Source: Clostridium sp. DL-VIII | GTDB lineage: Bacteria > Bacillota > Clostridia > Clostridiales > Clostridiaceae | Direction: 5' to 3' | Length of the DNA: 64,000 bases | NCBI RefSeq assembly: GCF_000230835.1 | Contig: NZ_CM001240.1 | Coordinates: forward strand, 1,062,501 to 1,126,500 | In this document: one piece after another, positions 1 to 64,000 of the stretch | Position numbering within the stretch: the stretch's first letter is position 1 | Layout: every line of letters begins with the position of its first letter | The notes under the pieces: model-generated | Seen by the model: the letters and a program-made list of their open reading frames with translations, nothing else | Databases searched by the model: none | Told to the model about the DNA's origin: nothing | Program-made: the position numbers and the translations under genes

Positions 1-730
<730 letters not shown>

Positions 731-757
731 AGTAAATACAATTAATTAGATACTAAT

Positions 758-806
758 AAACAGCATCACCAGAGAATATATTTTATCTAATGGTGATACT
801 GTTTTT
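758..806. terminator. Terminator between convergent genes
   Basis: A 13-bp stem with one mismatch pairs 758-770 with 792-804 and runs into a T tract at 802-806. It lies between the convergent GH1 and merR genes and probably serves both. Confidence 0.75.
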
Positions 807-809
807 ATA

Positions 810-1268
810 TTAGGCAAGCTTATGTATTTTCTTAGATTTTTCTCTAACATATCTAATATCAGCTGGAATATCTTTTTCTTGCATTTCTTTTGGAACAGAG
901 GTTGTACCAGCAGATTTTGCTGTTTCATAATACCAGCATTTGTATCTTAATACATTAAGGGTTTCTTGCAATTGAGATATTTGAGATTCTACTGTTTTTC
1001 GTTGTTCTTGAAACATATTTAAGCGCTGGTCAATTGTTTCATCGCCTTGCATTACCCATTCAATAAAAGTCTTAATATCCTTAATTGACATACCGGTTTT
1101 TTTTAAACAGTCTATCATGAACAGCCACTCAAAATCGGAATCTTTAAACATTCGTGTGCCACTTTCGCTACGTTCTACAAATGGGAGTAAGCCTTCTTTG
1201 GCATAAAAACGAAGAGTATATGGGGAAATATTTATTTTTTTTGATATATCACTGATTGTATAATACAT
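810..1268 (-). CDS. MerR-family regulator, AdhR-like
   Basis: This 152-residue DNA-binding protein has an N-terminal MerR winged helix (YTISDISKKINISPYTLRFY, about residues 2-22) and a long dimerisation helix. It lacks the cysteines of metal sensors, so it resembles AdhR/NmlR-type regulators of aldehyde or electrophile stress (family knowledge). I chose ATG at 1268, with AGGAGG just upstream, over an in-frame start 42 bases earlier. It is divergent from the alcohol dehydrogenase at 1410, with a MerR-type promoter between them. A paralogue lies at 18570-19031. The ligand is unknown. Confidence 0.9.
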   Translation of the reverse strand: MYYTISDISKKINISPYTLRFYAKEGLLPFVERSESGTRMFKDSDFEWLFMIDCLKKTGMSIKDIKTFIEWVMQGDETIDQRLNMFQEQRKTVESQISQLQETLNVLRYKCWYYETAKSAGTTSVPKEMQEKDIPADIRYVREKSKKIHKLA

Positions 1269-1318
1269 GAGTTTCCTCCTAAAAATAAGAAAATAGAAAA
1301 TAAAAATCAAAATAAGTC

Positions 1319-1349
1319 TTGACTTAGAGTCGACTATTAAGTTTAAGAT
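1319..1349 (+). promoter_or_regulatory. MerR-type promoter and operator
   Basis: A -35 box TTGACT (1319-1324) and a -10-like TAAGAT (1344-1349) are 19 bp apart. The over-long spacer overlaps the dyad CTTAGAGTCGACTATTAAG (1323-1341). This is the classic layout of promoters that MerR proteins twist into activity, and it points at the alcohol dehydrogenase downstream. Confidence 0.8.
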
Positions 1350-1409
1350 GATTATATCACATAGAAAAATATGTGTAAATTTTCATAATAAATTTTAGGA
1401 GGAAAAACT

Positions 1410-2579
1410 ATGAGTTTTAATATGTATGTACCTACAAAAATTTTATTTGGGGCTGGAATGCTTAATGTGCTTCATGAACAGGAATTACCAGGAAAAAAGG
1501 CAATGATTGTGATATCTAATGGAAAATCTACAAGAGCAAATGGTTACTTAAGCCGCACAGAAGATGAGCTTAAGAAGGCTGGGATAGAATCAGTTGTATT
1601 TGATAAGGTTGAGCCTAATCCGGTAAAGGACACAGTAATGGAAGGTGCTGCTTTTGCAAAAGAAAATGCTTGTGACTTTGTAGTAGCTCTAGGCGGTGGA
1701 AGCTGCATTGACTCTGCTAAAGCTATGGCAGTAATGGCAACAAATGAAGGAGATTTATGGGATTATATTGGAAGTGGAACAGGCAAAGGTAAATCTGTAA
1801 CAAATAAGCCATTACCTATAGTAGCTATAAGCACAACTGCAGGAACAGGATCTGAAGCAGATGCAGGATGTGTAGTGACAAATCCCGAAACAAATGAAAA
1901 AGTTGGATTAAAGACACCGCTTATTTTTCCGGTATTATGTATAGAAGATCCAGAACTTATGATAAGTGTTCCAAAGAACTTTACTGCATATCAAGGATTT
2001 GATGCATTAAGTCATAGCTTAGAAGGATATGTGTCTAAGTTTGCAAATCTTATGAGTGATATGTATGCAATTACTGCAATAGAAAATGCTGGACGTTATC
2101 TTGCCCGTGCTGTTAAAGATGGTAATGATATAGAAGCCAGAGAACGTGTAGCATTTGCAAATATTTTATCTGGAACTGTTATGTGTGTTGGAACAACTTC
2201 AAGCCAGCATTCCCTTGAACATGCATTATCAGCGTATCATCCAAATCTTCCACATGGAGCAGGGCTTATAATGCTATGCCGTGCTTATTTTACAAATATC
2301 ATTGAAAAGCATGTGTGTGATGAACGTTTCATACGCATGGCAAAGGCAATGGGTATGGAAGAAGCTAGTGATCCAATGGACTTTATTAAAGTGCTAAATA
2401 AACTGTTAGATGACTGTGATGTAGCAGCTTTAAAGATGAGTGATTATGGAATTTCTCCAGATGAATTCCCTAAGATGGCAGATAATGCAATGGGACCAAT
2501 GGGAGGTTTGTTTGCTTGTGACCGTGTAAAACTGACTCGTGAAGATTGTATTTCTATTTACCAAAAATCTTATAAATAA
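1410..2579 (+). CDS. Iron-containing alcohol dehydrogenase
   Basis: This 389-residue group III Fe-type alcohol dehydrogenase reduces aldehydes or ketones with NAD(P)H in the cytoplasm. GGGSCIDSAKA (about 95-105) is the cofactor motif. Metal ligands fit D198, H202, H267 and H282, and the extra active-site His (H271) is present. The start has an AGGAGG site 9 bases upstream. It is the only gene behind the MerR promoter at 1319-1349. It belongs to the FucO/propanediol-dehydrogenase side of the family and is less like the two butanol-dehydrogenase-type paralogues at 7875 and 20055. The substrate cannot be read from sequence. Confidence 0.95.
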   Translation: MSFNMYVPTKILFGAGMLNVLHEQELPGKKAMIVISNGKSTRANGYLSRTEDELKKAGIESVVFDKVEPNPVKDTVMEGAAFAKENACDFVVALGGGSCIDSAKAMAVMATNEGDLWDYIGSGTGKGKSVTNKPLPIVAISTTAGTGSEADAGCVVTNPETNEKVGLKTPLIFPVLCIEDPELMISVPKNFTAYQGFDALSHSLEGYVSKFANLMSDMYAITAIENAGRYLARAVKDGNDIEARERVAFANILSGTVMCVGTTSSQHSLEHALSAYHPNLPHGAGLIMLCRAYFTNIIEKHVCDERFIRMAKAMGMEEASDPMDFIKVLNKLLDDCDVAALKMSDYGISPDEFPKMADNAMGPMGGLFACDRVKLTREDCISIYQKSYK

Positions 2580-2731
2580 TTAGGTTCTTTTAATTCGATA
2601 TGAAAATAAATATTTAAATCTAATAATGAAAAATTAAGATTTATTATAATCTTATTAGATTTATATCAGACTTTAAAAGTTCTATTAAATTAACCATTTT
2701 ATGCTAGTTCAAATTATAATTCAAGGATATT

Positions 2732-2775
2732 TTGTGCATTTTATATTATAAAAATTTCTAATATAAAATGCACAA
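2732..2775. repeat. 17-bp perfect inverted repeat
   Basis: Arms 2732-2748 and 2759-2775 are perfect complements around a 10-base loop, in the gap before the secreted flavodoxin gene. No T tract follows, so it looks more like an operator or mRNA-leader hairpin than a terminator. Confidence 0.6.
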
Positions 2776-2820
2776 GGTGTTAACATAACATAACCTATAA
2801 AAATAAAGGGAGATGTCATA

Positions 2821-3609
2821 ATGAAAAAATTAAAAAGGTTACTTGCAAGCTTTTTTACATTACTGATATTATTCTCAATAGTACCCATTGCGGCACATGC
2901 GGAATGGAAAAGTAATTCCGCAGGATGGTGGTATACAGAAGGAAGTTCATGGGCTACAGGATGGAGAAATATTGATGGAAATTGGTATTATTTTTATTCC
3001 GATGGGTATATGGCAAGTGACACAACAATTGATGGATATTATGTAAATTCAAATGGAGTATGGATAAGTACTAATAATAGTAATAAAACAAATGATAAAA
3101 GTCAAGTTGCAAACGTATCTACTTCAACAAAGACTAAGGATGGATCAAAAAAGATTCTTATTGCATATTTTTCACAAACTGGAACTACAGAAAAAGCAGC
3201 TAAGAGAATTCAGGAACTCACTAAAGGTGATATTGTTCAAATTAAAACAGTGACGCCATACCCTGATAGTTATCAACAATTAACTGAGGTTGCTAAAAAG
3301 GAAAAAGACGATAATGCTAGACCAAAGTTAGCGACGAAAGTAGAAAATATGAATGATTATGATGCGATTTTTATTGGTTACCCGATTTGGTGGCATACAG
3401 CACCAATGGCAATAGATACATTCCTTGAATCATATAATTTGTCGGGAAAGACTGTTGTTCCTTTCTGTACAAGTTCAGCAAGTAATATTGCAGAAAGTAT
3501 GGGAGCAATTAACACTCTTTGTCCAAAGTCAAACATATTGGAAGGATTAAGAGCAAATGATATAGATGATATTGAACCGTGGTTGAAAAAAATAGGTGTT
3601 ACTAGTTAA
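2821..3609 (+). CDS. Secreted wall-repeat/flavodoxin fusion protein
   Basis: This 262-residue protein has three parts. Residues 1-27 are a signal peptide ending AHA. Residues about 30-80 are choline-binding-type repeats (GWWYTEG, GWRNIDGNWYYF) that hold proteins to the cell wall. From about residue 110 there is a flavodoxin domain (KKILIAYFSQTGTTEKAAKR, FMN phosphate loop) with the conserved WWHTAP segment. It is expected outside the membrane, bound to wall polymer, which is unusual for an FMN electron carrier. The domain is nearly the same as that of the lipoprotein at 16282. The redox partner is unknown. Confidence 0.88.
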   Translation: MKKLKRLLASFFTLLILFSIVPIAAHAEWKSNSAGWWYTEGSSWATGWRNIDGNWYYFYSDGYMASDTTIDGYYVNSNGVWISTNNSNKTNDKSQVANVSTSTKTKDGSKKILIAYFSQTGTTEKAAKRIQELTKGDIVQIKTVTPYPDSYQQLTEVAKKEKDDNARPKLATKVENMNDYDAIFIGYPIWWHTAPMAIDTFLESYNLSGKTVVPFCTSSASNIAESMGAINTLCPKSNILEGLRANDIDDIEPWLKKIGVTS

Positions 3610-3794
3610 ATTGAATGAGAAAAATAGGAAAATGAGTTGTTATTAAATTATCAAGATGAATTCATGAATACAGCAGATAATGAGCTGGAGTAATGAAGAT
3701 TTGTTTATATATAATCGTAAATAGATGACATTTAGTAACTGAATTTCTAGTTATTCAAAATTTTATAAATGACTAAAGGAGGAAGAAACTAATA

Positions 3795-4478
3795 ATGAAA
3801 AAGATTTTATTGGCTATGCTATGTTTCATAATGGCACTTTTCATTGTAGGCTGTGGTAGTATTGGTGGTAAGTCCCAAAACGCTGAGCAAGGAAAAGTTA
3901 CTTCAGCAGATAAAACTGAGACTGGCACGGATAATTCAAGTGACGGTAATACGTCAAATTCAAATAGTTCTACTTCCATAAAGAATAAGGATGGAGCAAA
4001 AAATATTCTTGTAGCATACTTTTCACATTCTGGAAATACAAAAGTGATTGCAGATCAAATTCACGAAACTGTTGGAGGAGATATTTTCGAAATTAAGCCA
4101 GTAGATACATATCCTACGAATTATAATGAAGTTGTAGATCAAGCAAAGAAGGAACAAGAAGAGAATTTTAGACCAAAACTTGCAACAAAGGTTGACAACA
4201 TTGATTCGTATGATGTGATTTTTGTTGGATATCCTGATTGGTGGGGAACTATGCCAATGCCAGTATTTACTTTTTTAGAACAATATAATTTATCAGGAAA
4301 AACCATTGTTCCATTTTGTACTCATGAAGGGAGCGGTTTAGGCAGAAGTGTAGATGACATCAAGAAAACTTGTCCTCAGTCAACGATTTTAGAAGGTCTG
4401 GCAGTACGTGGAAGTAACGTAAACAAAGCAAATAAAGATGTTTCAGATTGGCTGAAGAAAATAGGGATGTCAAAATAA
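3795..4478 (+). CDS. Flavodoxin-domain lipoprotein
   Basis: This 227-residue protein starts with a lipoprotein signal, lipobox FIVGC with lipidated Cys20, then a Ser/Asn/Asp-rich linker to about residue 68 and a flavodoxin domain (NILVAYFSHSGNTKVIADQI). It should be anchored to the outer face of the membrane and bind FMN. It is the second exported flavodoxin in tandem with the wall-bound one at 2821, but more diverged from it than the copy at 16282. The start has an AAAGGAGG site. A LysR gene follows, so this pair may be its target. Confidence 0.9.
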   Translation: MKKILLAMLCFIMALFIVGCGSIGGKSQNAEQGKVTSADKTETGTDNSSDGNTSNSNSSTSIKNKDGAKNILVAYFSHSGNTKVIADQIHETVGGDIFEIKPVDTYPTNYNEVVDQAKKEQEENFRPKLATKVDNIDSYDVIFVGYPDWWGTMPMPVFTFLEQYNLSGKTIVPFCTHEGSGLGRSVDDIKKTCPQSTILEGLAVRGSNVNKANKDVSDWLKKIGMSK

Positions 4479-4602
4479 TAAAAGAAACAGGAGCTTGGAA
4501 TATATGAAAAAATAATGTTAGCAAAATTCATCATGATTACTGACAGTTTTAAGGGAAAGTGAGGTATATGAAATATGGGTAGCAATGGAAGGATGTTTTT
4601 TT

Positions 4603-5505
4603 ATGTACAATAAACAGTTGGAAACTTTTATACAAGTAGCAGAGGCTGGGAGTTTTTCTAAAGCTGCTGAAATTTTATATATTACACCTACTGCGGTTAC
4701 CAAACAAATTAATATTCTAGAATCTAGTCTGGAATTACAATTGTTTGTAAGGACTCATAGGGGGCTTACATTAACAGAGGCTGGAAAATCTCTATATGCA
4801 GACGCAAATTACATCATTAAGTATTCAAAAGAATCTATTGATAGAGCAAAAAAAGCTATGGAAGAGAAAAATATAAATACAATTAGGATTGGAACATCAT
4901 TGATGACACCGAGCAGCATTTTAATGGATTTATGGCCAAAGATTCATGAACTTTGCCCAAATTTGAAGGCTCAATTGGTTTCATTTGAAAACACTCCTGA
5001 AAACGCAAGAGAAATTCTCATGCATCTTGGACAAAACATCGATTTGGTGCCCGGCGTTTTTGATGGGGAATTTCTAAATCAACGAAAATGTGCGGCGCAG
5101 GAACTTTCAAGAAAGAAAATTTGCTGTGCGGTATCTATACATCATAGGTTAGCTGCAAAAAGTAAGCTGACAATTCAAGATTTGTTTGGTGAAAACCTGA
5201 TGTTGATTAGAAGAGGATGGAACAGTTATATTGATATTATGAGAGATGATATTTGGAAAAATTATCCCGAAATTACAATAAAAGATTTCTCGTTTTATGA
5301 TGTGAATGTGTTCAATCAGTGTGGAAATAGCAATGATGTCTTAATGGTATTTGATTATTGGGAGAATGTTCATCCATTATTGAAAATTATTCCAGTAGAA
5401 TGGAACTATGAAATTCCATTTGGATTGCTGTATTCACCAACTCCGTCTGAACATGTCCGTTCATTTATACAGGCTGTTTCTCAGATTTTTGAAGTAGAAG
5501 AATAA
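4603..5505 (+). CDS. LysR-family transcriptional regulator
   Basis: This 300-residue protein has the LysR winged helix at residues 1-60 (FIQVAEAGSFSKAAEILYIT) and a substrate-binding domain after about 90. I prefer ATG at 4603, with GGAAGG 10 bases upstream, over the ATG at 4585, which has no good ribosome site. It follows the two exported flavodoxins on the same strand after a 124-bp gap and ends in a strong hairpin. The target and co-inducer are unknown; the flavodoxins are the obvious candidates. Confidence 0.92.
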   Translation: MYNKQLETFIQVAEAGSFSKAAEILYITPTAVTKQINILESSLELQLFVRTHRGLTLTEAGKSLYADANYIIKYSKESIDRAKKAMEEKNINTIRIGTSLMTPSSILMDLWPKIHELCPNLKAQLVSFENTPENAREILMHLGQNIDLVPGVFDGEFLNQRKCAAQELSRKKICCAVSIHHRLAAKSKLTIQDLFGENLMLIRRGWNSYIDIMRDDIWKNYPEITIKDFSFYDVNVFNQCGNSNDVLMVFDYWENVHPLLKIIPVEWNYEIPFGLLYSPTPSEHVRSFIQAVSQIFEVEE

Positions 5506-5510
5506 AAAAT

Positions 5511-5595
5511 AAAGTGAAACTTTTCAGGTGGAGTTTTATACTCCACCTGAATTTAGTTGAAGCTATCCAGGATATAGCAACAGTTATCGCCAACT
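5511..5595 (+). repeat. Structured repeat R1, copy a (contains hairpin)
   Basis: A perfect 12-bp stem (5523-5534 with 5540-5551) ends the LysR transcript. The surrounding sequence, from AAAGTGAAAC through the TATCCAGGA and GTTATCGCC segments, recurs at 19288-19490. It is a repeat with conserved hairpins rather than a plain terminator; this copy is cut short and runs into repeat R2. Confidence 0.6.
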
Positions 5596-5708
5596 TGAAG
5601 AATCCGCGATTGTTTTTTGATTTTTTTGAGTTACAACCTTTAGGTTGATACTGGAAAACTTATTGAAACTTCTGTTAATTCTTAAATCTACTTATAATAA
5701 AATGCAAA
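5595..5708 (+). repeat. Direct repeat R2, copy a
   Basis: About 110 bp nearly identical to 7716-7828, including the dyad AACCTTTAGGTT and a TATAAT box. Copy b is the upstream region of the alcohol dehydrogenase at 7875; this copy has no intact gene behind it, only an esterase remnant, suggesting a duplicated promoter. Confidence 0.65.
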
Positions 5709-5785
5709 GAAAGAATTAGTTATAAGACAATAAGGCAATATGATAAATAAAATATAATTATAAGTATGTCTAGTGGTTATTATGA

Positions 5786-6019
5786 AAAAGTAATAAATCG
5801 CATAATTATCAGAAAAATTCTTTAGTAGAAGATACTAATTTACCTGGTATTAAGGAAAGTGATGATAATATGATGGTAGGTAAAACAAAATTAATACCAA
5901 AGAATTATTATAAAGATGTAAATGAAGAAGGGACAATTGTCAGAGTAGATTATGATAATAAAAGTTATGCAGGAACCAAGGAAAGAATCTCAAACCCTGC
6001 ATACGTTTATCTTGCTTGA
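5786..6019 (+). pseudogene. Esterase N-terminal remnant
   Basis: An open stretch with no start, preceded by ATGAAAAAG then a stop, encodes a peptide containing EEGTIVRVDYDN and ending NPAYVYLA before TGA. This resembles the N-terminal part of secreted feruloyl/acetylxylan-type esterases, where AYVYLP leads into the hydrolase fold. The rest is missing. The tail overlaps the MerR-type promoter at 6012-6042, so that promoter may have replaced the missing part. Identification is from memory of the family and moderate. Confidence 0.45.
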
Positions 6020-6042
6020 GAGTTGACTCTAAGGTGTACACT
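6012..6042 (+). promoter_or_regulatory. MerR-type promoter and operator
   Basis: TTGCTT (6012-6017) and TACACT (6037-6042) are 19 bp apart over the dyad CTTGAGAGTTGACTCTAAG. The half-sites AGAGT and ACTCT match those at 1323-1341 and 15337-15354. It faces the alpha/beta hydrolase gene at 6195. Confidence 0.75.
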
Positions 6043-6194
6043 AGTTTTATAAATCAATAAGAATTGTTGGTAGTTAATTTTATATGAAAAAATTTGAAAA
6101 GTATCGGATTTAGTTAACGCATAGAGGGTAGTAAGTAATATAGAAAATGTTTATCCACTTACTTTATTATAAATTAAAAATGGAGGAATTAATT

Positions 6195-7223
6195 ATGTCA
6201 AAGATGTTATATAAAGATATACCCGTTGAAGATTTACTAACAATTAATGATAATCCATGGGGATTAGTATATCAAGGTGCTATCACTAAGAATGAATTTG
6301 GTAAAGTCAATATTCACCCAATAAGCTATGTATTAAATGGTTTGAAAATTGCTGCTAATGTTTATACACCAGCTGATTATGATGCATCCAAGAAGAACCC
6401 TGCAATTATAGTTGCACACCCTAATGGTGGGGTTAAGGAACAAGTCGCTGGATTATATGGTCAGCATTTAGCTGAAAATGGTTATATCACTATCGTTTCC
6501 GACGCTTCATATCAAGGTGCAAGTGAAGGGCAACCTCGTAATGTTGATAAACCTCAGTTCCGTGTCGAAGATATCCATGGTATGGCAGATATTATTTCCA
6601 TCTATCCTGGTGTTGACTCAGAACGCATTGGAATATTCGGTATTTGCGGTGGGGGTGGTTACACTTTAAGAGCCGCTCAAACCGACAAGCGCTTCAAAGT
6701 GGTTGTTACTTTGAGTGCGTTTAACAGTGGACTTGTTCGTCGCAATGGTTTTCTAGATTCTCAAATAGACACTATCCAAGAACGATTGCAACAAGCTACA
6801 GCTGCTCGTGCACAAGAATCTGCCGGTGGAGAGGTATTATACTCAGCTGACCTATTAGATCTCACAGATGAACAAGCAAAAGCGTTACCATATGATCTTT
6901 ATCGTGAGGGTTACGAATATTATGGCAGAACTCATAAACATCCAAACTCTACATTCAAATACACTTTAAGTAGTCTTCTAGATTTGTTTACGTTCGATGC
7001 TTCAGAGAGTATGGATCTTATCAACCAACCATTACTGATGATGGTCGGAAGCATTGCTGATACTTTCTATTTAACTGAAAAAGCATTTGCTGCAGCAACA
7101 GGTACGAACGATAAGGATTTGTTCTTCATCAAGGGAGCTACTCATATCCAAACATATTGGAAACCAGAATACGTTGCTCAAGCGGTAGAAAAAGGAGTAG
7201 ATTTCTTTGATAAACGTCTCTAA
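6195..7223 (+). CDS. Alpha/beta hydrolase, dienelactone-hydrolase-like
   Basis: This cytoplasmic hydrolase of 342 residues has the fold signature VAHPNGG near residue 75 and a nucleophile elbow FGICGGGGY in which Cys takes the usual Ser place, as in dienelactone hydrolases. A late Asp (MMVGSIADTF) and a His (KGATHIQTYW) complete a likely triad. I chose ATG at 6195 with GGAGG nine bases upstream; the frame is open 48 bases further 5'. Codon choice (CGT, CGC, GCC) is richer in GC than the neighbours, hinting at transfer from another Firmicute. The substrate is unknown. Confidence 0.85.
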   Translation: MSKMLYKDIPVEDLLTINDNPWGLVYQGAITKNEFGKVNIHPISYVLNGLKIAANVYTPADYDASKKNPAIIVAHPNGGVKEQVAGLYGQHLAENGYITIVSDASYQGASEGQPRNVDKPQFRVEDIHGMADIISIYPGVDSERIGIFGICGGGGYTLRAAQTDKRFKVVVTLSAFNSGLVRRNGFLDSQIDTIQERLQQATAARAQESAGGEVLYSADLLDLTDEQAKALPYDLYREGYEYYGRTHKHPNSTFKYTLSSLLDLFTFDASESMDLINQPLLMMVGSIADTFYLTEKAFAAATGTNDKDLFFIKGATHIQTYWKPEYVAQAVEKGVDFFDKRL

Positions 7224-7284
7224 TCAGTATAGCAATAGTAGGATGTGAAATATGCAATAAAAAGGCTGGAAAAATCTGAGCTGT

Positions 7285-7328
7285 CCCACGAAAGTTGGAT
7301 CAATAACCTAACTTTCGTGGGGCTTTTT
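7285..7328 (+). terminator. Strong rho-independent terminator
   Basis: A perfect 12-bp stem (7285-7296 with 7310-7321) is followed by a T tract at 7324-7328. It ends the hydrolase transcript. Confidence 0.85.
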
Positions 7329-7377
7329 AATGACTTTAGTCAGTTTCACTCGTTTAACATGTAGAATGGAGTTTTTT

Positions 7378-7464
7378 ATGTCTAATGACGATAAGAGTTT
7401 ATCTCACGAACAACGGAATAGTAAGCATCATATAGCGTTCATTTCAAAGTATAGAAAAAATAAT
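7378..7464 (+). pseudogene. IS200-type transposase N-terminal remnant
   Basis: The frame encodes SLSHEQRNSKHHIAFISKYR, matching the start of IS200/IS605 TnpA proteins (SLSH...KYHIVF.PKYR). The similarity ends near 7464 and nothing of the catalytic HUH/Tyr part follows. A dead fragment. Confidence 0.6.
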
Positions 7465-7660
7465 CTATGCTTTTTTAGTAGTGTAGTTTATGTCTGTGAA
7501 GAATACACAATAACTATATTCTTCATCTTTTTTATTATTGAAAATATCATTTAGAACAAAACCAATATTGTCGGCTTTTTTCGCATACATTAAGAATTTT
7601 TTCAAATTGCTCAAAATCTGCAACAGCAGTGTGTATCGCAATCAAGACAAGATATTTTTG
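7465..7660 (-). pseudogene. Frameshifted coding remnant, family unknown
   Basis: On the minus strand one frame reads VADFEQFEKILN and a second, after a shift, reads MYAKKADNIGFVLNDIF up to a stop at 7465-7467. The protein-like composition suggests a decayed gene tail. I do not recognise the family. Confidence 0.3.
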
Positions 7661-7715
7661 ATTTAGGAACACAGAAGCTATAAACAACAGTCTGTGAATG
7701 AAAGATGAGTAGTAA

Positions 7716-7828
7716 TTGAAGAATCCACGACTGTTTTGTGTATTTTTTTAAGTTACAACCTTTAGGTTGATACTGGAGAACTTATTGAAACTTCTGTTTA
7801 TTATCTGATCTACTTATAATAAAACTGT
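7716..7828 (+). promoter_or_regulatory. Repeat R2 copy b: upstream region of adh
   Basis: Second copy of the repeat at 5595-5708, here directly upstream of the dehydrogenase at 7875. It contains the near-palindrome AACCTTTAGGTT and a TATAAT box with a TTCTGT -35-like hexamer 17 bp before it. The half-site AGGTT also occurs in the operators near 19.1-19.2 kb. Confidence 0.5.
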
Positions 7829-7874
7829 AAAGAGAGAGGATGATTAAACAAGAATGGAGTGCGTTAAATAAAAT

Positions 7875-9044
7875 ATGAATAATTTTATTTTTGAGAATAC
7901 GACAAAAATTTATTTTGGACGAGGTTGTGTAAAAGAATATCTTGCAAATGCTCTTTCAGATTATGGAGATAATGTTATGTTTGCCTATGGAAGTGAGGAT
8001 ATTAAACAAAATGGAATCTATGGTGAAGTTATGGAGATACTCAATGCAGCTAGAAAGAATGTCATTGAGTTTTCAAATATTATGCCTAATCCTACTTACG
8101 AAAAGGTATTGGAGGGGACAGCACTGGCAAAAGAAAATGCTGTAGAGTTTATACTTGGTGTTGGTGGTGAAGATGTTTTGGATTGCTGTAAGGCTATTTC
8201 TATGGCGGTTGTTTCAACAGAGGATGTATGGAATAAGTATTGGGGAAAGATGAGTGTTATAGATTTTGAACCACTACCTCTTGGTGTAATTGTAACAGTT
8301 GCTGGTACTGGAAGTGAGATGAACGGCTGTGCAACAATCACTAATGAAAAGTATAAAGTGAAAACAGGTCGTGATTATCTAAAATGCAATCCAAAGTTTG
8401 CTATGATTGACCCAGAATATACATACAGTGTATCAGCGGATAAGATGGTGTCTGGTGGGTTCGATACTTTAACTCATATCATGGAGACTTATTTCAGCGA
8501 ACCAAATGAAGATAATGTTTCTGATGATATTTCAGAGGCGCTGATGCGAAGTGTTATCCGCAATCTGCGCACAGCAATCAAAAATCCAAAAGATTATACG
8601 GCTCGAAGTAATCTAATGTGGGCATGCACCATGTCCGAGAATCGTATCATTAAGCTAGGCAAGAAGGTGACTTTTGAAGTTCATAATATTGGGAATCAAC
8701 TGGATGCTTATACAAACTGCAACCATGGCTGCGGTATAGCAGTCATAGGCCCGGTTTATTATCAACATATCTATTCCTACGACCTTTATAAGTTTGCTCG
8801 CTTTGCTCGAAATGTCTGGAACATTAAAGTAGAAGGAAAGACAGAAGATGAACTAGCAAGAGCAGGCATTGAGGCACTTTCTGATTTCATAAAAGAAATT
8901 GGATTGCCTTCAACACTTCATGAGCTTGGTAATATTGATAAGGACCTGCTAAAGCAGATTGCGGACTCTTGCAAAATCTCTGCTGAAAGTTATAAGAAGA
9001 TGACCAACCAAGAAATATTGAAAATTTTAGAAGAATGTTATTAA
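7875..9044 (+). CDS. Fe-type alcohol dehydrogenase, divergent active site
   Basis: This 389-residue protein is a butanol-dehydrogenase-type paralogue of 20055. Metal ligands D197, H201, H270 and H284 are kept with normal spacing. Two usually fixed features are changed: the cofactor motif GGGS reads GGED (about 97-100), and the conserved active-site His four residues after H270 is Asn274. The frame is intact and AVAGTGSEM-like and SGGFDTLTH segments are normal, so it is probably expressed, but cofactor use or activity may differ. It follows repeat R2b and precedes an FMN-reductase gene on the same strand. Confidence 0.88.
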   Translation: MNNFIFENTTKIYFGRGCVKEYLANALSDYGDNVMFAYGSEDIKQNGIYGEVMEILNAARKNVIEFSNIMPNPTYEKVLEGTALAKENAVEFILGVGGEDVLDCCKAISMAVVSTEDVWNKYWGKMSVIDFEPLPLGVIVTVAGTGSEMNGCATITNEKYKVKTGRDYLKCNPKFAMIDPEYTYSVSADKMVSGGFDTLTHIMETYFSEPNEDNVSDDISEALMRSVIRNLRTAIKNPKDYTARSNLMWACTMSENRIIKLGKKVTFEVHNIGNQLDAYTNCNHGCGIAVIGPVYYQHIYSYDLYKFARFARNVWNIKVEGKTEDELARAGIEALSDFIKEIGLPSTLHELGNIDKDLLKQIADSCKISAESYKKMTNQEILKILEECY

Positions 9045-9099
9045 TAAATGGTTATAGGTTGCCTTGATTAACCTAAATGTATTATATAAGGAGAAATCA

Positions 9100-9630
9100 A
9101 TGAGAAAAGTATTAGTTTTATCAGGAAGCCCAAGAAAAGGAGGTAATTCAGACACTTTATGTGATCAGTTTATAAATGGGGCAGAGGAGTCAGGTAATTT
9201 TGTCACTAAGATTTATATAAGGGATTGTAAAATTGGAAGTTGTAATGCCTGTTATGCCTGTAAAAAAAGCAGTATCTGTGTGCAGAAGGATGACATGACT
9301 AATATTCTTCAGCAGATGATAGATGCAGATATCATCGTTTTAGCTACACCTGTATATTTTTATTCTATGGATGGCCAGATGAAAACACTGATAGATCGTA
9401 CATTGCCGCGCTATATGGAAATTAGGGGTAAAGATTTTTACTTTATTGCAACTGCAGCTGCAGGTAAGAGTTCAATGGAGCGTACCATCGATAGTTTGCG
9501 TGGATTTACAGATTGTCTTCCAATGTCTCATGTAAAAGGTGTAATTTATGGAGCAGGTGCTTGGCAGCTTGGAGATATTCAAGGCAATAAAGCAATGCAG
9601 GAAGCATATAAAGCAGGGAAAAATGCATAA
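9100..9630 (+). CDS. NAD(P)H-dependent FMN reductase-like protein
   Basis: A 176-residue flavodoxin-like oxidoreductase with the FMN loop SGSPRKGGNSDTL near the N-terminus and a Cys-rich stretch (CKIGSCNACYACKK) as in iron-sulfur-flavoprotein relatives. TPVYFYSMDGQMK is the second FMN-contact segment. I chose ATG at 9100, with AAGGAG eight bases before it, over an upstream start at 9064. It lies 55 bp after the divergent dehydrogenase and 70 bp before the MFS gene. It likely reduces quinones, nitro compounds or flavins in the cytoplasm. Confidence 0.88.
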   Translation: MRKVLVLSGSPRKGGNSDTLCDQFINGAEESGNFVTKIYIRDCKIGSCNACYACKKSSICVQKDDMTNILQQMIDADIIVLATPVYFYSMDGQMKTLIDRTLPRYMEIRGKDFYFIATAAAGKSSMERTIDSLRGFTDCLPMSHVKGVIYGAGAWQLGDIQGNKAMQEAYKAGKNA

Positions 9631-9700
9631 GAATATGTAAAGTTTTAACAGATGAACTAAAGTTATGAATTTACAAAAGTAGAGGAGAATGTAGAATATA

Positions 9701-10916
9701 ATGAACAAAGAAACAAACAACAATTGGAAAATTTACATGCTGACTATTATCTGTTTTGTGGTTGGAACGACGCAATTCAGCATAGTTGGAATGTTAGATA
9801 AAATTGCTGAATCTGTAGGTGTATCTGTATCAACAGCTGGTCAGCTTGTTACTGTATATTCACTAAGTAATGCAATAGGAACGCCACTTGTAGTTGTGGC
9901 GATATCTAAAATGAATCAGCGCAAGCAACTGCTGCTGGCTCTTGCAATAATATTATTAGGAATCAGCTGTATGCTTGTGCTGCCAGGCTTTACATCCCTG
10001 ATGACTGCGCGAGTTATACTTGGCATTGGATCAGGTGTCTTTGTAGTTAATGCTTATGGAATGGCAAGAAAAGTTAGCCGCTCCTGGACGTCAAGGCAGT
10101 GCTATGTCAAATGTTGCAATGGGCTTTAGCTCCTCACTTGTATTTGGAGTACCACTAGGAAGAATGGTAGCAGGGGCATATGGATGGAAAGCAATCTTTT
10201 GGATTATTGCAGTTATCTGTTTGTTTGCATTATTAGTTATTAAGCAATCAATACCAGCACTTGAAGGAGATGTTTCAGTACCTATTAATAAAAGATTTGC
10301 TCTTTTGAAGAATCCTAGAATAGCATTTATGCTTAGTGTAACAGTATTTGTATTTATCTGTTTTTCTATTATTGATACGTATATTACTCCATTTCTTACA
10401 GCAGCTATGCCGATGATGAAAGATAAAATAAGTATTGTTCTTATGATTTTAGGTGTTGGAAGCTTAATTGGTTCAAAAGCTGGAGGTTTCTTGGCTGATA
10501 GGATTGGAATCAATCGCACAATATTTAGTGCTATTGCAATTCAAATTATTACCCTTGTGTTAGTGTCTTTATTAGGTATAGGTTGGTCAATGGGCACTAT
10601 AATATTACTTATGATTTGGGAGATAGCTTGTTGGACATTTGGACCAACTCAAAACTTTAACCTAGTGTCACTTGCACCTGAAGTTTCGTCAATAGCTCTT
10701 AGTCTTAACAGTACCTTTGTACAGATTGGATTCTCCTTAGGTGCAGTCATTGGAGGAATCGTTGTAGGAGGATGGTCTGTAATGTCAATTACATGGATTA
10801 GTGCAATAGCAGCGGTTATAGCTATATTTGCTTTTAGTTTTGCCCGTTCGTTATCAAGCACTGATGATGAAGCAAGTAAGGAAGAACAATTTATGGAAGA
10901 AGAATATGAAATGTGA
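9701..10916 (+). pseudogene. MFS efflux transporter, frameshifted
   Basis: Two overlapping frames, 9701-10129 and 10050-10916, together give one 12-helix major-facilitator protein of about 404 residues of the AraJ/DHA1 efflux type (GTTQFSIVGMLDKIAES, GVPLGRMVAGAYGW). The break sits in the run AAGAAAAGTT near 10070, where one extra A shifts MARKLAAPGRQGSAM out of frame. It is either a recent inactivating slip, phase variation in a short A run, or a sequencing error. It follows the reductase at 9100 and may export the products or the stressor. Confidence 0.85.
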
Positions 10917-11095
10917 TAATTTGAGTAAACAATTCAATGGCAGCTAATGATCATATTGATTAAAAAGGATGAGAGCTTGATATGATGAAACATGTTGTCT
11001 AAATTCACAAAAAGTATTTATTAACTTTCATATCAGGGAAGTTAACGGTATATTTTTTTCTTTCACCATCTAATAAAGCTTTTTAAATCTTAATT

Positions 11096-11126
11096 TTGAC
11101 GTGCACGTTGGCTATTAAGTGTACAG
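11096..11126 (+). promoter_or_regulatory. Possible degenerate MerR-type promoter
   Basis: In the 298-bp gap before cfa, TTGACG at 11096 is followed by GGCTATTAAG, similar to the right half of the operator at 1323-1341. The left half-site is lost and the -10 is weak, so this is tentative. Nothing else recognisable was seen in 10917-11214. Confidence 0.3.
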
Positions 11127-11214
11127 GAATAAAGGTAAAAAAGCAATATAAAATGGATATACAACAAAAAAGAATAGAGATAAATTAAATGCAAAATAGA
11201 AAGGAATATTATTA

Positions 11215-12396
11215 ATGTCATTAGAAAGTACAATTATTAAAAAATTTTTCAAGCAAGAAAATCAAACACCTTTTAAAGTTAAATTTAAAGATGGAGAAGT
11301 ATTAAATATAGGTGAGGGAGATTCTAAGTTTGTGATTAAAGTAAATGGAGATATAAGTAAGAATTTATTACTTACTAGCACATCACTAGCTTTAGGGGAA
11401 GCTTATATGGATAATATACTTGATATTGAAGAAGGAGATTTATATGATGCTTTAGATATTGTATTAGCAAAACTAGATGATTTTGATGTAAATGAGAATG
11501 CATTAAGTAAATTGATATTTTCGTCTACATCTAAAAAGAATCAAAAGAAAGAAGTAAGTTCCCATTATGATATAGGAAATGATTTTTATAAACTTTGGTT
11601 AGATGAGACTATGAGTTATTCCTGTGCATATTTTAAAAATAAAGATGATACATTGTATGAAGCACAAAAAAATAAAGTTGATTATATTTTAAAAAAGCTA
11701 CAATTACGTGAAGGAATGGGTTTACTTGACATTGGATGTGGCTGGGGTTATTTACTAATTGAGGCTGCAAAAAAATATAAAATTCACGGAGTTGGAATTA
11801 CATTAAGTGAGCAACAATATCTAAAATTTAAAGAAAGAATTAAAGAAGAAAACTTAGAAGAGTATTTAACTGTCGAACTAATGGATTATCGTGATTTAAA
11901 AAAGAGTGATTTGAAATTTGATAGAGTTGTAAGTGTCGGAATGCTTGAACATGTAGGTCGTTCTAATTATGAGCTTTTCTTTAAAAATGTAAATTCAGTA
12001 TTAAAAGATCAAGGACTATTTTTATTACATTACATTAGCGGAAGAAAAGAATCTTCAGGAGATCCGTGGATCAAAAAATACATATTTCCAGGCGGAGTTA
12101 TTCCTAGTCTGCGAGAAATAATAAATATAGGAAGCGAATTAAACTACTACACATTGGATGTTGAAAGTTTAAGACGGCATTATCAAAAAACATTACTTTG
12201 CTGGTATGAAAATTACAATAATCATATAGATGAAATTTCAAAGATGTTTGACGAAAGATTTATTAGAATGTGGAAGCTATATTTAGCGGCTTGTGCTGCA
12301 TCATTCCATAATGGAATGATTGATTTGCATCAAATATTATTTGTAAAAGGAAATAATAATACATTAGAAATGACTAGAGAGCATTTATATAAATAA
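11215..12396 (+). CDS. cfa: Cyclopropane-fatty-acyl-phospholipid synthase
   Basis: This 393-residue SAM-dependent enzyme adds a methylene bridge to double bonds of membrane phospholipid acyl chains. HYDIGNDFYKLWLD (117-130) is the family signature, DIGCGWG (172-178) is SAM motif I, and EHVGRSNYELFF and the HYISG segment are conserved. Length matches the family. An AAAGGA site precedes the ATG. It stands alone, with about 300 bp on each side. Membrane cyclopropanation fits the solvent and electrophile stress theme of the island. Confidence 0.95.
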   Translation: MSLESTIIKKFFKQENQTPFKVKFKDGEVLNIGEGDSKFVIKVNGDISKNLLLTSTSLALGEAYMDNILDIEEGDLYDALDIVLAKLDDFDVNENALSKLIFSSTSKKNQKKEVSSHYDIGNDFYKLWLDETMSYSCAYFKNKDDTLYEAQKNKVDYILKKLQLREGMGLLDIGCGWGYLLIEAAKKYKIHGVGITLSEQQYLKFKERIKEENLEEYLTVELMDYRDLKKSDLKFDRVVSVGMLEHVGRSNYELFFKNVNSVLKDQGLFLLHYISGRKESSGDPWIKKYIFPGGVIPSLREIINIGSELNYYTLDVESLRRHYQKTLLCWYENYNNHIDEISKMFDERFIRMWKLYLAACAASFHNGMIDLHQILFVKGNNNTLEMTREHLYK

Positions 12397-12587
12397 TATA
12401 GCAGAGAAGCGGTAAATAAAATTTAAGAAAATGAAACAAATAAGAATCAATTAGAAGATACAGTTAATGTATTATGAAAGTTTGGTGATTTTTACTATAT
12501 TTTTGAAGAAAAAGAAGCTATCTATTGAGCAGGAACCTGGGCGAAAAGGGATATAGGTTCATATCTGGTGTTGTATAATTCTTATTC

Positions 12588-12700
12588 TTTTTGGAATTTA
12601 GTGAGTGGCCTGGAGGGCTTTTTATTGATTTGGCTGCAATAATGGGAACATGCATATGTGTGACAAGTTATATTTTGAAATTAGTAAAAAGGTTGAAAAT
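12588..12700 (+). pseudogene. Possible membrane-protein remnant
   Basis: Between cfa and the aldo-keto reductase, FWNLVSGLEG in one frame and IDLAAIMGTCICV...YILKLVKR in another read like a transmembrane segment and its tail interrupted by a shift. No start is visible. The rest of 12397-12718 shows nothing recognisable. Confidence 0.3.
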
Positions 12701-12715
12701 GAAAGGAGAATTTGA

Positions 12716-13708
<993 letters not shown>

Positions 13709-13750
13709 AATATAATAAAAAATACTATTAGAAGAAATGGAGCGGTAATA

Positions 13751-14386
13751 ATGAAAGTTTTATTAGTAAATGGAAGTCCACATGAGAAAGGATGCACTTA
13801 TACTGCAATATCGGAAGTCGCAGATACATTACAAAAGGAAGGCATTGATACGGATATATTCTGGATTGGGAAAAAGTCTTTGTCTGGCTGCGTTGCATGT
13901 GGCGGTTGCAAGAAGATTGGAAAATGCGTTTTTAATGATACAGTAAATGAATTTATGAATGTTGCTACGGACTACGATGGATTCATATTTGGTTCACCAG
14001 TACATTTTGCGGCTATGGATGGGGCGATGAAAAGTTTCATGGATAGAGCCTTCTTTTCAAACATGGGAAGAGAAAAGAACGCTTTTATGCTAAAACCTGT
14101 GGCAGCTGTCGTATCTGCAAGAAGAGCGGGAACTACTGCAGCGTTAGACCAGATGAATAAATACTTTGCACATGGTCAGATGCCTATTATTTCTTCAAGA
14201 TATTGGAACATGGTGCATGGAAATTCGCCTGAGGAAGTACGACAGGATTATGAAGGAATGCAGATAATGCGTGTTCTTGGAAGAAATATGGCATGGTTTC
14301 TAAAATTGGTTGAAGCAGGAGAAAAATTGAGTGTGGAACGACCAAAGCAGGAAGATAGGCGCATCAGCACAAACTTTATCCGATAA
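13751..14386 (+). CDS. NAD(P)H-dependent flavin oxidoreductase
   Basis: A 211-residue FMN-reductase-fold protein with the phosphate loop NGSPHEKGCTYT, a Cys cluster (GCVACGGCKKIGKC) and GSPVHFAAMDGAMKSFMDR. The paralogue at 15483 is similar over its whole length, including the shared ends (SARRAGTT, FTNFIR/STNFIR). Proteins of this type reduce flavins, quinones or azo/nitro compounds. It lies between the aldo-keto reductase and the SDR and is probably co-transcribed with both. Confidence 0.9.
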   Translation: MKVLLVNGSPHEKGCTYTAISEVADTLQKEGIDTDIFWIGKKSLSGCVACGGCKKIGKCVFNDTVNEFMNVATDYDGFIFGSPVHFAAMDGAMKSFMDRAFFSNMGREKNAFMLKPVAAVVSARRAGTTAALDQMNKYFAHGQMPIISSRYWNMVHGNSPEEVRQDYEGMQIMRVLGRNMAWFLKLVEAGEKLSVERPKQEDRRISTNFIR

Positions 14387-14406
14387 GTGGCATGGGAGGT
14401 GAAACG

Positions 14407-15228
14407 ATGAGGACATGGTTTATTACCGGATGTTCATCCGGGATTGGAAGAGGAATTGCAAAAGCTGCACTGAACGCTGGAAATCAGGTAGTGGCAACTG
14501 GAAGGAATGTAGAAAAATTGAAGGAACTGACGGAGGTTTATCCAGATAAGGCTTACGCAGTTGCACTGGATGTATCTAAATTGGAGGCTATAGAACACAC
14601 GGTAAAAGCTGCCTGTGATAAGTTTGGAACAATAGATGTTCTTGTGAATAATGCGGGCTATGGATATCGTAGTGCCATTGAGGAAAGCGAAGTGGACGAA
14701 ATTCAAATGCTGTTTCAAGTTAATTGCTTTGGACCAATAGCACTTATTCAAAAAGTGCTGCCTTTGATGAGAGAGAAGAAAAGTGGAACAATTATTAACA
14801 TTACTTCCATCGGAGGCGTGAGAGGAGCAATTGGTAATGGTATGTATTCAGCAGCAAAAGGAGCCATGGAACTAGCATCTGATACACTTTATAAGGAATG
14901 CAAACCATTGGGAATACGTGTATTAACAGTTGAACCGGGGAGTTTCCGTACAGAATTTTATAGTTCTTTAAAGGGAACAAGTAAGAATATAAAAGATTAT
15001 GCTGAAACAGCAGGTAAGTGGCATATAGAAAATATGGTCAATTATCATAACCAGACTGGTAATCCTGAAAATGCCGGAAAGATAATCGTTAATATGGTAG
15101 AAAAGGAAAAACTACCAAAGAGACTTGCTTTAGGCAGTGATGCTGTAAAAATCATTCAGGATGAATATGAAGAGAGATTAGTTGAACTGCGGGAATGGAG
15201 CAATATCAGTAGACAGTCTGATTATTAA
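14407..15228 (+). CDS. Short-chain dehydrogenase/reductase
   Basis: A 273-residue classical SDR. TGCSSGIG (7-14) binds NAD(P), NNAG is at 81-84, and the catalytic triad fits S134, Y147 and K151 (YSAAK). I chose ATG at 14407, with GGGAGGTGA upstream, over the ATG at 14392, which is only six bases past the previous stop and lacks a site. It closes the AKR-reductase-SDR run. The substrate is unknown; carbonyl detoxification fits the context. Confidence 0.92.
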   Translation: MRTWFITGCSSGIGRGIAKAALNAGNQVVATGRNVEKLKELTEVYPDKAYAVALDVSKLEAIEHTVKAACDKFGTIDVLVNNAGYGYRSAIEESEVDEIQMLFQVNCFGPIALIQKVLPLMREKKSGTIINITSIGGVRGAIGNGMYSAAKGAMELASDTLYKECKPLGIRVLTVEPGSFRTEFYSSLKGTSKNIKDYAETAGKWHIENMVNYHNQTGNPENAGKIIVNMVEKEKLPKRLALGSDAVKIIQDEYEERLVELREWSNISRQSDY

Positions 15229-15332
15229 CAGACGATCCCGAAAAGCAGTGGTCAAAATGAGCTTGTTTGACCGTTAAAAGGTTCAATCAGACAGGCAATT
15301 CTTTATTATAGTATAAAAAAATAGAAAAGTGC

Positions 15333-15363
15333 TTGACTGAGAGTATACTCTCAGTAGTAAGCT
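15333..15363 (+). promoter_or_regulatory. MerR-type promoter with perfect operator
   Basis: TTGACT (15333-15338) and TAAGCT (15358-15363) flank a 19-bp spacer. The 18-bp operator CTGAGAGTATACTCTCAG (15337-15354) is a perfect palindrome sharing AGAGT/ACTCT half-sites with 1323 and 6016. It points at the flavin reductase at 15483. Confidence 0.82.
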
Positions 15364-15482
15364 GATTCTAAAATAAATTTTTTCTGAAAGTGAGTTGATT
15401 CAAAGTTAATTGACAAGGTTGAAAAAAGTGAAAATTGTTAATTTGTAGTAAATCATTTAATAAAAGAAATGGAGAGATAAGA

Positions 15483-16115
15483 ATGAAAGTATTATTAGTA
15501 AATGGAAGCCCACATCAAAAAGGATGTACTTATACCGCATTAACAGAAGTTGCAGAAACATTAAATAATGAGGGTGTTGAAACTGAGATTTTCTGGATTG
15601 GCAATAAAGCTTTGAATGGATGTATTGCATGCAAGGTATGTGCTACTAAGAAGAAATGTGTATTTGATGATAGAGTAAATGAATTCCTTGATATAGCTGC
15701 AGACTATGACGGATTTATTTTTGGATCACCAGTACACTGGGCATCAGCAGGTGGTGCAATAACATCATTTTTAGATAGAGTATTTTATGCAGATTTAAAC
15801 GGAGGCAGACAGTCATTTTATTTAAAAGCTGCAGCATGTGTTATATCAGCAAGAAGAGCAGGAACAACTGCAACTTATGATCAATTAAATAAATATTTTG
15901 GGTTAATGCAGATGCCAATTGTTTCGTCACAGTATTGGAATATGGTTCATGGTGCTACTCCTGAGCAAGTAAAACAGGATATAGAAGGACTTCAGACTAT
16001 GAGAACGCTAGGAAGAAATATGGCATTTTTCTTAAAATGTAAGGAAACTGGTCTTAAGAACGGTGTAAAGATGCCAGAGAGAGAAACTGGTGTATTTACC
16101 AATTTCATAAGATAA
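15483..16115 (+). CDS. NAD(P)H-dependent flavin oxidoreductase
   Basis: A 210-residue paralogue of the protein at 13751, with NGSPHQKGCTYT, a Cys cluster (GCIACKVCATKKKC) and GSPVHWASAGGAITSF. I chose ATG at 15483, preceded by GGAGA; the frame is open 48 bases upstream without a site. It has its own MerR-type promoter with a perfect palindromic operator, and a flavodoxin lipoprotein follows 166 bp later. The two may form an inside/outside electron relay, which is inference. Confidence 0.9.
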   Translation: MKVLLVNGSPHQKGCTYTALTEVAETLNNEGVETEIFWIGNKALNGCIACKVCATKKKCVFDDRVNEFLDIAADYDGFIFGSPVHWASAGGAITSFLDRVFYADLNGGRQSFYLKAAACVISARRAGTTATYDQLNKYFGLMQMPIVSSQYWNMVHGATPEQVKQDIEGLQTMRTLGRNMAFFLKCKETGLKNGVKMPERETGVFTNFIR

Positions 16116-16281
16116 TCATTAACCTATCATCTGAGCATATAGAATAGTTAAAAAATGCAGGTAATGTGATAGAACCAATTGAAATTCTGTTTGACAGTGA
16201 CAATTTGTTGCCATTCATAATACTTGCATTTCTATTTAATTAAAATACCCTAAAAATAATTAAATAAGGAGAAAAATAATT

Positions 16282-16947
16282 ATGAAAAAGATTCTATTGA
16301 CTATACTATGTTTCATGCTGTTACTCTTTTCTGTAGGTTGTGGAAGTAATAGTAATAATTCATCTTCTGCTAGGCAGGAAAAAGTTACTTCTTCAGATGG
16401 AACAGAGGATGGTGATGATATTTCTAGTGCAAGTGATACGTCAAATTCAAATGGATCTACGTTAGCAAAGAGTAATAATGGCACGAAAAGGATTCTGATT
16501 GCATATTTTTCACAAACTGGGACTACAGAAAAAGCTGCTAAAAGAATTCAGGAGCTTACAAAAGGTGATATTTTTGAAATTAAAACTGTTACACCATACC
16601 CTAATGAATATAAGGAATTAACTGATGTTGCTAAAAAGGAAAAGGAAGAGAACGCCAGACCTAAGTTAGCGACAAAAGTGGAGAATATAGATAATTATGA
16701 TGTGATTTTTGTTGGTTATCCAATCTGGTGGCATACAGCACCAATGACAATAGATACTTTTCTTGAATCTTACAACTTATCAGGTAAAACAGTTGTTCCT
16801 TTCTGCACAAGTTCATCAAGTGATATTAAAGAAAGTATGGAAGCAATCAATAGCCTTTGTCCAAATTCAACTATATTGGAAGGATTAAGAGCAAATGATA
16901 TTAGTGACATTGAACCATGGTTGAAAAAAATAGATATTATTAAATAA
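16282..16947 (+). CDS. Flavodoxin-domain lipoprotein
   Basis: A 221-residue lipoprotein with lipobox FSVGC (Cys20), a Ser/Asn-rich linker to about residue 68 and a flavodoxin domain (RILIAYFSQTGTTEKAAKR). The domain is closely similar to the wall-bound flavodoxin at 2821, down to the WWHTAPM and LEGLRAND segments, while the N-terminal anchor matches the lipoprotein at 3795. Anchor and cargo thus appear shuffled between paralogues. It is exposed outside the membrane; partners are unknown. AAGGAG precedes the ATG. Confidence 0.9.
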   Translation: MKKILLTILCFMLLLFSVGCGSNSNNSSSARQEKVTSSDGTEDGDDISSASDTSNSNGSTLAKSNNGTKRILIAYFSQTGTTEKAAKRIQELTKGDIFEIKTVTPYPNEYKELTDVAKKEKEENARPKLATKVENIDNYDVIFVGYPIWWHTAPMTIDTFLESYNLSGKTVVPFCTSSSSDIKESMEAINSLCPNSTILEGLRANDISDIEPWLKKIDIIK

Positions 16948-17143
16948 ACTGAGTTATAAGATTAAGAAGATAAATACAATAATACTATTATTTTTAAGTA
17001 GTTTAGATATTTTTGAACCAGAGCTAACAATAAATTAGTGCAAACGTTCAAGTGGACAACTTCTGAATTATTAAGCTATGAAGTAAAGATTAGTTATTTT
17101 TGAAATAGGACATGATATCAAGTCCAAATTAAAGGGGGAGAAA

Positions 17144-17701
17144 ATGGAAATACTATCATTTATAAAACAATACATAACAAAACCTAGAACAGTTGGAGCG
17201 ATACTTCCTAGCTCGAAGTATCTTGCAAACAAGATGATTGAAGATATTGAGTTTAAGAGTGCAAGATATATTGTGGAATATGGTTCTGGTACAGGCGTGT
17301 TTACTGAAAAAATAGTAAAAGGAAGAAAAAAGAATACCAAAATTCTGCTTTTTGAGAGCAACAAAAAATTTTGTGATTTACTTAAAGATAAATATAAAAA
17401 TGAATCTGATATTTATGTTATTAATGATTCAGCTGAATACATTGGGAAATACATGAAAAAATACAATATCCCGTGGATAGATTATATTGTCTCAGGACTT
17501 CCATTTGCAAGCTTACCTAATGATTTATCTTCAAATATTTTGAAAGAAACACAAAAGCATTTAAAGGAAGAGGGCAAATTTATCACATTTCAATACACTT
17601 TATTAAAGAAAGATTTTATTAAAAAGTACTTTAATAAGGTAAGTGTAAAAAGGGAAGTAAGGAACGTGCCACCTGCATATGTATTTTGCTGCAGTTTCTA
17701 A
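17144..17701 (+). CDS. Phospholipid N-methyltransferase-like protein
   Basis: A 185-residue class I SAM methyltransferase with motif I VEYGSGTG (44-51) and SGLPFASLP in the motif IV position. The N-terminal TVGAILPSSKYLANKM resembles bacterial PmtA-type phospholipid methyltransferases and rRNA dimethylase relatives. GGGGGAG precedes the ATG. A TVP38-type membrane protein follows 105 bp later. A lipid substrate is likely from the family, not shown. Confidence 0.8.
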   Translation: MEILSFIKQYITKPRTVGAILPSSKYLANKMIEDIEFKSARYIVEYGSGTGVFTEKIVKGRKKNTKILLFESNKKFCDLLKDKYKNESDIYVINDSAEYIGKYMKKYNIPWIDYIVSGLPFASLPNDLSSNILKETQKHLKEEGKFITFQYTLLKKDFIKKYFNKVSVKREVRNVPPAYVFCCSF

Positions 17702-17806
17702 TTTTATGTTAATTAGTGATTTACTTATGTATTGAAATCTGTAATAGATTAAGTCATAGTTTTTAATGTGTTAATATAAATTCTAGATAAAAAGGGAGAA
17801 GTCAAA

Positions 17807-18436
17807 TTGGACAAGTTATTTAAAGGTATTGTGCTTATATTTTGGGTTACAATTTTATTAATATTTTTTAAGTATGAATTATACAATGATGGCACTGATA
17901 AAATTATAAAATTCTTAAATACATACAAGGAATATAGTGAATTATTATTTCTAATAATTGCGTCTCTAAGAATTTTTACTTTGATTCCATGTACTGTTTT
18001 TATAATCGTCGGAGGAGTTTTGTTTAATCCGTTAGAAGCTTTTATTCTAACAGCAATTGCAAATTTAATTAGTGAAATGTTATTATTTTTCTTTGTTAAA
18101 CTCACATTTGGTATGAGCTATCAAAAGAAGATAATACAAAAGTATCCTAAAATATACAACATGGTAAAAAAGAATAGTGTACAAATTCTAGCATTAGGCG
18201 TTTCATCGCCTGTTGTGCCTAGTGATATAGTTTGTTTCTTTTCTGTATTAACAGAGATTACTTTAATTAAGTATATTTTAACAATACTTATAGCTGATAC
18301 TCCAGTAATTCTGTTGTATACATTTTTAGGCGTAAGCATAAGATACTCTATATTTGTATTTATTACTATATTAATAGTTTTAATTTTAGTAAATCTTATT
18401 AATTTTAAAAGATGGAATAATCAAATAAGTGAATAA
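17807..18436 (+). CDS. TVP38/TMEM64 (DedA-like) membrane protein
   Basis: A 209-residue integral membrane protein with about five hydrophobic helices and the family-type core FTLIPCTVFIIVGGVLFNP, followed by GVSSPVVPSDIVCFFSVLT. It starts with TTG, supported by AAAGGGAG six bases upstream; no ATG fits. Members of this family are linked to phospholipid scrambling or transport. The neighbour at 17144 is also likely lipid-related. Confidence 0.88.
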   Translation: MDKLFKGIVLIFWVTILLIFFKYELYNDGTDKIIKFLNTYKEYSELLFLIIASLRIFTLIPCTVFIIVGGVLFNPLEAFILTAIANLISEMLLFFFVKLTFGMSYQKKIIQKYPKIYNMVKKNSVQILALGVSSPVVPSDIVCFFSVLTEITLIKYILTILIADTPVILLYTFLGVSIRYSIFVFITILIVLILVNLINFKRWNNQISE

Positions 18437-18471
18437 ATAAAAAATGAGAAATAAAAAAATATTCACTGAAA

Positions 18472-18512
18472 GCTGAGGCAGGACTACACTGTACGTGCTT
18501 ACCTGCTAGTAG
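18472..18512 (+). repeat. Fragment of the large structured RNA
   Basis: About 40 bases match the core of the large RNA at 29941-29980: GAGG.CAGG, then TGTAC.TGCTTACCT.CTAGT. Only this segment is present, so it is a remnant. Confidence 0.5.
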
Positions 18513-18520
18513 AAAGAATT

Positions 18521-18553
18521 AATACAAAGAATCTTAGAGTAATTCTTTGTATT
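18521..18553. terminator. Hairpin between convergent genes
   Basis: A perfect 12-bp stem (18521-18532 with 18542-18553) lies between the convergent TVP38 and merR genes. The T tract is weak on both strands. Confidence 0.55.
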
Positions 18554-18569
18554 TCATATAATGAAAGGG

Positions 18570-19031
18570 TTATTCAGTATCTCCTACAGCATCTTGAAAG
18601 AACTGTTGCTTTTCAAATTCCTTTATAGGATTCTGCATTAACTCCGGAGTGTTTGTAGTACCAGCTTCTTTAGCTATACGATAGTATTCGCATTTGTAAC
18701 TAATTAAATCCAGTGATTTCTGAAGAATAGCTATTTGCTTCTCAGTTTCTCTCTTTCTTTCCAAAAACATTTCATAACGCCTATCAATAGTAGAATCACC
18801 TTTTTCGCACCACTCAAAGAAAGTTTTAATTTCTTTTAATTCCATTCCAGTGTTTTTTAAACAATCTATCATATTTAACCAACGAACATCAATCTCACTG
18901 AATACACGAACGTTACCATTTGTACGCTCAACTAAAGGAAGAAGTCCTTTCTTATCGTAATATCTTAAAGTTGAAATGGGAATTTCAAGCATTTCAGAAA
19001 CTTCACCAATTGAATATGTCATATCTTTCAC
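18570..19031 (-). CDS. MerR-family regulator, AdhR-like
   Basis: A 153-residue paralogue of the regulator at 810-1268, with the same HTH layout (YSIGEVSEMLEIPISTLRYY), a shared FxEWxxxGDxTIDxR segment and a matching TTNTPELMQ tail. No conserved cysteines are available for metal sensing. It is divergent from the cupin-adh-CMD operon and flanked by two MerR-type promoters, one facing each way. In Bacillus subtilis AdhR sits beside a similar dehydrogenase/carboxymuconolactone decarboxylase set, which supports an aldehyde-stress role. Confidence 0.92.
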   Translation of the reverse strand: MKDMTYSIGEVSEMLEIPISTLRYYDKKGLLPLVERTNGNVRVFSEIDVRWLNMIDCLKNTGMELKEIKTFFEWCEKGDSTIDRRYEMFLERKRETEKQIAILQKSLDLISYKCEYYRIAKEAGTTNTPELMQNPIKEFEKQQFFQDAVGDTE

Positions 19032-19078
19032 CTCAAAAAATCATTTTACCTAAAATGTATTAAATCAAGTATTTAATT

Positions 19079-19109
19079 ATTATATAACCTAAACCTAGCT
19101 AGAGGTCAA
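19079..19109 (-). promoter_or_regulatory. MerR-type promoter of merR (autoregulation)
   Basis: On the minus strand, TTGACC (19109-19104) and a perfect TATAAT (19084-19079) are 19 bp apart over the dyad CCTCTAGCTAGGTTTAGG. It faces the merR gene at 19031. Confidence 0.82.
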
Positions 19110-19204
19110 TATTTATTTTATATTGATTGGTAAACACTAACAAAAAATAATAATGATCTTTAAGATGAAAAAATATAAAATTTATAAAAAATTTAAAAAA
19201 GTAG

Positions 19205-19235
19205 TTGACCTAAAGTTAGGTTTAGGTATTAGGAT
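19205..19235 (+). promoter_or_regulatory. MerR-type promoter of cupin-adh-CMD operon
   Basis: TTGACC (19205-19210), 19-bp spacer and TAGGAT (19230-19235). The operator CCTAAAGTTAGGTTTAGG shares 15 of 18 positions with the divergent operator at 19088-19105, so the same regulator probably binds both. Confidence 0.82.
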
Positions 19236-19287
19236 AAAAGTATAGAATTTTGTGTTGAGTAATTAAATAAATATAAAATGCGCAACA

Positions 19288-19490
19288 TAAAGTGAAACTT
19301 TTCAGATGGAGTTTTAACTCTATCTGAATTTAGTTGAACTTATCCAGGAGCGTGTAGCCGTTATCGCCCGGTTAAGCAGATAAGTGAAAGTCCAAATCTA
19401 TGAGTTGATGATGAACGCTTACTCTGTGAGCATTCATCCGACTTGAGGAAGAGGGAAGAGTGTTACGGATGCTAGCTATCGGATAAATTC
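19288..19490 (+). repeat. Structured repeat R1, copy b; RNA-like leader
   Basis: About 200 nt ahead of the cupin gene, starting like 5511-5595. It can fold into several hairpins: an arm around TTCAGATGGAGT, CTTATC (19338) with GATAAG (19379), GCTTAC with GTGAGC, and CATCCG with CGGATG. It resembles a structured RNA, perhaps an untranslated leader or intron remnant. I cannot assign a class. Confidence 0.5.
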
Positions 19491-19522
19491 AAGAAACAGT
19501 GTTAAATTTGGAGGCGAAATTA

Positions 19523-19936
19523 ATGAGTAATTTAGAAGAATTAAAAGCTACTACTGTATTCCCTATGGGAGAAGAAAATAAAATGTTTGAAAAGTACTTT
19601 GTAGGAAAGAGTTATTTAAACATGCTTACTATGGAAAGAATAGGGATAGGCAATGTAACATTTGAACCAGGATGCCGTAACAACTGGCATATACATCATA
19701 AGGGTGGACAGATTTTGTTATGTACAGCGGGCAGAGGTTATTATCAAGAATGGGGAAAAGAGCCCCAAGAATTACATCCAGGAGATGTAGTTAATATTCC
19801 ACCAGAAGTAAAACATTGGCATGGAGCAGCACCAGACAGCTGGTTTGCACATCTGGCAGTGGAAGTTCCAGCAGAAGGTGGATCTAACGAGTGGTTAGAT
19901 CCTGTATCTGATGAAGAATATGGGAAGTTAAAATAG
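19523..19936 (+). CDS. Cupin-domain protein
   Basis: A 137-residue single-domain cupin. NWHIHHKGGQILLCTAGRGY holds the first metal-binding His cluster and HPGDVVNIPPEVKHWHGA the second. Such proteins next to carboxymuconolactone-decarboxylase-like genes are common in redox-stress operons, but the reaction is unknown. I chose ATG at 19523 with GGAGG nine bases upstream; a GTG at 19499 lacks support. It is first in the operon behind the MerR promoter. Confidence 0.9.
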   Translation: MSNLEELKATTVFPMGEENKMFEKYFVGKSYLNMLTMERIGIGNVTFEPGCRNNWHIHHKGGQILLCTAGRGYYQEWGKEPQELHPGDVVNIPPEVKHWHGAAPDSWFAHLAVEVPAEGGSNEWLDPVSDEEYGKLK

Positions 19937-20054
19937 TAGGAGCAAAAATGGAGAGACCCTATATTGTTTTCAGTAGAAATGCGAATACAATTAATTGTAT
20001 TAATGAAATTGAAAAATAATTGATGCGCAAAAATGCGCAGGAATGGAGAAAAGA

Positions 20055-21230
20055 ATGAATTTAGATTTTACTTATCAAAACCCAACAACAATACATTTTG
20101 GAAAGAATTCTTTAGATAAGTTAAGCAGTGAACTTGCAAATTATGGTGATACCATTATGCTTGCTTATGGAAAAGGTGCTATTAAGAAAAATGGACTTTA
20201 TGACCAGGTTGTATCAATCTTAAAGGAAAATGGTAAAAACATCGTAGAACTATCTGGAATTATGGCAAACCCAACTTATGAAAAAGTAATGGAAGGAGCT
20301 GCTCTTGTACGTGATAATAATGTAGATTTGATTTTAGCTGTTGGTGGTGGTTCTACAATTGATTGCGCAAAGGCTATTTCAGTATCTGCATATTGTGTTG
20401 GTGATGCGTGGACACGTTACTGGATAAATTTTGAACCTGTAGATAATAAAATAGTGCCAGTTGCATCTATCCTTACATTGGCAGGAACAGGATCTGAAAT
20501 GAATGGTGGATCAGTTATTACCAATAATGATGTAAAACTTAAGAATGGACGTGTTTTCCCATCAAATGTTAACCCAAAGTTTTCAATATTAAATCCAGAA
20601 TATACATTTACGCTGCCTCAATATCAAATGGTAAGTGGAGTTTTTGATATGATGTCACATTTAATGGAAGCTTATTTCTCAGGTGAAGATGATGTGACTT
20701 CAGATTATTTGATTGAAGGACTTCTTCGTTCTATCATAAATAGTGCACAAATTGCAATAAAAGATCTTGAAAACTATGAAGCAAGAAGTAATTTAATGTG
20801 GAGTTCTACTCTTGCAATGAATCCAATCATGGGATTAAGCAAAACTCAAGACTGGGAAGTTCATATGATTGAGCATCAACTAGGGGCTTATACTGATTGT
20901 GCACACGGTATGGGACTTGCAGCAATATCACTTCCATATTACAGATATATATCGAAATTTGCTTTAGATAAATTTGTTCGTTTTGCGAGTCGAGTATGGG
21001 GTGTTGATGAAGCTGGAAAGACAAAAGAAGAAGTTGCTTTAGAAGGTATTGATGCTATGGAAAAATTCATAAAAAAATGTGGTATAATAACAAGCCTTAA
21101 GGAACTTGGTGCAACAGAAGAAATGCTTCCACTAATTGCAAATTCAACTGTACTACTTCCGGGTGGATATAAAGCTTTAACTGCGGAAGAAATTTTAGAG
21201 ATTTTAAACACTGCCTATGCTGCAGTATAA
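20055..21230 (+). CDS. Fe-type alcohol (butanol) dehydrogenase
   Basis: A 391-residue enzyme close to clostridial butanol dehydrogenases, with NAD(P)H-dependent aldehyde reduction expected. It has an intact GGGSTIDCAKA motif, metal ligands equivalent to D202, H206, H274 and H288 (numbered from the earlier in-frame ATG at 20043), and the active-site His278. ATG at 20055 has GGAGA upstream and gives the usual MNLDFTYQNPT start. It is the intact paralogue of the altered enzyme at 7875. It lies in the cupin-adh-CMD operon. Confidence 0.93.
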   Translation: MNLDFTYQNPTTIHFGKNSLDKLSSELANYGDTIMLAYGKGAIKKNGLYDQVVSILKENGKNIVELSGIMANPTYEKVMEGAALVRDNNVDLILAVGGGSTIDCAKAISVSAYCVGDAWTRYWINFEPVDNKIVPVASILTLAGTGSEMNGGSVITNNDVKLKNGRVFPSNVNPKFSILNPEYTFTLPQYQMVSGVFDMMSHLMEAYFSGEDDVTSDYLIEGLLRSIINSAQIAIKDLENYEARSNLMWSSTLAMNPIMGLSKTQDWEVHMIEHQLGAYTDCAHGMGLAAISLPYYRYISKFALDKFVRFASRVWGVDEAGKTKEEVALEGIDAMEKFIKKCGIITSLKELGATEEMLPLIANSTVLLPGGYKALTAEEILEILNTAYAAV

Positions 21231-21262
21231 GACAGAGGATTGTAAGAAAGGAAAATAAGATT

Positions 21263-21583
21263 ATGAAAAAACAAACTGCAGGCAGAGATGCTCTTGGATC
21301 ATTTGCACCAAAATTTGCAGAATTGAACGATGACGTTCTTTTTGGAGAGGTCTGGTCAAGAGAAGATAAGTTATCATTAAGAGACCGCAGTATTATTACT
21401 GTAACTGCGCTAATGACAAAAGGGATATTTGATAATTCTCTAAAATATCATATCATGAATGTTAAGAACAATGGTGTAAGTGCTGAAGAAATATCAGAAA
21501 TAATCACTCATCTTGCGTTCTATGTAGGATGGCCTAATGCGTGGGCAACATTTGCATTGGCAAAAGAAGTATATGGTGAATAA
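21263..21583 (+). CDS. Carboxymuconolactone-decarboxylase-like protein
   Basis: A 106-residue protein of the gamma-CMD/AhpD-like fold (RDRSIITVTALMTKG, HIMNVKNNGVSAEEI, YVGWPNAW). It lacks the CxxC of AhpD, so it is probably not a thiol peroxidase; relatives are often annotated by fold only. It is last in the operon and followed by a terminator. The association with an AdhR-like regulator and alcohol dehydrogenase is seen in Bacillus too. Confidence 0.9.
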   Translation: MKKQTAGRDALGSFAPKFAELNDDVLFGEVWSREDKLSLRDRSIITVTALMTKGIFDNSLKYHIMNVKNNGVSAEEISEIITHLAFYVGWPNAWATFALAKEVYGE

Positions 21584-21617
21584 TATAATGAACTTAAGTA
21601 ATGAATAATGAGTAAAC

Positions 21618-21662
21618 AGACCACCGAGTAAGGAGCATAAGTTCTTGTTCAGTGGTCTTTTG
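21618..21662 (+). terminator. Operon terminator
   Basis: AGACCAC (21618-21624) pairs with GTGGTCT (21652-21658), with a T tract after. It closes the cupin-adh-CMD operon. Confidence 0.7.
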
Positions 21663-21714
21663 ATTTGTCAATAATGGGGAACAATATGAAAAAATATGGT
21701 TCTTTTGATATTAC

Positions 21715-21902
21715 ATTGCTGGATGGCGGCCAGTATGGCAGGCGTTGGACTTGGATATGGAAGCTGTACAAGCTAATTTGGTCCAATAGAAAAGCCAATG
21801 ACTTATGAATTAATAAGAAAGATAGCTAAATTTAGGATTGCTGAGAATATAAAAAAATCAGAAGAAATATTGAAAAAGAAAATAAGGAAAGGCAAAGTTT
21901 AA
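21715..21902 (+). pseudogene. C-terminal remnant of an unknown protein
   Basis: One frame reads AASMAGVGLGYGSCTS, a TAA at 21774-21776, then FGPIEKPMTYELIRKIAKFR and a basic helical tail to a stop at 21900-21902. It looks like the end of a larger, possibly membrane-linked protein broken by a stop. Family not recognised. Confidence 0.35.
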
Positions 21903-22004
21903 AGAAATATTATGGTATATATTTTAACATATTAATTTAAAAATCTAAGAAAATAAGATAATATTAAAGTAAATATTAAAGTATTGAGATAGGTGATTAT
22001 AAGT

Positions 22005-23498
22005 TTGAATCGGAGATATAGAGACATTTTAAGTATAATTTTAAATACAGATGAATGTATCACTGGAAATGAATTAGCTAGACTTTGCAATGTGACTATT
22101 CGCACAATAAGACATGATATTAAAGAAATTAATGTTTTATTAAAAGAATACAATGTTGAAATAGATTCTAAAGTAAAAAAAGGTTATTTTCTTAATAAAG
22201 AAAATAAAGAAGTTTTGAAGAAAAACAATATTATAAGAAAAGTGTTGGATTATGAGTATATAATTGAAACACCAAATTTGCCATTAGAGAGACAGATGTA
22301 CATACTGCTGAAATTAACAACTAAAAAATATATTACTGTGGAGGAATTAGCAGAATCCTTATATGTATCTGAAGCTACTATAAATAACGATGTTATTCTT
22401 ATTAATAAATGGTTAAAGAAAGATTTGAAATTAGGAATAAGCTATTCTTTAAATGAAGGAATTACGCTTAAGGCTAATGAAAAAGAAAAAAGAAATATTA
22501 TCAGCTGGGTTTTATCTATAAAGACTAATGTAAGCACTATTACTAAGTATTGGAATTATTTATTTGAAGAGAAGGATGTTATTATAGTAGATAGAGCTAG
22601 AGACCTTTACCATATTGTGAGTGCTGAAACTAAAAAATATAATTATTATTTATCAGGTCATAGTGCCCAACTTCTATGCTATGAAATATTAGTTGCAGTT
22701 AAGCGTTGTCAATTAGGCTTTAATTTAAATGATTTAGATGATATAAATGATGATCTTATACCAGTAATGACTGAGGTAAGAGAAAAAGTAGAAAAGGATT
22801 TAGAAGTGAATTTATCAAAAACAGAATGGCTTAACTTACAGCAATATTTTAAATCAAAACAATTTCTTCATGGAACAAATATTATAAACATAGAAACAGA
22901 GGAAGCTATTTGCATAGTGGATGAGTTTTTGATAACTTTACATGATAAGTTCAAGATAGATTTAAGTTTTAATCCAGATAATAAGTATAAGTTACTTTTA
23001 TATGTTGCACCAATGATAAATCGTTTAAAATATAGACATTGTATACCGAATAAGATAAGGGAAAAAGTTACGCAAACCTATAAAACGGAATTTAAAATGG
23101 CGACTGAAATAGCATATATTATTAAAAGAAAACTAAATTTGAATATGGAATTGATAGAATTAGCTTATATAACTATTCATTTAGTATCTATGAGTGGAAT
23201 GTGGAAGTATAAATTATATACTGCTATTGTTTGCGATTACGATGAGTCTATAATAAGTTTTATTAAAGATAAAATTGATAATCATTTTGGAGAAAAAATA
23301 AAAATTTCTAAAATTTATGATTATCAAGAATTTATGTATGAGAATGATGAAAATCTTAAAAAGATAGAGTTTATAATTTCAACTTCAACAATAGCTGATA
23401 TTACTAATATTCCTTTTATTAGAATAAATCCTGAAATTGAATCAAATGACATTGATATGATTTCAGAATATCTTGATAATCATAAAAGTAAATTATAG
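22005..23498 (+). CDS. BglG/LicR-type PRD transcriptional regulator
   Basis: A protein of about 497 residues with two N-terminal HTH domains (ITGNELARLCNVTIRTIRHD; ITVEELAESLYVSEATINND), then two PTS-regulated (PRD) domains, the second with the His of ITIHLVSM, and a degenerate EIIB-like C-terminus. PTS phosphorylation normally sets its activity. TTG at 22005 has AGGTGA eight bases upstream and seems better than the GTG at 21993. It precedes the sugar genes at 23.7-27.5 kb, but no PTS permease is present, so its signal must come from elsewhere. Confidence 0.88.
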   Translation: MNRRYRDILSIILNTDECITGNELARLCNVTIRTIRHDIKEINVLLKEYNVEIDSKVKKGYFLNKENKEVLKKNNIIRKVLDYEYIIETPNLPLERQMYILLKLTTKKYITVEELAESLYVSEATINNDVILINKWLKKDLKLGISYSLNEGITLKANEKEKRNIISWVLSIKTNVSTITKYWNYLFEEKDVIIVDRARDLYHIVSAETKKYNYYLSGHSAQLLCYEILVAVKRCQLGFNLNDLDDINDDLIPVMTEVREKVEKDLEVNLSKTEWLNLQQYFKSKQFLHGTNIINIETEEAICIVDEFLITLHDKFKIDLSFNPDNKYKLLLYVAPMINRLKYRHCIPNKIREKVTQTYKTEFKMATEIAYIIKRKLNLNMELIELAYITIHLVSMSGMWKYKLYTAIVCDYDESIISFIKDKIDNHFGEKIKISKIYDYQEFMYENDENLKKIEFIISTSTIADITNIPFIRINPEIESNDIDMISEYLDNHKSKL

Positions 23499-23504
23499 TG
23501 AAGC

Positions 23505-23555
23505 AATCCTATAGACTAGAGTATTGACAAAGATGATACTCTGGTCTATAGGATT
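23505..23555 (+). terminator. Long terminator hairpin
   Basis: A 20-bp stem with one mismatch (23505-23524 with 23536-23555). A second hairpin, AAAGAATTTC with GAAATTCTTT, follows at about 23591-23621. Both lie between the regulator and the HAD gene. Confidence 0.75.
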
Positions 23556-23697
23556 AATTTATTATGTAAGTGATAAAAATGTTAACATAAAGAATTTCCC
23601 TCTTTGGGGTGAAATTCTTTAGTTTGTAGAAATAATATTAGAGTGATTATAATAAAACTAAAGATTGGTACTGAGTAAATGATTATGGAGGTGAAAT

Positions 23698-24502
23698 ATG
23701 TATAAGCTTATTGCTATAGATATGGATGGAACGCTTTTAAAAGAAGATAAAACAATTACACCTAAAACTAAGGAAGCATTAAAAGTAGCTAGAAGCTTAG
23801 GAGTAAAAATAGTTTTGACATCTGGCAGACCAATTCAAGGTATAAAACATTATTTAAATGAATTACAACTTACAGGTAAAGAGGAGTATGTTATTGGTTT
23901 AAATGGTGCCTTGATATGCAGAAGTAGTGATTATTCAATAATAAGCAGTAATGAGACATTAAAAGGTAAAGACTTAAAATATATTTATAATAAAGTAAAG
24001 AATCTTAAAACATATTTTCATGCATTCACAAAAGATAAAGATTTGGTAAATATAGAAAGTAAATTTTCTAAAGATGAAGAGAAAAGGATAAATCTTAAAG
24101 TAAGAGTAGTAGACTTTCTTACAGAGACAAAGGATGATGATGAAATTCTTAAAGTAGTGTTAGAGGAAGAAAAAGATGTGCTTAATAAGATTATGTCTCA
24201 AATACCTAAAGAGTTATTTGAAGAATATAACGTAATTAGAAGTGTAGATTTTATGCTAGAATTTATGAAAAAAGGATGTAATAAGGCTACTGGAATAGAG
24301 AAGTTAGCTCAGCATTTAGGAATCCGCAAAGAAGAAATTATTGCTATTGGTGATGCGGTCAATGATAGAATATGCAGGCTTTGGAGTAGCTATGGGAAAT
24401 GCAGAGGATGAAATTAAAATGCTGGCAAATTTTATAACAAAAAGTAATGAAGAAGATGGAGTAGCATATGTAATTAATAAATTTATAATAAATGATGTTT
24501 AA
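23698..24502 (+). pseudogene. Cof-type HAD-IIB phosphatase, frameshifted
   Basis: The first frame (23698-24411) has the HAD nucleophile motif DMDGTLL and the cap of sugar-phosphate phosphatases. It breaks after GDAVND. The rest, SMIEYAGFGVAMGNAEDEIK, continues in another frame to TAA at 24500-24502. The lost bases would restore the usual NDISMIEYAG. The short repeated word TCAATGATA suggests a deletion of about 11 bp between direct repeats, which is inference. GGAGGTGAA precedes the ATG. Confidence 0.85.
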
Positions 24503-24651
24503 AAACAATTAGTATGTAGATAATCTTTCAGAAGTTAAGTACATCAACATAAAAATGTAAAACATTACAGGAGTAGATGAATGAGTTTTAATAAACTTAG
24601 TACATGATCTTATGTATTTAAAAATAGCCATTATATTTTAGGAGGTTAACT

Positions 24652-25668
24652 ATGCTTACAATTGGTTATATTGGAAATGGTAAAAGTGCTAACAGATATC
24701 ATTTACCATTTGTCTTACAAAGAAAAAATATTAAAGTAAAAACAATTTATCAAAGAAATCCTAAGAATGAAAAATGGAGCAGAATTGCGGGAGTAAATTA
24801 TACCTCTGACTTAAATGAATTATTAAATGACAAGGAAATACAATTGATAGTTGTATGTACAATGCATAATAGTCATTATGACTATGCAAAAATGGTATTG
24901 GAACATAATAAACATTGTTTAGTTGAAAAACCATTTATGGAAACCTCAAAAGAAGCAAAAGAAATATTTACTTTGGCAAAAGAAAAAGGATTAATTGTTC
25001 AAGCTTATCAAAATAGACGTTTTGATAGTGATTTTTTAACAGTTCAAAAAGTTATCGAGGAGGGAAAATTAGGCAAATTAATAGAAATAGAAATGCATTA
25101 TGACTATTATAGACCAGAAGTACCTGAATCTATTACAAGCTTTAATCCTACCTTATCATATTTATATGGTCATGGTTGTCATACTTTGGATCAAGTAATT
25201 AGTTATTTTGGTAAACCAGATAATATCCATTATGATGTAAGACAATTATTGGGATCAGGTAGAATGAATGATTACTTTGATTTGGATTTATATTATGGAA
25301 AGTTAAAAGTATCTGTGAAGTCTAGTTACTTTAGAATTAAAGAAAGACCAAGTTTTGTTGTATATGGCAAAAAAGGATGTTTTGTAAAGGAAACAAAAGA
25401 TCGTCAAGAAGAGCATTTAAAATTATTTTATATGCCTGAAAACAAGGATTTTGGTATTGATACATTTAAGCATTATGGTGTGCTTACATATATCGATGAG
25501 GAAGGTGTGATACACGAAGAAAAAGTGAAATCTGTTAATGGTGATTATGGAAGAGTATATGATGATTTATATGAAGCAATTATAAATGGTAAAAGTAAAA
25601 CAATTACTGACGAACAAACACTATTGCAAATGGAAATGCTAGAAACAGGAGTAAAGGATTTAATATAA
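24652..25668 (+). CDS. Gfo/Idh/MocA-family oxidoreductase
   Basis: A 338-residue NAD(P)-dependent sugar or inositol dehydrogenase. The N-terminal Rossmann fold starts IGYIGNGKSANRYHLPF, the signature EKPF (VEKPFMETS) follows near residue 94, and GHGCHTLDQVISYFG supplies the catalytic His region. AGGAGG precedes the ATG. It is most like YhhX/IolG-type proteins. With RpiA and a second oxidoreductase it suggests catabolism of an unusual sugar; the substrate is unknown. Confidence 0.92.
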   Translation: MLTIGYIGNGKSANRYHLPFVLQRKNIKVKTIYQRNPKNEKWSRIAGVNYTSDLNELLNDKEIQLIVVCTMHNSHYDYAKMVLEHNKHCLVEKPFMETSKEAKEIFTLAKEKGLIVQAYQNRRFDSDFLTVQKVIEEGKLGKLIEIEMHYDYYRPEVPESITSFNPTLSYLYGHGCHTLDQVISYFGKPDNIHYDVRQLLGSGRMNDYFDLDLYYGKLKVSVKSSYFRIKERPSFVVYGKKGCFVKETKDRQEEHLKLFYMPENKDFGIDTFKHYGVLTYIDEEGVIHEEKVKSVNGDYGRVYDDLYEAIINGKSKTITDEQTLLQMEMLETGVKDLI

Positions 25669-25803
25669 ACAATAGAAGGAGTCCCTGCTTCTATATAAGA
25701 AGCTGATTTTAAGGATTTCTCGTACGGATTTAGGTGAATTTTAAATACACATGTATGAAGAATGTGAATATATAAGAAATGAAATATGGAGGAATAAAAC
25801 AAG

Positions 25804-26490
25804 GTGAATCAAGATAATTTAAGAAGATTATGTGCTGAAAAAGCTATGGAATATATAAAAAATAATACTGTAATTGGATTAGGTGCTGGAAGGAATATAG
25901 CGTATTTAATTGAGTTAATAAGCAAATCTGTACAAGATAATTTTAAAATTAAGGTTGTAACTCCATCTGATAATACAAAGAATCTTTGTATTAAATATGG
26001 CATTGAAGTAATACCAACGTGTTTTGTAGAAGAAGTAGATGTTGCTTTTGATGGATGCGGTGAGGTAGATGAGAATTTCCAAGCTTCAAAAGGTGGCGGA
26101 GGTGTATATACAAAAGAAAAAATAATTGGATCAATGGCTAAGGAGTATATTTTACTTATAGATGAACAAAAACTAACCAAAGAATTAAATTGTAAGCATT
26201 TTGTTTCATTAGAAGTAGTTAAAGATTCATTAAGTTATGTAAGTAAAATGGTTAAAAGCTTAGGAGGTGATCCTGTAGTTAGAACAACTACTAATAAAGA
26301 TGGTTATTTAATTACTGATGATGGTAACTTTATATTAGATGTAAAATTTGAAAATATAAAGGATTTTAAGAAATTAAATGATAATCTGAATGATATTGTA
26401 GGCGTAATTGGTACTTCTTTGTTTATGAGCGAAGTCACAAAGTTAATAGTGGCTGGGGAAAATGGAGTAAGAGTTATTTCAAAGAGATAG
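25804..26490 (+). CDS. rpiA: Ribose-5-phosphate isomerase A
   Basis: A 228-residue isomerase interconverting ribose-5-phosphate and ribulose-5-phosphate in the pentose phosphate pathway. VIGLGAGRN (23-31), DGCGEVD (83-89) with the catalytic acid region, and KGGGGVYTKEK (96-106) are diagnostic. The start is GTG, with GGAGG 10 bases before. A placement inside a sugar oxidoreductase cluster suggests a catabolic role or relaxed specificity. Confidence 0.93.
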   Translation: MNQDNLRRLCAEKAMEYIKNNTVIGLGAGRNIAYLIELISKSVQDNFKIKVVTPSDNTKNLCIKYGIEVIPTCFVEEVDVAFDGCGEVDENFQASKGGGGVYTKEKIIGSMAKEYILLIDEQKLTKELNCKHFVSLEVVKDSLSYVSKMVKSLGGDPVVRTTTNKDGYLITDDGNFILDVKFENIKDFKKLNDNLNDIVGVIGTSLFMSEVTKLIVAGENGVRVISKR

Positions 26491-26540
26491 AATTAAAAAT
26501 ATATTTAAACTATTTTTAGATAAAAAATGGAGGAATAAAT

Positions 26541-27530
26541 ATGAAATTAGGTATTATTGGAGCAGGAATGATAGTGAAAGACTTTTTGTCAATCACTTCA
26601 CTTTTAAAGGATGTAGAATTAGAAGCGATGTGTGGTACGCCAAAAGATGAAGAAACAATGATTGAATTAAAGAATAAGTATGGAATTAAGAGAGTTTTGT
26701 ATAGTTATGATGAATTATTAAATACTGATTTAGATGCAATTTATATTGGATTGCCTAATAATCTACATTTTGAATTTGCAAAAAAGGGATTAGAGGCAAA
26801 TAAGAATGTTATTATTGAAAAACCATTCACATCAACATATAATGAAGCACTGATTTTAAGGGATTTAGCTAAACAAAAGCAGTTATTTATATTTGAAGCG
26901 ATTACTAATCAATATCTTCCTAATTACAAAAAAATTAAAGAGTTACTTCCAACGCTCGGAGATATTAAAATAGTTCAATGCAATTATTCTCAATATTCAA
27001 GCAGATATAATAGTTTTAAAGAAGGAAATATATTGCCTGCCTTTGATCCTAAATTTTCAGGCGGTGCATTAATGGATTTAAATATTTACAATATTCATTA
27101 TGCAGTAGGTTTGTTTGGAAAACCTGAAAATATTGAATACTACCCAAATGTTGAAAGAGGAATAGATACATCTGGAATATTAATATTAGATTATGAAACA
27201 TTTAAATGTGTTTGTATTGGAGCAAAAGATTGTAAGGCACCTATTGCAAATAATATTCAAGGAGATAAAGGATGCATATATCAAGATACTCCAGCTAATG
27301 TTTGTGAAAGATTTGAGATATTGATGAATGACGGAACTAGTTCTTTAATAAATGAAAATAATTATGAACATCGTATGGTTAATGAATTTATTGAGTTTTT
27401 TGATATGATTGAAAATAATAACTTAGAAAAATGTTATAGGATGTTAGAACACAGCTTAATTGTTAGCGAAGTTCAAACAATTGCAAGGCATAAAGGTAGA
27501 ATCATATTCCCTGAAGATAGTAAAAAATAG
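26541..27530 (+). CDS. Gfo/Idh/MocA-family oxidoreductase
   Basis: A 329-residue NAD(P)-dependent dehydrogenase with GIIGAGMIVKDF, the EKPFTSTYNEA signature and GGALMDLNIYNIHYA in the catalytic region. It is only distantly similar to the protein at 24652 and belongs to a different subgroup, so the two likely act on successive intermediates. GGAGG precedes the ATG, 50 bp after rpiA. A GH1 remnant and an insertion sequence follow. Confidence 0.92.
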   Translation: MKLGIIGAGMIVKDFLSITSLLKDVELEAMCGTPKDEETMIELKNKYGIKRVLYSYDELLNTDLDAIYIGLPNNLHFEFAKKGLEANKNVIIEKPFTSTYNEALILRDLAKQKQLFIFEAITNQYLPNYKKIKELLPTLGDIKIVQCNYSQYSSRYNSFKEGNILPAFDPKFSGGALMDLNIYNIHYAVGLFGKPENIEYYPNVERGIDTSGILILDYETFKCVCIGAKDCKAPIANNIQGDKGCIYQDTPANVCERFEILMNDGTSSLINENNYEHRMVNEFIEFFDMIENNNLEKCYRMLEHSLIVSEVQTIARHKGRIIFPEDSKK

Positions 27531-27579
27531 GGAATTAAAGTAAATTAAAATAATAAAAGTGAGTGATTACTTCAGAATG

Positions 27580-27655
27580 ATACAAAAAGAAAAGTTATAA
27601 TTGGTATAAAGAAGCTATAGCTACAAATGGAGTGGTTAAAAAAAGAACAGAATGA
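27580..27655 (+). pseudogene. GH1 beta-glucosidase C-terminal remnant
   Basis: The frame ending at TGA 27653-27655 reads KSYNWYKEAIATNGVVKK, almost the same as the end of the GH1 enzyme at 1-730 ([14 protein letters not shown]). Only this tail remains, just before the insertion sequence. Confidence 0.75.
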
Positions 27656-27784
27656 TTATTTAATGGGGCTGTCAAGTATGAACTGCTCCCTGTCAAGTAG
27701 ACAGTGAAAAAAATAAAAATATGGAAATGGTACAATAAAGTAGACACCAAGATAAAATAAAAATATGAAAAGGTGGTTTACTTT

Positions 27785-28092
27785 ATGAGAAGGAGTTATG
27801 ACAAACAATTTAAAATAGCAGCGGTTAAGTTAGTCATGGACGATAGTATGTCTGTTGCTGACGCAGCGAAAGCATTATCTATTCATTATAATTCTTTATA
27901 CCGTATAATTCTTTATACCGTTGGATAAGTGAATATGAAGAATACGGAGAGAGTGCATTTCCAGGACATGGAACTGCACTCTATTCATATCAGTATGAAA
28001 TAAAGAAGCTGAAACAAGAAAATATCGAGCTAAAGAAGGAATTAGAATTATTAAAAAAATACCAAGCCTTCTTGAAGCGAAAGAACAAATAA
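27785..28092 (+). pseudogene. IS3 orfA, frameshifted by a 17-bp duplication
   Basis: It starts MRRSYDKQFKIAAVKLVMDD, the HTH_Tnp_1 domain. The 17-bp word TATAATTCTTTATACCG is repeated in tandem near 27888-27921, which shifts the frame and gives an early TAA. Past it the normal frame continues (SEYEEYGESAFPGHG, then a leucine-rich coiled coil) to TAA at 28090-28092. Confidence 0.85.
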
Positions 28093-28946
28093 GATTTCAA
28101 TATCTAAAAGAAAACCAAGGAAAATACAACATCAAGAAGGCATGTAGAACATTAAATGTATCTAGAGCTGGATATTATAAATATCTAAATCATAAACCTT
28201 CAAACAGAGATATAGAAAATAAAGTATTAAGTAAAGAGATAAAACAAATTTTCGAGGAACACAAAGGTAGATATGGTTCAATAAGAATAGCCAAAGTTTT
28301 AGATCAAAAAGGAATTCATATTAATAGAAAGAGAGTATCTCGTTTAATGAGAAATATGAAGCTTTTTCCTAGAGGATGTCGTTATCGTTATAAGCATTAC
28401 AATCAGAAAGTTAATGCAGTTGAAAGACCAAATTTACTAAATTAAGTGTTTGAATCTAATAGACGCAATAAAATATGGGTTGGCGATATTACCTATATTC
28501 CAACCAGAAAAGGCACTTTATACCTTGCAGTATTTATAGATATATATTCCCGAAAAGTTGTTGGAGGGTCTATGAACAATAGGATGAAAGATATTCTTGT
28601 AATGGATGCATTTATGCAAGCATACGGAAAAGAACACCCTGAAAAAGGTTTAATTGTACATACAGACCAAGGATCTCAATTTACAGGCGGAAGATTTCAG
28701 GCATTATTGAAACGATATGATGCTATTCATAGTGAAAGTAGAAAAGGAAATCCATACGACAATGCGGTAATGGAATCTTTTTATCGAACAATAAAAAGAG
28801 AGCTTATTCAAGATGCCCATTACGAGTCACCTGAACAAGCTCAAAAAGAAATCTTTAAATACATTGAAATTTATTACAATATTAAAAGAATGCATTCTTC
28901 ATTGGGATATCTCTCTCCATCTCAATTCGAAGAATTAAATTCATAA
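28056..28946 (+). pseudogene. IS3 orfB transposase with nonsense codon
   Basis: The DDE integrase frame has the HTH_21-type region (KYNIKKACRTLNVSRAGYY) and catalytic residues in VGDITYIPT, HTDQGSQF and NAVMESFY. An in-frame TAA at 28443-28445 sits between NLLN and VFES, probably once a CAA codon. A run of seven A near 28050 could be the usual -1 frameshift site from orfA. Confidence 0.88.
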
Positions 28947-29190
28947 AATTTACTTAACTTTGTGTCTACAAAACCTTGACGATTCCAACATTTTATTATT
29001 TTATGCGTCTACCATAAGGGGAGCATATCAGTATGCGACAGCCCCATTCACTTTGTGTAATATCTAAAACATATGATTAAGGAGGAAAAGTACAAGCTAT
29101 ATTATAGTATAAAAACTAATATTTTTTTATTCTAATATGCTTAGAAATTATATGTGAAGCTAAGGTGTAGGTTTATAGCTTGCATTTTTC

Positions 29191-29220
29191 ATTGATTTGA
29201 TTGCCTGCGGCAGCAAAGAA
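29191..29220 (+). promoter_or_regulatory. Conserved dyad upstream of RNA copy A
   Basis: The word TTGCCTGCGGCAGCAA, a near-perfect dyad, and about 14 bases before it also occur upstream of RNA copy B (37320-37350, minus strand), at a similar distance of 210-240 bp from the 5' helix. It may be an operator or a 5' domain of the same transcript. Hairpins at 29219-29252 (AATTGTC/GACAATT) and 29263-29282 (TTGGAG/CTCCAA) lie between. Confidence 0.5.
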
Positions 29221-29456
29221 ATTGTCCTAGCACTAAAGGGCTGAGACAATTGAAAATATATTTGTTGGAGCTGGCACTCCAATCTTTTAATCTTTGTATA
29301 TAATCACGAGTATTTGTAATTGCTTATATATATCGTATGCTTAAGCTCATAGTTTATTAAAGTTAATGTGTTATTCACCTTATATATGTTTAGTATGGTT
29401 AGTATTACTATATACGCATTTTATATAGTAAAAGTTTTTAAGACAGATAATTCTTT

Positions 29457-30142
29457 GGCGCCGCCATCCACCACCCAAAAAAGGACAGGTCATCAGCATA
29501 TAGCTCTAAGCATATAGGAGTTTTCCGGCAAGCTTCAACCTCCTATATACTAAGAGCTATTATACATTAGACTAGTCCTTTATTTGGGTTCCCGGTGGGC
29601 GCAGAAGGCATGTACACTTCGCTAAATAACTCGTTGTCCCGTAAATGTCCAAGCTAAAATATTAAAGGCTATGAATTTTTATGTTCTTTTTGTGTTTTTA
29701 GAATTTATGAAAATTAAGATTTAGTCTTTAATTTCAGCTAGAACACTTCGGGAAACGTTATTTAGCTAAATGTACATGCCTTCTTTGTGGTAATTGGGTT
29801 TTCTGGGGCAGATTACAGAGAATGTGCTACTTATGGTATTTAGTGCATTGAGTTAATGGAGATGATGCTGCAGGTGCATAAATAAAAGGGCGCCTTGGAC
29901 TTGCCCACACCAGGATAATAGAGATAAGGTTTGATGGAAGGTGAGGGCAGGTCCACAATGTACATGCTTACCTACTAGTCCTTTTTAGTAATGGCGTTCT
30001 TTCCGCTTAAGAAATCCAATCACTAAAAATAATATAAATAAATATTAAAGAGGAAATTATTTTTAGTGATTCGGTTTCTTACTCTCCAATAACACTCATT
30101 ACTAACAAGGACAGGCATAAAAGCAAGTACATTGACGGCGCT
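29457..30142 (+). ncRNA. Large structured RNA, copy A (about 690 nt)
   Basis: A non-coding stretch sharing many segments with 36443-37108 on the other strand. The ends pair (GCGCCG 29458 with CGGCGC 30136). CCACCCAAAAAAGGAC pairs with GTCCTTTATTTGGG. A long arm pairs AGAAGGCATGTACA (29602) with TGTACATGCCTTCT (29770). TGGACTTGCCC pairs with GGGCAGGTCCA, TGTACATGCTT with AAGCAAGTACA, and CACTAAAAATAAT with ATTATTTTTAGTG. Pairs vary together between copies. Size and complexity recall ROOL/GOLLD-type RNAs; class not proven. Confidence 0.8.
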
Positions 30143-30306
30143 CTTTAGAAAAAATTAGTTAATAGTACCTATGGTAATGTGTAGCTTATAAAAAGTATGC
30201 ACTAAATAAAACAATGTTCTTTGAAAATTGAATAATGCGATGATAATATATAATTAAGGACAAGATTAATTATTATTTAAAAATTATATTAAACGAGGTG
30301 AAGTAG

Positions 30307-30744
30307 ATGAAAGATGAGATAATAATTAGAGCTATGAATGAACTAGACGTAAATCACGTACTTGAATTGTGGAGTATAGCTTTGGAGTTATCTTTTTTAA
30401 AAAATTCTGTTAAAAAAGAAGATTTGATAAAATATATCAAGAGAAATCCAGGTGTTAGTTCGGTAGCATGCACAGTAGATAGAAAAGTAATAGGAGCTTT
30501 ATTATGTGGACATGACGGAATAAGAGGATTTATTTATCATATTGCTGTATCTAATGAGTATAGAGTTAGTGAAATTGCAAAAAGGATGCTAAATCATTCT
30601 TTGTTAAAGTTAGGAGAAGTCGGAATTAAAACGGGATTTATATTTACACAAAATAATAATTATGGCATGGATGAGACTTTTAACTCTATAGGGTGGGTTG
30701 TAGTTCCTAATAAACTTTCTTCAGGTGAACAGTTTGGACTATAA
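30307..30744 (+). CDS. GNAT-family acetyltransferase
   Basis: A 145-residue protein with the GNAT acyl-CoA layout: IIIRAMNELDVNHVLELW at the N-terminus, VIGALLCGHDG, and YHIAVSNEYRVSEIAKRML in the motif A position, where the usual Q/RxxGxG loop is degenerate. AGGTGA lies nine bases before ATG. The gene lies between the 3' end of RNA copy A and a second copy of that 3' end (30791-30912), as if inserted as a cassette. The substrate is unknown; toxin-like GNATs exist but nothing here shows that role. Confidence 0.82.
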   Translation: MKDEIIIRAMNELDVNHVLELWSIALELSFLKNSVKKEDLIKYIKRNPGVSSVACTVDRKVIGALLCGHDGIRGFIYHIAVSNEYRVSEIAKRMLNHSLLKLGEVGIKTGFIFTQNNNYGMDETFNSIGWVVVPNKLSSGEQFGL

Positions 30745-30790
30745 TGCAATTGCAATTAAAATAAAAAGATATATATTTAATGACGTATTA

Positions 30791-30912
30791 CTCAAAAAAT
30801 AATAGAAATAAATATTAAAGAGGAAATTATTTTTAGTGATACGATTTCTTTCGATTCAATAACACTCATCACTAATAAGGATAGGGAGAAAAGCAAGTAT
30901 ATTGACGGCGCC
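30791..30912 (+). repeat. Duplicated 3' end of the large RNA (copy C)
   Basis: Aligns without gaps to 30021-30142 at an offset of 770 bp; by hand about 105 of the first 120 positions agree, including 35 identical in a row. Only the 3' domain is present. Its last bases, CGGCGCC, pair with the 5' end of copy A (GGCGCCG at 29457) even better than copy A's own end does. Confidence 0.8.
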
Positions 30913-31062
30913 TATATAATAAAAGTGAGATTTTGAAAATTGAAATGAAAAAGTATTAGTTGATAAAAAGACAAAAAAATAAATATTTACTTGATAAAAA
31001 AGTTGTGATATACAAAAACTGATGCTATAATTTATATATAAAATAGGAATGAGGTGATTGGT

Positions 31063-31716
31063 GTGGAAGTTAATGAGAAGATAGAGGAATTGATAAAAAA
31101 GGAAGAAAGGGAAAGTATATATTATATTTTGTATATTGGAGTTTCAGCATACAAAAGATTATTAGAAGATTATCCAGAATTGACAAGGTCAGATTCGTTT
31201 TCAGAAATTAGAACTAGAATCCTAAGCTTTGTTATAAAAAGACAATTTGAAGATGATGTGTTATCCAAGGAATTTCCATTTAAGGTTCAATTAAAAGATG
31301 TCAATAAATTCAAAAGTAAGGCTTTATTTTTAAATAATAAATTAACTAGATTGAAGATACATAAAACGGTTAGAAGAAATACGCTTCATAACAGTAATAA
31401 GATTTCTGATTATATGTTGAAAGAATCAGAAGTTAATGCGAAGCATAGAAAACAAATAAAAATGTTAATTTTTGAAAATAATGAAGCACAAATCGGTGAA
31501 GAAAAGCATACTTTTATGATTTTAGGATATGGGGTTAGGGAGAAAGAAATAGATCATTTAGATTTTATGATTCCTAGTTGGGATATGAAAAAAGTAGAAG
31601 AAACTTTTAATGCATTGGAAGAGTATAAACAAACAATTTTAATGGATACTAATAAAGAGCAAACTGAAAAGAGAATACTATCGCTTAAAGAAGAGGCAAT
31701 AGGATTAGTAAAATAA
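31063..31716 (+). CDS. Hypothetical partner of Xre-ImmA protein
   Basis: A protein of about 217 residues, charged and mostly helical at both ends, with no motif I recognise. GTG at 31063, five to six bases after AGGTGA, is the likely start; an in-frame GTG at 31054 overlaps that site. It ends 24 bp before the Xre-ImmA gene on the same strand. Such small partners of Xre-ImmA proteins are sometimes toxins or proteins cleaved by the protease. That role is inference from context only. Confidence 0.65.
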   Translation: MEVNEKIEELIKKEERESIYYILYIGVSAYKRLLEDYPELTRSDSFSEIRTRILSFVIKRQFEDDVLSKEFPFKVQLKDVNKFKSKALFLNNKLTRLKIHKTVRRNTLHNSNKISDYMLKESEVNAKHRKQIKMLIFENNEAQIGEEKHTFMILGYGVREKEIDHLDFMIPSWDMKKVEETFNALEEYKQTILMDTNKEQTEKRILSLKEEAIGLVK

Positions 31717-31740
31717 GATTAGGAAGGTGAAAACATAGTT

Positions 31741-32889
31741 ATGAAGGTTATAGAGTTTGGTTCTATAAAAAGTAATAAGATAGTTCCAGCAAAATTAAAA
31801 GAAGCTAGAGTTGCAAGAGCTCTATCTTTATCACAACTTTCAAAACTAATAGGCGTATCAAGTCAAGCAATATCACAATTTGAAAAAGGTGAAACAAAGC
31901 CAAGTTCACAAACATTATTTAAACTAATAGAAATTTTAGATTTTCCAATAAATTTTTTCTGTTCAAATCATAATCAAAGTCTAGAAAATGAGATAATATA
32001 TTTTAGGAGTAATAAAAATATAACTAAGAAATTAAAAGATGCATGTAAGTCTAGAATTACATGGATTGAAAAAGTATATATGTTAATAGAATCATATTTT
32101 GAATTGCCTAAATTACAAATACCTAAGCTTGCTGAAGTGGATGTAGAAAGCATAGACAATAGAAAAATAGAAGAACTTACTTTAAGATTAAGAGAATACT
32201 GGGGATTAGATCAGTCTCCAATAGATAATTTAGTAGATTTATTACAATCAAAAGGTTTTGTTATTACTAAATTAAAGATAGGAACAAAAAAAATAGATGC
32301 ATTTTCTATTTGGAAAAATGGAGTACCATATATTTTTTTAGGTGACGATAAGGAGTCAGTAACAAGATTAAGATTTGATTTGGCACATGAATTGGCTCAT
32401 TTGTTAATGCATAGATATATAGATAAAGAAGAACTAGAAGAAGATAAAGAACTATATAACAAAATTGAGGAACAAGCAAATTATTTTGCATCAGCATTTC
32501 TATTGCCGATAGAAGCTTTTAATAAAGAAGTCATATCTTCATCTATAGATAGTTTTATTCTATTGAAGAAAAGATGGAAAGTCTCAATATCAGCGATGAT
32601 AAAAAGATGTCAAAATGCAAATATTTTAACTGATAATCAAATAAGATATTTAAATTCACAGATGATAAAATATGGCTATTATAGAAAAGAACCATTAGAT
32701 GAAGAAATAAAGAAAGAAACTCCATATTTATTCAAACAAGCATTTGAAATATTACTAGAAAATAATATTTATACAAAAGAAGCAATATTAGAAAAATTGG
32801 AGTTAAATAAAGATGAAGCAATAGAGCTTTATTCTTTAGATAAATTATTTTTTGATAGAAGTAATAATATATTAAAATTAATAAAATAG
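31741..32889 (+). CDS. Xre HTH - ImmA/IrrE metallopeptidase fusion
   Basis: A 382-residue protein: Xre-type HTH at about 17-72 (LKEARVARALSLSQLSKLIGVSSQAISQFE region) and an ImmA/IrrE zinc protease domain with HELAH at 216-220 and a downstream Glu in EEQANYFASAFLLP. Homologues cleave phage-type repressors or act as antitoxins (Xre-COG2856 pairs). It is paired with the unknown gene at 31063 and ends in a terminator. It probably represses its own operon and releases it on a stress signal. Confidence 0.9.
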   Translation: MKVIEFGSIKSNKIVPAKLKEARVARALSLSQLSKLIGVSSQAISQFEKGETKPSSQTLFKLIEILDFPINFFCSNHNQSLENEIIYFRSNKNITKKLKDACKSRITWIEKVYMLIESYFELPKLQIPKLAEVDVESIDNRKIEELTLRLREYWGLDQSPIDNLVDLLQSKGFVITKLKIGTKKIDAFSIWKNGVPYIFLGDDKESVTRLRFDLAHELAHLLMHRYIDKEELEEDKELYNKIEEQANYFASAFLLPIEAFNKEVISSSIDSFILLKKRWKVSISAMIKRCQNANILTDNQIRYLNSQMIKYGYYRKEPLDEEIKKETPYLFKQAFEILLENNIYTKEAILEKLELNKDEAIELYSLDKLFFDRSNNILKLIK

Positions 32890-33190
32890 GCTGAATGAGT
32901 AACTGAGGTGCTATTCCAGATAATAGTATCTCTATTTTTTGCTATGAAAAACTTCAAAAATGCAGTAATTTAAAGATGGGACGTAAGATAATAATATTTA
33001 TAATTGATAGTAAAATATATAATACTGAAAAAGCATAATCGATAATTAAATTTATAAGATGAGTAGTTACCTAAGCCTACAAAAAGTCGACAGATAATAT
33101 AAATTTAATTTTGTTATATTACTGTCACAAATTGCAAGTATTATATAAACATAAAGTAGTTAAATATTATTTACCCCTATTAAATATATA

Positions 33191-33270
33191 ATAACCAATA
33201 TTTAGAATGATCTATTCACCCTAGTAGATCATTCTTTTTTATTTATAAAATTAGATTTGTTTAAGGTATG
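33191..33270 (+). repeat. Direct repeat R3, copy a
   Basis: About 80 bp, starting in the terminator and including TTTTTTATTTAT, TTAGATTTG and TTAAGGTATG, recur at 34211-34290 on the other side of the wall-binding gene. Confidence 0.6.
33204..33240 (+). terminator. Strong terminator
   Basis: An 11-bp perfect stem (33204-33214 with 33225-33235) and a T tract to 33240. A weaker hairpin at about 32905-32940 also ends in T residues. No gene was seen in 32890-33392. Confidence 0.85.
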
Positions 33271-33392
33271 CTGAATATTAATGATGAAGCATTTTTGTAA
33301 GAATCATAATGAAATTTCATGTTTTATACATAAAAGGAATTTAGGATAATATGTAGAAATAATTAAATAAATGACAATAGGAGGAAATAAGA

Positions 33393-34193
33393 ATGATTAA
33401 TTTTTTATTTTTGGTTAGTTTAATTTGCCTTATTATAGGAATTATTAAGCCTAATAAGTTAATGTTTTGGCTGGAAGAAAGTAAGAGAAACAGAAAAAAT
33501 GTTCTTAAATATTTTGGAACAGCAACAATTATTTTTTTGATTTTAGTTGGAGTTTTTAATTCGAGCAATTCTACAAAGGTAACTAATAGCACAATAAGTA
33601 AGAACGAAGTGGTAGAAAATACAGGAGGAGAACAAAAGCAAGAAAAAATTGAGAAACCTCAGGATGTTAAAAAAGTTGGATGGACACAAGAAAATGGGAA
33701 ATGGTATTATTATGGAGAAGATGGGAAGACAAAAACAGGATGGATTAAGGATGATAATAAGTCTTACTATCTAAGTTCTTCAGGAATTTTACAGACAGGC
33801 TGGGTAAAAGATAATGGAAAAGACTATTATTTAGATGATTTGGGAGTTATGCAGACTGGATGGAAAGAAAGTAATGATAAATGGTATTACCTAAGTTCCG
33901 ATGGCTCAATGGAAAAAAATACTACAGTTGATGGCTACCACTTATCAGCAAGCGGGGTAATGGAGGAGAAAAATTCAAGTAATTCTAGTGGAAGTAGTAA
34001 TTCAGTTACAAGCAGTAGCTCAGGTGGTACTCAATATGTAGATGAAAATGGAAATGGTCTTATAAAAGGAAGTGTAAATCATATATATCACGTACCAGGT
34101 AGTACATATTATAGTAGAACAAAAAATGTTGCACGCTGGTTTAAGACAGTTGAGGAAGCACAGGCAGCTGGATATAGGGCACCAGAGAAATAG
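33393..34193 (+). CDS. Wall-repeat protein with C-terminal sunset-type domain
   Basis: A 266-residue protein with two N-terminal hydrophobic stretches (1-20 and about 45-58), four choline-binding-type repeats (GWTQENGKWYYYGEDGKT to GYHLSASGVME, about 90-190), a Ser/Asn linker, and a C-terminal SVNHIYHVPGSTYYSRT...WFKTVEEAQAAGYRAP module. That last module is the small domain often at the end of secreted nucleases and called sunset. It is probably surface-bound. GGAGG precedes the ATG. It is flanked by repeat R3. Confidence 0.85.
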   Translation: MINFLFLVSLICLIIGIIKPNKLMFWLEESKRNRKNVLKYFGTATIIFLILVGVFNSSNSTKVTNSTISKNEVVENTGGEQKQEKIEKPQDVKKVGWTQENGKWYYYGEDGKTKTGWIKDDNKSYYLSSSGILQTGWVKDNGKDYYLDDLGVMQTGWKESNDKWYYLSSDGSMEKNTTVDGYHLSASGVMEEKNSSNSSGSSNSVTSSSSGGTQYVDENGNGLIKGSVNHIYHVPGSTYYSRTKNVARWFKTVEEAQAAGYRAPEK

Positions 34194-34210
34194 AAGTATA
34201 TAAAAATTAT

Positions 34211-34290
34211 TTGATTAGTATTCAGAATAGTAGATTTATTTCAGTAGATAGTTTTTTATTTATGGAATTGGATTTAATTAAGGTATATGG
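34211..34290 (+). repeat. Direct repeat R3, copy b
   Basis: Diverged copy of 33191-33270 directly after the wall-binding gene. The terminator stem seen in copy a is reduced here. Confidence 0.55.
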
Positions 34291-34446
34291 AAATACCAAC
34301 AAAGAAATTTTTAAAAAGCTCTATATAAACAAAAATTCTAATAAATAAGATATTGTAGAATGAAGAGAAGTTTAATTTTTAGATTATAATAATAGAGCTT
34401 TCTTAAAATAATGTTTTTGGGAAGAGCAATTATACCAGTAGAACAT

Positions 34447-34492
34447 AAATATTGTAAAGGGGATTGCGAGCACTCACCCCTGTACAATATTT
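34447..34492. terminator. Bidirectional terminator hairpin
   Basis: A 10-bp perfect stem (34447-34456 with 34483-34492) with a GGGG/CCCC inner helix. A smaller hairpin, ACCTGG/CCAGGT (34673-34696), ends the minus-strand gene that follows. No gene was seen in 34194-34696. Confidence 0.7.
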
Positions 34493-34696
34493 ATTTTCTA
34501 TGGAGCTTGGTAATTACCCCAAAAACAGCAGAAGCTTGTCCTATAATTTTGGCAGTTAATGCTGTAGGTTTTCAATATTTTAAGTTTTGACGTTGGTATA
34601 GTCAGGTATTAGAGTTTTATATTTTTATAAGCTTGGTTTTGTAGCAGCAATGCTTATTATTATGAGAAATAGACCTGGGAAAGTACCTCTCCAGGT

Positions 34697-34873
34697 TTAT
34701 TTAATTTCAATTTCAAGTTGCAGTGGTCTTGTATCAAGGTAATGTTTATATTCTATTTTATAGTATAGAATTAATTTACTTCTTACTGCGTAAGGTAATG
34801 TATTTACAAGTGAATCAAATTGAGCTTTTGATACAAAGCCTTTTTCTTTTATAAGCCATGTTGTAAATGTCAT
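34697..34873 (-). CDS. Small hypothetical protein, FTxWL type
   Basis: A 58-residue protein starting MTFTTWLIKEKGF. The ATG at 34873 has AAGGGA about nine bases before it; two more ATGs lie 12 and 18 bases upstream. The start resembles that of the next minus-strand gene (FTFTKWL), so the two are probably diverged paralogues of a phage-type small protein. Function unknown. Confidence 0.55.
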   Translation of the reverse strand: MTFTTWLIKEKGFVSKAQFDSLVNTLPYAVRSKLILYYKIEYKHYLDTRPLQLEIEIK

Positions 34874-34934
34874 TAGGTTCATTCCCTTCATATTATATAT
34901 TAAGTTTCTAATAGGCGTAGATAGGCATGTGTCT

Positions 34935-35108
34935 CTAATCCCATTCAGTTTGTAAATATTCTAAAAAGTATTGATATTTCTCGTGATAATAGAAATCAGT
35001 GTTTTTAGCTTCTTCTTTGGACATGGTGGACAACCAATATTTGTAGTGGCCAAATGAATTAAAAGTTTCTTTAGTATTGAGCCATTTTGTAAATGTGAAT
35101 TTTCTCAT
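34935..35108 (-). CDS. Small hypothetical protein, FTxWL type
   Basis: A 57-residue protein (MRKFTFTKWLNTKETFNSF...LEYLQTEWD) with many aromatic and charged residues. AGAGAGGA precedes the ATG at 35108. It lies upstream of the related gene at 34697 on the same strand, with 61 bp between. The short helical pattern suggests a SAM-like or YozE-like fold, but I cannot confirm it. Confidence 0.55.
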   Translation of the reverse strand: MRKFTFTKWLNTKETFNSFGHYKYWLSTMSKEEAKNTDFYYHEKYQYFLEYLQTEWD

Positions 35109-35291
35109 GATTACGCAAATCCTCTCTAAATATAAAAGTTATTATATAAATCTTTATACTATAATTATGCCCATTAATGGGAACGAATATTCGTAAATGC
35201 TTGTACCTAAATGTACTTTTTTTATTAGGTCGGAATGTATAATACTTGAATTAATGGACACAATATTTGACAGAGAAGGAGTGACGAAAGT

Positions 35292-35456
35292 ATGGACAAT
35301 AAACAAAAACCTAAACTAGAAAAAGCACCAACTAAACAAGCTCATTTTGAGTGTGAAGTGGCATTATATGAGAAGTTTGAAGCATATTGTCATAGGAATG
35401 GAAAGAATGTAAGTAATGCATTAAGAGCATACATTAAAATGTGTGTGGGAGAATAA
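35292..35456 (+). CDS. Small RHH-like DNA-binding protein
   Basis: A 54-residue protein. After a basic N-terminus comes a strand HFECEVALYEKFEAYC and the turn NGKNVSNALRAYIKMC, the pattern of ribbon-helix-helix repressors of plasmid and phage origin. AAGGAG precedes the ATG. It likely regulates its own or the next gene. Confidence 0.6.
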   Translation: MDNKQKPKLEKAPTKQAHFECEVALYEKFEAYCHRNGKNVSNALRAYIKMCVGE

Positions 35457-35572
35457 AGAACAATTTAAAGTATCTAAAAACAGGTACTTTTTTTGTACAT
35501 AAAAATGCATAAAATTTCTAGGTATGGAGAGAATATTAATAGAGGGAGGGCATGAAAGGAAGGTTGTACAAA

Positions 35573-35926
35573 ATGGATAAAAGGAAGTATCAAACAAAGA
35601 CATTAATTGCACAATATGAATATTTAACTGAATTAGAGGACTTTAGATTTTCTGAAATGTCTTACAGATTGAAAGATGGTTCAATAATAATAGAATATGA
35701 AGGCGCTTGCCATAGTCTCTATGGGTTAAAACTAAGCTTCAGTAAGAGCATTGTTAGAAAAGGCATCTATAGTATTAATGACTATGATTTTCGAATGTGG
35801 AAATCAATAAGAAGTAAAATAGAAGGTAGCTCGTTCATTGATTGGGAAAAAGAAATGAATGAACAATTTGAGGATGAACATGAAAATGTTCTAAAGTGCG
35901 TTGGAGAAAACGAACTGTTATATTGA
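35573..35926 (+). CDS. Hypothetical protein
   Basis: A 117-residue soluble protein (MDKRKYQTKTLIAQYEYLTE...), rich in acidic residues at its end, with no recognisable motif. The ATG at 35573 has AGGAAGG ten bases before it; an ATG at 35552 is too close to its own site. A GGGGGCGAAAGTCCCC hairpin at 35941-35956 follows. It is typical of small phage or plasmid genes. Confidence 0.55.
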   Translation: MDKRKYQTKTLIAQYEYLTELEDFRFSEMSYRLKDGSIIIEYEGACHSLYGLKLSFSKSIVRKGIYSINDYDFRMWKSIRSKIEGSSFIDWEKEMNEQFEDEHENVLKCVGENELLY

Positions 35927-36035
35927 ATACTAAGTACATAGGGGGCGAAAGTCCCCAAAAGAGAAAATATTATAGGAAAAGAAGGTTATAAGATGATATA
36001 CATTGATATCAATTTAAAGATTATAAGAATAGCAA

Positions 36036-36374
36036 TTGAAGAGGGATTTCCTGATAAAATTTATAGACATGGCAATTATTTTGTTTTTAACAGAAATTCA
36101 TTTTAGGTATAGGGGAGAAATCTCCAAGAGGAAAAGGAAAAGCTTACCTAGAACAGAAAAGTGGACAAGCTTCAAAGCAGCAATGAGCTTTACAGGAGAG
36201 CGTATCCCACCAGACAGCATAATACCACATAGATTTTTTCATATTGACTACACATATTTATTTGAAATTCAAGTCAAGATTAAAGCACAGCGTGTCTTTA
36301 CTTTAATTTTAAATAAATATACCCTAAAATATGAAAAAAGCCTATTTAATAGATTCTCTCAAGCTTTTGGATGA
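36036..36374 (+). CDS. Doubtful hypothetical ORF
   Basis: A 112-residue frame with no clear ribosome site and odd composition; it begins inside a competing 37-codon ORF (ATG at 35993 with AAGGTT upstream) that ends at 36106. Either may be a decayed gene. It stops 69 bp before the 3' end of RNA copy B on the other strand. Confidence 0.2.
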   Translation: MKRDFLIKFIDMAIILFLTEIHFRYRGEISKRKRKSLPRTEKWTSFKAAMSFTGERIPPDSIIPHRFFHIDYTYLFEIQVKIKAQRVFTLILNKYTLKYEKSLFNRFSQAFG

Positions 36375-36442
36375 AAAAATCACAGTATATCATAAATATA
36401 TCAATAAACCCAATATAAAAGAATTTTCCAAAGTTTCTATAG

Positions 36443-37108
36443 GGGCATTCTTGTACTTGCTTTTCAGCCTGTCATTTTTAGGGATGAGTGTTATTGAAGC
36501 GAAAAAAACCGAATGACTAAAAATAATTTCCCTGTAATATAATTTTGATTATTTTTAGTTATTGGATTTTTTGTAGCGGAAATAACGCCATTACTAAAAA
36601 TGACTAGCCGGCAAGCAAGTACAAGATGGACCTGCCAGCACTCTTCCGATCAAATTTAATTATATATTAGTGATGGCATGTCCAAGGCCCCGACCTTTTG
36701 TCAGTGTACTGACCTAATATCTAAAGTTCCAGTATATCCATAAATTATAAAGTTACCATACAACCTGAATATAAGCCTTGTGCTTCACCATGCTGTTGTT
36801 TTTGTACAAGAGTCATATACTAAAGTTGCTAAGCACATAAAATAAAATATATACTTCAGTTCCTGTAAGAGGGGTGGACTAATTTTAATATACTATTAGG
36901 AAATGGAATACTGTAAATTATCTACTTATTAATGTATCAGCAAACATCACCACCCAGACGCACTCCATCGGGTACCCAAACAAAGGACTAGTTTAATCCT
37001 ACCTAGTTCTTAGTTGGTAAAAGGCTCTGACTTTGGAAGAGACTTTTAACGACTTAGAAATAGGAGGCAATAACCTGTCCCCTTTTTTGGGTGATGGATC
37101 AAGTGCCC
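36443..37108 (-). ncRNA. Large structured RNA, copy B (about 666 nt)
   Basis: Minus-strand homologue of 29457-30142. The ends pair differently from copy A but pair: GGGCACTTG (37108-37100) with CAAGAATGCCC (36453-36443). CACCCAAA pairs with TTTGGGT, TGGACATGCC with GGCAGGTCCA, and TGTACTTGCTT perfectly with AAGCAAGTACA. ACTAAAAATAAT pairs with ATTATTTTTAGT. GTCATT/AATGAC replaces GTCCTT/AAGGAC of copy A. The long middle arm of A is replaced by unrelated AT-rich sequence. No protein frame fits. Confidence 0.8.
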
Positions 37109-37277
37109 AGATATCAATTTATAAAAACAACATGTCCTTTAAAAAATACGTATATAGCTATAGCTATAGCAATACTATCTATAATATAACAGTATAGGCA
37201 TATAAAATATAGTAAACTTATTAGTCATATATATAGAATTCAAATTAAGTACATAGAAATAAAACTAAACTAATGGA

Positions 37278-37308
37278 GTGGCGTAGCCACAAGGAGCACG
37301 CAGTGCTC
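37278..37308. repeat. Tandem GC-rich mini-hairpins
   Basis: GTGGC-GTA-GCCAC (37278-37290) and GAGCAC-GCA-GTGCTC (37294-37308) are perfect stems with three-base GTA/GCA loops in very AT-rich DNA. A similar word, GAGCGAAGCGAC, is at 37461-37472. Purpose unknown. Confidence 0.6.
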
Positions 37309-37319
37309 ATATATATTTA

Positions 37320-37350
37320 TTCCTTGCTGCCGCAGGCTACAACAAACAAT
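37320..37350 (-). promoter_or_regulatory. Conserved dyad upstream of RNA copy B
   Basis: Minus-strand counterpart of 29191-29220, keeping GCCTGCGGCAGCAA. It lies 212 bp upstream of the copy B 5' helix. Confidence 0.5.
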
Positions 37351-37487
37351 GAGAAGTAGAAGCTATATGGATTTTATTAATGTTTAGAACATACCACCAT
37401 AATATTAAAGTACTAAAAAATAATGTAATCCATAAAATAGCTGGAACTTCTATTCCTTAGGAGCGAAGCGACGTTATTGAATTACAA

Positions 37488-37561
37488 AAGATGGACTAAA
37501 TAAAGCTATAGCTAAATTTTAAATTATATCATAACTGTAATAGCTTTATTCTGTCCATCTT
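37488..37561. repeat. Long interrupted hairpin
   Basis: AAGATGGAC (37488-37496) pairs with GTCCATCTT (37553-37561), and ATAAAGCTAT inside pairs with ATAGCTTTAT. It is in the 680-bp gap between RNA copy B and the YvrJ gene, where no gene was seen. Could be another small RNA. Confidence 0.5.
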
Positions 37562-37746
37562 AACTCCTTTTATTGAGAGAAACATTAACTTACGAGTGTA
37601 ACGAGCATAATTAAAAGATATTAATTAGTTCAAGCTGAAAGGAATATAGGAGAGTAGAAACTTTATTAAATGAGGTTCTTTAAAACGTAGATTTTCTTTG
37701 CTTAAAGTATATTAATATCTTCCTTTAAAGAAGTACGAATAAATTT

Positions 37747-37785
37747 AAAGGCAATAAACACTTAAATAAAATGTTTATCGCCTTT
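37747..37785 (-). terminator. Terminator of the YvrJ gene
   Basis: A 14-bp stem with one mismatch (37747-37760 with 37772-37785) begins just past the stop codon of the minus-strand gene at 37788. Confidence 0.75.
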
Positions 37786-37787
37786 AT

Positions 37788-37985
37788 TCAAGCTACTTTA
37801 TTAGGATCATCACTAGAATCTACATCTAGAGCTACTCCAAGCTTTGCTGATATTATGGTATTTAATTTATTAATTGAACTTGATAAGCTAACAATTTGTT
37901 TTTCTAAGCGAATCAGCAAATATGCAGAAACAGCTACAGGGAAACCATTATTCACTATCAAATTTATTAATTCGTTCACTTCCAT
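37788..37985 (-). CDS. YvrJ-family small membrane protein
   Basis: A 65-residue protein: MEVNELINLIVNNGFPVAVSAYLLIRLEKQ, with one membrane helix then an amphipathic segment. This matches YvrJ proteins and resembles the small holin-like UviB/BhlA proteins. GGAGGTGAT precedes the ATG. A holin-like role fits the nearby amidase at 40971 and the UviA-like sigma factor at 40140, but is inference. Confidence 0.75.
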   Translation of the reverse strand: MEVNELINLIVNNGFPVAVSAYLLIRLEKQIVSLSSSINKLNTIISAKLGVALDVDSSDDPNKVA

Positions 37986-38093
37986 AATTTAATCACCTCC
38001 CATAAGGGATATATGAGCAAAAGCATATTGATTCATAAAACAAATAAAATAATATCAATATTACGATTAGCAATAAATTAGGAAAATTATTTA

Positions 38094-38582
38094 CTACTGA
38101 CTGCCACCATTAATTATATGTTCATAGTAATGAGCTATAGCTAAATCAACTATAGTACTTACATAAGTATTTAATTGAGGATGGATACTTTTAAGTTCAT
38201 TAATTTTTCTAACAGTAGAAGCTCTAAGCATATAGGTTCTCTTCACATCTAAGAATTCTCCATTAATAGGTGGAGCCATACCATTTACTACAGTAGCTTT
38301 TCTATTATCTTCTAAGGTACTATTTTGATTTGATGCATTTGGATTAGTGGTAGAGGAAATATTAAAGTCTATGGTAGCTTTAGAAGAGGTACTAATATTG
38401 TTCATATTTTCATTATATATTGTAAAATTAGTTTTATTTTCATTTATGGAATCATCATCGAATGAAAATGATGAAATACAATCTCCATTTGCAACAGGTT
38501 CAGATGTAAATCTGCAAACATCTATATTCTCTTCAGCTGCGAAATCATTTATAGGTAGTTTATCTTGTTTTCTTCTTGCCAT
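38094..38582 (-). CDS. RHH-type partition or copy-control-like protein
   Basis: A 162-residue protein with a long, low-complexity Asn/Ser-rich N-terminal half and a C-terminal ribbon-helix-helix-like domain (KRTYMLRASTVRKINELKS...YVSTIVDLAIAHYYEHI). This is the layout of plasmid ParG/Omega-like DNA-binding proteins. AAGGAG precedes the ATG. A 10-bp palindrome 29 bases upstream could be its operator. It suggests that this segment descends from a plasmid or plasmid-like phage. No ParA partner is present. Confidence 0.6.
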   Translation of the reverse strand: MARRKQDKLPINDFAAEENIDVCRFTSEPVANGDCISSFSFDDDSINENKTNFTIYNENMNNISTSSKATIDFNISSTTNPNASNQNSTLEDNRKATVVNGMAPPINGEFLDVKRTYMLRASTVRKINELKSIHPQLNTYVSTIVDLAIAHYYEHIINGGSQ

Positions 38583-38610
38583 ATAAATAGTCTCCTTTTA
38601 ATTTTAATGA

Positions 38611-38635
38611 AGTTAACTAGCAGAGCTAGTTAACT
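38611..38635 (-). promoter_or_regulatory. Perfect palindrome, candidate operator
   Basis: AGTTAACTAG (38611-38620) and CTAGTTAACT (38626-38635) flank CAGAG, just upstream of the RHH gene. A likely site for that protein, or an mRNA hairpin. A looser hairpin ATGCCCA/TGGGCAT is at about 38660-38707. Confidence 0.55.
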
Positions 38636-38753
38636 AAGTTCGAATAACAAAATGCAAGATGCCCATAGGGAAAGTTCATGTTTCCAAATATAAAATTTGG
38701 GCATTCACTTTTTGATTCTTACTTATCTTACTTAGGATATATGGCTAAATGAA

Positions 38754-38821
38754 GCATATTCTAATATGGTTCACCATAAATATTCTAAACCATATTACCA
38801 TAAATATTCTTCAGAATATGC
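38754..38821. repeat. Nested inverted repeat with two iteron-like words
   Basis: GCATATTCT (38754-38762) pairs with AGAATATGC (38813-38821), with ATATGGTT/AACCATAT inside. Two exact copies of ACCATAAATATTCT at 38773-38786 and 38797-38810 are 24 bp apart. It resembles an origin or partition site; no replication gene is nearby. Confidence 0.5.
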
Positions 38822-38963
38822 GCCTAAAATGCTGGTTGAGAGGGTGTACAGCTATAAAAATATTCTTTAATTTAATGTTACGTCAGAGCATAAAACATAT
38901 ATCTATAATAGCAGCTAATAAATTTTCTTAAGCTGTAAATAAATTAATGGAAGGTGTTTAAAA

Positions 38964-39206
38964 ATGATTAGAGATGAAATTAAGATTGGATCAGAAGAAG
39001 GAGAGGTTTTTGATAAAAAACAAATAGCATTGGCAATTAGAAATTCCACTTTTGAAGATGATTTAAAATGTTCATTGATAGAGGATGGTATATTAGATAA
39101 ATGCCAAGGCTGCAGCCTTAAACAGATTTGTGATGGAATAGATCATGTTGTTGATAATTATGTGGACAAAACTACAGAGGTTGTGAATAATTTTAGTTTT
39201 GAATAG
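38964..39206 (+). CDS. Small Cys-containing hypothetical protein
   Basis: An 80-residue acidic protein with a cysteine group CSLIEDGILDKCQGCSLKQIC that could bind a metal or an Fe-S cluster. GGAAGGTG lies upstream of the ATG. Family not recognised; the spacing C-x10-C-x2-C-x5-C is the only notable feature. Confidence 0.6.
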   Translation: MIRDEIKIGSEEGEVFDKKQIALAIRNSTFEDDLKCSLIEDGILDKCQGCSLKQICDGIDHVVDNYVDKTTEVVNNFSFE

Positions 39207-39389
39207 AGTATATTTTTAATCTCTAGAACTATGAAATTATAATAAATAAGAATCTGTAAACAAGAGAATTTGAGATGTTTTAAGAAATTTAAATATAGGT
39301 TATAATTACAGTATAGACAATGTGTTAAGTTAAATATGTGAGATAAAGCAATAAGTTAAAAAATGATATTATAAAAGGAGGCTTTAGAT

Positions 39390-39641
39390 ATGCTATGGAA
39401 TGAGGTAAGAAAGACTTATCCTAATAAATGGGTTGTATTTGATGGATTGAAACAATATGAGGAAGATAATAAATTAATTGTTGAAGATTTAGCAATAGTA
39501 GAAGTGTTTTCAGATTTAAACACAGCTTACAAGTATTATTGTAATCTTCATAAACAGGATAAATCACGTAAATTAAATATTGGTGATACACGGAAAGAAA
39601 GCCTTGAATTTAAAATCGAAAGGATCGGATTAATGAGATGA
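39390..39641 (+). CDS. Small hypothetical protein paired with retropepsin
   Basis: An 83-residue protein (MLWNEVRKTYPNKWVVFDGL...FSDLNTAYKYYCNLHKQ). AGGAGG precedes the ATG. Its stop overlaps the start of the next gene (ATGA at 39638-39641), so the two are translated as a unit. The same pairing with a retropepsin-like gene recurs in Firmicutes as far as I recall; the role is unknown. Confidence 0.75.
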   Translation: MLWNEVRKTYPNKWVVFDGLKQYEEDNKLIVEDLAIVEVFSDLNTAYKYYCNLHKQDKSRKLNIGDTRKESLEFKIERIGLMR

Positions 39642-40015
39642 TAAATTTAAGGTACGAACATAAGTTATTATTTTGTTCCTTGGACTTGGCTATTGATAAT
39701 AAGCTGCTGCATTTTGAAAATGTATTGATAGATACTGGTTCAGCTACTACTCTAATAAATAGTGATTATATTCATTTTGATGGGAATGAAGAGCTTATTA
39801 ATGTGCATGGCGTTGGAGGTTATGAATCTGTTTTAATGAAGCCTTTTAAAAATGTAAATATTAATAATGATTACACTGTACATGATGTTCTTTTATGTGT
39901 TGGTGAAATGGATTATGGGATTGACATTGATTTACTCATTGTATTAGATTTATTGAAAGCACTTAATGCTGATATTAGCATCAAAAATATGTGTCTAGAG
40001 TTTTCGGAGTGTTAA
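39638..40015 (+). CDS. Retropepsin-like aspartic protease
   Basis: A 125-residue protein with the aspartic protease signature VLIDTGSATTLI near residue 30 and VHGVGGYE near 65. Single-domain retropepsins work as dimers. It has no signal peptide and is presumably cytoplasmic. It is translationally coupled to the small gene before it and ends in a strong hairpin. The substrate may be its partner protein, which is a guess. Confidence 0.8.
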   Translation: MINLRYEHKLLFCSLDLAIDNKLLHFENVLIDTGSATTLINSDYIHFDGNEELINVHGVGGYESVLMKPFKNVNINNDYTVHDVLLCVGEMDYGIDIDLLIVLDLLKALNADISIKNMCLEFSEC

Positions 40016-40097
40016 ATGTCAAAATAATATGCAATTAATAAATGTACAGGACAACTGAAACCATATTTTTAATTAAATTGATTAATATTGTAATAAT

Positions 40098-40127
40098 AAC
40101 AGCTCCAAGGATAACCTTGGAGCTGTT
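40098..40127. terminator. Bidirectional terminator
   Basis: A perfect 13-bp stem (40098-40110 with 40115-40127) around ATAA, between the convergent protease and sigma-factor genes. Confidence 0.85.
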
Positions 40128-40139
40128 AGATGTTTAGCT

Positions 40140-40712
40140 TTAATAATACAATGAAATGTTTTCAAGGATTTTCATTAAAATGCTTTTCTTTTTTAGAATA
40201 GCAGTAGAGTAACACATATTTTTCAAATAAGCATATTCTTTAACAGTGTAATTTTTGTAGAATACAAAATCTATAAATTCAACTTCCTCTTCATTTAAAT
40301 TCTTAAGAGCTAATTTTAAATCTTCATAGTCACACATTTCACATAATGAAGTTTCAGTGGAAATTTCAAGACCTGGAAAATCATTTTCAACATAAGCATG
40401 TAAGCTTAATGCATCACTACCTTCAGTAGATCTTCTGTTTTTAGTTCTTTTTATTAAATCATTCATATTATTTTTAATGGCATTAGTAGCATAGGCAACA
40501 AATCTATGCTTTTCTAAATTGTACCTAGAAACAGATTTGAAAAGTGAATGGTAACATTCTTGGATAATATCATATGGGTTATATCCATCAATGAAAGTTC
40601 TTTTAGAAATATTATAAATTAAAGGCCTAAATTCATAAGCTAATTTTTCTTTTGCTTCTTCATCATTATTTTTACATCTGGTAACTAAAGCTTCAATAAA
40701 ATCAAAATCCAT
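40140..40712 (-). CDS. UviA/TcdR-like alternative sigma factor
   Basis: A 190-residue sigma-70-type protein: region 2 (EFRPLIYNISKRTFIDGYNPYDIIQECYHSLFKSVSRY) and region 4 (LNEEEVEFIDFVFYKNYTVKEYAYLKNMCYSTAILKKK). The small two-domain layout, the low-GC clostridial host and the holin-like and lysin genes around it resemble the toxin/bacteriocin sigma group TcdR, BotR, TetR and UviA. ATG at 40712 is five bases after GGAGG; an earlier ATG is less likely. Its targets may be the lysis genes; matching -35/-10 boxes were not found. Confidence 0.75.
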   Translation of the reverse strand: MDFDFIEALVTRCKNNDEEAKEKLAYEFRPLIYNISKRTFIDGYNPYDIIQECYHSLFKSVSRYNLEKHRFVAYATNAIKNNMNDLIKRTKNRRSTEGSDALSLHAYVENDFPGLEISTETSLCEMCDYEDLKLALKNLNEEEVEFIDFVFYKNYTVKEYAYLKNMCYSTAILKKKSILMKILENISLYY

Positions 40713-40970
40713 ACAAACCTCCATTTTCAATATAAGAGTTATGAATTAAAGTAATTATTTTACATATATTGTGTTTGGTTTTAAATTTACCTCTATATAT
40801 AGTATATATGGCTAGATTACATATAACGTATATAGGAGTATAAAAATAATTAGACTTATGTTGTTACTTAGGTTTTTTATATTGAAGTTCTTGGTTGCAG
40901 CATAGCTGCTCTTTTTAAAGGTGTATAACTTATATGAAAAAGTAAAAAAATTAGAGGTAGGTGTATAAAA

Positions 40971-41807
40971 ATGAGCGATTTTATAATAGCTGTAGGGCAT
41001 ACTGCAAGTGGAAATGTTGGGAGCGGAGTTATTGATAGGCTAAATGAGAGCAATTGCAGTCGTGATATTGGAGCTTTGGTTGCAGATTATTTAAAAGAAA
41101 AAGGACATGGAGTTAATTTACTTAGAATTGATAAGAGTAATAGCTATAGCTGTGAAGATTGTTATGAAAGAGCTTATAAAGCTAATGAAATTGCAAAGAC
41201 AATAGATGTGGAATTATATGTAGAAATTCATATAAATGCAGGGGGAGGAACTGGTCCAGAGGTCTTGGTTACTGGTAAATCAGAAGTAGCAAATCAATAT
41301 GCAGTTAAAATAAGTACATCATTATCAAGTGCTTTGAATTTACCTAACAGAGGGATGAAAACAAGAAACTTGATTGTTCTAAATGAAACTATTATGCCTG
41401 CAATTTTAGTTGAGTGTTTGTTTGCTGATAGTGAGGATGCAGATGTGTATGATCTGGAGATTATTGCTAGAGCTATTGTTTGTGGTTTAGTTGGTGCTAA
41501 TGATTCTAGTTGTGGAGAATGGAACTTGGGTTGGAACAGAAATGACATTGGGTGGTGGTATTGCTTAAATATAGAAGATAAAAGCTACTATACATCAAAA
41601 GATGGATGGCAGGAGATTGATGGAGAGTGGTATATATTTGATAGTAGGGGATATGCGTTACAAGATGCCTGGCACTATGATGAAAATAATAAAGCATGGT
41701 ATTACTTAGATTCAAGTTGTAAAATGCTGAGAGGAAGCAAGGATAAACCCTTGTGGAAGTGTGTAGATAGTTGGTGCTATGCTTTTGATGATAGTGGGAA
41801 GATGTAG
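40971..41807 (+). CDS. N-acetylmuramoyl-L-alanine amidase, wall-repeat tail, truncated
   Basis: A 278-residue Amidase_3 protein that cuts peptidoglycan between MurNAc and L-Ala. AVGHTAS, the Glu-containing stretch after it, YVEIHINAGG and ILVECLFADSED carry the zinc and catalytic residues. Choline-binding-type repeats follow from about residue 187. No signal peptide, as in endolysins exported by a holin. The frame ends at TAG 41805-41807 inside the last repeat; the next bases still encode CDCVTPDGWSVDKSGNWVE, the usual end of such tails, so the stop probably replaced a Tyr codon and removes about 20 residues. Confidence 0.88.
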   Translation: MSDFIIAVGHTASGNVGSGVIDRLNESNCSRDIGALVADYLKEKGHGVNLLRIDKSNSYSCEDCYERAYKANEIAKTIDVELYVEIHINAGGGTGPEVLVTGKSEVANQYAVKISTSLSSALNLPNRGMKTRNLIVLNETIMPAILVECLFADSEDADVYDLEIIARAIVCGLVGANDSSCGEWNLGWNRNDIGWWYCLNIEDKSYYTSKDGWQEIDGEWYIFDSRGYALQDAWHYDENNKAWYYLDSSCKMLRGSKDKPLWKCVDSWCYAFDDSGKM

Positions 41808-42098
41808 TGTGATTGCGTTACTCCTGATGGTTGGAGCGTTGATAAGAGCGGAAATTGGGTGGAATATTATATTATAATAATTAGGATTACTTGGGATAAT
41901 ATAGGTGAATTTATAAAATTTTGTAGTATAATAAGGATAGACTATTTATGATGAAAGAGATGGGTTATCATTATATACGTATCAAAAATAAACAATATAG
42001 TAATTTGAAAATTCTCATATTATCTATAGCTAGTATCTGGGAAACTATAGAGTCAAAAAACTAATTGTTTCATTAAAATTTTAGCAGGAGAAAATTAT

Positions 42099-43616
42099 AT
42101 GGATATTACTTATACACAAGATATTAAAAATAAAGCGCGGAGAATAATGCTTCAACATGCTGTAAAGTCTCTTACAATTGATAGAAATTCAGCTAGTTGT
42201 GTGGATAACTATTATGTTAGAAATATATATAATTATCTTCTTTCACTAGCTGAAGGGCATGATTATGATGAAACTCTTAAAATAGACTTAGATTATATTG
42301 TTGAATGGGAGAGACATTGGGCTGTTCAAATTGGAAGTAAGAAACCCGAAGATTTAACTGTTTGTTATTTATCTGGACCAGAACCACAAAATGATTTTAA
42401 TGAGTTAATTTCTCTAGGAATATTACCACAAAATATATGGGCTTTTGAGATGAATAGAGGAATCTATACCCAAGCGCTTGACTCTTATGATAATTCTAAT
42501 TTTAAGCAACCTAAAATAATAAAAATGTCTATTGAAAAGTTTTTCGAGTCTATTCCTAAAAAGTTTGACATTGTATATATAGATGCTTGTGGATCATTAA
42601 TATCTGACAAACATGCATTAAGATGTATTTCAACATTATTTAAGTATCACAGATTAAATTCTCCAGGAATGTTGTTAACAAATTTTGCGGAAATAGAAGC
42701 AGGTAACCATACTGAGCGATCTATATATGTAGACATTATGTCAAAATATTTTTTATTAAAACAAAATTCGAATGCTAGACTAATAGATGATGAAAAAGCA
42801 TTTTTCAAAGAAATTAATCAAAGCAAATTTAATGAATTAGATGATAATTTCGATTACTACTATGGAGAATTGATAACATCACTTATTTGTGATATAGCGT
42901 CAGTAACTGTGCCAAGTTTAAGATTTGCCAATTCACGATGTTGGAGTGACTTTATAGATGTTATTCCACCTATGTGCGATTATATAGATATCAAGGATGT
43001 TAATGCAATCAAGAATAATTCAGTTTACAAGTTTTTTCTTTGTAATAAGTTTTTTGAAGGGTTTAATTCTACAGATAGGGGTATTTCTAAGATAAATAAA
43101 TTAGCCAGTGAAATGACAGGTATTACTCCTCAAAATATTGATTTGTTAAGTTCAATGAGAATAATTCAAACTATAAAGAATGGAGATAATATACGTGGAG
43201 ATATTAAAGAATTATTTGAATATTTTGATTCAGGAAGTATGTATCAGTTTTTGGACAAGCCAAATAAGAATATGTTTTTAGATTTAACCATTAATCAGCT
43301 TTCGTATCCTATGCATTATGTATCTCATAATGCTAAAAGAATATCATATAGAGCAAAGGAAACAAAAATGTTTATGGATGCAATGATTTTTGATGAATGC
43401 AGATACATTTATGAATGGTTGCCAGCAGTGCATCAAATAAAAAATGCTTTCCAGAATTTAAGTTGGCAATATGTGTTTAGATTTGCAGTAGATGGTCTTG
43501 TAAAACAACGTTTTAATTATAATAATGAATTCTTTTTTCAAGGCTCAGTAGTAAGCAAAGAAATTGATGGATTTAAAGAAAAATGTATAAAAGAGAGAGA
43601 ATATATAGGAGGTTAA
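42099..43616 (+). CDS. Methyltransferase-like protein of a DUF262 cassette
   Basis: A 505-residue protein. Residues 86-170 have a Rossmann pattern like class I methyltransferases: VCYLSGPEPQND in place of motif I, WAFEMNRGIYTQAL as strand 2 acid loop, and FDIVYIDACGSL (156-166) as motif IV-like, without a typical DPPY or NPPY. The C-terminal two thirds are not recognised. AGGAG precedes the ATG. It ends three bases before the DUF262 gene, so the two form one operon. It may modify or sense DNA or nucleotides; this is inference. Confidence 0.7.
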   Translation: MDITYTQDIKNKARRIMLQHAVKSLTIDRNSASCVDNYYVRNIYNYLLSLAEGHDYDETLKIDLDYIVEWERHWAVQIGSKKPEDLTVCYLSGPEPQNDFNELISLGILPQNIWAFEMNRGIYTQALDSYDNSNFKQPKIIKMSIEKFFESIPKKFDIVYIDACGSLISDKHALRCISTLFKYHRLNSPGMLLTNFAEIEAGNHTERSIYVDIMSKYFLLKQNSNARLIDDEKAFFKEINQSKFNELDDNFDYYYGELITSLICDIASVTVPSLRFANSRCWSDFIDVIPPMCDYIDIKDVNAIKNNSVYKFFLCNKFFEGFNSTDRGISKINKLASEMTGITPQNIDLLSSMRIIQTIKNGDNIRGDIKELFEYFDSGSMYQFLDKPNKNMFLDLTINQLSYPMHYVSHNAKRISYRAKETKMFMDAMIFDECRYIYEWLPAVHQIKNAFQNLSWQYVFRFAVDGLVKQRFNYNNEFFFQGSVVSKEIDGFKEKCIKEREYIGG

Positions 43617-43619
43617 ATC

Positions 43620-45950
43620 ATGGCACTTTTTGATCTTGATTGTAGTGATATAGTAGATGTTTTTAAGAATAATTTAAGGATAGAAAATACGGTAAAGTCA
43701 ATTTCACATACTTTTTTAAACAAACGATTTTCTGATACTGTTGATTTTGAACCATATTATCAAAGAAAATATGTTTGGGACGATGATAAAGCCACATATT
43801 TCATTGAAAGTATATTATTAGGAACAGAAGTTCCTCCTATTGTACTATTTGATAATGGAATTAAAAAAGAAGTTATAGATGGTAGACAAAGATATGAAAC
43901 TATAAAACGTTTTTTAGAAGACAAACTTGTTCTTTCTGAAAAAGGTCTTAAATCCCTTACTAATTTAAGTGGAAAGAAATTTATTCAATTACCAGAAGAG
44001 ATATCGGATTCATTTATAAATACAAAAATAAGAATTTTACGTTTTAGTGTATTAAATGAACCTTCATTAACGGAGAGACAAAAAGACAAAATTAAGAAAG
44101 AAATATTTAGAAGATATAATTCTGGTATTACAGCACTGAAACCACATGAAATAGAACGAGCTGAATTCATAGATGATAAAATTGCACAATCATTTAGAAA
44201 ACTATTTGAAGAAAACACTTCTTTCCTTAATGAAAATGTTGCTCTATTTGTACCACATAGAAAACAAAAATTACAAAGAAGAGATAGGGTAAATTACTTA
44301 TTGTCGAGAATAAGAGTTCTTATTGCATTACCATTTATACCAATACATAGCTATGCTTCTGCAAAATCAAAAACAGATTCTATTAAAACCTTTTATTATT
44401 TAAAGTTTAAGAATGCTGAGGTTGAAAAGATTTTGTGTTATTACAAAAGCATAGTAGAAAAAGTTAATGAATTAAAAAAACATATGAGTAATATTAAGTC
44501 TCCTTTGGCAAATAATATACTATTTTATGAGGTGAGTTTTTGGGCGTTTACATTAATTTACAAAGAAAAGCAAGTATTATTTGAAGAAATTGATTGCTTA
44601 AAAATGGCAAGTGCTATAAATGAAGCAGAATCTAATTTAAAACTGTGGGAAAATATAAATACTGAAAATAAAAGCTTAGAAAGTATATTTGCACAAACTG
44701 GTAGTCATTATTATAAATCTGTTATTAATAGATATTTGTTGGTATCAAATTACTTATATAGAGAATATGGTTTTGATTTTACAATGTACTTTAAAAATTC
44801 AATACTATATAAAAATATAATGGAAATAGGTATTGAGAGTAATCAATTTTTGGAGTTTAAACTATCAAAGACGGATCCAGCTTCATCTTCAATATATGAT
44901 ATTCTAACGGATATCAAATCATCAAAATTTTCAATAAGGCCAGAATATCAGCGCTCAGAAGTAATCAGCAAACAGAAAGCATCATATCTTCTAGAAAGTA
45001 TTTTACTTGGAATCAAAATTCCACCAATATTTATTTATAAGCGAGATGATTCTGTTTCAGAAGTTATTGATGGACAACAAAGATTACTATCAATTATTGG
45101 TTTTTTGGGTGAAGTTTATAAAGATGAAGATGGTGAATTTAAATCCTCTAATATAGATAAATTTAAGCTATCAAAATTGAGAATTTTAAAGGAACTAAAT
45201 AATTTAGATATAGATAGAATCGAAGAAAAGGATAACAGTTTAAAGGATAAAATTTTAGATTTTCCAATTGATATTGTTGAAATTAATCAAGCAAACAATG
45301 AAAAATTTTCTCCAATTGACTTGTTTTTAAGGTTAAATACAAAACCATATCCTATCCTTCCTAATACTTTTGAAATGTGGAATGCATATATTGATATGCA
45401 AGTAGTATATAAGATTAAAGATATATCAAGAGAATATGCTAATAAATTATTTAAACAATCAGACCAACGTATGAAAAATGAAGAGCTAATCACTACATTG
45501 GCATATGCGGATTATAGATTTTTAAAAGATAAGGTAAAGTCATCTGAAACAATTAATATCTTCATTCGAAATAAAAGAATTAATGCCAGAATGAATAAGA
45601 AATCTAATATAACAACACTATTTGATAATATTACTAAAAACAATGATACCTCTTTTTTAGATTCAGTAAATAATGTATCTGTATTCATTGATAAATTAAA
45701 AGAATTAACAGGAGATAATTTTGAAAAATTTAATATATTAATATCTCATAAACGAGCCAATGTTCAAAGCCGAACAAATCAAAACTTTTATTTATTGTGG
45801 GTAGCACTATGTAATATTCCACTTGATAAAATTAAAGTATGTAAAGAAGAGGTTTTTAATAAAATAGCTAATCAATTTGAGATAGCTCAAAATGTACCAG
45901 ATAATTTGAATGTGTTAGATTTTATTAGAGATTTGGAAAATATTATATAA
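43620..45950 (+). CDS. Tandem DUF262 protein, candidate defence effector
   Basis: A 776-residue protein with two DUF262 (GmrSD N-terminal, ParB/Srx-like) domains. The first has YYQRKYVW (46-53) and DGRQR (87-91), the second EYQR (442-445) and DGQQR (484-488). DUF262 domains hydrolyse NTPs or drive cleavage in type IV restriction enzymes. The usual DUF1524 HNH nuclease is missing, and a helical region of unknown function separates the two domains. GGAGG precedes the ATG. With the methyltransferase-like gene it resembles an anti-phage cassette. A hairpin terminator follows. Confidence 0.82.
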   Translation: MALFDLDCSDIVDVFKNNLRIENTVKSISHTFLNKRFSDTVDFEPYYQRKYVWDDDKATYFIESILLGTEVPPIVLFDNGIKKEVIDGRQRYETIKRFLEDKLVLSEKGLKSLTNLSGKKFIQLPEEISDSFINTKIRILRFSVLNEPSLTERQKDKIKKEIFRRYNSGITALKPHEIERAEFIDDKIAQSFRKLFEENTSFLNENVALFVPHRKQKLQRRDRVNYLLSRIRVLIALPFIPIHSYASAKSKTDSIKTFYYLKFKNAEVEKILCYYKSIVEKVNELKKHMSNIKSPLANNILFYEVSFWAFTLIYKEKQVLFEEIDCLKMASAINEAESNLKLWENINTENKSLESIFAQTGSHYYKSVINRYLLVSNYLYREYGFDFTMYFKNSILYKNIMEIGIESNQFLEFKLSKTDPASSSIYDILTDIKSSKFSIRPEYQRSEVISKQKASYLLESILLGIKIPPIFIYKRDDSVSEVIDGQQRLLSIIGFLGEVYKDEDGEFKSSNIDKFKLSKLRILKELNNLDIDRIEEKDNSLKDKILDFPIDIVEINQANNEKFSPIDLFLRLNTKPYPILPNTFEMWNAYIDMQVVYKIKDISREYANKLFKQSDQRMKNEELITTLAYADYRFLKDKVKSSETINIFIRNKRINARMNKKSNITTLFDNITKNNDTSFLDSVNNVSVFIDKLKELTGDNFEKFNILISHKRANVQSRTNQNFYLLWVALCNIPLDKIKVCKEEVFNKIANQFEIAQNVPDNLNVLDFIRDLENII

Positions 45951-46006
45951 TTAAGTGAATTATAATAGTAACGTTTAAGCATTGATATTATTAAAATTAT
46001 GAAATT

Positions 46007-46041
46007 GACGGAAGAACTAAAATTTTCACTAATCTTCCGTC
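46007..46041 (+). terminator. Terminator of the DUF262 operon
   Basis: A perfect 9-bp stem (46007-46015 with 46033-46041) 57 bp after the stop codon. Confidence 0.65.
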
Positions 46042-46480
46042 CATCAACAAGATATGCTATATTATTTTAAAATACAATATGTAAAGATATGATATTTATA
46101 ATCTAAGGTTTGATTTGTTTCCAATGACAAATAGATATAATAAAATATGCTAAGTTATAATGTAATAAAACCATTCAGCACACGCCTCATTAGGAAACAT
46201 ATCATTAAAGATAGAAAAATAAATAGGGATGAAAAAGTAGAAGAAAATTAATACTTCTACTTTTCAATTTAAGCATATGTAATAGTAATATAAATAGAAA
46301 TTTCATTAGTAGTCAACTGATAATATAATAAAAGTTTCCGACATTCTTCCGACCATCAGTAAAATATACTAAAATAGAATTTAATATGGTAAATTATTCC
46401 ATGTAATTTAAAGCTAGTGTTATCAATAACTATAAAGTATTTTAAGATACGATAAAGTACAATAAAATATACTAATTTTG
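46031..46480. repeat. Diverged tandem unit with AAAATATRCTAA words
   Basis: CTTCCG-CCATCA near 46034 recurs near 46354. Each is followed by a word like AAAATATACTAA, and another such word lies about 93 bp further on (near 46145 and 46461). This suggests an old duplication of a roughly 320-bp unit. A hairpin AAAAGTAGAAG/CTTCTACTTTT is at 46233-46264. No gene fits in 45951-47021. Confidence 0.4.
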
Positions 46481-46806
46481 GAATACAGAACTCGGCTTAT
46501 TTAAAATGTAAAAATTAACATTAAATTTTGCTTCTACATTCAAAAAGCATAAGACTAAATATTAATATTCTTGAATTAATATTAATTTTATTGTAAGTTT
46601 ATAAAATTGAAAAATATAAGTTATTTACAGTTAAGAAGATTTTAACAAAATAATTTCCAATAGCAGCACCTTGGAAAACTTTAGTGTTATTATATCCTAA
46701 ATAATGTTATTTTATAAGGGGCAAAGTGAGGGGCAAAACACAATTTTAACGTTTTATGTACAAACTCAAAATAGCATGGTTATCAGATTTATTGAAAAAT
46801 AGCTTT

Positions 46807-46840
46807 CGTAGTACGTTGTACTACGGCTTTTTTATTTTTT
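46807..46840 (+). terminator. Strong terminator without visible gene
   Basis: CGTAGTAC-GTT-GTACTACG (46807-46825) then a long T tract. Two copies of AGGGGCAAA lie at about 46718-46738. The sequence resembles the 3' end of a lost gene. Confidence 0.75.
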
Positions 46841-47021
46841 AAGGGCAAATTACCTAGTTATGATAAAGCTACATTATAATATATTACAATTACACAGTAA
46901 AGAATCGCAAGTTCAGATAACTTTAATAATGAGATTCAGCAATTGGCTATTTATTTTTGATAATGTATAGTAAAAGAAGATTATGAATTAAATATCATTA
47001 CATATTACTTAATTTTCAACA

Positions 47022-47420
47022 TTAATATTTATATTTACAAATTAAATAAGTAACAGCTTTTATAATTATTGCACTAGCCATAATTATTACAAGTGATAGA
47101 TCAGTAGTAATGTCAATAATTTTACCATTTATCAGAAACTCAAATATACAAATACCTGCAAAAAGTATATTGTAACTAATACTTGATGATTTTTCATTTA
47201 TTAATATCTTTCTTTCGTCCTCATATCTTTCTGATAGGTTATCTTGTGTTGTTTTCAATAAATATATAAAGTATAAAAGTGATAATATACCTATACAAAA
47301 CATAATCAAATAACCATTCTTTTGGGTAACAAAATCAAAAATTCCTATACCTATAAAAAATATTGCCCATACTCCAGCACCTATAATTATGGAGTCAGTT
47401 TTCTTTTTATTTTCCATTTC
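47022..47420 (-). CDS. Four-helix membrane protein of HTH pair
   Basis: A 132-residue protein with four hydrophobic segments in two pairs around a charged loop (ERYEDERKILINEKSSSISYN). ATG at 47420 has GGAGG upstream. It lies 10 bp after the small HTH gene on the same strand, a very common pairing in Firmicutes (HTH repressor plus small membrane protein). The role is unknown, possibly sensing or immunity. Confidence 0.78.
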   Translation of the reverse strand, partial: EMENKKKTDSIIIGAGVWAIFFIGIGIFDFVTQKNGYLIMFCIGILSLLYFIYLLKTTQDNLSERYEDERKILINEKSSSISYNILFAGICIFEFLINGKIIDITTDLSLVIIMASAIIIKAVTYLICKYKY

Positions 47421-47430
47421 AATAGACCTC

Positions 47431-47622
47431 CTATTCAAAAATAAATATTTCTTCAATTATTTTATTAAATACCTTTGATATTTTGTAAGCAAGCATAATT
47501 GAAGGGTTATATTTTCCTTTTTCAAGTGATATTATAGTTTGTCTTGAAGTTTCTAATAAATTTGCTAAATCCTCTTGTGTTAAATTTTTCTCTTCTCTTA
47601 ATTCTTTTATGCGATTTTTCAT
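47431..47622 (-). CDS. Small Xre/YozG-type HTH repressor
   Basis: A 63-residue single HTH domain (NRIKELREEKNLTQEDLANL, SRQTIISLEKGKYNPS). It is the first gene of the two-gene unit and sits just downstream of two TGTAAA-type inverted repeats, so autoregulation is likely. Confidence 0.92.
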   Translation of the reverse strand: MKNRIKELREEKNLTQEDLANLLETSRQTIISLEKGKYNPSIMLAYKISKVFNKIIEEIFIFE

Positions 47623-47635
47623 ATCTGTACCTCTT

Positions 47636-47703
47636 TTAATGTAAAATAAACTTTACATTAAAACTATATATTAAAATGCAATAAATGTAAAGTGTATTTT
47701 ACA
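47636..47703 (-). promoter_or_regulatory. Two operators upstream of the HTH gene
   Basis: TTAATGTAAA (47636-47645) with TTTACATTAA (47652-47661), and TGTAAA (47686-47691) with TTTACA (47698-47703). Both share the TGTAAA half-site, as expected for cooperative binding by the HTH protein. Confidence 0.65.
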
Positions 47704-47833
47704 AAGTCTTTTAGTAGTAAATTTAAAAATACACAAAAATATACTTATGCATGTACTTAACTGAGATTGAAGAGAAATTAATGGAGAGCAGTCTTATTGA
47801 AGAAATGAAGTGAGAAATTATTTATTTATAATA

Positions 47834-47878
47834 GTGAACCCAGCAGAGAATATAAATTTTTCTGCTGGGTTCACTTTT
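47834..47878. terminator. Terminator
   Basis: A perfect 14-bp stem (47834-47847 with 47861-47874) followed by TTTT. It lies 5' of the HTH unit and 3' of the OYE remnant. Confidence 0.8.
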
Positions 47879-47932
47879 ATAACTTAAGCTTTGATACTGT
47901 TACATCTTTATTCTTTAGCATTACAATTTTTG

Positions 47933-48210
47933 TTATACATTTGTAGCTTTCTTTTTAAAGACGCACGTACTATTAGACTTAAGATATCCAGTACAAGAGA
48001 TACATTTTGCAGGTTCTAAGTCCCTAGATTGCCAACGATTAATCAAATCACTTTCATATATGAACGCACGGCAAAGAGCAAAACAATCAATGTTATTTTC
48101 ATTTAAGATTTTAGTCATAGTTTCTATATCGCGATATCCACCTACCACTTTGTAAGCAGGCAATTTGCGCTCTGCTGTTACACAAAAAGGTAGAAGCTCA
48201 GCTATTAAAG
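47933..48210 (-). pseudogene. Old Yellow Enzyme C-terminal remnant
   Basis: The frame reads AYKVVGGYRDIETMTKIL, ALCRAFIYESDLINRWQSRD and AKCISCTGYL, matching the barrel's end and the Cys motif after it in NADH:flavin oxidoreductases. The first three quarters are missing. It is not the same copy as the intact gene at 50215, which lacks this Cys tail. Confidence 0.75.
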
Positions 48211-48217
48211 CAATACG

Positions 48218-48601
48218 CTACTTTATAATAATTTTTTCATTAAAATCAGAAATTAAATATTGTTTTGAGCATTTTTTTACAAAGTCTTCAAAATTATCTG
48301 CCTTAGTTGAAATAATTTCAGTAAATTTTAAATCATTAATATAAAACTTAGTATATTTTTCTAATGAAAACTTAGGAGCCTTAGCGATATCGACAATTTC
48401 ATCTTCGATGCCTTCAAGTTGTAATTTGACTAAATCTATATCTAAGTTCTCATTAAATAAATGGACTCTATCCCAATTTTGGGTTGAAATTAAAGCAGTT
48501 TCTTTTGTATCTCTATTAAATAATAAAATAGCTAATGTTATGCAGTCCTTTGAAACCAAAGATGGATGATGGCATAAAATAGAATAATCAATATTAAACA
48601 T
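48218..48601 (-). CDS. DUF3037-like protein
   Basis: A 127-residue protein (FNIDYSILCHHPSLVSKDCITLAILLFNRDTKE) of the DUF3037 type. It follows the HipA-like kinase by 11 bp on the same strand. The two are commonly adjacent in bacteria. Function unknown; an accessory or antagonist of the kinase is plausible. Confidence 0.72.
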   Translation of the reverse strand: MFNIDYSILCHHPSLVSKDCITLAILLFNRDTKETALISTQNWDRVHLFNENLDIDLVKLQLEGIEDEIVDIAKAPKFSLEKYTKFYINDLKFTEIISTKADNFEDFVKKCSKQYLISDFNEKIIIK

Positions 48602-48612
48602 GAAATCACTCC

Positions 48613-49419
48613 CTAATAATTAGTATTTAGAATTAAATCTGAATAGTAGTCAATATGCTCCATTCTATACAATAAATATTGAATTAATGCCTTTAATTCA
48701 TTTTTATTATGTTCAAATACTTCAGGGATTTTATCAACGATACTTTCCAAAAAGTCTTTTGTTAAATTTTCTTTGAAGTAATCTACTGTTTCTTTCATAA
48801 CATTAAGGTCAAGATTTAAGACTGATTTGAATTTTGCATAGTGGTACCAATTATCAGCCATTATAGCAGAATCTTTAAAATCTTCATCTATAATTTTATA
48901 TTCAAGTGCGTGGGTATTCCATAACGCTTCTAGATTAAAAGTATGACTATGATCTATAATGTATAGTTGTCTATTGGATTTTGAAAGTGAAATAAGAAGA
49001 TTACCCTTATTTCTATCTTTATTATAAATTAAATGATCAAATAACATTAATTTAGGCAATAACCATTCATAATTACTTGCAAGTTGCAGCATTTTGGTTG
49101 AGGTTACTACGGTAACAGGTTCTAAAAATTCTGAACAAAAAGCTAATCCAAAACAGGAATCAGAAAAGTCCTCTAGCTCTAATACTTTTTTAGATATTAC
49201 TGTATTTTCATCTATAATCCCTAATTTGGCATCAGGAATTGGAAAGTTTAATTTTTTAGCTATGTAATGACAAACCAATTCATTTATTAAAGTTTTATTT
49301 CCTTCAATATTATTGAAGGTTTTTATAATATAATTTTTATTATTAACAACTCCAAGTATAGGAATAGTAGCTCCATTGCCTATTGGATATAATAATTCAT
49401 CTACATGATACGTGTCCAA
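48613..49419 (-). CDS. HipA-like kinase
   Basis: A 268-residue protein with a compact HipA/PI3K-like kinase core: K33 in NYIIKTF, the catalytic loop FDHLIYNKDRNKGN (127-140) and a metal-binding IIDHSHTF (154-161) where the DFG motif would be. It lacks the N-terminal HipA subdomain. Together with DUF3037 it forms a two-gene unit. No HipB-type antitoxin is adjacent. HipA-type kinases modify tRNA synthetases or related targets; the target here is unknown. Confidence 0.78.
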   Translation of the reverse strand: MDTYHVDELLYPIGNGATIPILGVVNNKNYIIKTFNNIEGNKTLINELVCHYIAKKLNFPIPDAKLGIIDENTVISKKVLELEDFSDSCFGLAFCSEFLEPVTVVTSTKMLQLASNYEWLLPKLMLFDHLIYNKDRNKGNLLISLSKSNRQLYIIDHSHTFNLEALWNTHALEYKIIDEDFKDSAIMADNWYHYAKFKSVLNLDLNVMKETVDYFKENLTKDFLESIVDKIPEVFEHNKNELKALIQYLLYRMEHIDYYSDLILNTNY

Positions 49420-49652
49420 CTTTTAATCCTCCTATACATAGTCCGATAATTCTAGTTAAAAGATAAGTGTGTTAATTATATCATATTTAATGCAACATTA
49501 GAGAGTGTGGCGAATATAATAAATATGGATTAGAAATGATTAATATATGAAGTTTAGTGTTTACTTTAGATATAATATGCAAAGGTATGCTAGGCTGCGT
49601 ATTATAAATAATAGATCAAAGACAGTAAAAAATGTATATGGGGGTAATTTTC

Positions 49653-49994
49653 ATGATAAAAGATAAATTCGATAAAAATAAGGATAGAGACAGTGTAGGT
49701 ATTGACTTTGTTTTTGATAATAATGGAGACTATATTTATACAGATAGTGAATATGGCTTTGGTAAAAAAGTAAATATTCGCGGAAAGATTACAACTCCAG
49801 AAGATGGAATTTATTCTGCAGAGATTATATCTTCAGATGGCGGCGGCGGTAAATGGGATAAAGTTAGAGCCAATGAAGAAGTAACCTGTGTTATAAATAC
49901 AAGTATTCTCCATAAGACAACTGTTACAGTTAAGATACATTCAAACAAGCCTAACTGTAATGGACATACTGTCATAGATTATTTTTTAGGATAA
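49653..49994 (+). CDS. Hypothetical protein
   Basis: A 113-residue soluble protein, beta-rich by appearance (GKKVNIRGKITTPEDGIYSAEIISSDGG...TVTVKIHSNKP), possibly an Ig-like or jelly-roll fold. ATG at 49653 has GGGGG about eight bases before it. It stands alone, followed by a strong terminator. Not recognised. Confidence 0.6.
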   Translation: MIKDKFDKNKDRDSVGIDFVFDNNGDYIYTDSEYGFGKKVNIRGKITTPEDGIYSAEIISSDGGGGKWDKVRANEEVTCVINTSILHKTTVTVKIHSNKPNCNGHTVIDYFLG

Positions 49995-50014
49995 TTAATA
50001 AATATAAAATAATG

Positions 50015-50055
50015 TAGCACGGATACTTACTATATTGTAGTAAGTATCCGTGCTA
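50015..50055 (+). terminator. Strong terminator
   Basis: A perfect 17-bp stem (50015-50031 with 50039-50055). Confidence 0.8.
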
Positions 50056-50214
50056 TTATAATTTAATGATTAAGCATATATAATATATTTGCAATAAAGT
50101 GTTGATATATAGGTACACAATTATGTAATATTATAATAAATAAGACATAAGCTAAGGTATGCGTTAAAAATAAACATATAAAATATAATAACTTATGCGA
50201 AAGGTGGAATAATT

Positions 50215-51237
50215 GTGTCAAAACTTTTTTCAAAATTTAAGCTTAAGGATTTAGAATTAAAAAATAGAATTGCAATGGCACCTATGTGTATGTATACTGC
50301 TAAAGATGATGGATTAGCTACAGAGTGGCATAAGATACATTATGCTACAAGGGCAATTGGCGGAGTCGGTCTTATAATACAAGAAGCTACTGGAGTTGAG
50401 AGAAGAGGGAGAATAACTGATAAAGATTTGGGAATATGGGATGATTCTCAAATTAAAAACTTAAAAGAAATAGTTAATACTTGTAAAAATTATGGAGCTG
50501 TCATGGGAATACAGTTAGGACATGCAGGAAGAAAATGCGAAATTAAAAGCTTAGAAACAATAGCTCCAAGTGCAATAGCATTTAATGATGAGTATAAGAT
50601 TCCAAAAGAAATGACTAAAGATGATATCAAGGTAGTAATAGAAGCTTTTAAAATAGCTGCAAAAAGATGCCTGGAAATAGGATATGATATTATAGAGATT
50701 CACGGTGCTCATGGGTATTTAATTAATCAATTCTTATCACCACTTTCAAACAAGAGAAGTGATGAATATGGTGGAAATACAGAAAATAGAGCAAGATTTT
50801 TAAAAGAAATTATAAAGGCAGTTAGGGAAGTATGGCCTAAGGAAAAGGCTATAATACTTAGAGTAAGTGCAGAGGATTATGTTGAAGAAGGAAATCATCC
50901 AGAGGAATTAGCACAAATAATTAACTTGGTTAAGGATGAAGGTATAGATATAATAAATGTTAGTTCAGGGGCAGTTGTTCCAGCAAGAATAAAGGCATAT
51001 CCTGGATATCAAATAAAATTTGCTGAGATAATAAGAGAAAAGACAGGACTTCCTGTAATTGCTGGAGGCCTTATAACAACAGCAGAGATGGCAGAGGAAA
51101 TATTACAAAATAACAGAGCGGATATGATATTTTTAGGAAGAGTGCTATTAAGAAATCCATATTGGCCACTAAATGCAGATTATGAATTGGATAATGAAAC
51201 AATCTGGCCTAAGCAATATGAAAGAGGAAAAATATGA
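50215..51237 (+). CDS. namA: NADPH dehydrogenase, Old Yellow Enzyme (YqjM type)
   Basis: A 340-residue FMN enzyme that reduces activated C=C bonds and other electrophiles with NADPH. C25 and Y27 (PMCMYTA) mark the thermophilic-like YqjM class, and H163 and H166 (IHGAHGYLINQFLSP) bind the substrate. GTG start, with AAAGGTGG ten bases before. Full family length. It is monocistronic or read into the Xre-cupin regulator after 93 bp. Confidence 0.94.
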   Translation: MSKLFSKFKLKDLELKNRIAMAPMCMYTAKDDGLATEWHKIHYATRAIGGVGLIIQEATGVERRGRITDKDLGIWDDSQIKNLKEIVNTCKNYGAVMGIQLGHAGRKCEIKSLETIAPSAIAFNDEYKIPKEMTKDDIKVVIEAFKIAAKRCLEIGYDIIEIHGAHGYLINQFLSPLSNKRSDEYGGNTENRARFLKEIIKAVREVWPKEKAIILRVSAEDYVEEGNHPEELAQIINLVKDEGIDIINVSSGAVVPARIKAYPGYQIKFAEIIREKTGLPVIAGGLITTAEMAEEILQNNRADMIFLGRVLLRNPYWPLNADYELDNETIWPKQYERGKI

Positions 51238-51330
51238 TTTTGAATTGTTGACTATTTTTTTTAGCTAATAGATAATGGTAAATATATAAAGAGGTTGTAA
51301 ATATGTACTAAGTATTGGGGGAGACGTTGC

Positions 51331-51867
51331 ATGATCGGACAAAAAATCAGAGAAAGAAGACAACAACTTGGATTAAGTCTTAAAGAGTTAGCAGAGAAAA
51401 CAGATTTAACATCAGGATTTTTAAGTCAAATAGAAAGAGATTTATCAGAGCCTTCGATTTCATCACTGCGTAAGATTTCTGAAGTTTTAGGTGTAGCTGT
51501 ATTTTATTTTTTAGTAGATGATAAAGGTAAAAATCCGGTAGTAAAGAGAAATGAACGAAAGAAAATAAGATTCTCCGAATCTCATATGACTTACGAGTTA
51601 TTATCTCCAGATATGGATAGACAGATGGAGATGTTTATGGCTAAATTAGAACCAGGAGCTATGACTTGTAGTGAACCGCTGACTCATCCAGGTGAAGAAG
51701 TAACTTATGTTCTTAAGGGAAAGATGTGGATAAAGATAGGTGAAGACGAATATACACTTGAGCAGGGTGATACAATATACTATTTTGGAACAACTCCTCA
51801 TCAGATAATAAATACTGGAGATGAAGAAATGATATTTATTTCAACTATAACTCCTCCTCAATTTTAA
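51331..51867 (+). CDS. Xre-cupin transcriptional regulator
   Basis: A 178-residue protein with an N-terminal HTH (IRERRQQLGLSLKELAEKTD, SGFLSQIERDLSEPS) and a C-terminal cupin (HPGEEVTYVLKGKMWIKIGE, TPHQIINTG). This is the PuuR-like group that often senses small amines or amino acids. GGGGGAG precedes the ATG. It lies directly upstream of the purine/diaminopropionate cluster and is its likely regulator. Confidence 0.92.
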   Translation: MIGQKIRERRQQLGLSLKELAEKTDLTSGFLSQIERDLSEPSISSLRKISEVLGVAVFYFLVDDKGKNPVVKRNERKKIRFSESHMTYELLSPDMDRQMEMFMAKLEPGAMTCSEPLTHPGEEVTYVLKGKMWIKIGEDEYTLEQGDTIYYFGTTPHQIINTGDEEMIFISTITPPQF

Positions 51868-51891
51868 AAATAGATAACAATTAAGAGTTCA

Positions 51892-52002
51892 TTGACAATA
51901 TTATTTGTTAGTGATATTATACTTATATTAAATAAGTTTAGTCATACTAAATTTATAAGTGGCAACGAGGTCATCGCTATTTTATTAGTGATGACCTTTT
52001 TT
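51892..52002 (+). promoter_or_regulatory. Promoter-leader-terminator unit 1
   Basis: TTGACA (51892-51897), a 17-bp spacer and TATTAT (51915-51920). The leader has a TTTAGT-CAT-ACTAAA hairpin, then GGCAACGAGGTC. A terminator follows: AGGTCATCGCTA (51968-51979) with TAGTGATGACCT (51986-51997) and a T tract. The ammonia-lyase starts 360 bp later. Layout and the repeat at 58798 suggest attenuation by a ligand or protein. The published ssnA motif RNA is a candidate class I cannot verify here. Confidence 0.65.
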
Positions 52003-52363
52003 GCATAAAGGAAATTATAAAATTTTCTAGAGATTTAAGGTCTATGAAAGAAAATAGTTAGGCTGATTGACCTGCTATTTTTTAGATAATGCCTAATGTC
52101 ATGTTGATTAAATATAAGTAAAAAAGAATGAATAAATTGATAGTGAGAAATGTACAATTGACAGTGTAGAGAAAAAAGCTTACAGCTTTTCTTAAAGTGT
52201 ATTCTTAGAAATTCAATGAAGAATTTTAGAGGTATATGAGAGAAAATAATAAGTTTAAATATGCTGAGGGAATTTTGGATAATGTATTATCTTAAATTGT
52301 ACATTGAAAACTGTAAGTTTAAGTGCAAGTATTTATGTATTAAAAGTAGAGGAGAAAGTCAGA

Positions 52364-53578
52364 ATGAGTGAGGAATTTAAGAATGTTAGTCAGGAGAGAA
52401 AAAAAGGAAAGAAGACATCGTTGGAATTTTTAAACATTGATGCAGCTAGGAAGGCACAGAAATTTCATAAGAGTTTTAATAATTATAGTATTACACCTCT
52501 AACAGAGCTTAAAAATTTGGCAGATACTATAGGAGTAAACAATATATATGTAAAGGACGAATCATATAGATTTGGGTTAAATGCTTTTAAGGTATTAGGT
52601 GGAAGTTATGCAATAGGAAATTATATTGCGGAAAAATTAGGACAAGATATAGATGAACTTCCATATGAAAAAATGATTTCAGATGAGGTGAAAAGAAAAC
52701 TTGGAGATATAACCTTTATTACTGCGACAGATGGAAATCATGGTAGAGGAGTGGCATGGACAGCAAATCGATTAAAGCAAAAATCTATTGTTTATATGCC
52801 GAAGGGAAGTTCTTTAGAGAGACTAAATAACATAAAGGCAGAAGGTGCAGAAGCTGCAATAACTGATATGAATTATGATGAGGCAGTAAGATTTTCAAAT
52901 GAATTAGCAGAGAAAAATGGCTGGGTAATGGTTCAGGATACGGCGTGGGAAGGATATGAGAAGATTCCAACTTGGATAATGCAGGGATATACCACAATGG
53001 CATACGAAGTATATATGCAGCTGCAGGAAATGAAAGCAGAAATGCCAACACATATCTTTTTACAGGCAGGGGTTGGAGCTTTTGCAGGTGCTGTTCAAGG
53101 ATTTTTTGCTAGTGTTTATGGAGAAAACAGGCCAATAACGACAATAGTAGAACCTAATAAGGCTGATTGCATTTATAAGACAGCAGAGAAAAATGATGGA
53201 GAGCTTCATTTTGTAACAGGTGATATGGATACAATAATGGCAGGGCTTGCCTGCGGAGAACCTTGCAGCATAGGATATAAAGTTCTTAGAGACTATAGTG
53301 ATAATTTTGTGTCATGCCCAGATTTTATTACTGCAAAAGGGATGAGAACAATGGGAAATCCAGTTGGAGATGATAAAAAAATAATCTCAGGGGAAAGCGG
53401 AGCAGTGACATTAGGGTTTGTAGCTGAAATTATGGAAAATCCAGATTTACAGTGGTTAAAAGATAAATTGAAACTTGATAAAAATTCAAGAATTCTCTGC
53501 TTCAGCACTGAAGGAAATACAGATAAAGAAAGTTATAGAGACATAGTCTGGAATGGAAAGTACCCAAGTTATAGATAA
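52364..53578 (+). CDS. dpaL: Diaminopropionate ammonia-lyase
   Basis: A 404-residue PLP enzyme (YgeX) that splits 2,3-diaminopropionate into pyruvate and ammonia. K76 in RFGLNAFKVLGG binds PLP, ATDGNHGRG binds the phosphate side, and AGLACGEPC and SGESGAVTLG are conserved. ATG at 52364 has GGAG nine bases upstream; the frame is open 60 bases further but without a site. In E. coli and clostridia ygeX heads a cluster with ygeY, hyuA, ssnA and xdhD, as here. Confidence 0.95.
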   Translation: MSEEFKNVSQERKKGKKTSLEFLNIDAARKAQKFHKSFNNYSITPLTELKNLADTIGVNNIYVKDESYRFGLNAFKVLGGSYAIGNYIAEKLGQDIDELPYEKMISDEVKRKLGDITFITATDGNHGRGVAWTANRLKQKSIVYMPKGSSLERLNNIKAEGAEAAITDMNYDEAVRFSNELAEKNGWVMVQDTAWEGYEKIPTWIMQGYTTMAYEVYMQLQEMKAEMPTHIFLQAGVGAFAGAVQGFFASVYGENRPITTIVEPNKADCIYKTAEKNDGELHFVTGDMDTIMAGLACGEPCSIGYKVLRDYSDNFVSCPDFITAKGMRTMGNPVGDDKKIISGESGAVTLGFVAEIMENPDLQWLKDKLKLDKNSRILCFSTEGNTDKESYRDIVWNGKYPSYR

Positions 53579-53613
53579 ATAACATTGAGTTTAGAGTTAT
53601 TTGGTGGGCAGCC

Positions 53614-53804
53614 GAAATTTCATATATTTTTGTTCCAGAGGACTTATGAAATTTTCGTTGGAAGGGTTCTAAACTTGAGCATGCATCCATTTCAGCATGT
53701 TCCTAAAACAAGTTTAGGACAAGCAGTAAATGGAACAAGCTCCAATTAAGAACCTTCAACAGCTCAATTTCAAATGCCTCTTTTACAAAAATGTATGAAA
53801 TTTC
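53614..53804. repeat. Long palindromic (MITE-like) element
   Basis: The outer arms at 53614-53633 and 53785-53804 are complementary over 20 bases with one mismatch. Inner arms include GGTTCT (near 53668) with AGAACC (near 53750). The whole 190 bp can fold back on itself. It looks like a mobile palindromic repeat or a long hairpin terminator after dpaL. Confidence 0.65.
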
Positions 53805-54016
53805 TAGTGCAATACACAAAAAAACAAAAAGTAAAGTTATATATTACTTCTATTAAGAGCTCAATAATCTTTAAATTAAATAAAGTCACAACATCTATGT
53901 TATAATTCTAATTCAAATTGAAGGAAGAGCACAAATAGCAACAATAAAGAAAAGTTAAAAAATTTTCGTACCTAAATGTAAACTGCAAACTGTGAACTGA
54001 CTAAGGGGGGGAGAGT

Positions 54017-55297
54017 ATGAGAGACCTAGAAAAGAATATAAAAATATTAAAAGGAAATATTATATATACTGAAAATAGTGATTCGTTTAATGTGGTTGAA
54101 AAGGGATTTATTATAGTTAAGGATGGCATTATTGATGGTACTTATGAAAAATTGCCTGAGGAATTTAAAGATGTGCAAGTTGAAGATTATGGAGATAAAT
54201 TAATAATTCCGGGATTTATAGACTTGCATACCCATGCTTCTCAATTTGCTATAAAAGGAATTGGATACGATAAGGAGCTTTTGCCTTGGCTTGAAACCTA
54301 TACTTTCCCAGAAGAAGCAAAATTCATAGATAAGGTCTATGCTGAAAAGGTGTATAAAGAATTTGTTGATGAATTATATGAAGAAGGAACTACAAGAGCA
54401 GTTATTTTTGCAACTATTCATTCTGAATCTACAGAGATTTTGATGAAACTCCTTGAAGAAAAAGGAATAGAAGCCTATGTTGGAAAAGTGAATATGGATA
54501 GAAATTGTCCAGAGTCGCTAAAGGAAAATAGTGATGAATCTGTTGAAGCTACTATAAAGTGGATAGAGAATTCCAGCAAGAAGTATAAGTATGTAAAACC
54601 AATAATTACTCCTAGATTTGTTCCGAGCTGTACAGGCCATTTAATGAAAGAATTAGGAAGTATAGCAGTAAGTAAATCTATGCCGGTACAATCACATTTA
54701 TCTGAAAATTTATCAGAGATTGAGTGGGTAAAAGAATTGCATCCTGAATGTAAAAATTATGGTGAGGTTTATGATAAGTTTAATCTCTTTGGGCAGACCA
54801 AAACAATAATGGCTCACTGTGTATATTTAACAGAGGATGAGATAAATGCAATTGAGGATAATAATGTAACTATAGCACATTGTCCAACTTCTAATGTAAA
54901 TATATCTAGTGGAATAGCACCTATAAATACATTGCTTAGGAAGAAAAAAGTTAAAATCGGACTCGGCTCAGATATAGCTGGAGGAGAAAGCTTAAGCCTG
55001 CTTTCTGTTATGAAATCAGCAGTTAGTTTGTCAAAAATGAGGGCTGTATGCTTTAAGGAAGAAGAAAAAGCGTTAACACTTCCAGAGGTTTTTTACTTGG
55101 CAACGAAAGGCGGAGGAAGCTTTTTTGGGAATGTTGGAAGTTTTGAAAAGAGTTATGAATTTGATGCGTTAATAATAGATGATGACAGCTTATGGAAGGT
55201 TAATAAAGGAAATATAGAAGAAAGATTAGAAAAGTTAGTTTATTTAGGTGATAAGAGAAACATAATTAAAAGGTATGTATGTGGAAGAGAAATATAG
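54017..55297 (+). CDS. guaD: Guanine deaminase
   Basis: A 426-residue metal-dependent amidohydrolase converting guanine to xanthine. PGFIDLHTHASQ (65-76) holds the metal His pair and the family's ASQ; QSHLSENLSEIEWV, MAHCVYLTEDE and GLGSDIAGG supply the other ligands and substrate contacts. A GGGGGGG run precedes the ATG. It starts the block guaD-ygeY-aminoacylase-mocA, with gaps of 17-60 bp. Confidence 0.92.
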   Translation: MRDLEKNIKILKGNIIYTENSDSFNVVEKGFIIVKDGIIDGTYEKLPEEFKDVQVEDYGDKLIIPGFIDLHTHASQFAIKGIGYDKELLPWLETYTFPEEAKFIDKVYAEKVYKEFVDELYEEGTTRAVIFATIHSESTEILMKLLEEKGIEAYVGKVNMDRNCPESLKENSDESVEATIKWIENSSKKYKYVKPIITPRFVPSCTGHLMKELGSIAVSKSMPVQSHLSENLSEIEWVKELHPECKNYGEVYDKFNLFGQTKTIMAHCVYLTEDEINAIEDNNVTIAHCPTSNVNISSGIAPINTLLRKKKVKIGLGSDIAGGESLSLLSVMKSAVSLSKMRAVCFKEEEKALTLPEVFYLATKGGGSFFGNVGSFEKSYEFDALIIDDDSLWKVNKGNIEERLEKLVYLGDKRNIIKRYVCGREI

Positions 55298-55314
55298 GAA
55301 AGAGGTAGTTTTAT

Positions 55315-56505
55315 ATGGATAAGGAGAAAAAAGAAAAGCTAATAAAGCTTTGTCAGGATGTTATAAAGATAGAAAGTTATTCTGGAAATGAAGGAAATGT
55401 AGTTAAATGCATTGAAGAAAACATGAAAAATGCAGGTTTTGATGAAGTTATTGTAGATAAATATGGAAGCATAGTTGGAAAAATAAAAGGAAATAGACCA
55501 GGTAATAAAGTACTTTTCGATGCTCATATAGATACAGTTCCAGTGGGAAATTTGGAAGAATGGAAGCATGATCCTTTTGGAGCGGAGATATGTGATGACA
55601 AGATTTATGGAAGAGGTACTTCAGATATGAAGGGCTCTTTATCAGCTATGATAACAGCAGCAGAATATTTTACGAAGGACACTAATAGAGAATTTCCAGG
55701 GGAAATATATATTGCAGGAGTTGTTCATGAAGAGTGCTTTGAAGGAGTTGCAGCAAGGAATATAAGTGAGCTTGTTAAACCTAACTATGTGGTTATAGGT
55801 GAAGCTTCGGAGTTAAATTTAAAAATAGGACAACGCGGGCGCGCTGAAATTGTAGTAGAGACCTTTGGCGTTCCAGCTCATTCTGCTAATCCGGAAAAGG
55901 GAATTAATGCAGTTTATAGTATGGCTAAAGTCATAAATAAGCTTCAGGAAATCCAATATGAGGAAGATGAATTTTTAGGAAAAGGAATTTTAGAGCTTAC
56001 TGATATCAAATCTTCACCTTATCCAGGAGCATCAGTTGTTCCAAGCTATTGTAAGGTGACTTATGATAGAAGATTATTAGTTGGAGAGACTAAAGAAGGT
56101 GTTTTAGAACCTATTGTAAAATTACTTGAAGAGCTGAAAAAGGAATTCCCTAATATAGATTACAAAGTTTCTTATGCTAAGGGAACTGAAAAATGTCATA
56201 CAGGAGAATTCATTGAAGGAGAAAGATTTTTCCCAGCCTGGTGCTATAAAGAGGAGGAAACTTTCGTACAAAAAACCTTTGAAGGTTTAAAAAATATAGG
56301 ATTAGATTCTAAGATAACTAACTATTCCTTCTGCACTAATGGAAGCCACTACGCAGGAGAAGCTAATATAAAGACTATAGGCTTTGGTCCATCAAAAGAA
56401 AATATAGCCCATACTATAGATGAATATATTGAAATAGAGCAGCTTGCAGGTGCATGTGAGGGCTATTACAAAATAATGGAGACATTATTAGGCTTAGAAT
56501 CATAA
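55315..56505 (+). CDS. ygeY: YgeY-type M20 metallohydrolase
   Basis: A 396-residue M20-family peptidase/deacylase. Metal-site motifs are FDAHIDTVPVG, GRGTSDMKGS and VHEECFEG; HSANPEKGINAVY is in the dimerisation lid. YgeY proteins accompany YgeX, SsnA and selenium- or molybdenum-dependent xanthine oxidation genes. The substrate is not proven and may be an acylated intermediate of purine or diaminopropionate breakdown. AAAGAGG precedes the ATG. Confidence 0.92.
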   Translation: MDKEKKEKLIKLCQDVIKIESYSGNEGNVVKCIEENMKNAGFDEVIVDKYGSIVGKIKGNRPGNKVLFDAHIDTVPVGNLEEWKHDPFGAEICDDKIYGRGTSDMKGSLSAMITAAEYFTKDTNREFPGEIYIAGVVHEECFEGVAARNISELVKPNYVVIGEASELNLKIGQRGRAEIVVETFGVPAHSANPEKGINAVYSMAKVINKLQEIQYEEDEFLGKGILELTDIKSSPYPGASVVPSYCKVTYDRRLLVGETKEGVLEPIVKLLEELKKEFPNIDYKVSYAKGTEKCHTGEFIEGERFFPAWCYKEEETFVQKTFEGLKNIGLDSKITNYSFCTNGSHYAGEANIKTIGFGPSKENIAHTIDEYIEIEQLAGACEGYYKIMETLLGLES

Positions 56506-56562
56506 GCCTTAGGGGAATGGTTTCATGACATTTTGTGCTTCGAGAAAGGAAGGGTTATAAAA

Positions 56563-58164
56563 ATGCAGTGGATGATAAGTAATGGAACTATAGTTGATGG
56601 AAGTAAAAAGCAGGCGTATGTTGGAGATATTATAATAGAAGATTCTGTAATTAAAGAAATCGGAGAGTTAAGTAATAAAAAAGAAGAAATGAAGTATATA
56701 CTAGATGCTAAAGGGCAGGTTGTAGCACCAGGATTTATTGATACTCACAGTCATTCTGACCTGAAGATACTAAGTGACAGAGACATTAGACCTAAAATAT
56801 ATCAGGGAATAACCACTGAGGTTTTAGGGCAGGATGGTATATCAATGGCACCTTTACCTAAGAAATATATTAAGGACTGGAGAAAAAATTTAAGCGGACT
56901 TGAAGGGGACAGCGATGATATTTCATGGAATTATGAAACTGTTACGGATTATTTTCATGAAATTGAAACTAAAGGTCTCACATCTAATATATGTTATCTT
57001 GTTCCTCATGGTAATATCAGAATGGAAGCAATGGGGCTTTCAGCTGATAAAGCAGGTAAAGAGGAGCTTGAAAACATGAAGAGGATTTTAAGAAGAGAGC
57101 TTGAAGCAGGGGCAGCTGGATTATCTTCAGGTCTCATATATATTCCATGTGCTTATGGTGATACAGAAGAATTAATTGAACTTTGCAAGGTGGTTGCAGA
57201 ATATAATAAGATTTTCGTGGTACATCAGAGAAGCGAAGCAAATGAAATCATAGATTCTATGAAAGAGATAATCAGAATAGGAAGAGAAAGTAAAGTGAAA
57301 ATACACTTTTCTCATTTTAAGATATGTGGGAAGAATAACTGGGATAAAGCAGAGGAAATAATTTCACTTATGGAAGAAGCAGAGAAAGACGGCGTTAAGA
57401 TATCCTTTGATCAATATCCTTATGAAGCTGGAAGCACTATGTTAAGTGTTATAATTCCACCTTGGGTTCACAGCGGTGGAACTAACAAAATGCTTGAGAG
57501 AATCAAATCAGAAGAGTTGAGACCTAAGATAATAGAAGAAATCTACGAGACTAACTGCAACTGGGATAATTTCGTTGAATTTGCAGGCATTGATGGAATA
57601 TACATTACTTCAGTAAAAACTGATAAAAACAAAAATGTGATAGGCAAGAACTTAAAAGAACTAGGTGAAATGAGAGGAAAAGATCCAGTAGAAGCAACTT
57701 TAGATTTATTGATTGAGGAAGAAAATGCTGTAGGTATGATTGATTATTATGGTTCTGAGGAACTTGTAATTAAATTCATGAAGAGAAAAGAACAAAATTT
57801 TTGTACAGATGGATTGCTTGGAGGGAAGCCGCACCCAAGAGTATATGGTGCTTTTCCAAGAGGTCTTGGAAGATATGTAAGAGAACTTAAAGCCCTATCC
57901 TTAGAAGAAGCAGTGTATAAAATGACTTATAAGGCTGCAGAGACAATTGGAATAAAAGATAGAGGATATATTTCACCAGGCTTTAAAGCAGATATAGTCA
58001 TTTTTAATAAAGACGAGATAATAGATAAGGGAACGTTCATAGAACCAGAACAATATCCAGAAGGTATATCTTATGTGATTGTGAATGGAAATATTGTTAT
58101 AAAAAATGGTGAATACTCACAAGGAAATTATGGAACACTTATAAAGCAAATAAATGAAAACTAG
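56563..58164 (+). CDS. D-aminoacylase-type amidohydrolase
   Basis: A 533-residue member of the N-acyl-D-amino-acid deacylase family. PGFIDTHSHSD holds the first metal His pair, VVHQRSEANEI, KIHFSHFKICG and FCTDGLLG follow, and the C-terminal FKADIVIFNKD is the usual beta-sandwich return. ATG at 56563 has GGAAGG about eight bases before it. It lies between ygeY and the nucleotidyltransferase. It probably hydrolyses an acylated or cyclic amide intermediate. Confidence 0.88.
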   Translation: MQWMISNGTIVDGSKKQAYVGDIIIEDSVIKEIGELSNKKEEMKYILDAKGQVVAPGFIDTHSHSDLKILSDRDIRPKIYQGITTEVLGQDGISMAPLPKKYIKDWRKNLSGLEGDSDDISWNYETVTDYFHEIETKGLTSNICYLVPHGNIRMEAMGLSADKAGKEELENMKRILRRELEAGAAGLSSGLIYIPCAYGDTEELIELCKVVAEYNKIFVVHQRSEANEIIDSMKEIIRIGRESKVKIHFSHFKICGKNNWDKAEEIISLMEEAEKDGVKISFDQYPYEAGSTMLSVIIPPWVHSGGTNKMLERIKSEELRPKIIEEIYETNCNWDNFVEFAGIDGIYITSVKTDKNKNVIGKNLKELGEMRGKDPVEATLDLLIEEENAVGMIDYYGSEELVIKFMKRKEQNFCTDGLLGGKPHPRVYGAFPRGLGRYVRELKALSLEEAVYKMTYKAAETIGIKDRGYISPGFKADIVIFNKDEIIDKGTFIEPEQYPEGISYVIVNGNIVIKNGEYSQGNYGTLIKQINEN

Positions 58165-58200
58165 TAAATTGGCACAAAACATGAGGAAAGAAGAATTTAT

Positions 58201-58779
58201 ATGGGTGTAGATGGAGTTATACTTGCAGCTGGATATTCAAGCAGGGCTAATGCCTTTAAAATGGAACTGGAAATTAATAAAAAGGCGATATTACAAAGGT
58301 GCATAGAGTCTTTATATGATGAATGCGATAAAATAATAGTAGTCAGCGGCTACAAAAACGAAAAGATAAACAAGTTAGTTGAAGGCTATGCTAAGGTAAA
58401 AGTAGTATATAATGAAGAATTTCATAAAGGAATGTTTAGCTCTGTAAAAAAGGGAATACGAAGTGTTACTCAGGATAGATTTTTGCTTACTCCTGGAGAT
58501 TATCCGTTAATAAGTAAAGAGGTAGTTAAAAAAATAATAAAAGAGAAAAATGACATAGTTATTCCGAGTTATAATAACAAAGGCGGACATCCAATTTTGT
58601 TAAGCAGCTCACTTATAAATGATATATTAGCTGAAGATGAAGGTTCTAATTTAAAAATATATTTAAGTAAAAAGAAATGCTCATATTTAAATATAGATGA
58701 CATAGGAATTTTAATGGATGTTGACACTGATGAGGATTATGAATCTGTAAAAGAAACTCTAATAAAAAAATCATATTGA
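58201..58779 (+). CDS. Molybdenum cofactor nucleotidyltransferase (MocA type)
   Basis: A 192-residue NTP transferase. ILAAGYSSRANAFKMEL is the nucleotide-binding loop, PGDYPLISKEVV the metal site and GGHPILL the substrate segment. MocA/MobA-type enzymes add CMP or GMP to molybdopterin for xanthine dehydrogenases, fitting the molybdenum subunit at 62924. It ends the first block; leader unit 2 follows. Confidence 0.88.
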   Translation: MGVDGVILAAGYSSRANAFKMELEINKKAILQRCIESLYDECDKIIVVSGYKNEKINKLVEGYAKVKVVYNEEFHKGMFSSVKKGIRSVTQDRFLLTPGDYPLISKEVVKKIIKEKNDIVIPSYNNKGGHPILLSSSLINDILAEDEGSNLKIYLSKKKCSYLNIDDIGILMDVDTDEDYESVKETLIKKSY

Positions 58780-58797
58780 AAAGATTTTTTAATATTA

Positions 58798-58909
58798 TTG
58801 ACTTTTGTGTTAATAAAGATATATAATTTTTAATAAAAGTAAAAAAATTAATTTAAATTAAACGGACAAAGAGGTCTTATTTCTGAAATTGGAAATGAGG
58901 CCTCTTTTT
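58798..58909 (+). promoter_or_regulatory. Promoter-leader-terminator unit 2
   Basis: TTGACT (58798-58803) and TATAAT (58822-58827), an AT-rich leader, then GGACAAAGAGGTC and a terminator: AGAGGTCTTATTTC (58870-58883) with GAAATGAGGCCTCT (58892-58905), T tract, TTTTGCATA. The ACRAMGAGGTC word, terminator and following TTGCATA resemble unit 1. It precedes hydantoinase by about 145 bp. Confidence 0.6.
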
Positions 58910-59052
58910 GCATATACATAGGTATTGGAAATTTCAAGTTACATCATAAAAATTCGAAATTTTGCTGCTTAAAGTCAGTTGAAAATATAGATTAAAAGTA
59001 ATAAGTTATATTACCAAATATTAAAATTAAATATAGGAAGGAGGAGATATTA

Positions 59053-60345
59053 TTGTTTGATTTAGGAATATTAAATGGACGATTATATTTAAATGGAAGT
59101 TTTACTCAAAGTAATCTCTATATAAAAAATGGAGTGATAGATACCATAACAAAATCTGATTTGGAAAGCACAGAAAAATATGATGCAAAAGGGAAAATGG
59201 TATTGCCAGGTTTTATAGATGCACATGTACATTTTAATTTAGGAGCTAAAGCCAATGTATCGGAAGATGATTTCTTTAGTGGATCTAAGAAAGCTGCAAT
59301 GGGAGGAATAACAACATTTATAGATTTTTTAGATCCAATTAAAGATGTTAGTCAATTGGATGAAGCTTTTAATAACAGATATGAACTTGCTAAAAAGAGT
59401 GTAATAGATTATGGATTTCATGTGACTCTTGGAAATCCAGAAGGAGAGGTCAGAGATCTTTTAAATAAAAGCTGCCTGCTTGGAATGCCAACTGTAAAAC
59501 TATTTACAACCTATGCTTCAACTAATAGGCAGACAAAAGATTATTATATCGATGAGCTGCTTAAATATTCTAAACAAGCTAAAGTGAGAATATTAGTTCA
59601 TGCGGAAAACAATGACATGATAAAAGAGAAAAATGTTTTAGTAAAAGATCATGAAAGTTCAAGACCTGCAATTTCAGAAATTACTGAAGTCTTAAAACTT
59701 GCTGAAATGGCACGATATAGGGATGGTCTTCTATATATAGTTCATACTAATTGCGGGACAACCCTTGAAAGAATAAAAGAAATCTATTCTAAGCAATTAC
59801 ATTCATCAATAATATTAGAAAGTGCACCTCATTACTTTAAATTTAATTCCTTATTATATGAAAAAGAAGATGGATATTTATATACTATGACTCCTCCACT
59901 AAGAAGTGAAGAAGAGAGAGTAAAGCTGATTAATAACATAGATGCAATTGATGTAATAGGTACGGACCATTGTCCATATCCAAAAAGGTTAAAAAATAAG
60001 AAATATACAAGTGAAATTCCTATGGGCATTGATGGAGTGAAATATTCGTTCCTAAATATGTTTACTCTTTTTGGAGAAGATATAATCCCTAAGTTTACAG
60101 CAGAGCCTTCAAAAATACATGGCTTATATCCTAAAAAGGGATTATTAATGCCAGGCAGTGATGGAGATATAGTAATCTTTGATCCAAATAAAATAACAAG
60201 AGTAGTTGATGATAACTCTGTATATAATGGCGAAGTTTTAAAGGGGGAAATAACTGCAACGATTTCTAAAGGAAAATTCATAGTTAAAGAAGGAAAATTT
60301 TTGGGAGGACAAGGTCAATATCTAGCAAGGAGGTTAGAAATATGA
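59053..60345 (+). CDS. D-hydantoinase / dihydropyrimidinase-type enzyme
   Basis: A 430-residue cyclic amidohydrolase. PGFIDAHVHFN has the first metal His pair, PTVKLFTTYAS the Lys that is carboxylated to bridge two metals, LVHAEN and IVHTNCGTT further His ligands, and VIGTDHCPY the Asp. TTG start, with GGAGGAG eight bases before it; no ATG fits. The stop overlaps the ssnA start by four bases. It opens ring amides formed in purine or pyrimidine breakdown. Confidence 0.92.
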   Translation: MFDLGILNGRLYLNGSFTQSNLYIKNGVIDTITKSDLESTEKYDAKGKMVLPGFIDAHVHFNLGAKANVSEDDFFSGSKKAAMGGITTFIDFLDPIKDVSQLDEAFNNRYELAKKSVIDYGFHVTLGNPEGEVRDLLNKSCLLGMPTVKLFTTYASTNRQTKDYYIDELLKYSKQAKVRILVHAENNDMIKEKNVLVKDHESSRPAISEITEVLKLAEMARYRDGLLYIVHTNCGTTLERIKEIYSKQLHSSIILESAPHYFKFNSLLYEKEDGYLYTMTPPLRSEEERVKLINNIDAIDVIGTDHCPYPKRLKNKKYTSEIPMGIDGVKYSFLNMFTLFGEDIIPKFTAEPSKIHGLYPKKGLLMPGSDGDIVIFDPNKITRVVDDNSVYNGEVLKGEITATISKGKFIVKEGKFLGGQGQYLARRLEI

Positions 60346-61637
60346 TTAAGGCGTTAATAAATGCTAGGATATTCAATTATGATTCTTTAAAAGAAAATTC
60401 TTATGTGCTGTTTAATAAACAGATAATAGAAATTGGTTCGATGGAAAATTTTAAAGGAGCAGATGAAGTTTTTGATTGTAACAATCAGATTGTAATGCCT
60501 GGATTTGTGAATTGTCACAGCCATATATATTCGACTTTTGCTAGAGGCTGGATTACAGAGTTTAATCCTAAAAATTTTGTGGAACTCTTAGAGCAGATGT
60601 GGTGGAAGCTAGATGGAGTTCTTGAAGAAAAAGATATTTATTATAGTGGAATTGTAAGTGGAATGGAATTTATAAAAAATGGAATCACAACTGTAGTTGA
60701 TCATCATGCCAGTGGAAAAATCAGAGGAAGTTTAAATTTATTAAAAAGAGCTCTATGTGATTACTTGGGAATAAGAGGAGTATTCTGTTTTGAGAGTAGT
60801 GAAAGATTTCCTATAGATGAATGTATTGAGGAAAATTTAGAGTTTGGCAAAAATATCACAAACATGGAAAGAGGATTGTTTGGAATGCATGCCTGTTTAA
60901 CCTTAAGTGATGAAGCTTTAAAGAAGATAGCAAAAGAAAGTGAAGGAATGCCAATTCATATACATGTTGCAGAAAGTGATGAAGATAATATAGACAGCAT
61001 CAAAAAGTATAATAAGACTCCAATTGAAAGATTAGAAGAATATGGACTGCTTAGAGAAAATTCAATTTTATCTCATTGTATATATTTGACGGAGAAAGAT
61101 ATGGATATTCTAGCAAAGCACAAAATCTATGTGGCTTTAAACCCAACTTCTAACCTTAATAATGCAGTAGGACTTGCAGATGTATTAGAGCTTGAAAAGA
61201 GAAATATAAAATGCATTTTAGGTAATGATGGATTAGGATTCAATCTAACTAGAGAAATGTTAAATCTATTGTTTGGTATGCATCTAAAATATAAAAGTCC
61301 TACAGCATACTCACTGAATAATCTTAAAAAGGTTATAGAAAATAATTATGAATATGCAGGCAAGATTTTAAACTGTAAGCTTGGAAAAATTGAACAAGGA
61401 TACGAAGCGGATTTTTTAACTTTAGAATATAATGCGCCTACACCAATGAATGAGGATAATCTATTTGGACATTTTTTCTATGGAATGTTGGATAATTTTA
61501 AGCCTAAAAATGTCTGGTGCAACGGAAAGATTAAATTAAAAGACTATAAACTATTGGAAGACGAAGAAAAGATATACGCAGAAGCAAGAAAAATAGCTAA
61601 AGAAGTTTGGAGTAAGACTCAAAAAAGTACTAAATAA
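60342..61637 (+). CDS. ssnA: SsnA-type aminohydrolase
   Basis: A 431-residue amidohydrolase of the chlorohydrolase/guanine-deaminase group. PGFVNCHSHIYSTFARG holds the metal His pair, HIHVAESDED, LSHCIYLTEKD and LGNDGLGFN the other sites. SsnA proteins are tied to selenium- and molybdenum-dependent purine use, but the reaction is not settled. Translationally coupled to hydantoinase through ATGA at 60342-60345. Confidence 0.94.
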   Translation: MIKALINARIFNYDSLKENSYVLFNKQIIEIGSMENFKGADEVFDCNNQIVMPGFVNCHSHIYSTFARGWITEFNPKNFVELLEQMWWKLDGVLEEKDIYYSGIVSGMEFIKNGITTVVDHHASGKIRGSLNLLKRALCDYLGIRGVFCFESSERFPIDECIEENLEFGKNITNMERGLFGMHACLTLSDEALKKIAKESEGMPIHIHVAESDEDNIDSIKKYNKTPIERLEEYGLLRENSILSHCIYLTEKDMDILAKHKIYVALNPTSNLNNAVGLADVLELEKRNIKCILGNDGLGFNLTREMLNLLFGMHLKYKSPTAYSLNNLKKVIENNYEYAGKILNCKLGKIEQGYEADFLTLEYNAPTPMNEDNLFGHFFYGMLDNFKPKNVWCNGKIKLKDYKLLEDEEKIYAEARKIAKEVWSKTQKSTK

Positions 61638-61707
61638 CAATTTTGATAATTATGCTCCAGGGATACAAAAGAAAGCAATATGTTTATTGAAGATAAGGAG
61701 AAATAAT

Positions 61708-62793
61708 ATGAATTTAAATACAAGCCTAAGTGGAATAAATTTTGAAAATCCGCTGATGCCAGCGTCAGGACCATTAGTTGGTGATAGTGAAAAAATGAAG
61801 ATAATATCAAATTTTGGAGTTGGAGGAATTGTTACAAAAACAATATCCAGCAAAGGTGCAGAAGTAGTTAGACCATGCATATTTGGAGGACAAAACTTCA
61901 TCATGAATGCTGAATTGTGGTCAGAATATAATCCAGAACTATGGATAGATAAGTTTCTTCCAGAGATAAAGGCAGAAATAAAGAAGCCGTTATTCGTAAG
62001 CGTTGGGTATTCAAAAGAGGACATGGATAATCTAATACCTAAACTTGATAAATTTGCAGATGCTTTTGAAATTTCCACTCATTATGTGGGTAAGGATTTA
62101 ACAACAATAAAAGAAACCTTAATGACCATAAGAAAGCATACGAAGAAGCCAGTTTATATGAAAATGAGTCCTCATATACCAGATCCAGTTGGATTTGCAA
62201 AAATGGTCATAGAAAATGGAGGAAATGGAGTTGTAGCTATTAACTCCTTAGGGCCAAGCATGAAGATTGATGCAGCGGCTAGACAGGTTTTGCTAGGGAA
62301 TAAGGAAGGCGAAGTATGGACTTCAGGACCAGCAATAAAACCAATAGCACTAGCTCTGATTCATAAGATTAAGAAAGCGGTGCCACAATGTGAAATCATA
62401 GGGGTTGGAGGAATAGCCAGTGCAGAAGATGTCATAGAATTCTTACTTGCTGGAGCTAGTGCGGTTCAAATGCTATCTGCTGCAATGCTTAAAGGGAAAG
62501 ATTTATATAAGAAGATAATTGATGAACTTCCAAGTGCATTAGAGAAGTTTGGATTTAACTCTGTAGAGGAAGTGCTAAATACTGAATTGCAAACTGGTAA
62601 TGTAAAATACGACCCTATTTATCCAACAATTAATTATGATAAATGTGTTAATTGTAAATTATGTGAAAATGCCTGTCCATATTTTGCAATCAGTACTCAG
62701 GAAAATAAAGTAACGGTAGATACAAGTAAATGTTTTGGTTGCGGACTATGTGAATCAAGATGTCCAAAGAAGGCAATTCAAAATGTGTTTTAA
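61708..62793 (+). CDS. PreA-like dihydropyrimidine dehydrogenase with two Fe-S clusters
   Basis: A 361-residue protein. A dihydroorotate-dehydrogenase-type FMN barrel (NPLMPASGPLVGD, YMKMSPHIPDP, GVGGIASAEDVIEF) is followed by a ferredoxin-type tail with two CxxCxxCxxxCP sets (CVNCKLCENACP and CFGCGLCESRCP). It reduces or oxidises a pyrimidine-like ring with electrons passed through the Fe-S tail. ATG at 61708 has AAGGAG upstream. It sits between ssnA and the molybdenum subunit. Confidence 0.9.
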   Translation: MNLNTSLSGINFENPLMPASGPLVGDSEKMKIISNFGVGGIVTKTISSKGAEVVRPCIFGGQNFIMNAELWSEYNPELWIDKFLPEIKAEIKKPLFVSVGYSKEDMDNLIPKLDKFADAFEISTHYVGKDLTTIKETLMTIRKHTKKPVYMKMSPHIPDPVGFAKMVIENGGNGVVAINSLGPSMKIDAAARQVLLGNKEGEVWTSGPAIKPIALALIHKIKKAVPQCEIIGVGGIASAEDVIEFLLAGASAVQMLSAAMLKGKDLYKKIIDELPSALEKFGFNSVEEVLNTELQTGNVKYDPIYPTINYDKCVNCKLCENACPYFAISTQENKVTVDTSKCFGCGLCESRCPKKAIQNVF

Positions 62794-62923
62794 GGGTTAA
62801 TTGCAAATTATAAAGGTATAAGAGTATAAGGCACAATAAAATAAATGATTTTTGTGAGAAATTCCGTAAAGAAATTTCATCATTAACTGTTAATTGTCAA
62901 TTGCTAATTGGAGGATTTGGCTT

Positions 62924-64000
62924 ATGGATGATATAAGAAAGTCAGTTATAAAAGCTGATCATAAAATTAAGGTGGATGGAAGTGCTAAATATATAGCAGA
63001 TATTAAATTTAAAGACAGTTTATATGCCAAAACATTGCGTTCAGAAAAAGCTAAAGCAGTCATAAAGAATATCATTATTCCAGAATTAAAGGATGGATAT
63101 TATATTGTTGAGGCAAAAGACGTCCCAGGAGTAAATAAGGTAAAGATAATTCAAAATGATATGCCGGTTTTTTCAGATAAAGAAGTGAATTATATAGGGG
63201 AGCCTATACTTTTAGTAGTAGGTCCTGAACTTGAAGAAATAATTAATGTTTTAAAAGCTATTAAGGTTGAATATGAAGAAGTCACTCCTGTTTTTGATAT
63301 GAAAAATTCTAAAGACATAATTGATAAGTATGAATATGAAAAGGGAGATATAGAAGAAGTAATTAAAGAGTCTTCAAGAATTATTGAAGAAGAATTTTAT
63401 ACAGGATACCAAGAACAAGCTTATTTAGAGACTCAAGGATTAGTAGGAACTTATGAAGATGGAAAGATTTCTGTGTATGGGACTATGCAATGTCCATATT
63501 ATGTTAAGGGAGCAGTGGTACAAGCATTAGGCTGCGAAGAAGATATGGCTAGAATTGTTCAAACTACAACTGGAGGCGGGTTTGGAGGTAAGGAAGATTA
63601 TCCTTCTCTACTAGGAGCACAAGTTGCAGTAGCTGCTTATAAAATTAAAAAGCCGGTGAGATTAATTTTAGATAGAATTGAGGATATGTCATTTACTACC
63701 AAAAGGCATCCGGCATTGTTAACTTATAAAACAGTTTTTGATAAAGATAATAAAATAATTGGAATGGATGTAGAGATCATATTAAATGGTGGCGCTTATG
63801 CGACAGTATCTGGAGTTGTACTGCAAAGGGCTTTGTTAGCTGCAATAGGAGTTTATAAAATACCAAATGTCAGGGTTAAGGGACGTGTAGTTAGAACTAA
63901 TACTGTACCTACAGGAGCCTTCAGGGGCTTTGGAGGTCCACAGAGCATCTTTGGAATTGAAACACATATGGCTCATATAGCAAAAGAAATAGGATGTACA
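62924..64000 (+). CDS. Xanthine-dehydrogenase-type molybdenum subunit, N-terminal part
   Basis: The frame is open from ATG 62924 (GGAGG upstream) to the window edge, 359 codons. It starts VIKADHKIKVDGSAKYIADI, the Ald_Xan_dh_C domain, then YQEQAYLETQG, TTTGGGFGGKED (molybdopterin contact) and GAFRGFGGPQ, all diagnostic. No N-terminal 2Fe-2S or FAD domain, so those parts must be separate proteins. It hydroxylates purines such as xanthine or hypoxanthine. The C-terminal half lies outside the window. Confidence 0.93.
   Translation, partial: MDDIRKSVIKADHKIKVDGSAKYIADIKFKDSLYAKTLRSEKAKAVIKNIIIPELKDGYYIVEAKDVPGVNKVKIIQNDMPVFSDKEVNYIGEPILLVVGPELEEIINVLKAIKVEYEEVTPVFDMKNSKDIIDKYEYEKGDIEEVIKESSRIIEEEFYTGYQEQAYLETQGLVGTYEDGKISVYGTMQCPYYVKGAVVQALGCEEDMARIVQTTTGGGFGGKEDYPSLLGAQVAVAAYKIKKPVRLILDRIEDMSFTTKRHPALLTYKTVFDKDNKIIGMDVEIILNGGAYATVSGVVLQRALLAAIGVYKIPNVRVKGRVVRTNTVPTGAFRGFGGPQSIFGIETHMAHIAKEIGCT

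Follow-up and report, generated by a model that had tools for sequence, protein, structure and literature searches.

Folded non-coding DNA as the putative ends of an exchangeable accessory-gene unit in Clostridium sp. DL-VIII

Organization of the locus

The window analysed here is a stretch of 64,000 nt from Clostridium sp. DL-VIII. It harbours two non-coding, mutually inverted stretches, A (29454-30150, plus strand) and B (36440-37112, minus strand). As stated in a preliminary description of this DNA, their common segments are kept in the same order; the identity is 80% across approximately 245 nt of the 3' part, and a 5' hairpin is shared in addition. Between the two stretches lie accessory genes, including an RmrT/RmrA defence pair, and four small core genes. 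Compared with the coordinates given previously, the ends extend further by approximately 380 bp on the left and 460 bp on the right. The outer edges of the unit are located at approximately 29079 and 37569, and each end comprises about 1.1 kb of hairpins. The features are:

29079..29457, plus strand: outer part of the left end, AT-rich, with REP-like palindromes and the motif CTATATACG; homology to other ends stops approximately here
29454..29610, plus strand: hairpin P1 of the left end, the most conserved fold (match to the P1 model R1, 150 bits)
29602..29785, plus strand: hairpin P2 of the left end, 44 conserved pairs
29888..30143, plus strand: hairpin P3 of the left end, with a 7-bp base and arms at 29896-29955 and 29956-30134
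30307..30744, plus strand: GNAT acetyltransferase, accessory gene
30795..30923, plus strand: repeat of the left end's 3' part (87% identity), bracketing the GNAT gene together with 30025-30154
31054..31716, plus strand: RmrT-like protein (PADLOC, E 6.5e-4)
31741..32889, plus strand: RmrA defence protein, HTH and IrrE/M78 peptidase (PADLOC, E 5e-130; Pfam)
33393..34193, plus strand: choline-binding, endolysin-related protein
34697..34891, minus strand: small core protein c0a, 64 aa, function unassigned, recurring across elements
34935..35108, minus strand: small core protein c0b, 57 aa, paralogue of c0a, recurring across elements
35292..35456, plus strand: ribbon-helix-helix-like core protein, 54 aa (Pfam RHH_1 below cut-off; PHROG 876, E 1.8e-4)
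35552..35926, plus strand: core protein c1, 124 aa, orphan family, present in 18 of 20 units
36440..36700, minus strand: hairpin P3 of the right end, conserved helices 36684-36627 and 36577-36499, base placed by inspection
36953..37111, minus strand: hairpin P1 of the right end (model R1, 145.9 bits)
37108..37569, minus strand: outer part of the right end, with the sharp edge AAGGAGTTAAGATGGAC
37788..41807, mixed strands: neighbouring conserved block with a holin-like YvrJ (minus), the RHH-type p162 (minus), p80 (plus), a sigma factor (minus) and an endolysin amidase (plus)
45948..46500, plus strand: right edge of the surrounding island, with an rnpB 3'-end fragment at 46484-46499

The outer part of the left end is truncated in comparison to other left ends. 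None of the core proteins belongs to a Pfam family above cut-off, and the predicted structure of c1 (pLDDT 76.8) gave no fold match at E<=0.001.

Folding and covariation of the ends

When folded as DNA, A reaches -131.8 kcal/mol (mean of shuffled sequences -66.4, z -12.2) and B -96.9 kcal/mol (shuffled mean -62.3, z -8.5); in both cases none of 20 shuffles was as low. The energies do not favour either strand clearly: the forward strand was lower in 23 of 38 ends, while consensus folds were lower in energy on the reverse strand.

P1 is an eight-helix, multi-arm fold with conserved unpaired bases. Its alignment A5 contains 33 of the 34 listed matches; L049:15511-15653 was omitted because its 5' base is degenerate. 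In the 33 ends, 95.2% of the cells are paired and 27 of the 45 pairs have changed on both sides, which bears out the compensatory changes proposed earlier. The covariation score was 0.375, as compared to 0.141 for shuffled alignments and at most 0.093 when columns were slid by one to three positions. The helices of A and B thus covary far beyond chance. P3 has 67 conserved pairs. The preliminary description had made its reading depend on helices and not a reading frame being conserved in homologues; no reading frame is conserved across the start of P1.

One proposed helix has to be reassigned. The outer helix, given as GCGCCG/CGGCGC in A and GGGCACTTG/CAAGAATGCCC in B, was regarded as long-range, but each of its arms is better accounted for by a local hairpin (P1 and P3), of which it forms the base. 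For the 5' arm the local partner lies at the base of P1 (GCGCC/GGCGC, GTGCC/GGCAC and GCACT/AGTGC in different ends), and for the 3' arm it is GGGCGCC at 29888 or the corresponding sequence.

Direct repeats of adjoining non-coding DNA flank the GNAT gene, and likewise the choline-binding gene. This would be in line with passive repeats, which provide shared homology for cargo exchange by homologous recombination and in which the fold is irrelevant. However, the mean identity among aligned ends is 71-75%, and covariation at this level indicates that the fold was kept rather than the sequence, which makes passive repeats very improbable.

Base changes in conserved pairs

In the preliminary description the folded molecule was taken to be RNA. 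A functional RNA is expected to favour G-U over A-C in its helices. G-T and A-C departures in conserved pairs were compared, with RNase P RNA as control. The changes in P1 are nearly all double Watson-Crick swaps: the ratio of one-sided to both-sided changes is 26:194, versus 89:131 in RNase P. Among pairs with at least 60% Watson-Crick pairing in both sets, the G-T:A-C cells number 28:24 in P1 (33 ends) and 35:12 in RNase P (213:90 unfiltered). The P1 ratio was 16:18 in 26 cleaner rows, 44:32 in a 46-row alignment and 18:34 in 31 more distant rows (alignment A7, 20 rows from other genera, two reverse-strand shadow matches dropped). Alignments A6 and A7, which have 9 rows in common, were fitted to the P1 structure and should therefore favour G-U. 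From these four P1 counts one G-T-dominated pair was set aside. In this pair (A5 columns 38:129), 28 of the 33 rows have G-T. Such a pattern would be expected of a conserved wobble in an RNA and counts against reading the ends as folded DNA; the 31 distant rows have GT 20 times, AT 7 times and TA 4 times.

For P1 alone the contrast to RNase P is modest in size (p 0.04-0.05, with cells that are not independent). In helices chosen in a strand-neutral manner, the columns with G-T and A-C number 31:37 and 17:21 versus 13:2 in RNase P (Fisher p 0.004), and a looser criterion gave 56:107 and 28:59 versus 30:4 cells. Consensus folds built without G-U gave 7:29 and 8:23, but the same approach erases the RNase P signal (51:47). 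When the own fold of each end was mapped to the others, the counts were 2400:1909 and 2558:2201, and other mismatches outnumbered these roughly threefold; pairs common to half of the ends gave 33:41 and 29:33. Folds made per strand give RNase P a high ratio on both strands. These three variants of the comparison do not discriminate and are given no weight here. Altogether, the base changes do not support RNA as the folded molecule, because Watson-Crick pairing is kept without a preference for G-U over A-C, unlike in RNase P.

Double changes lacking wobble intermediates are also what template switching produces (PMC8794818). Long palindromes kept perfect by such mutation would fold without function, and the quasi-palindromes P2 and P3, with 44 and 67 conserved pairs, are long. 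We regard this explanation as improbable, since the same eight-helix P1 with its conserved unpaired bases is found across at least 14 genera.

Relation to large structured RNAs

The class of A and B could not be assigned previously, and indeed none of 4227 Rfam families matched the 64-kb window at the gathering score; scans of A and B at E<=5 yielded sub-threshold matches only, mostly to miRNA families. ROOL and GOLLD RNAs have large complex folds and a phage or prophage setting (PMC12286853), and A and B resemble them in this and in size. Both classes and OLE are in Rfam. A and B differ from ROOL and GOLLD by their Watson-Crick-only changes, by their arrangement as inward pairs around cargo and by the lacking Rfam match. 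Further, the 64-kb window contains no tRNA gene, whereas ROOL and GOLLD are often near tRNA islands.

A large structured RNA of phage-derived islands, similar to ROOL/GOLLD but of a new class and present here as an inverted pair, would explain the elaborate multi-arm fold, the phage-type neighbours, the conserved G-T pair and, as described below, P1 copies that are single or present at one end only. We nevertheless consider it unlikely, in view of the missing wobble preference, the inward pairs flanking changing cargo and the Rfam result; moreover, promoter-like sites in 28900-38700 are no commoner than in shuffles (49 vs 60). Thus, of the earlier interpretation, the helices, the phage setting and the absence of a known RNA family stand, while the RNA nature of the fold is not supported.

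Distribution, pairing and cargo

Model R1 matches in at least 42 of 200 genomes of the family and in at least 14 of 46 genera. Up to 14 candidates were scored per genome, so that these numbers and the pair counts, from which reverse-strand shadows were omitted, are lower bounds. Among the matches listed, 13 of 18 neighbouring P1 pairs at most 10 kb apart face inward and none outward; at distances up to 60 kb, 17 of 30 face inward and 6 outward. P1 is present at both ends in 12 of 20 units and at one end only in 8, and at four distant loci (L155-L158) a single P1 lies in an intergenic gap, co-oriented with its neighbours. The one-ended units, the outward pairs and the co-oriented single copies count against a function as element ends. 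No match to A or to c1 was detected in phage and plasmid collections, and neither the P1 pattern nor c1 was found in viral contigs.

The cargo varies from unit to unit. In place of RmrTA, a PDC-S28 helicase with a reverse transcriptase, which may be that of a group II intron, and a PDC-M36A-like protein are found elsewhere. Not all cargo is defence: a metallo-hydrolase, a dehydrogenase, a subtilase and others also occur. Searches against solved structures related four of six neighbours of distant P1 copies to cytosine methylase, HsdS, HsdM and UvrD-like helicase and gave no match for two; the methylase (L155) and HsdS (L157) are on the outer side of P1. A small toxin ORF upstream of P1 is not conserved. 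Inward-facing pairs that recur around changing cargo suit the ends of an element.

Island and phage context

The phage-like neighbourhood described previously was found again: the window harbours the holin-like YvrJ and an endolysin, and a related island in G002 contains an integrase, a CI-type repressor, a replisome organiser and an anti-repressor. Some units lie inside rnpB islands, in which rnpB has a tyrosine integrase next to it and its 3' end occurs a second time at a distance of 38-79 kb (four of five genomes examined). P1-bounded segments are found at differing positions relative to one YvrJ-sigma-amidase block.

Like transposons with terminal inverted repeats, the unit has inverted ends with sharp edges. 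Six units in which both edges could be placed showed no target-site duplication, and neither did L057, the left edge of which is uncertain. In the core no transposase or integrase was recognised, and among the cargo ORFs scanned transposase families occurred in one unit only (L009). A search with the left flank gave other neighbourhoods and no empty site. These three results count against element ends, as do a core with YvrJ block near 2325 kb in G000 without a match to A or B, and a unit with ends but without c1 (L055).

Folded DNA as proposed end sites

Based on these observations, we suggest, with a probability of about one half, that A and B are sites of folded DNA at the ends of an exchangeable unit of accessory genes, a unit often located in phage-derived islands. 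The element, mobile or at any rate exchangeable, would have A at one end and B at the other, with long DNA hairpins arrayed in both. Selection would act on the ends in their folded DNA form, probably during exposure of a single strand in replication, transfer or excision. The folded end would be recognised by a protein, for which the 54-aa ribbon-helix-helix protein and c1 are candidates. Between the ends would lie cargo that can be exchanged, in many cases anti-phage systems, and in the source genus usually the core of four small genes. The data show the fold and its covariation, the missing wobble preference, frequent inward pairs, varying cargo and sharp outer edges; folding of a single strand in the cell, reading of the fold by a protein and movement of the unit are inferred. 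Tentatively, the units may even constitute an undescribed class of mobile elements, the inverted ends of which would be recognised in the form of multi-armed folded DNA and not by their double-stranded sequence. Such elements would carry defence systems across at least 14 genera of one family and would lack a recognisable transposase.

If true, this would be a new way of marking the ends of exchangeable defence genes in clostridia and relatives. In addition, the comparison of G-T with A-C departures needs sequences only and may help to tell whether an ornate non-coding element is structured DNA or structured RNA. P1, with approximately 160 nt, is small enough for studies in vitro, and R1 locates it in many genomes.

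Comparison with known systems

In the literature searched we found no description of this element. The attC sites of integrons are folded DNA adjoining exchangeable cassettes, with one short hairpin per gene. Folded DNA thus lies beside exchangeable genes in both systems, but the ends described here measure approximately 1.1 kb and are not short hairpins. The telomeres of linear Streptomyces replicons contain tightly packed conserved palindromes with single-strand folding (PMC4513846) and are similar in this respect; these telomeres are at replicon ends, while ends of the A/B type are internal to chromosomes and islands.

Frpo promoters are folded single-stranded DNA adjoining anti-defence genes (PMC11541004), and both systems have folded DNA near defence-related genes. 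A folded single-strand promoter of this kind, or a single-strand origin, could serve the cargo when DNA enters or replicates single-stranded. The DNA-level fold agrees with this, as do the window cargo, which runs in the same direction as the left end, and P1 copies on small, plasmid-like second contigs (G002:C2, 73 kb; G075:C2, 80 kb; G179:C2, 90 kb). Here, however, the copies form inward pairs, which a promoter does not need, and we hold this explanation to be quite unlikely.

Finally, the phage-derived rnpB islands host some of the units, yet the P1-bounded unit is also found elsewhere in the genomes carrying these islands, and is therefore not the island itself.

Paired ends as a repeated family

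Within the window (bases 1062501-1126500 of a 6.48-Mb contig), the two inward-facing ends of the accessory-gene unit have common segments in the same order, as the preliminary description had it:

29454-30150 (+), end A (left)
36440-37112 (-), end B (right)

In keeping with its view of both as non-coding, no reading frame common to the ends runs across the start of their first hairpin, P1. Folded as single-stranded DNA, A and B gave z-scores of -12.2 and -8.5, respectively. With A as query, matches were found in 30 of the 68 genomes of the genus, some of them weak and short, and in many genomes an A-type end is accompanied by a B-type end on the opposite strand, a few kb apart. A and B are members of a repeated family.

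We compared 20 units bounded by A/B pairs. Their recurrent core consists of two small paralogous ORFs, a divergent 54-aa ribbon-helix-helix (RHH)-like protein and the 124-aa protein c1, the latter present in 18 of the 20. In 17 of these 18 units (the exception is L062) c1 faces outward at the end closer to it, a B-type end where the types can be distinguished. By alignment search c1 was found in 13/68 genomes of the genus and 13/206 of the family; its named relatives are mostly from Clostridium, four of them from C. beijerinckii. Near 2325 kb of genome G000, the core and the YvrJ block described below are present with no match to A or B. In locus L009 a B-type end is interrupted by about 1.8 kb (17123-18940), the ORFs of which cluster with a DDE_Tnp_1 transposase of the same locus. 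In a small unit from a distant member of the genus (L137), an inverted P1 pair encloses a divergent c1, with relatives of RmrT/RmrA immediately beyond it.

Conservation of the fold

A full end comprises the hairpins P1 (approximately 160 nt), P2 and P3. The alignment of P1 from 33 ends contains 45 pairs in eight helices; 27 pairs have changed on both sides, 194 cells are double changes, and 95.2% of all cells pair. For P1, each of the five measures was above every one of 500 shuffles, and sliding abolishes the pairing. The outer helix proposed in the preliminary description is not the best pairing: its 5' GCGCC-type motif has a local partner at the base of P1, and its 3' motif has one in the 5' base of P3. 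The covariance model R1 detected P1 at both ends in 12 of the 20 units and at one end in the other eight (L012 counted with L013).

Probable pairing at the DNA level

The ends were originally described as an ornate RNA. If RNA were under selection, G-U departures from Watson-Crick pairing should be tolerated far more than A-C departures. In helices supported on both strands, the ratio of columns with G-T to columns with A-C was 31:37 for A-type (14 ends) and 17:21 for B-type ends (18 ends), while in RNase P RNA from 30 genomes of the genus it was 13:2 (Fisher p 0.004), a control which is not matched, because at 90% identity it is more conserved than the ends (71-75%; P1 columns 77%). Counted as cells, P1 gave 28:24 for the full set of 33 rows and 16:18 for the 26 cleaner rows; RNase P with the Rfam structure and the same filter gave 35:12, a contrast to P1 of only p 0.04-0.05. 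One P1 pair is G-T in most rows, which counts for RNA, and earlier versions of the G-T/A-C test gave no discrimination. One-sided and two-sided changes stood at 26:194 in P1 versus 89:131 in RNase P. Another 31 P1 copies, of which 20 belong to other genera and 11 to more distant relatives in the same genus, were aligned with a model expected to favour G-U; here the cell ratio was 18:34 and the ratio of one-sided to two-sided changes 17:263. From these counts and the pattern of change, not from experiment, we conclude that the pairing is probably kept at the level of DNA.

Distribution and cargo

R1 matches P1 in at least 42 of 200 family genomes, representing at least 14 of 46 genera; across a sample of the class, P1 was found in at least 7 of 391 genomes, all seven within the family. 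Either search scored only a small number of candidates in each genome. Among the matches listed, neighbouring P1 copies within 10 kb are 13 times inward, never outward and five times in tandem, and within 60 kb these numbers are 17, 6 and 7. The outward pairs, about 12-23 kb apart, could be ends of adjacent units. At distant loci picked by R1 match and not by cargo, the gene near P1 is on its outer side in L155 (cytosine methylase) and L157 (HsdS), and on its inner side in L158 (HsdM) and L159 (UvrD-like helicase).

The cargo varies from unit to unit among the 20 compared:

Window: GNAT, RmrT/RmrA, choline-binding protein
L049: PDC-S28 helicase and a reverse transcriptase, the latter possibly that of a group II intron
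L051: PDC-M36A-like protein
L046: metallo-hydrolase (same gene cluster in L047 and L053)
L058: subtilase with peptidoglycan-binding domain
L054: zinc dehydrogenase
L057: periplasmic binding protein

Defence cargo is common, not universal. In the window, the GNAT gene lies between two copies of the 3' part of the left end (30025-30154 and 30795-30923; 87% identity), the second of which resembles certain other elements more closely (up to 91%) than it does the adjacent copy. The choline-binding gene lies between direct repeats of about 35 bp (33235-33269 and 34252-34286; 86%). Such bracketing repeats look like signs of cassette stacking.

Edges and proposed mechanism

Homology extends outward of the ends as first delimited by approximately 380 bp on the left and 460 bp on the right, and then stops sharply, at AAGGAAGTAATAGAC in the left type and AAGGAGTTAAGATGG in the right type. 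In the window, where the left outer part is truncated, the edges lie at about 29079 and 37569. Six units in which both edges could be placed showed no target duplication, and none was seen in L057 either, where the left edge is uncertain. Since some outer flanks have additional repeat blocks in common, these edges delimit the shared end and do not prove a transposition edge.

We propose that exposure of one strand lets each end fold into its own hairpins, which would be recognised by a small DNA-binding protein (the RHH protein and c1 are candidates), and that the two inward ends define what gets copied, excised or exchanged. The demonstrated parts of this scheme are limited to a conserved fold, ends that frequently pair inward and a cargo that turns over. 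Alternatively, the ends could encode an ornate RNA or act as a single-strand promoter or origin, their palindromes could be maintained by template switching, or they could be passive repeats.

Neighbouring block and surrounding island

The right end in the window adjoins a block encoding YvrJ (holin-like), p162, p80, a sigma factor and an endolysin amidase. All or part of this block neighbours 15 of the 20 units; of the remaining five, two are truncated by the end of a contig. Other genomes have the P1 pair at a different position relative to the block: in L184, from the same genus, it separates p80 from the sigma factor, and in L185/L186, from another genus, it encloses YvrJ-p162-p80.

Some units are situated within islands running from the RNase P gene (rnpB) to a second copy of its 3' end. 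Such islands were found in four of five genomes searched, with the second 3' end 38-79 kb away; in the fifth, G013, the two copies are far apart. The two rnpB positions in each of the four are:

G002: 1006372 and 1052181
G004: 1885378 and 1964587
G032: 95547 and 133322
G000: 1573760 and 1636459

In G002 rnpB is adjacent to a tyrosine integrase, and in G032, G004 and G000 to relatives of this integrase; the one island that was scanned, that of G002, continues with a CI-type repressor, a replisome organiser and an anti-repressor. The integrase may mobilise the island without necessarily mobilising the P1-bounded unit. In the window, one fragment lies at the right edge of the surrounding island, with no full rnpB beside it:

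46484-46499, 16-nt match to the rnpB 3' end

Further genes outside the unit were noted:

39390-40015, p83/p125 pair
42099-45950, near the island edge, 505-aa protein and GmrSD_N protein with an NsnA-like match
48218-49419, DUF3037 match just below the cut-off, adjoining a HipA-like kinase

The p83/p125 pair is found inside a P1-bounded unit in L059, where its relatives include a match to an aspartyl-protease family. The 505-aa and GmrSD_N proteins are likely a further defence system, and the DUF3037/HipA-like pair is possibly a toxin-antitoxin system.
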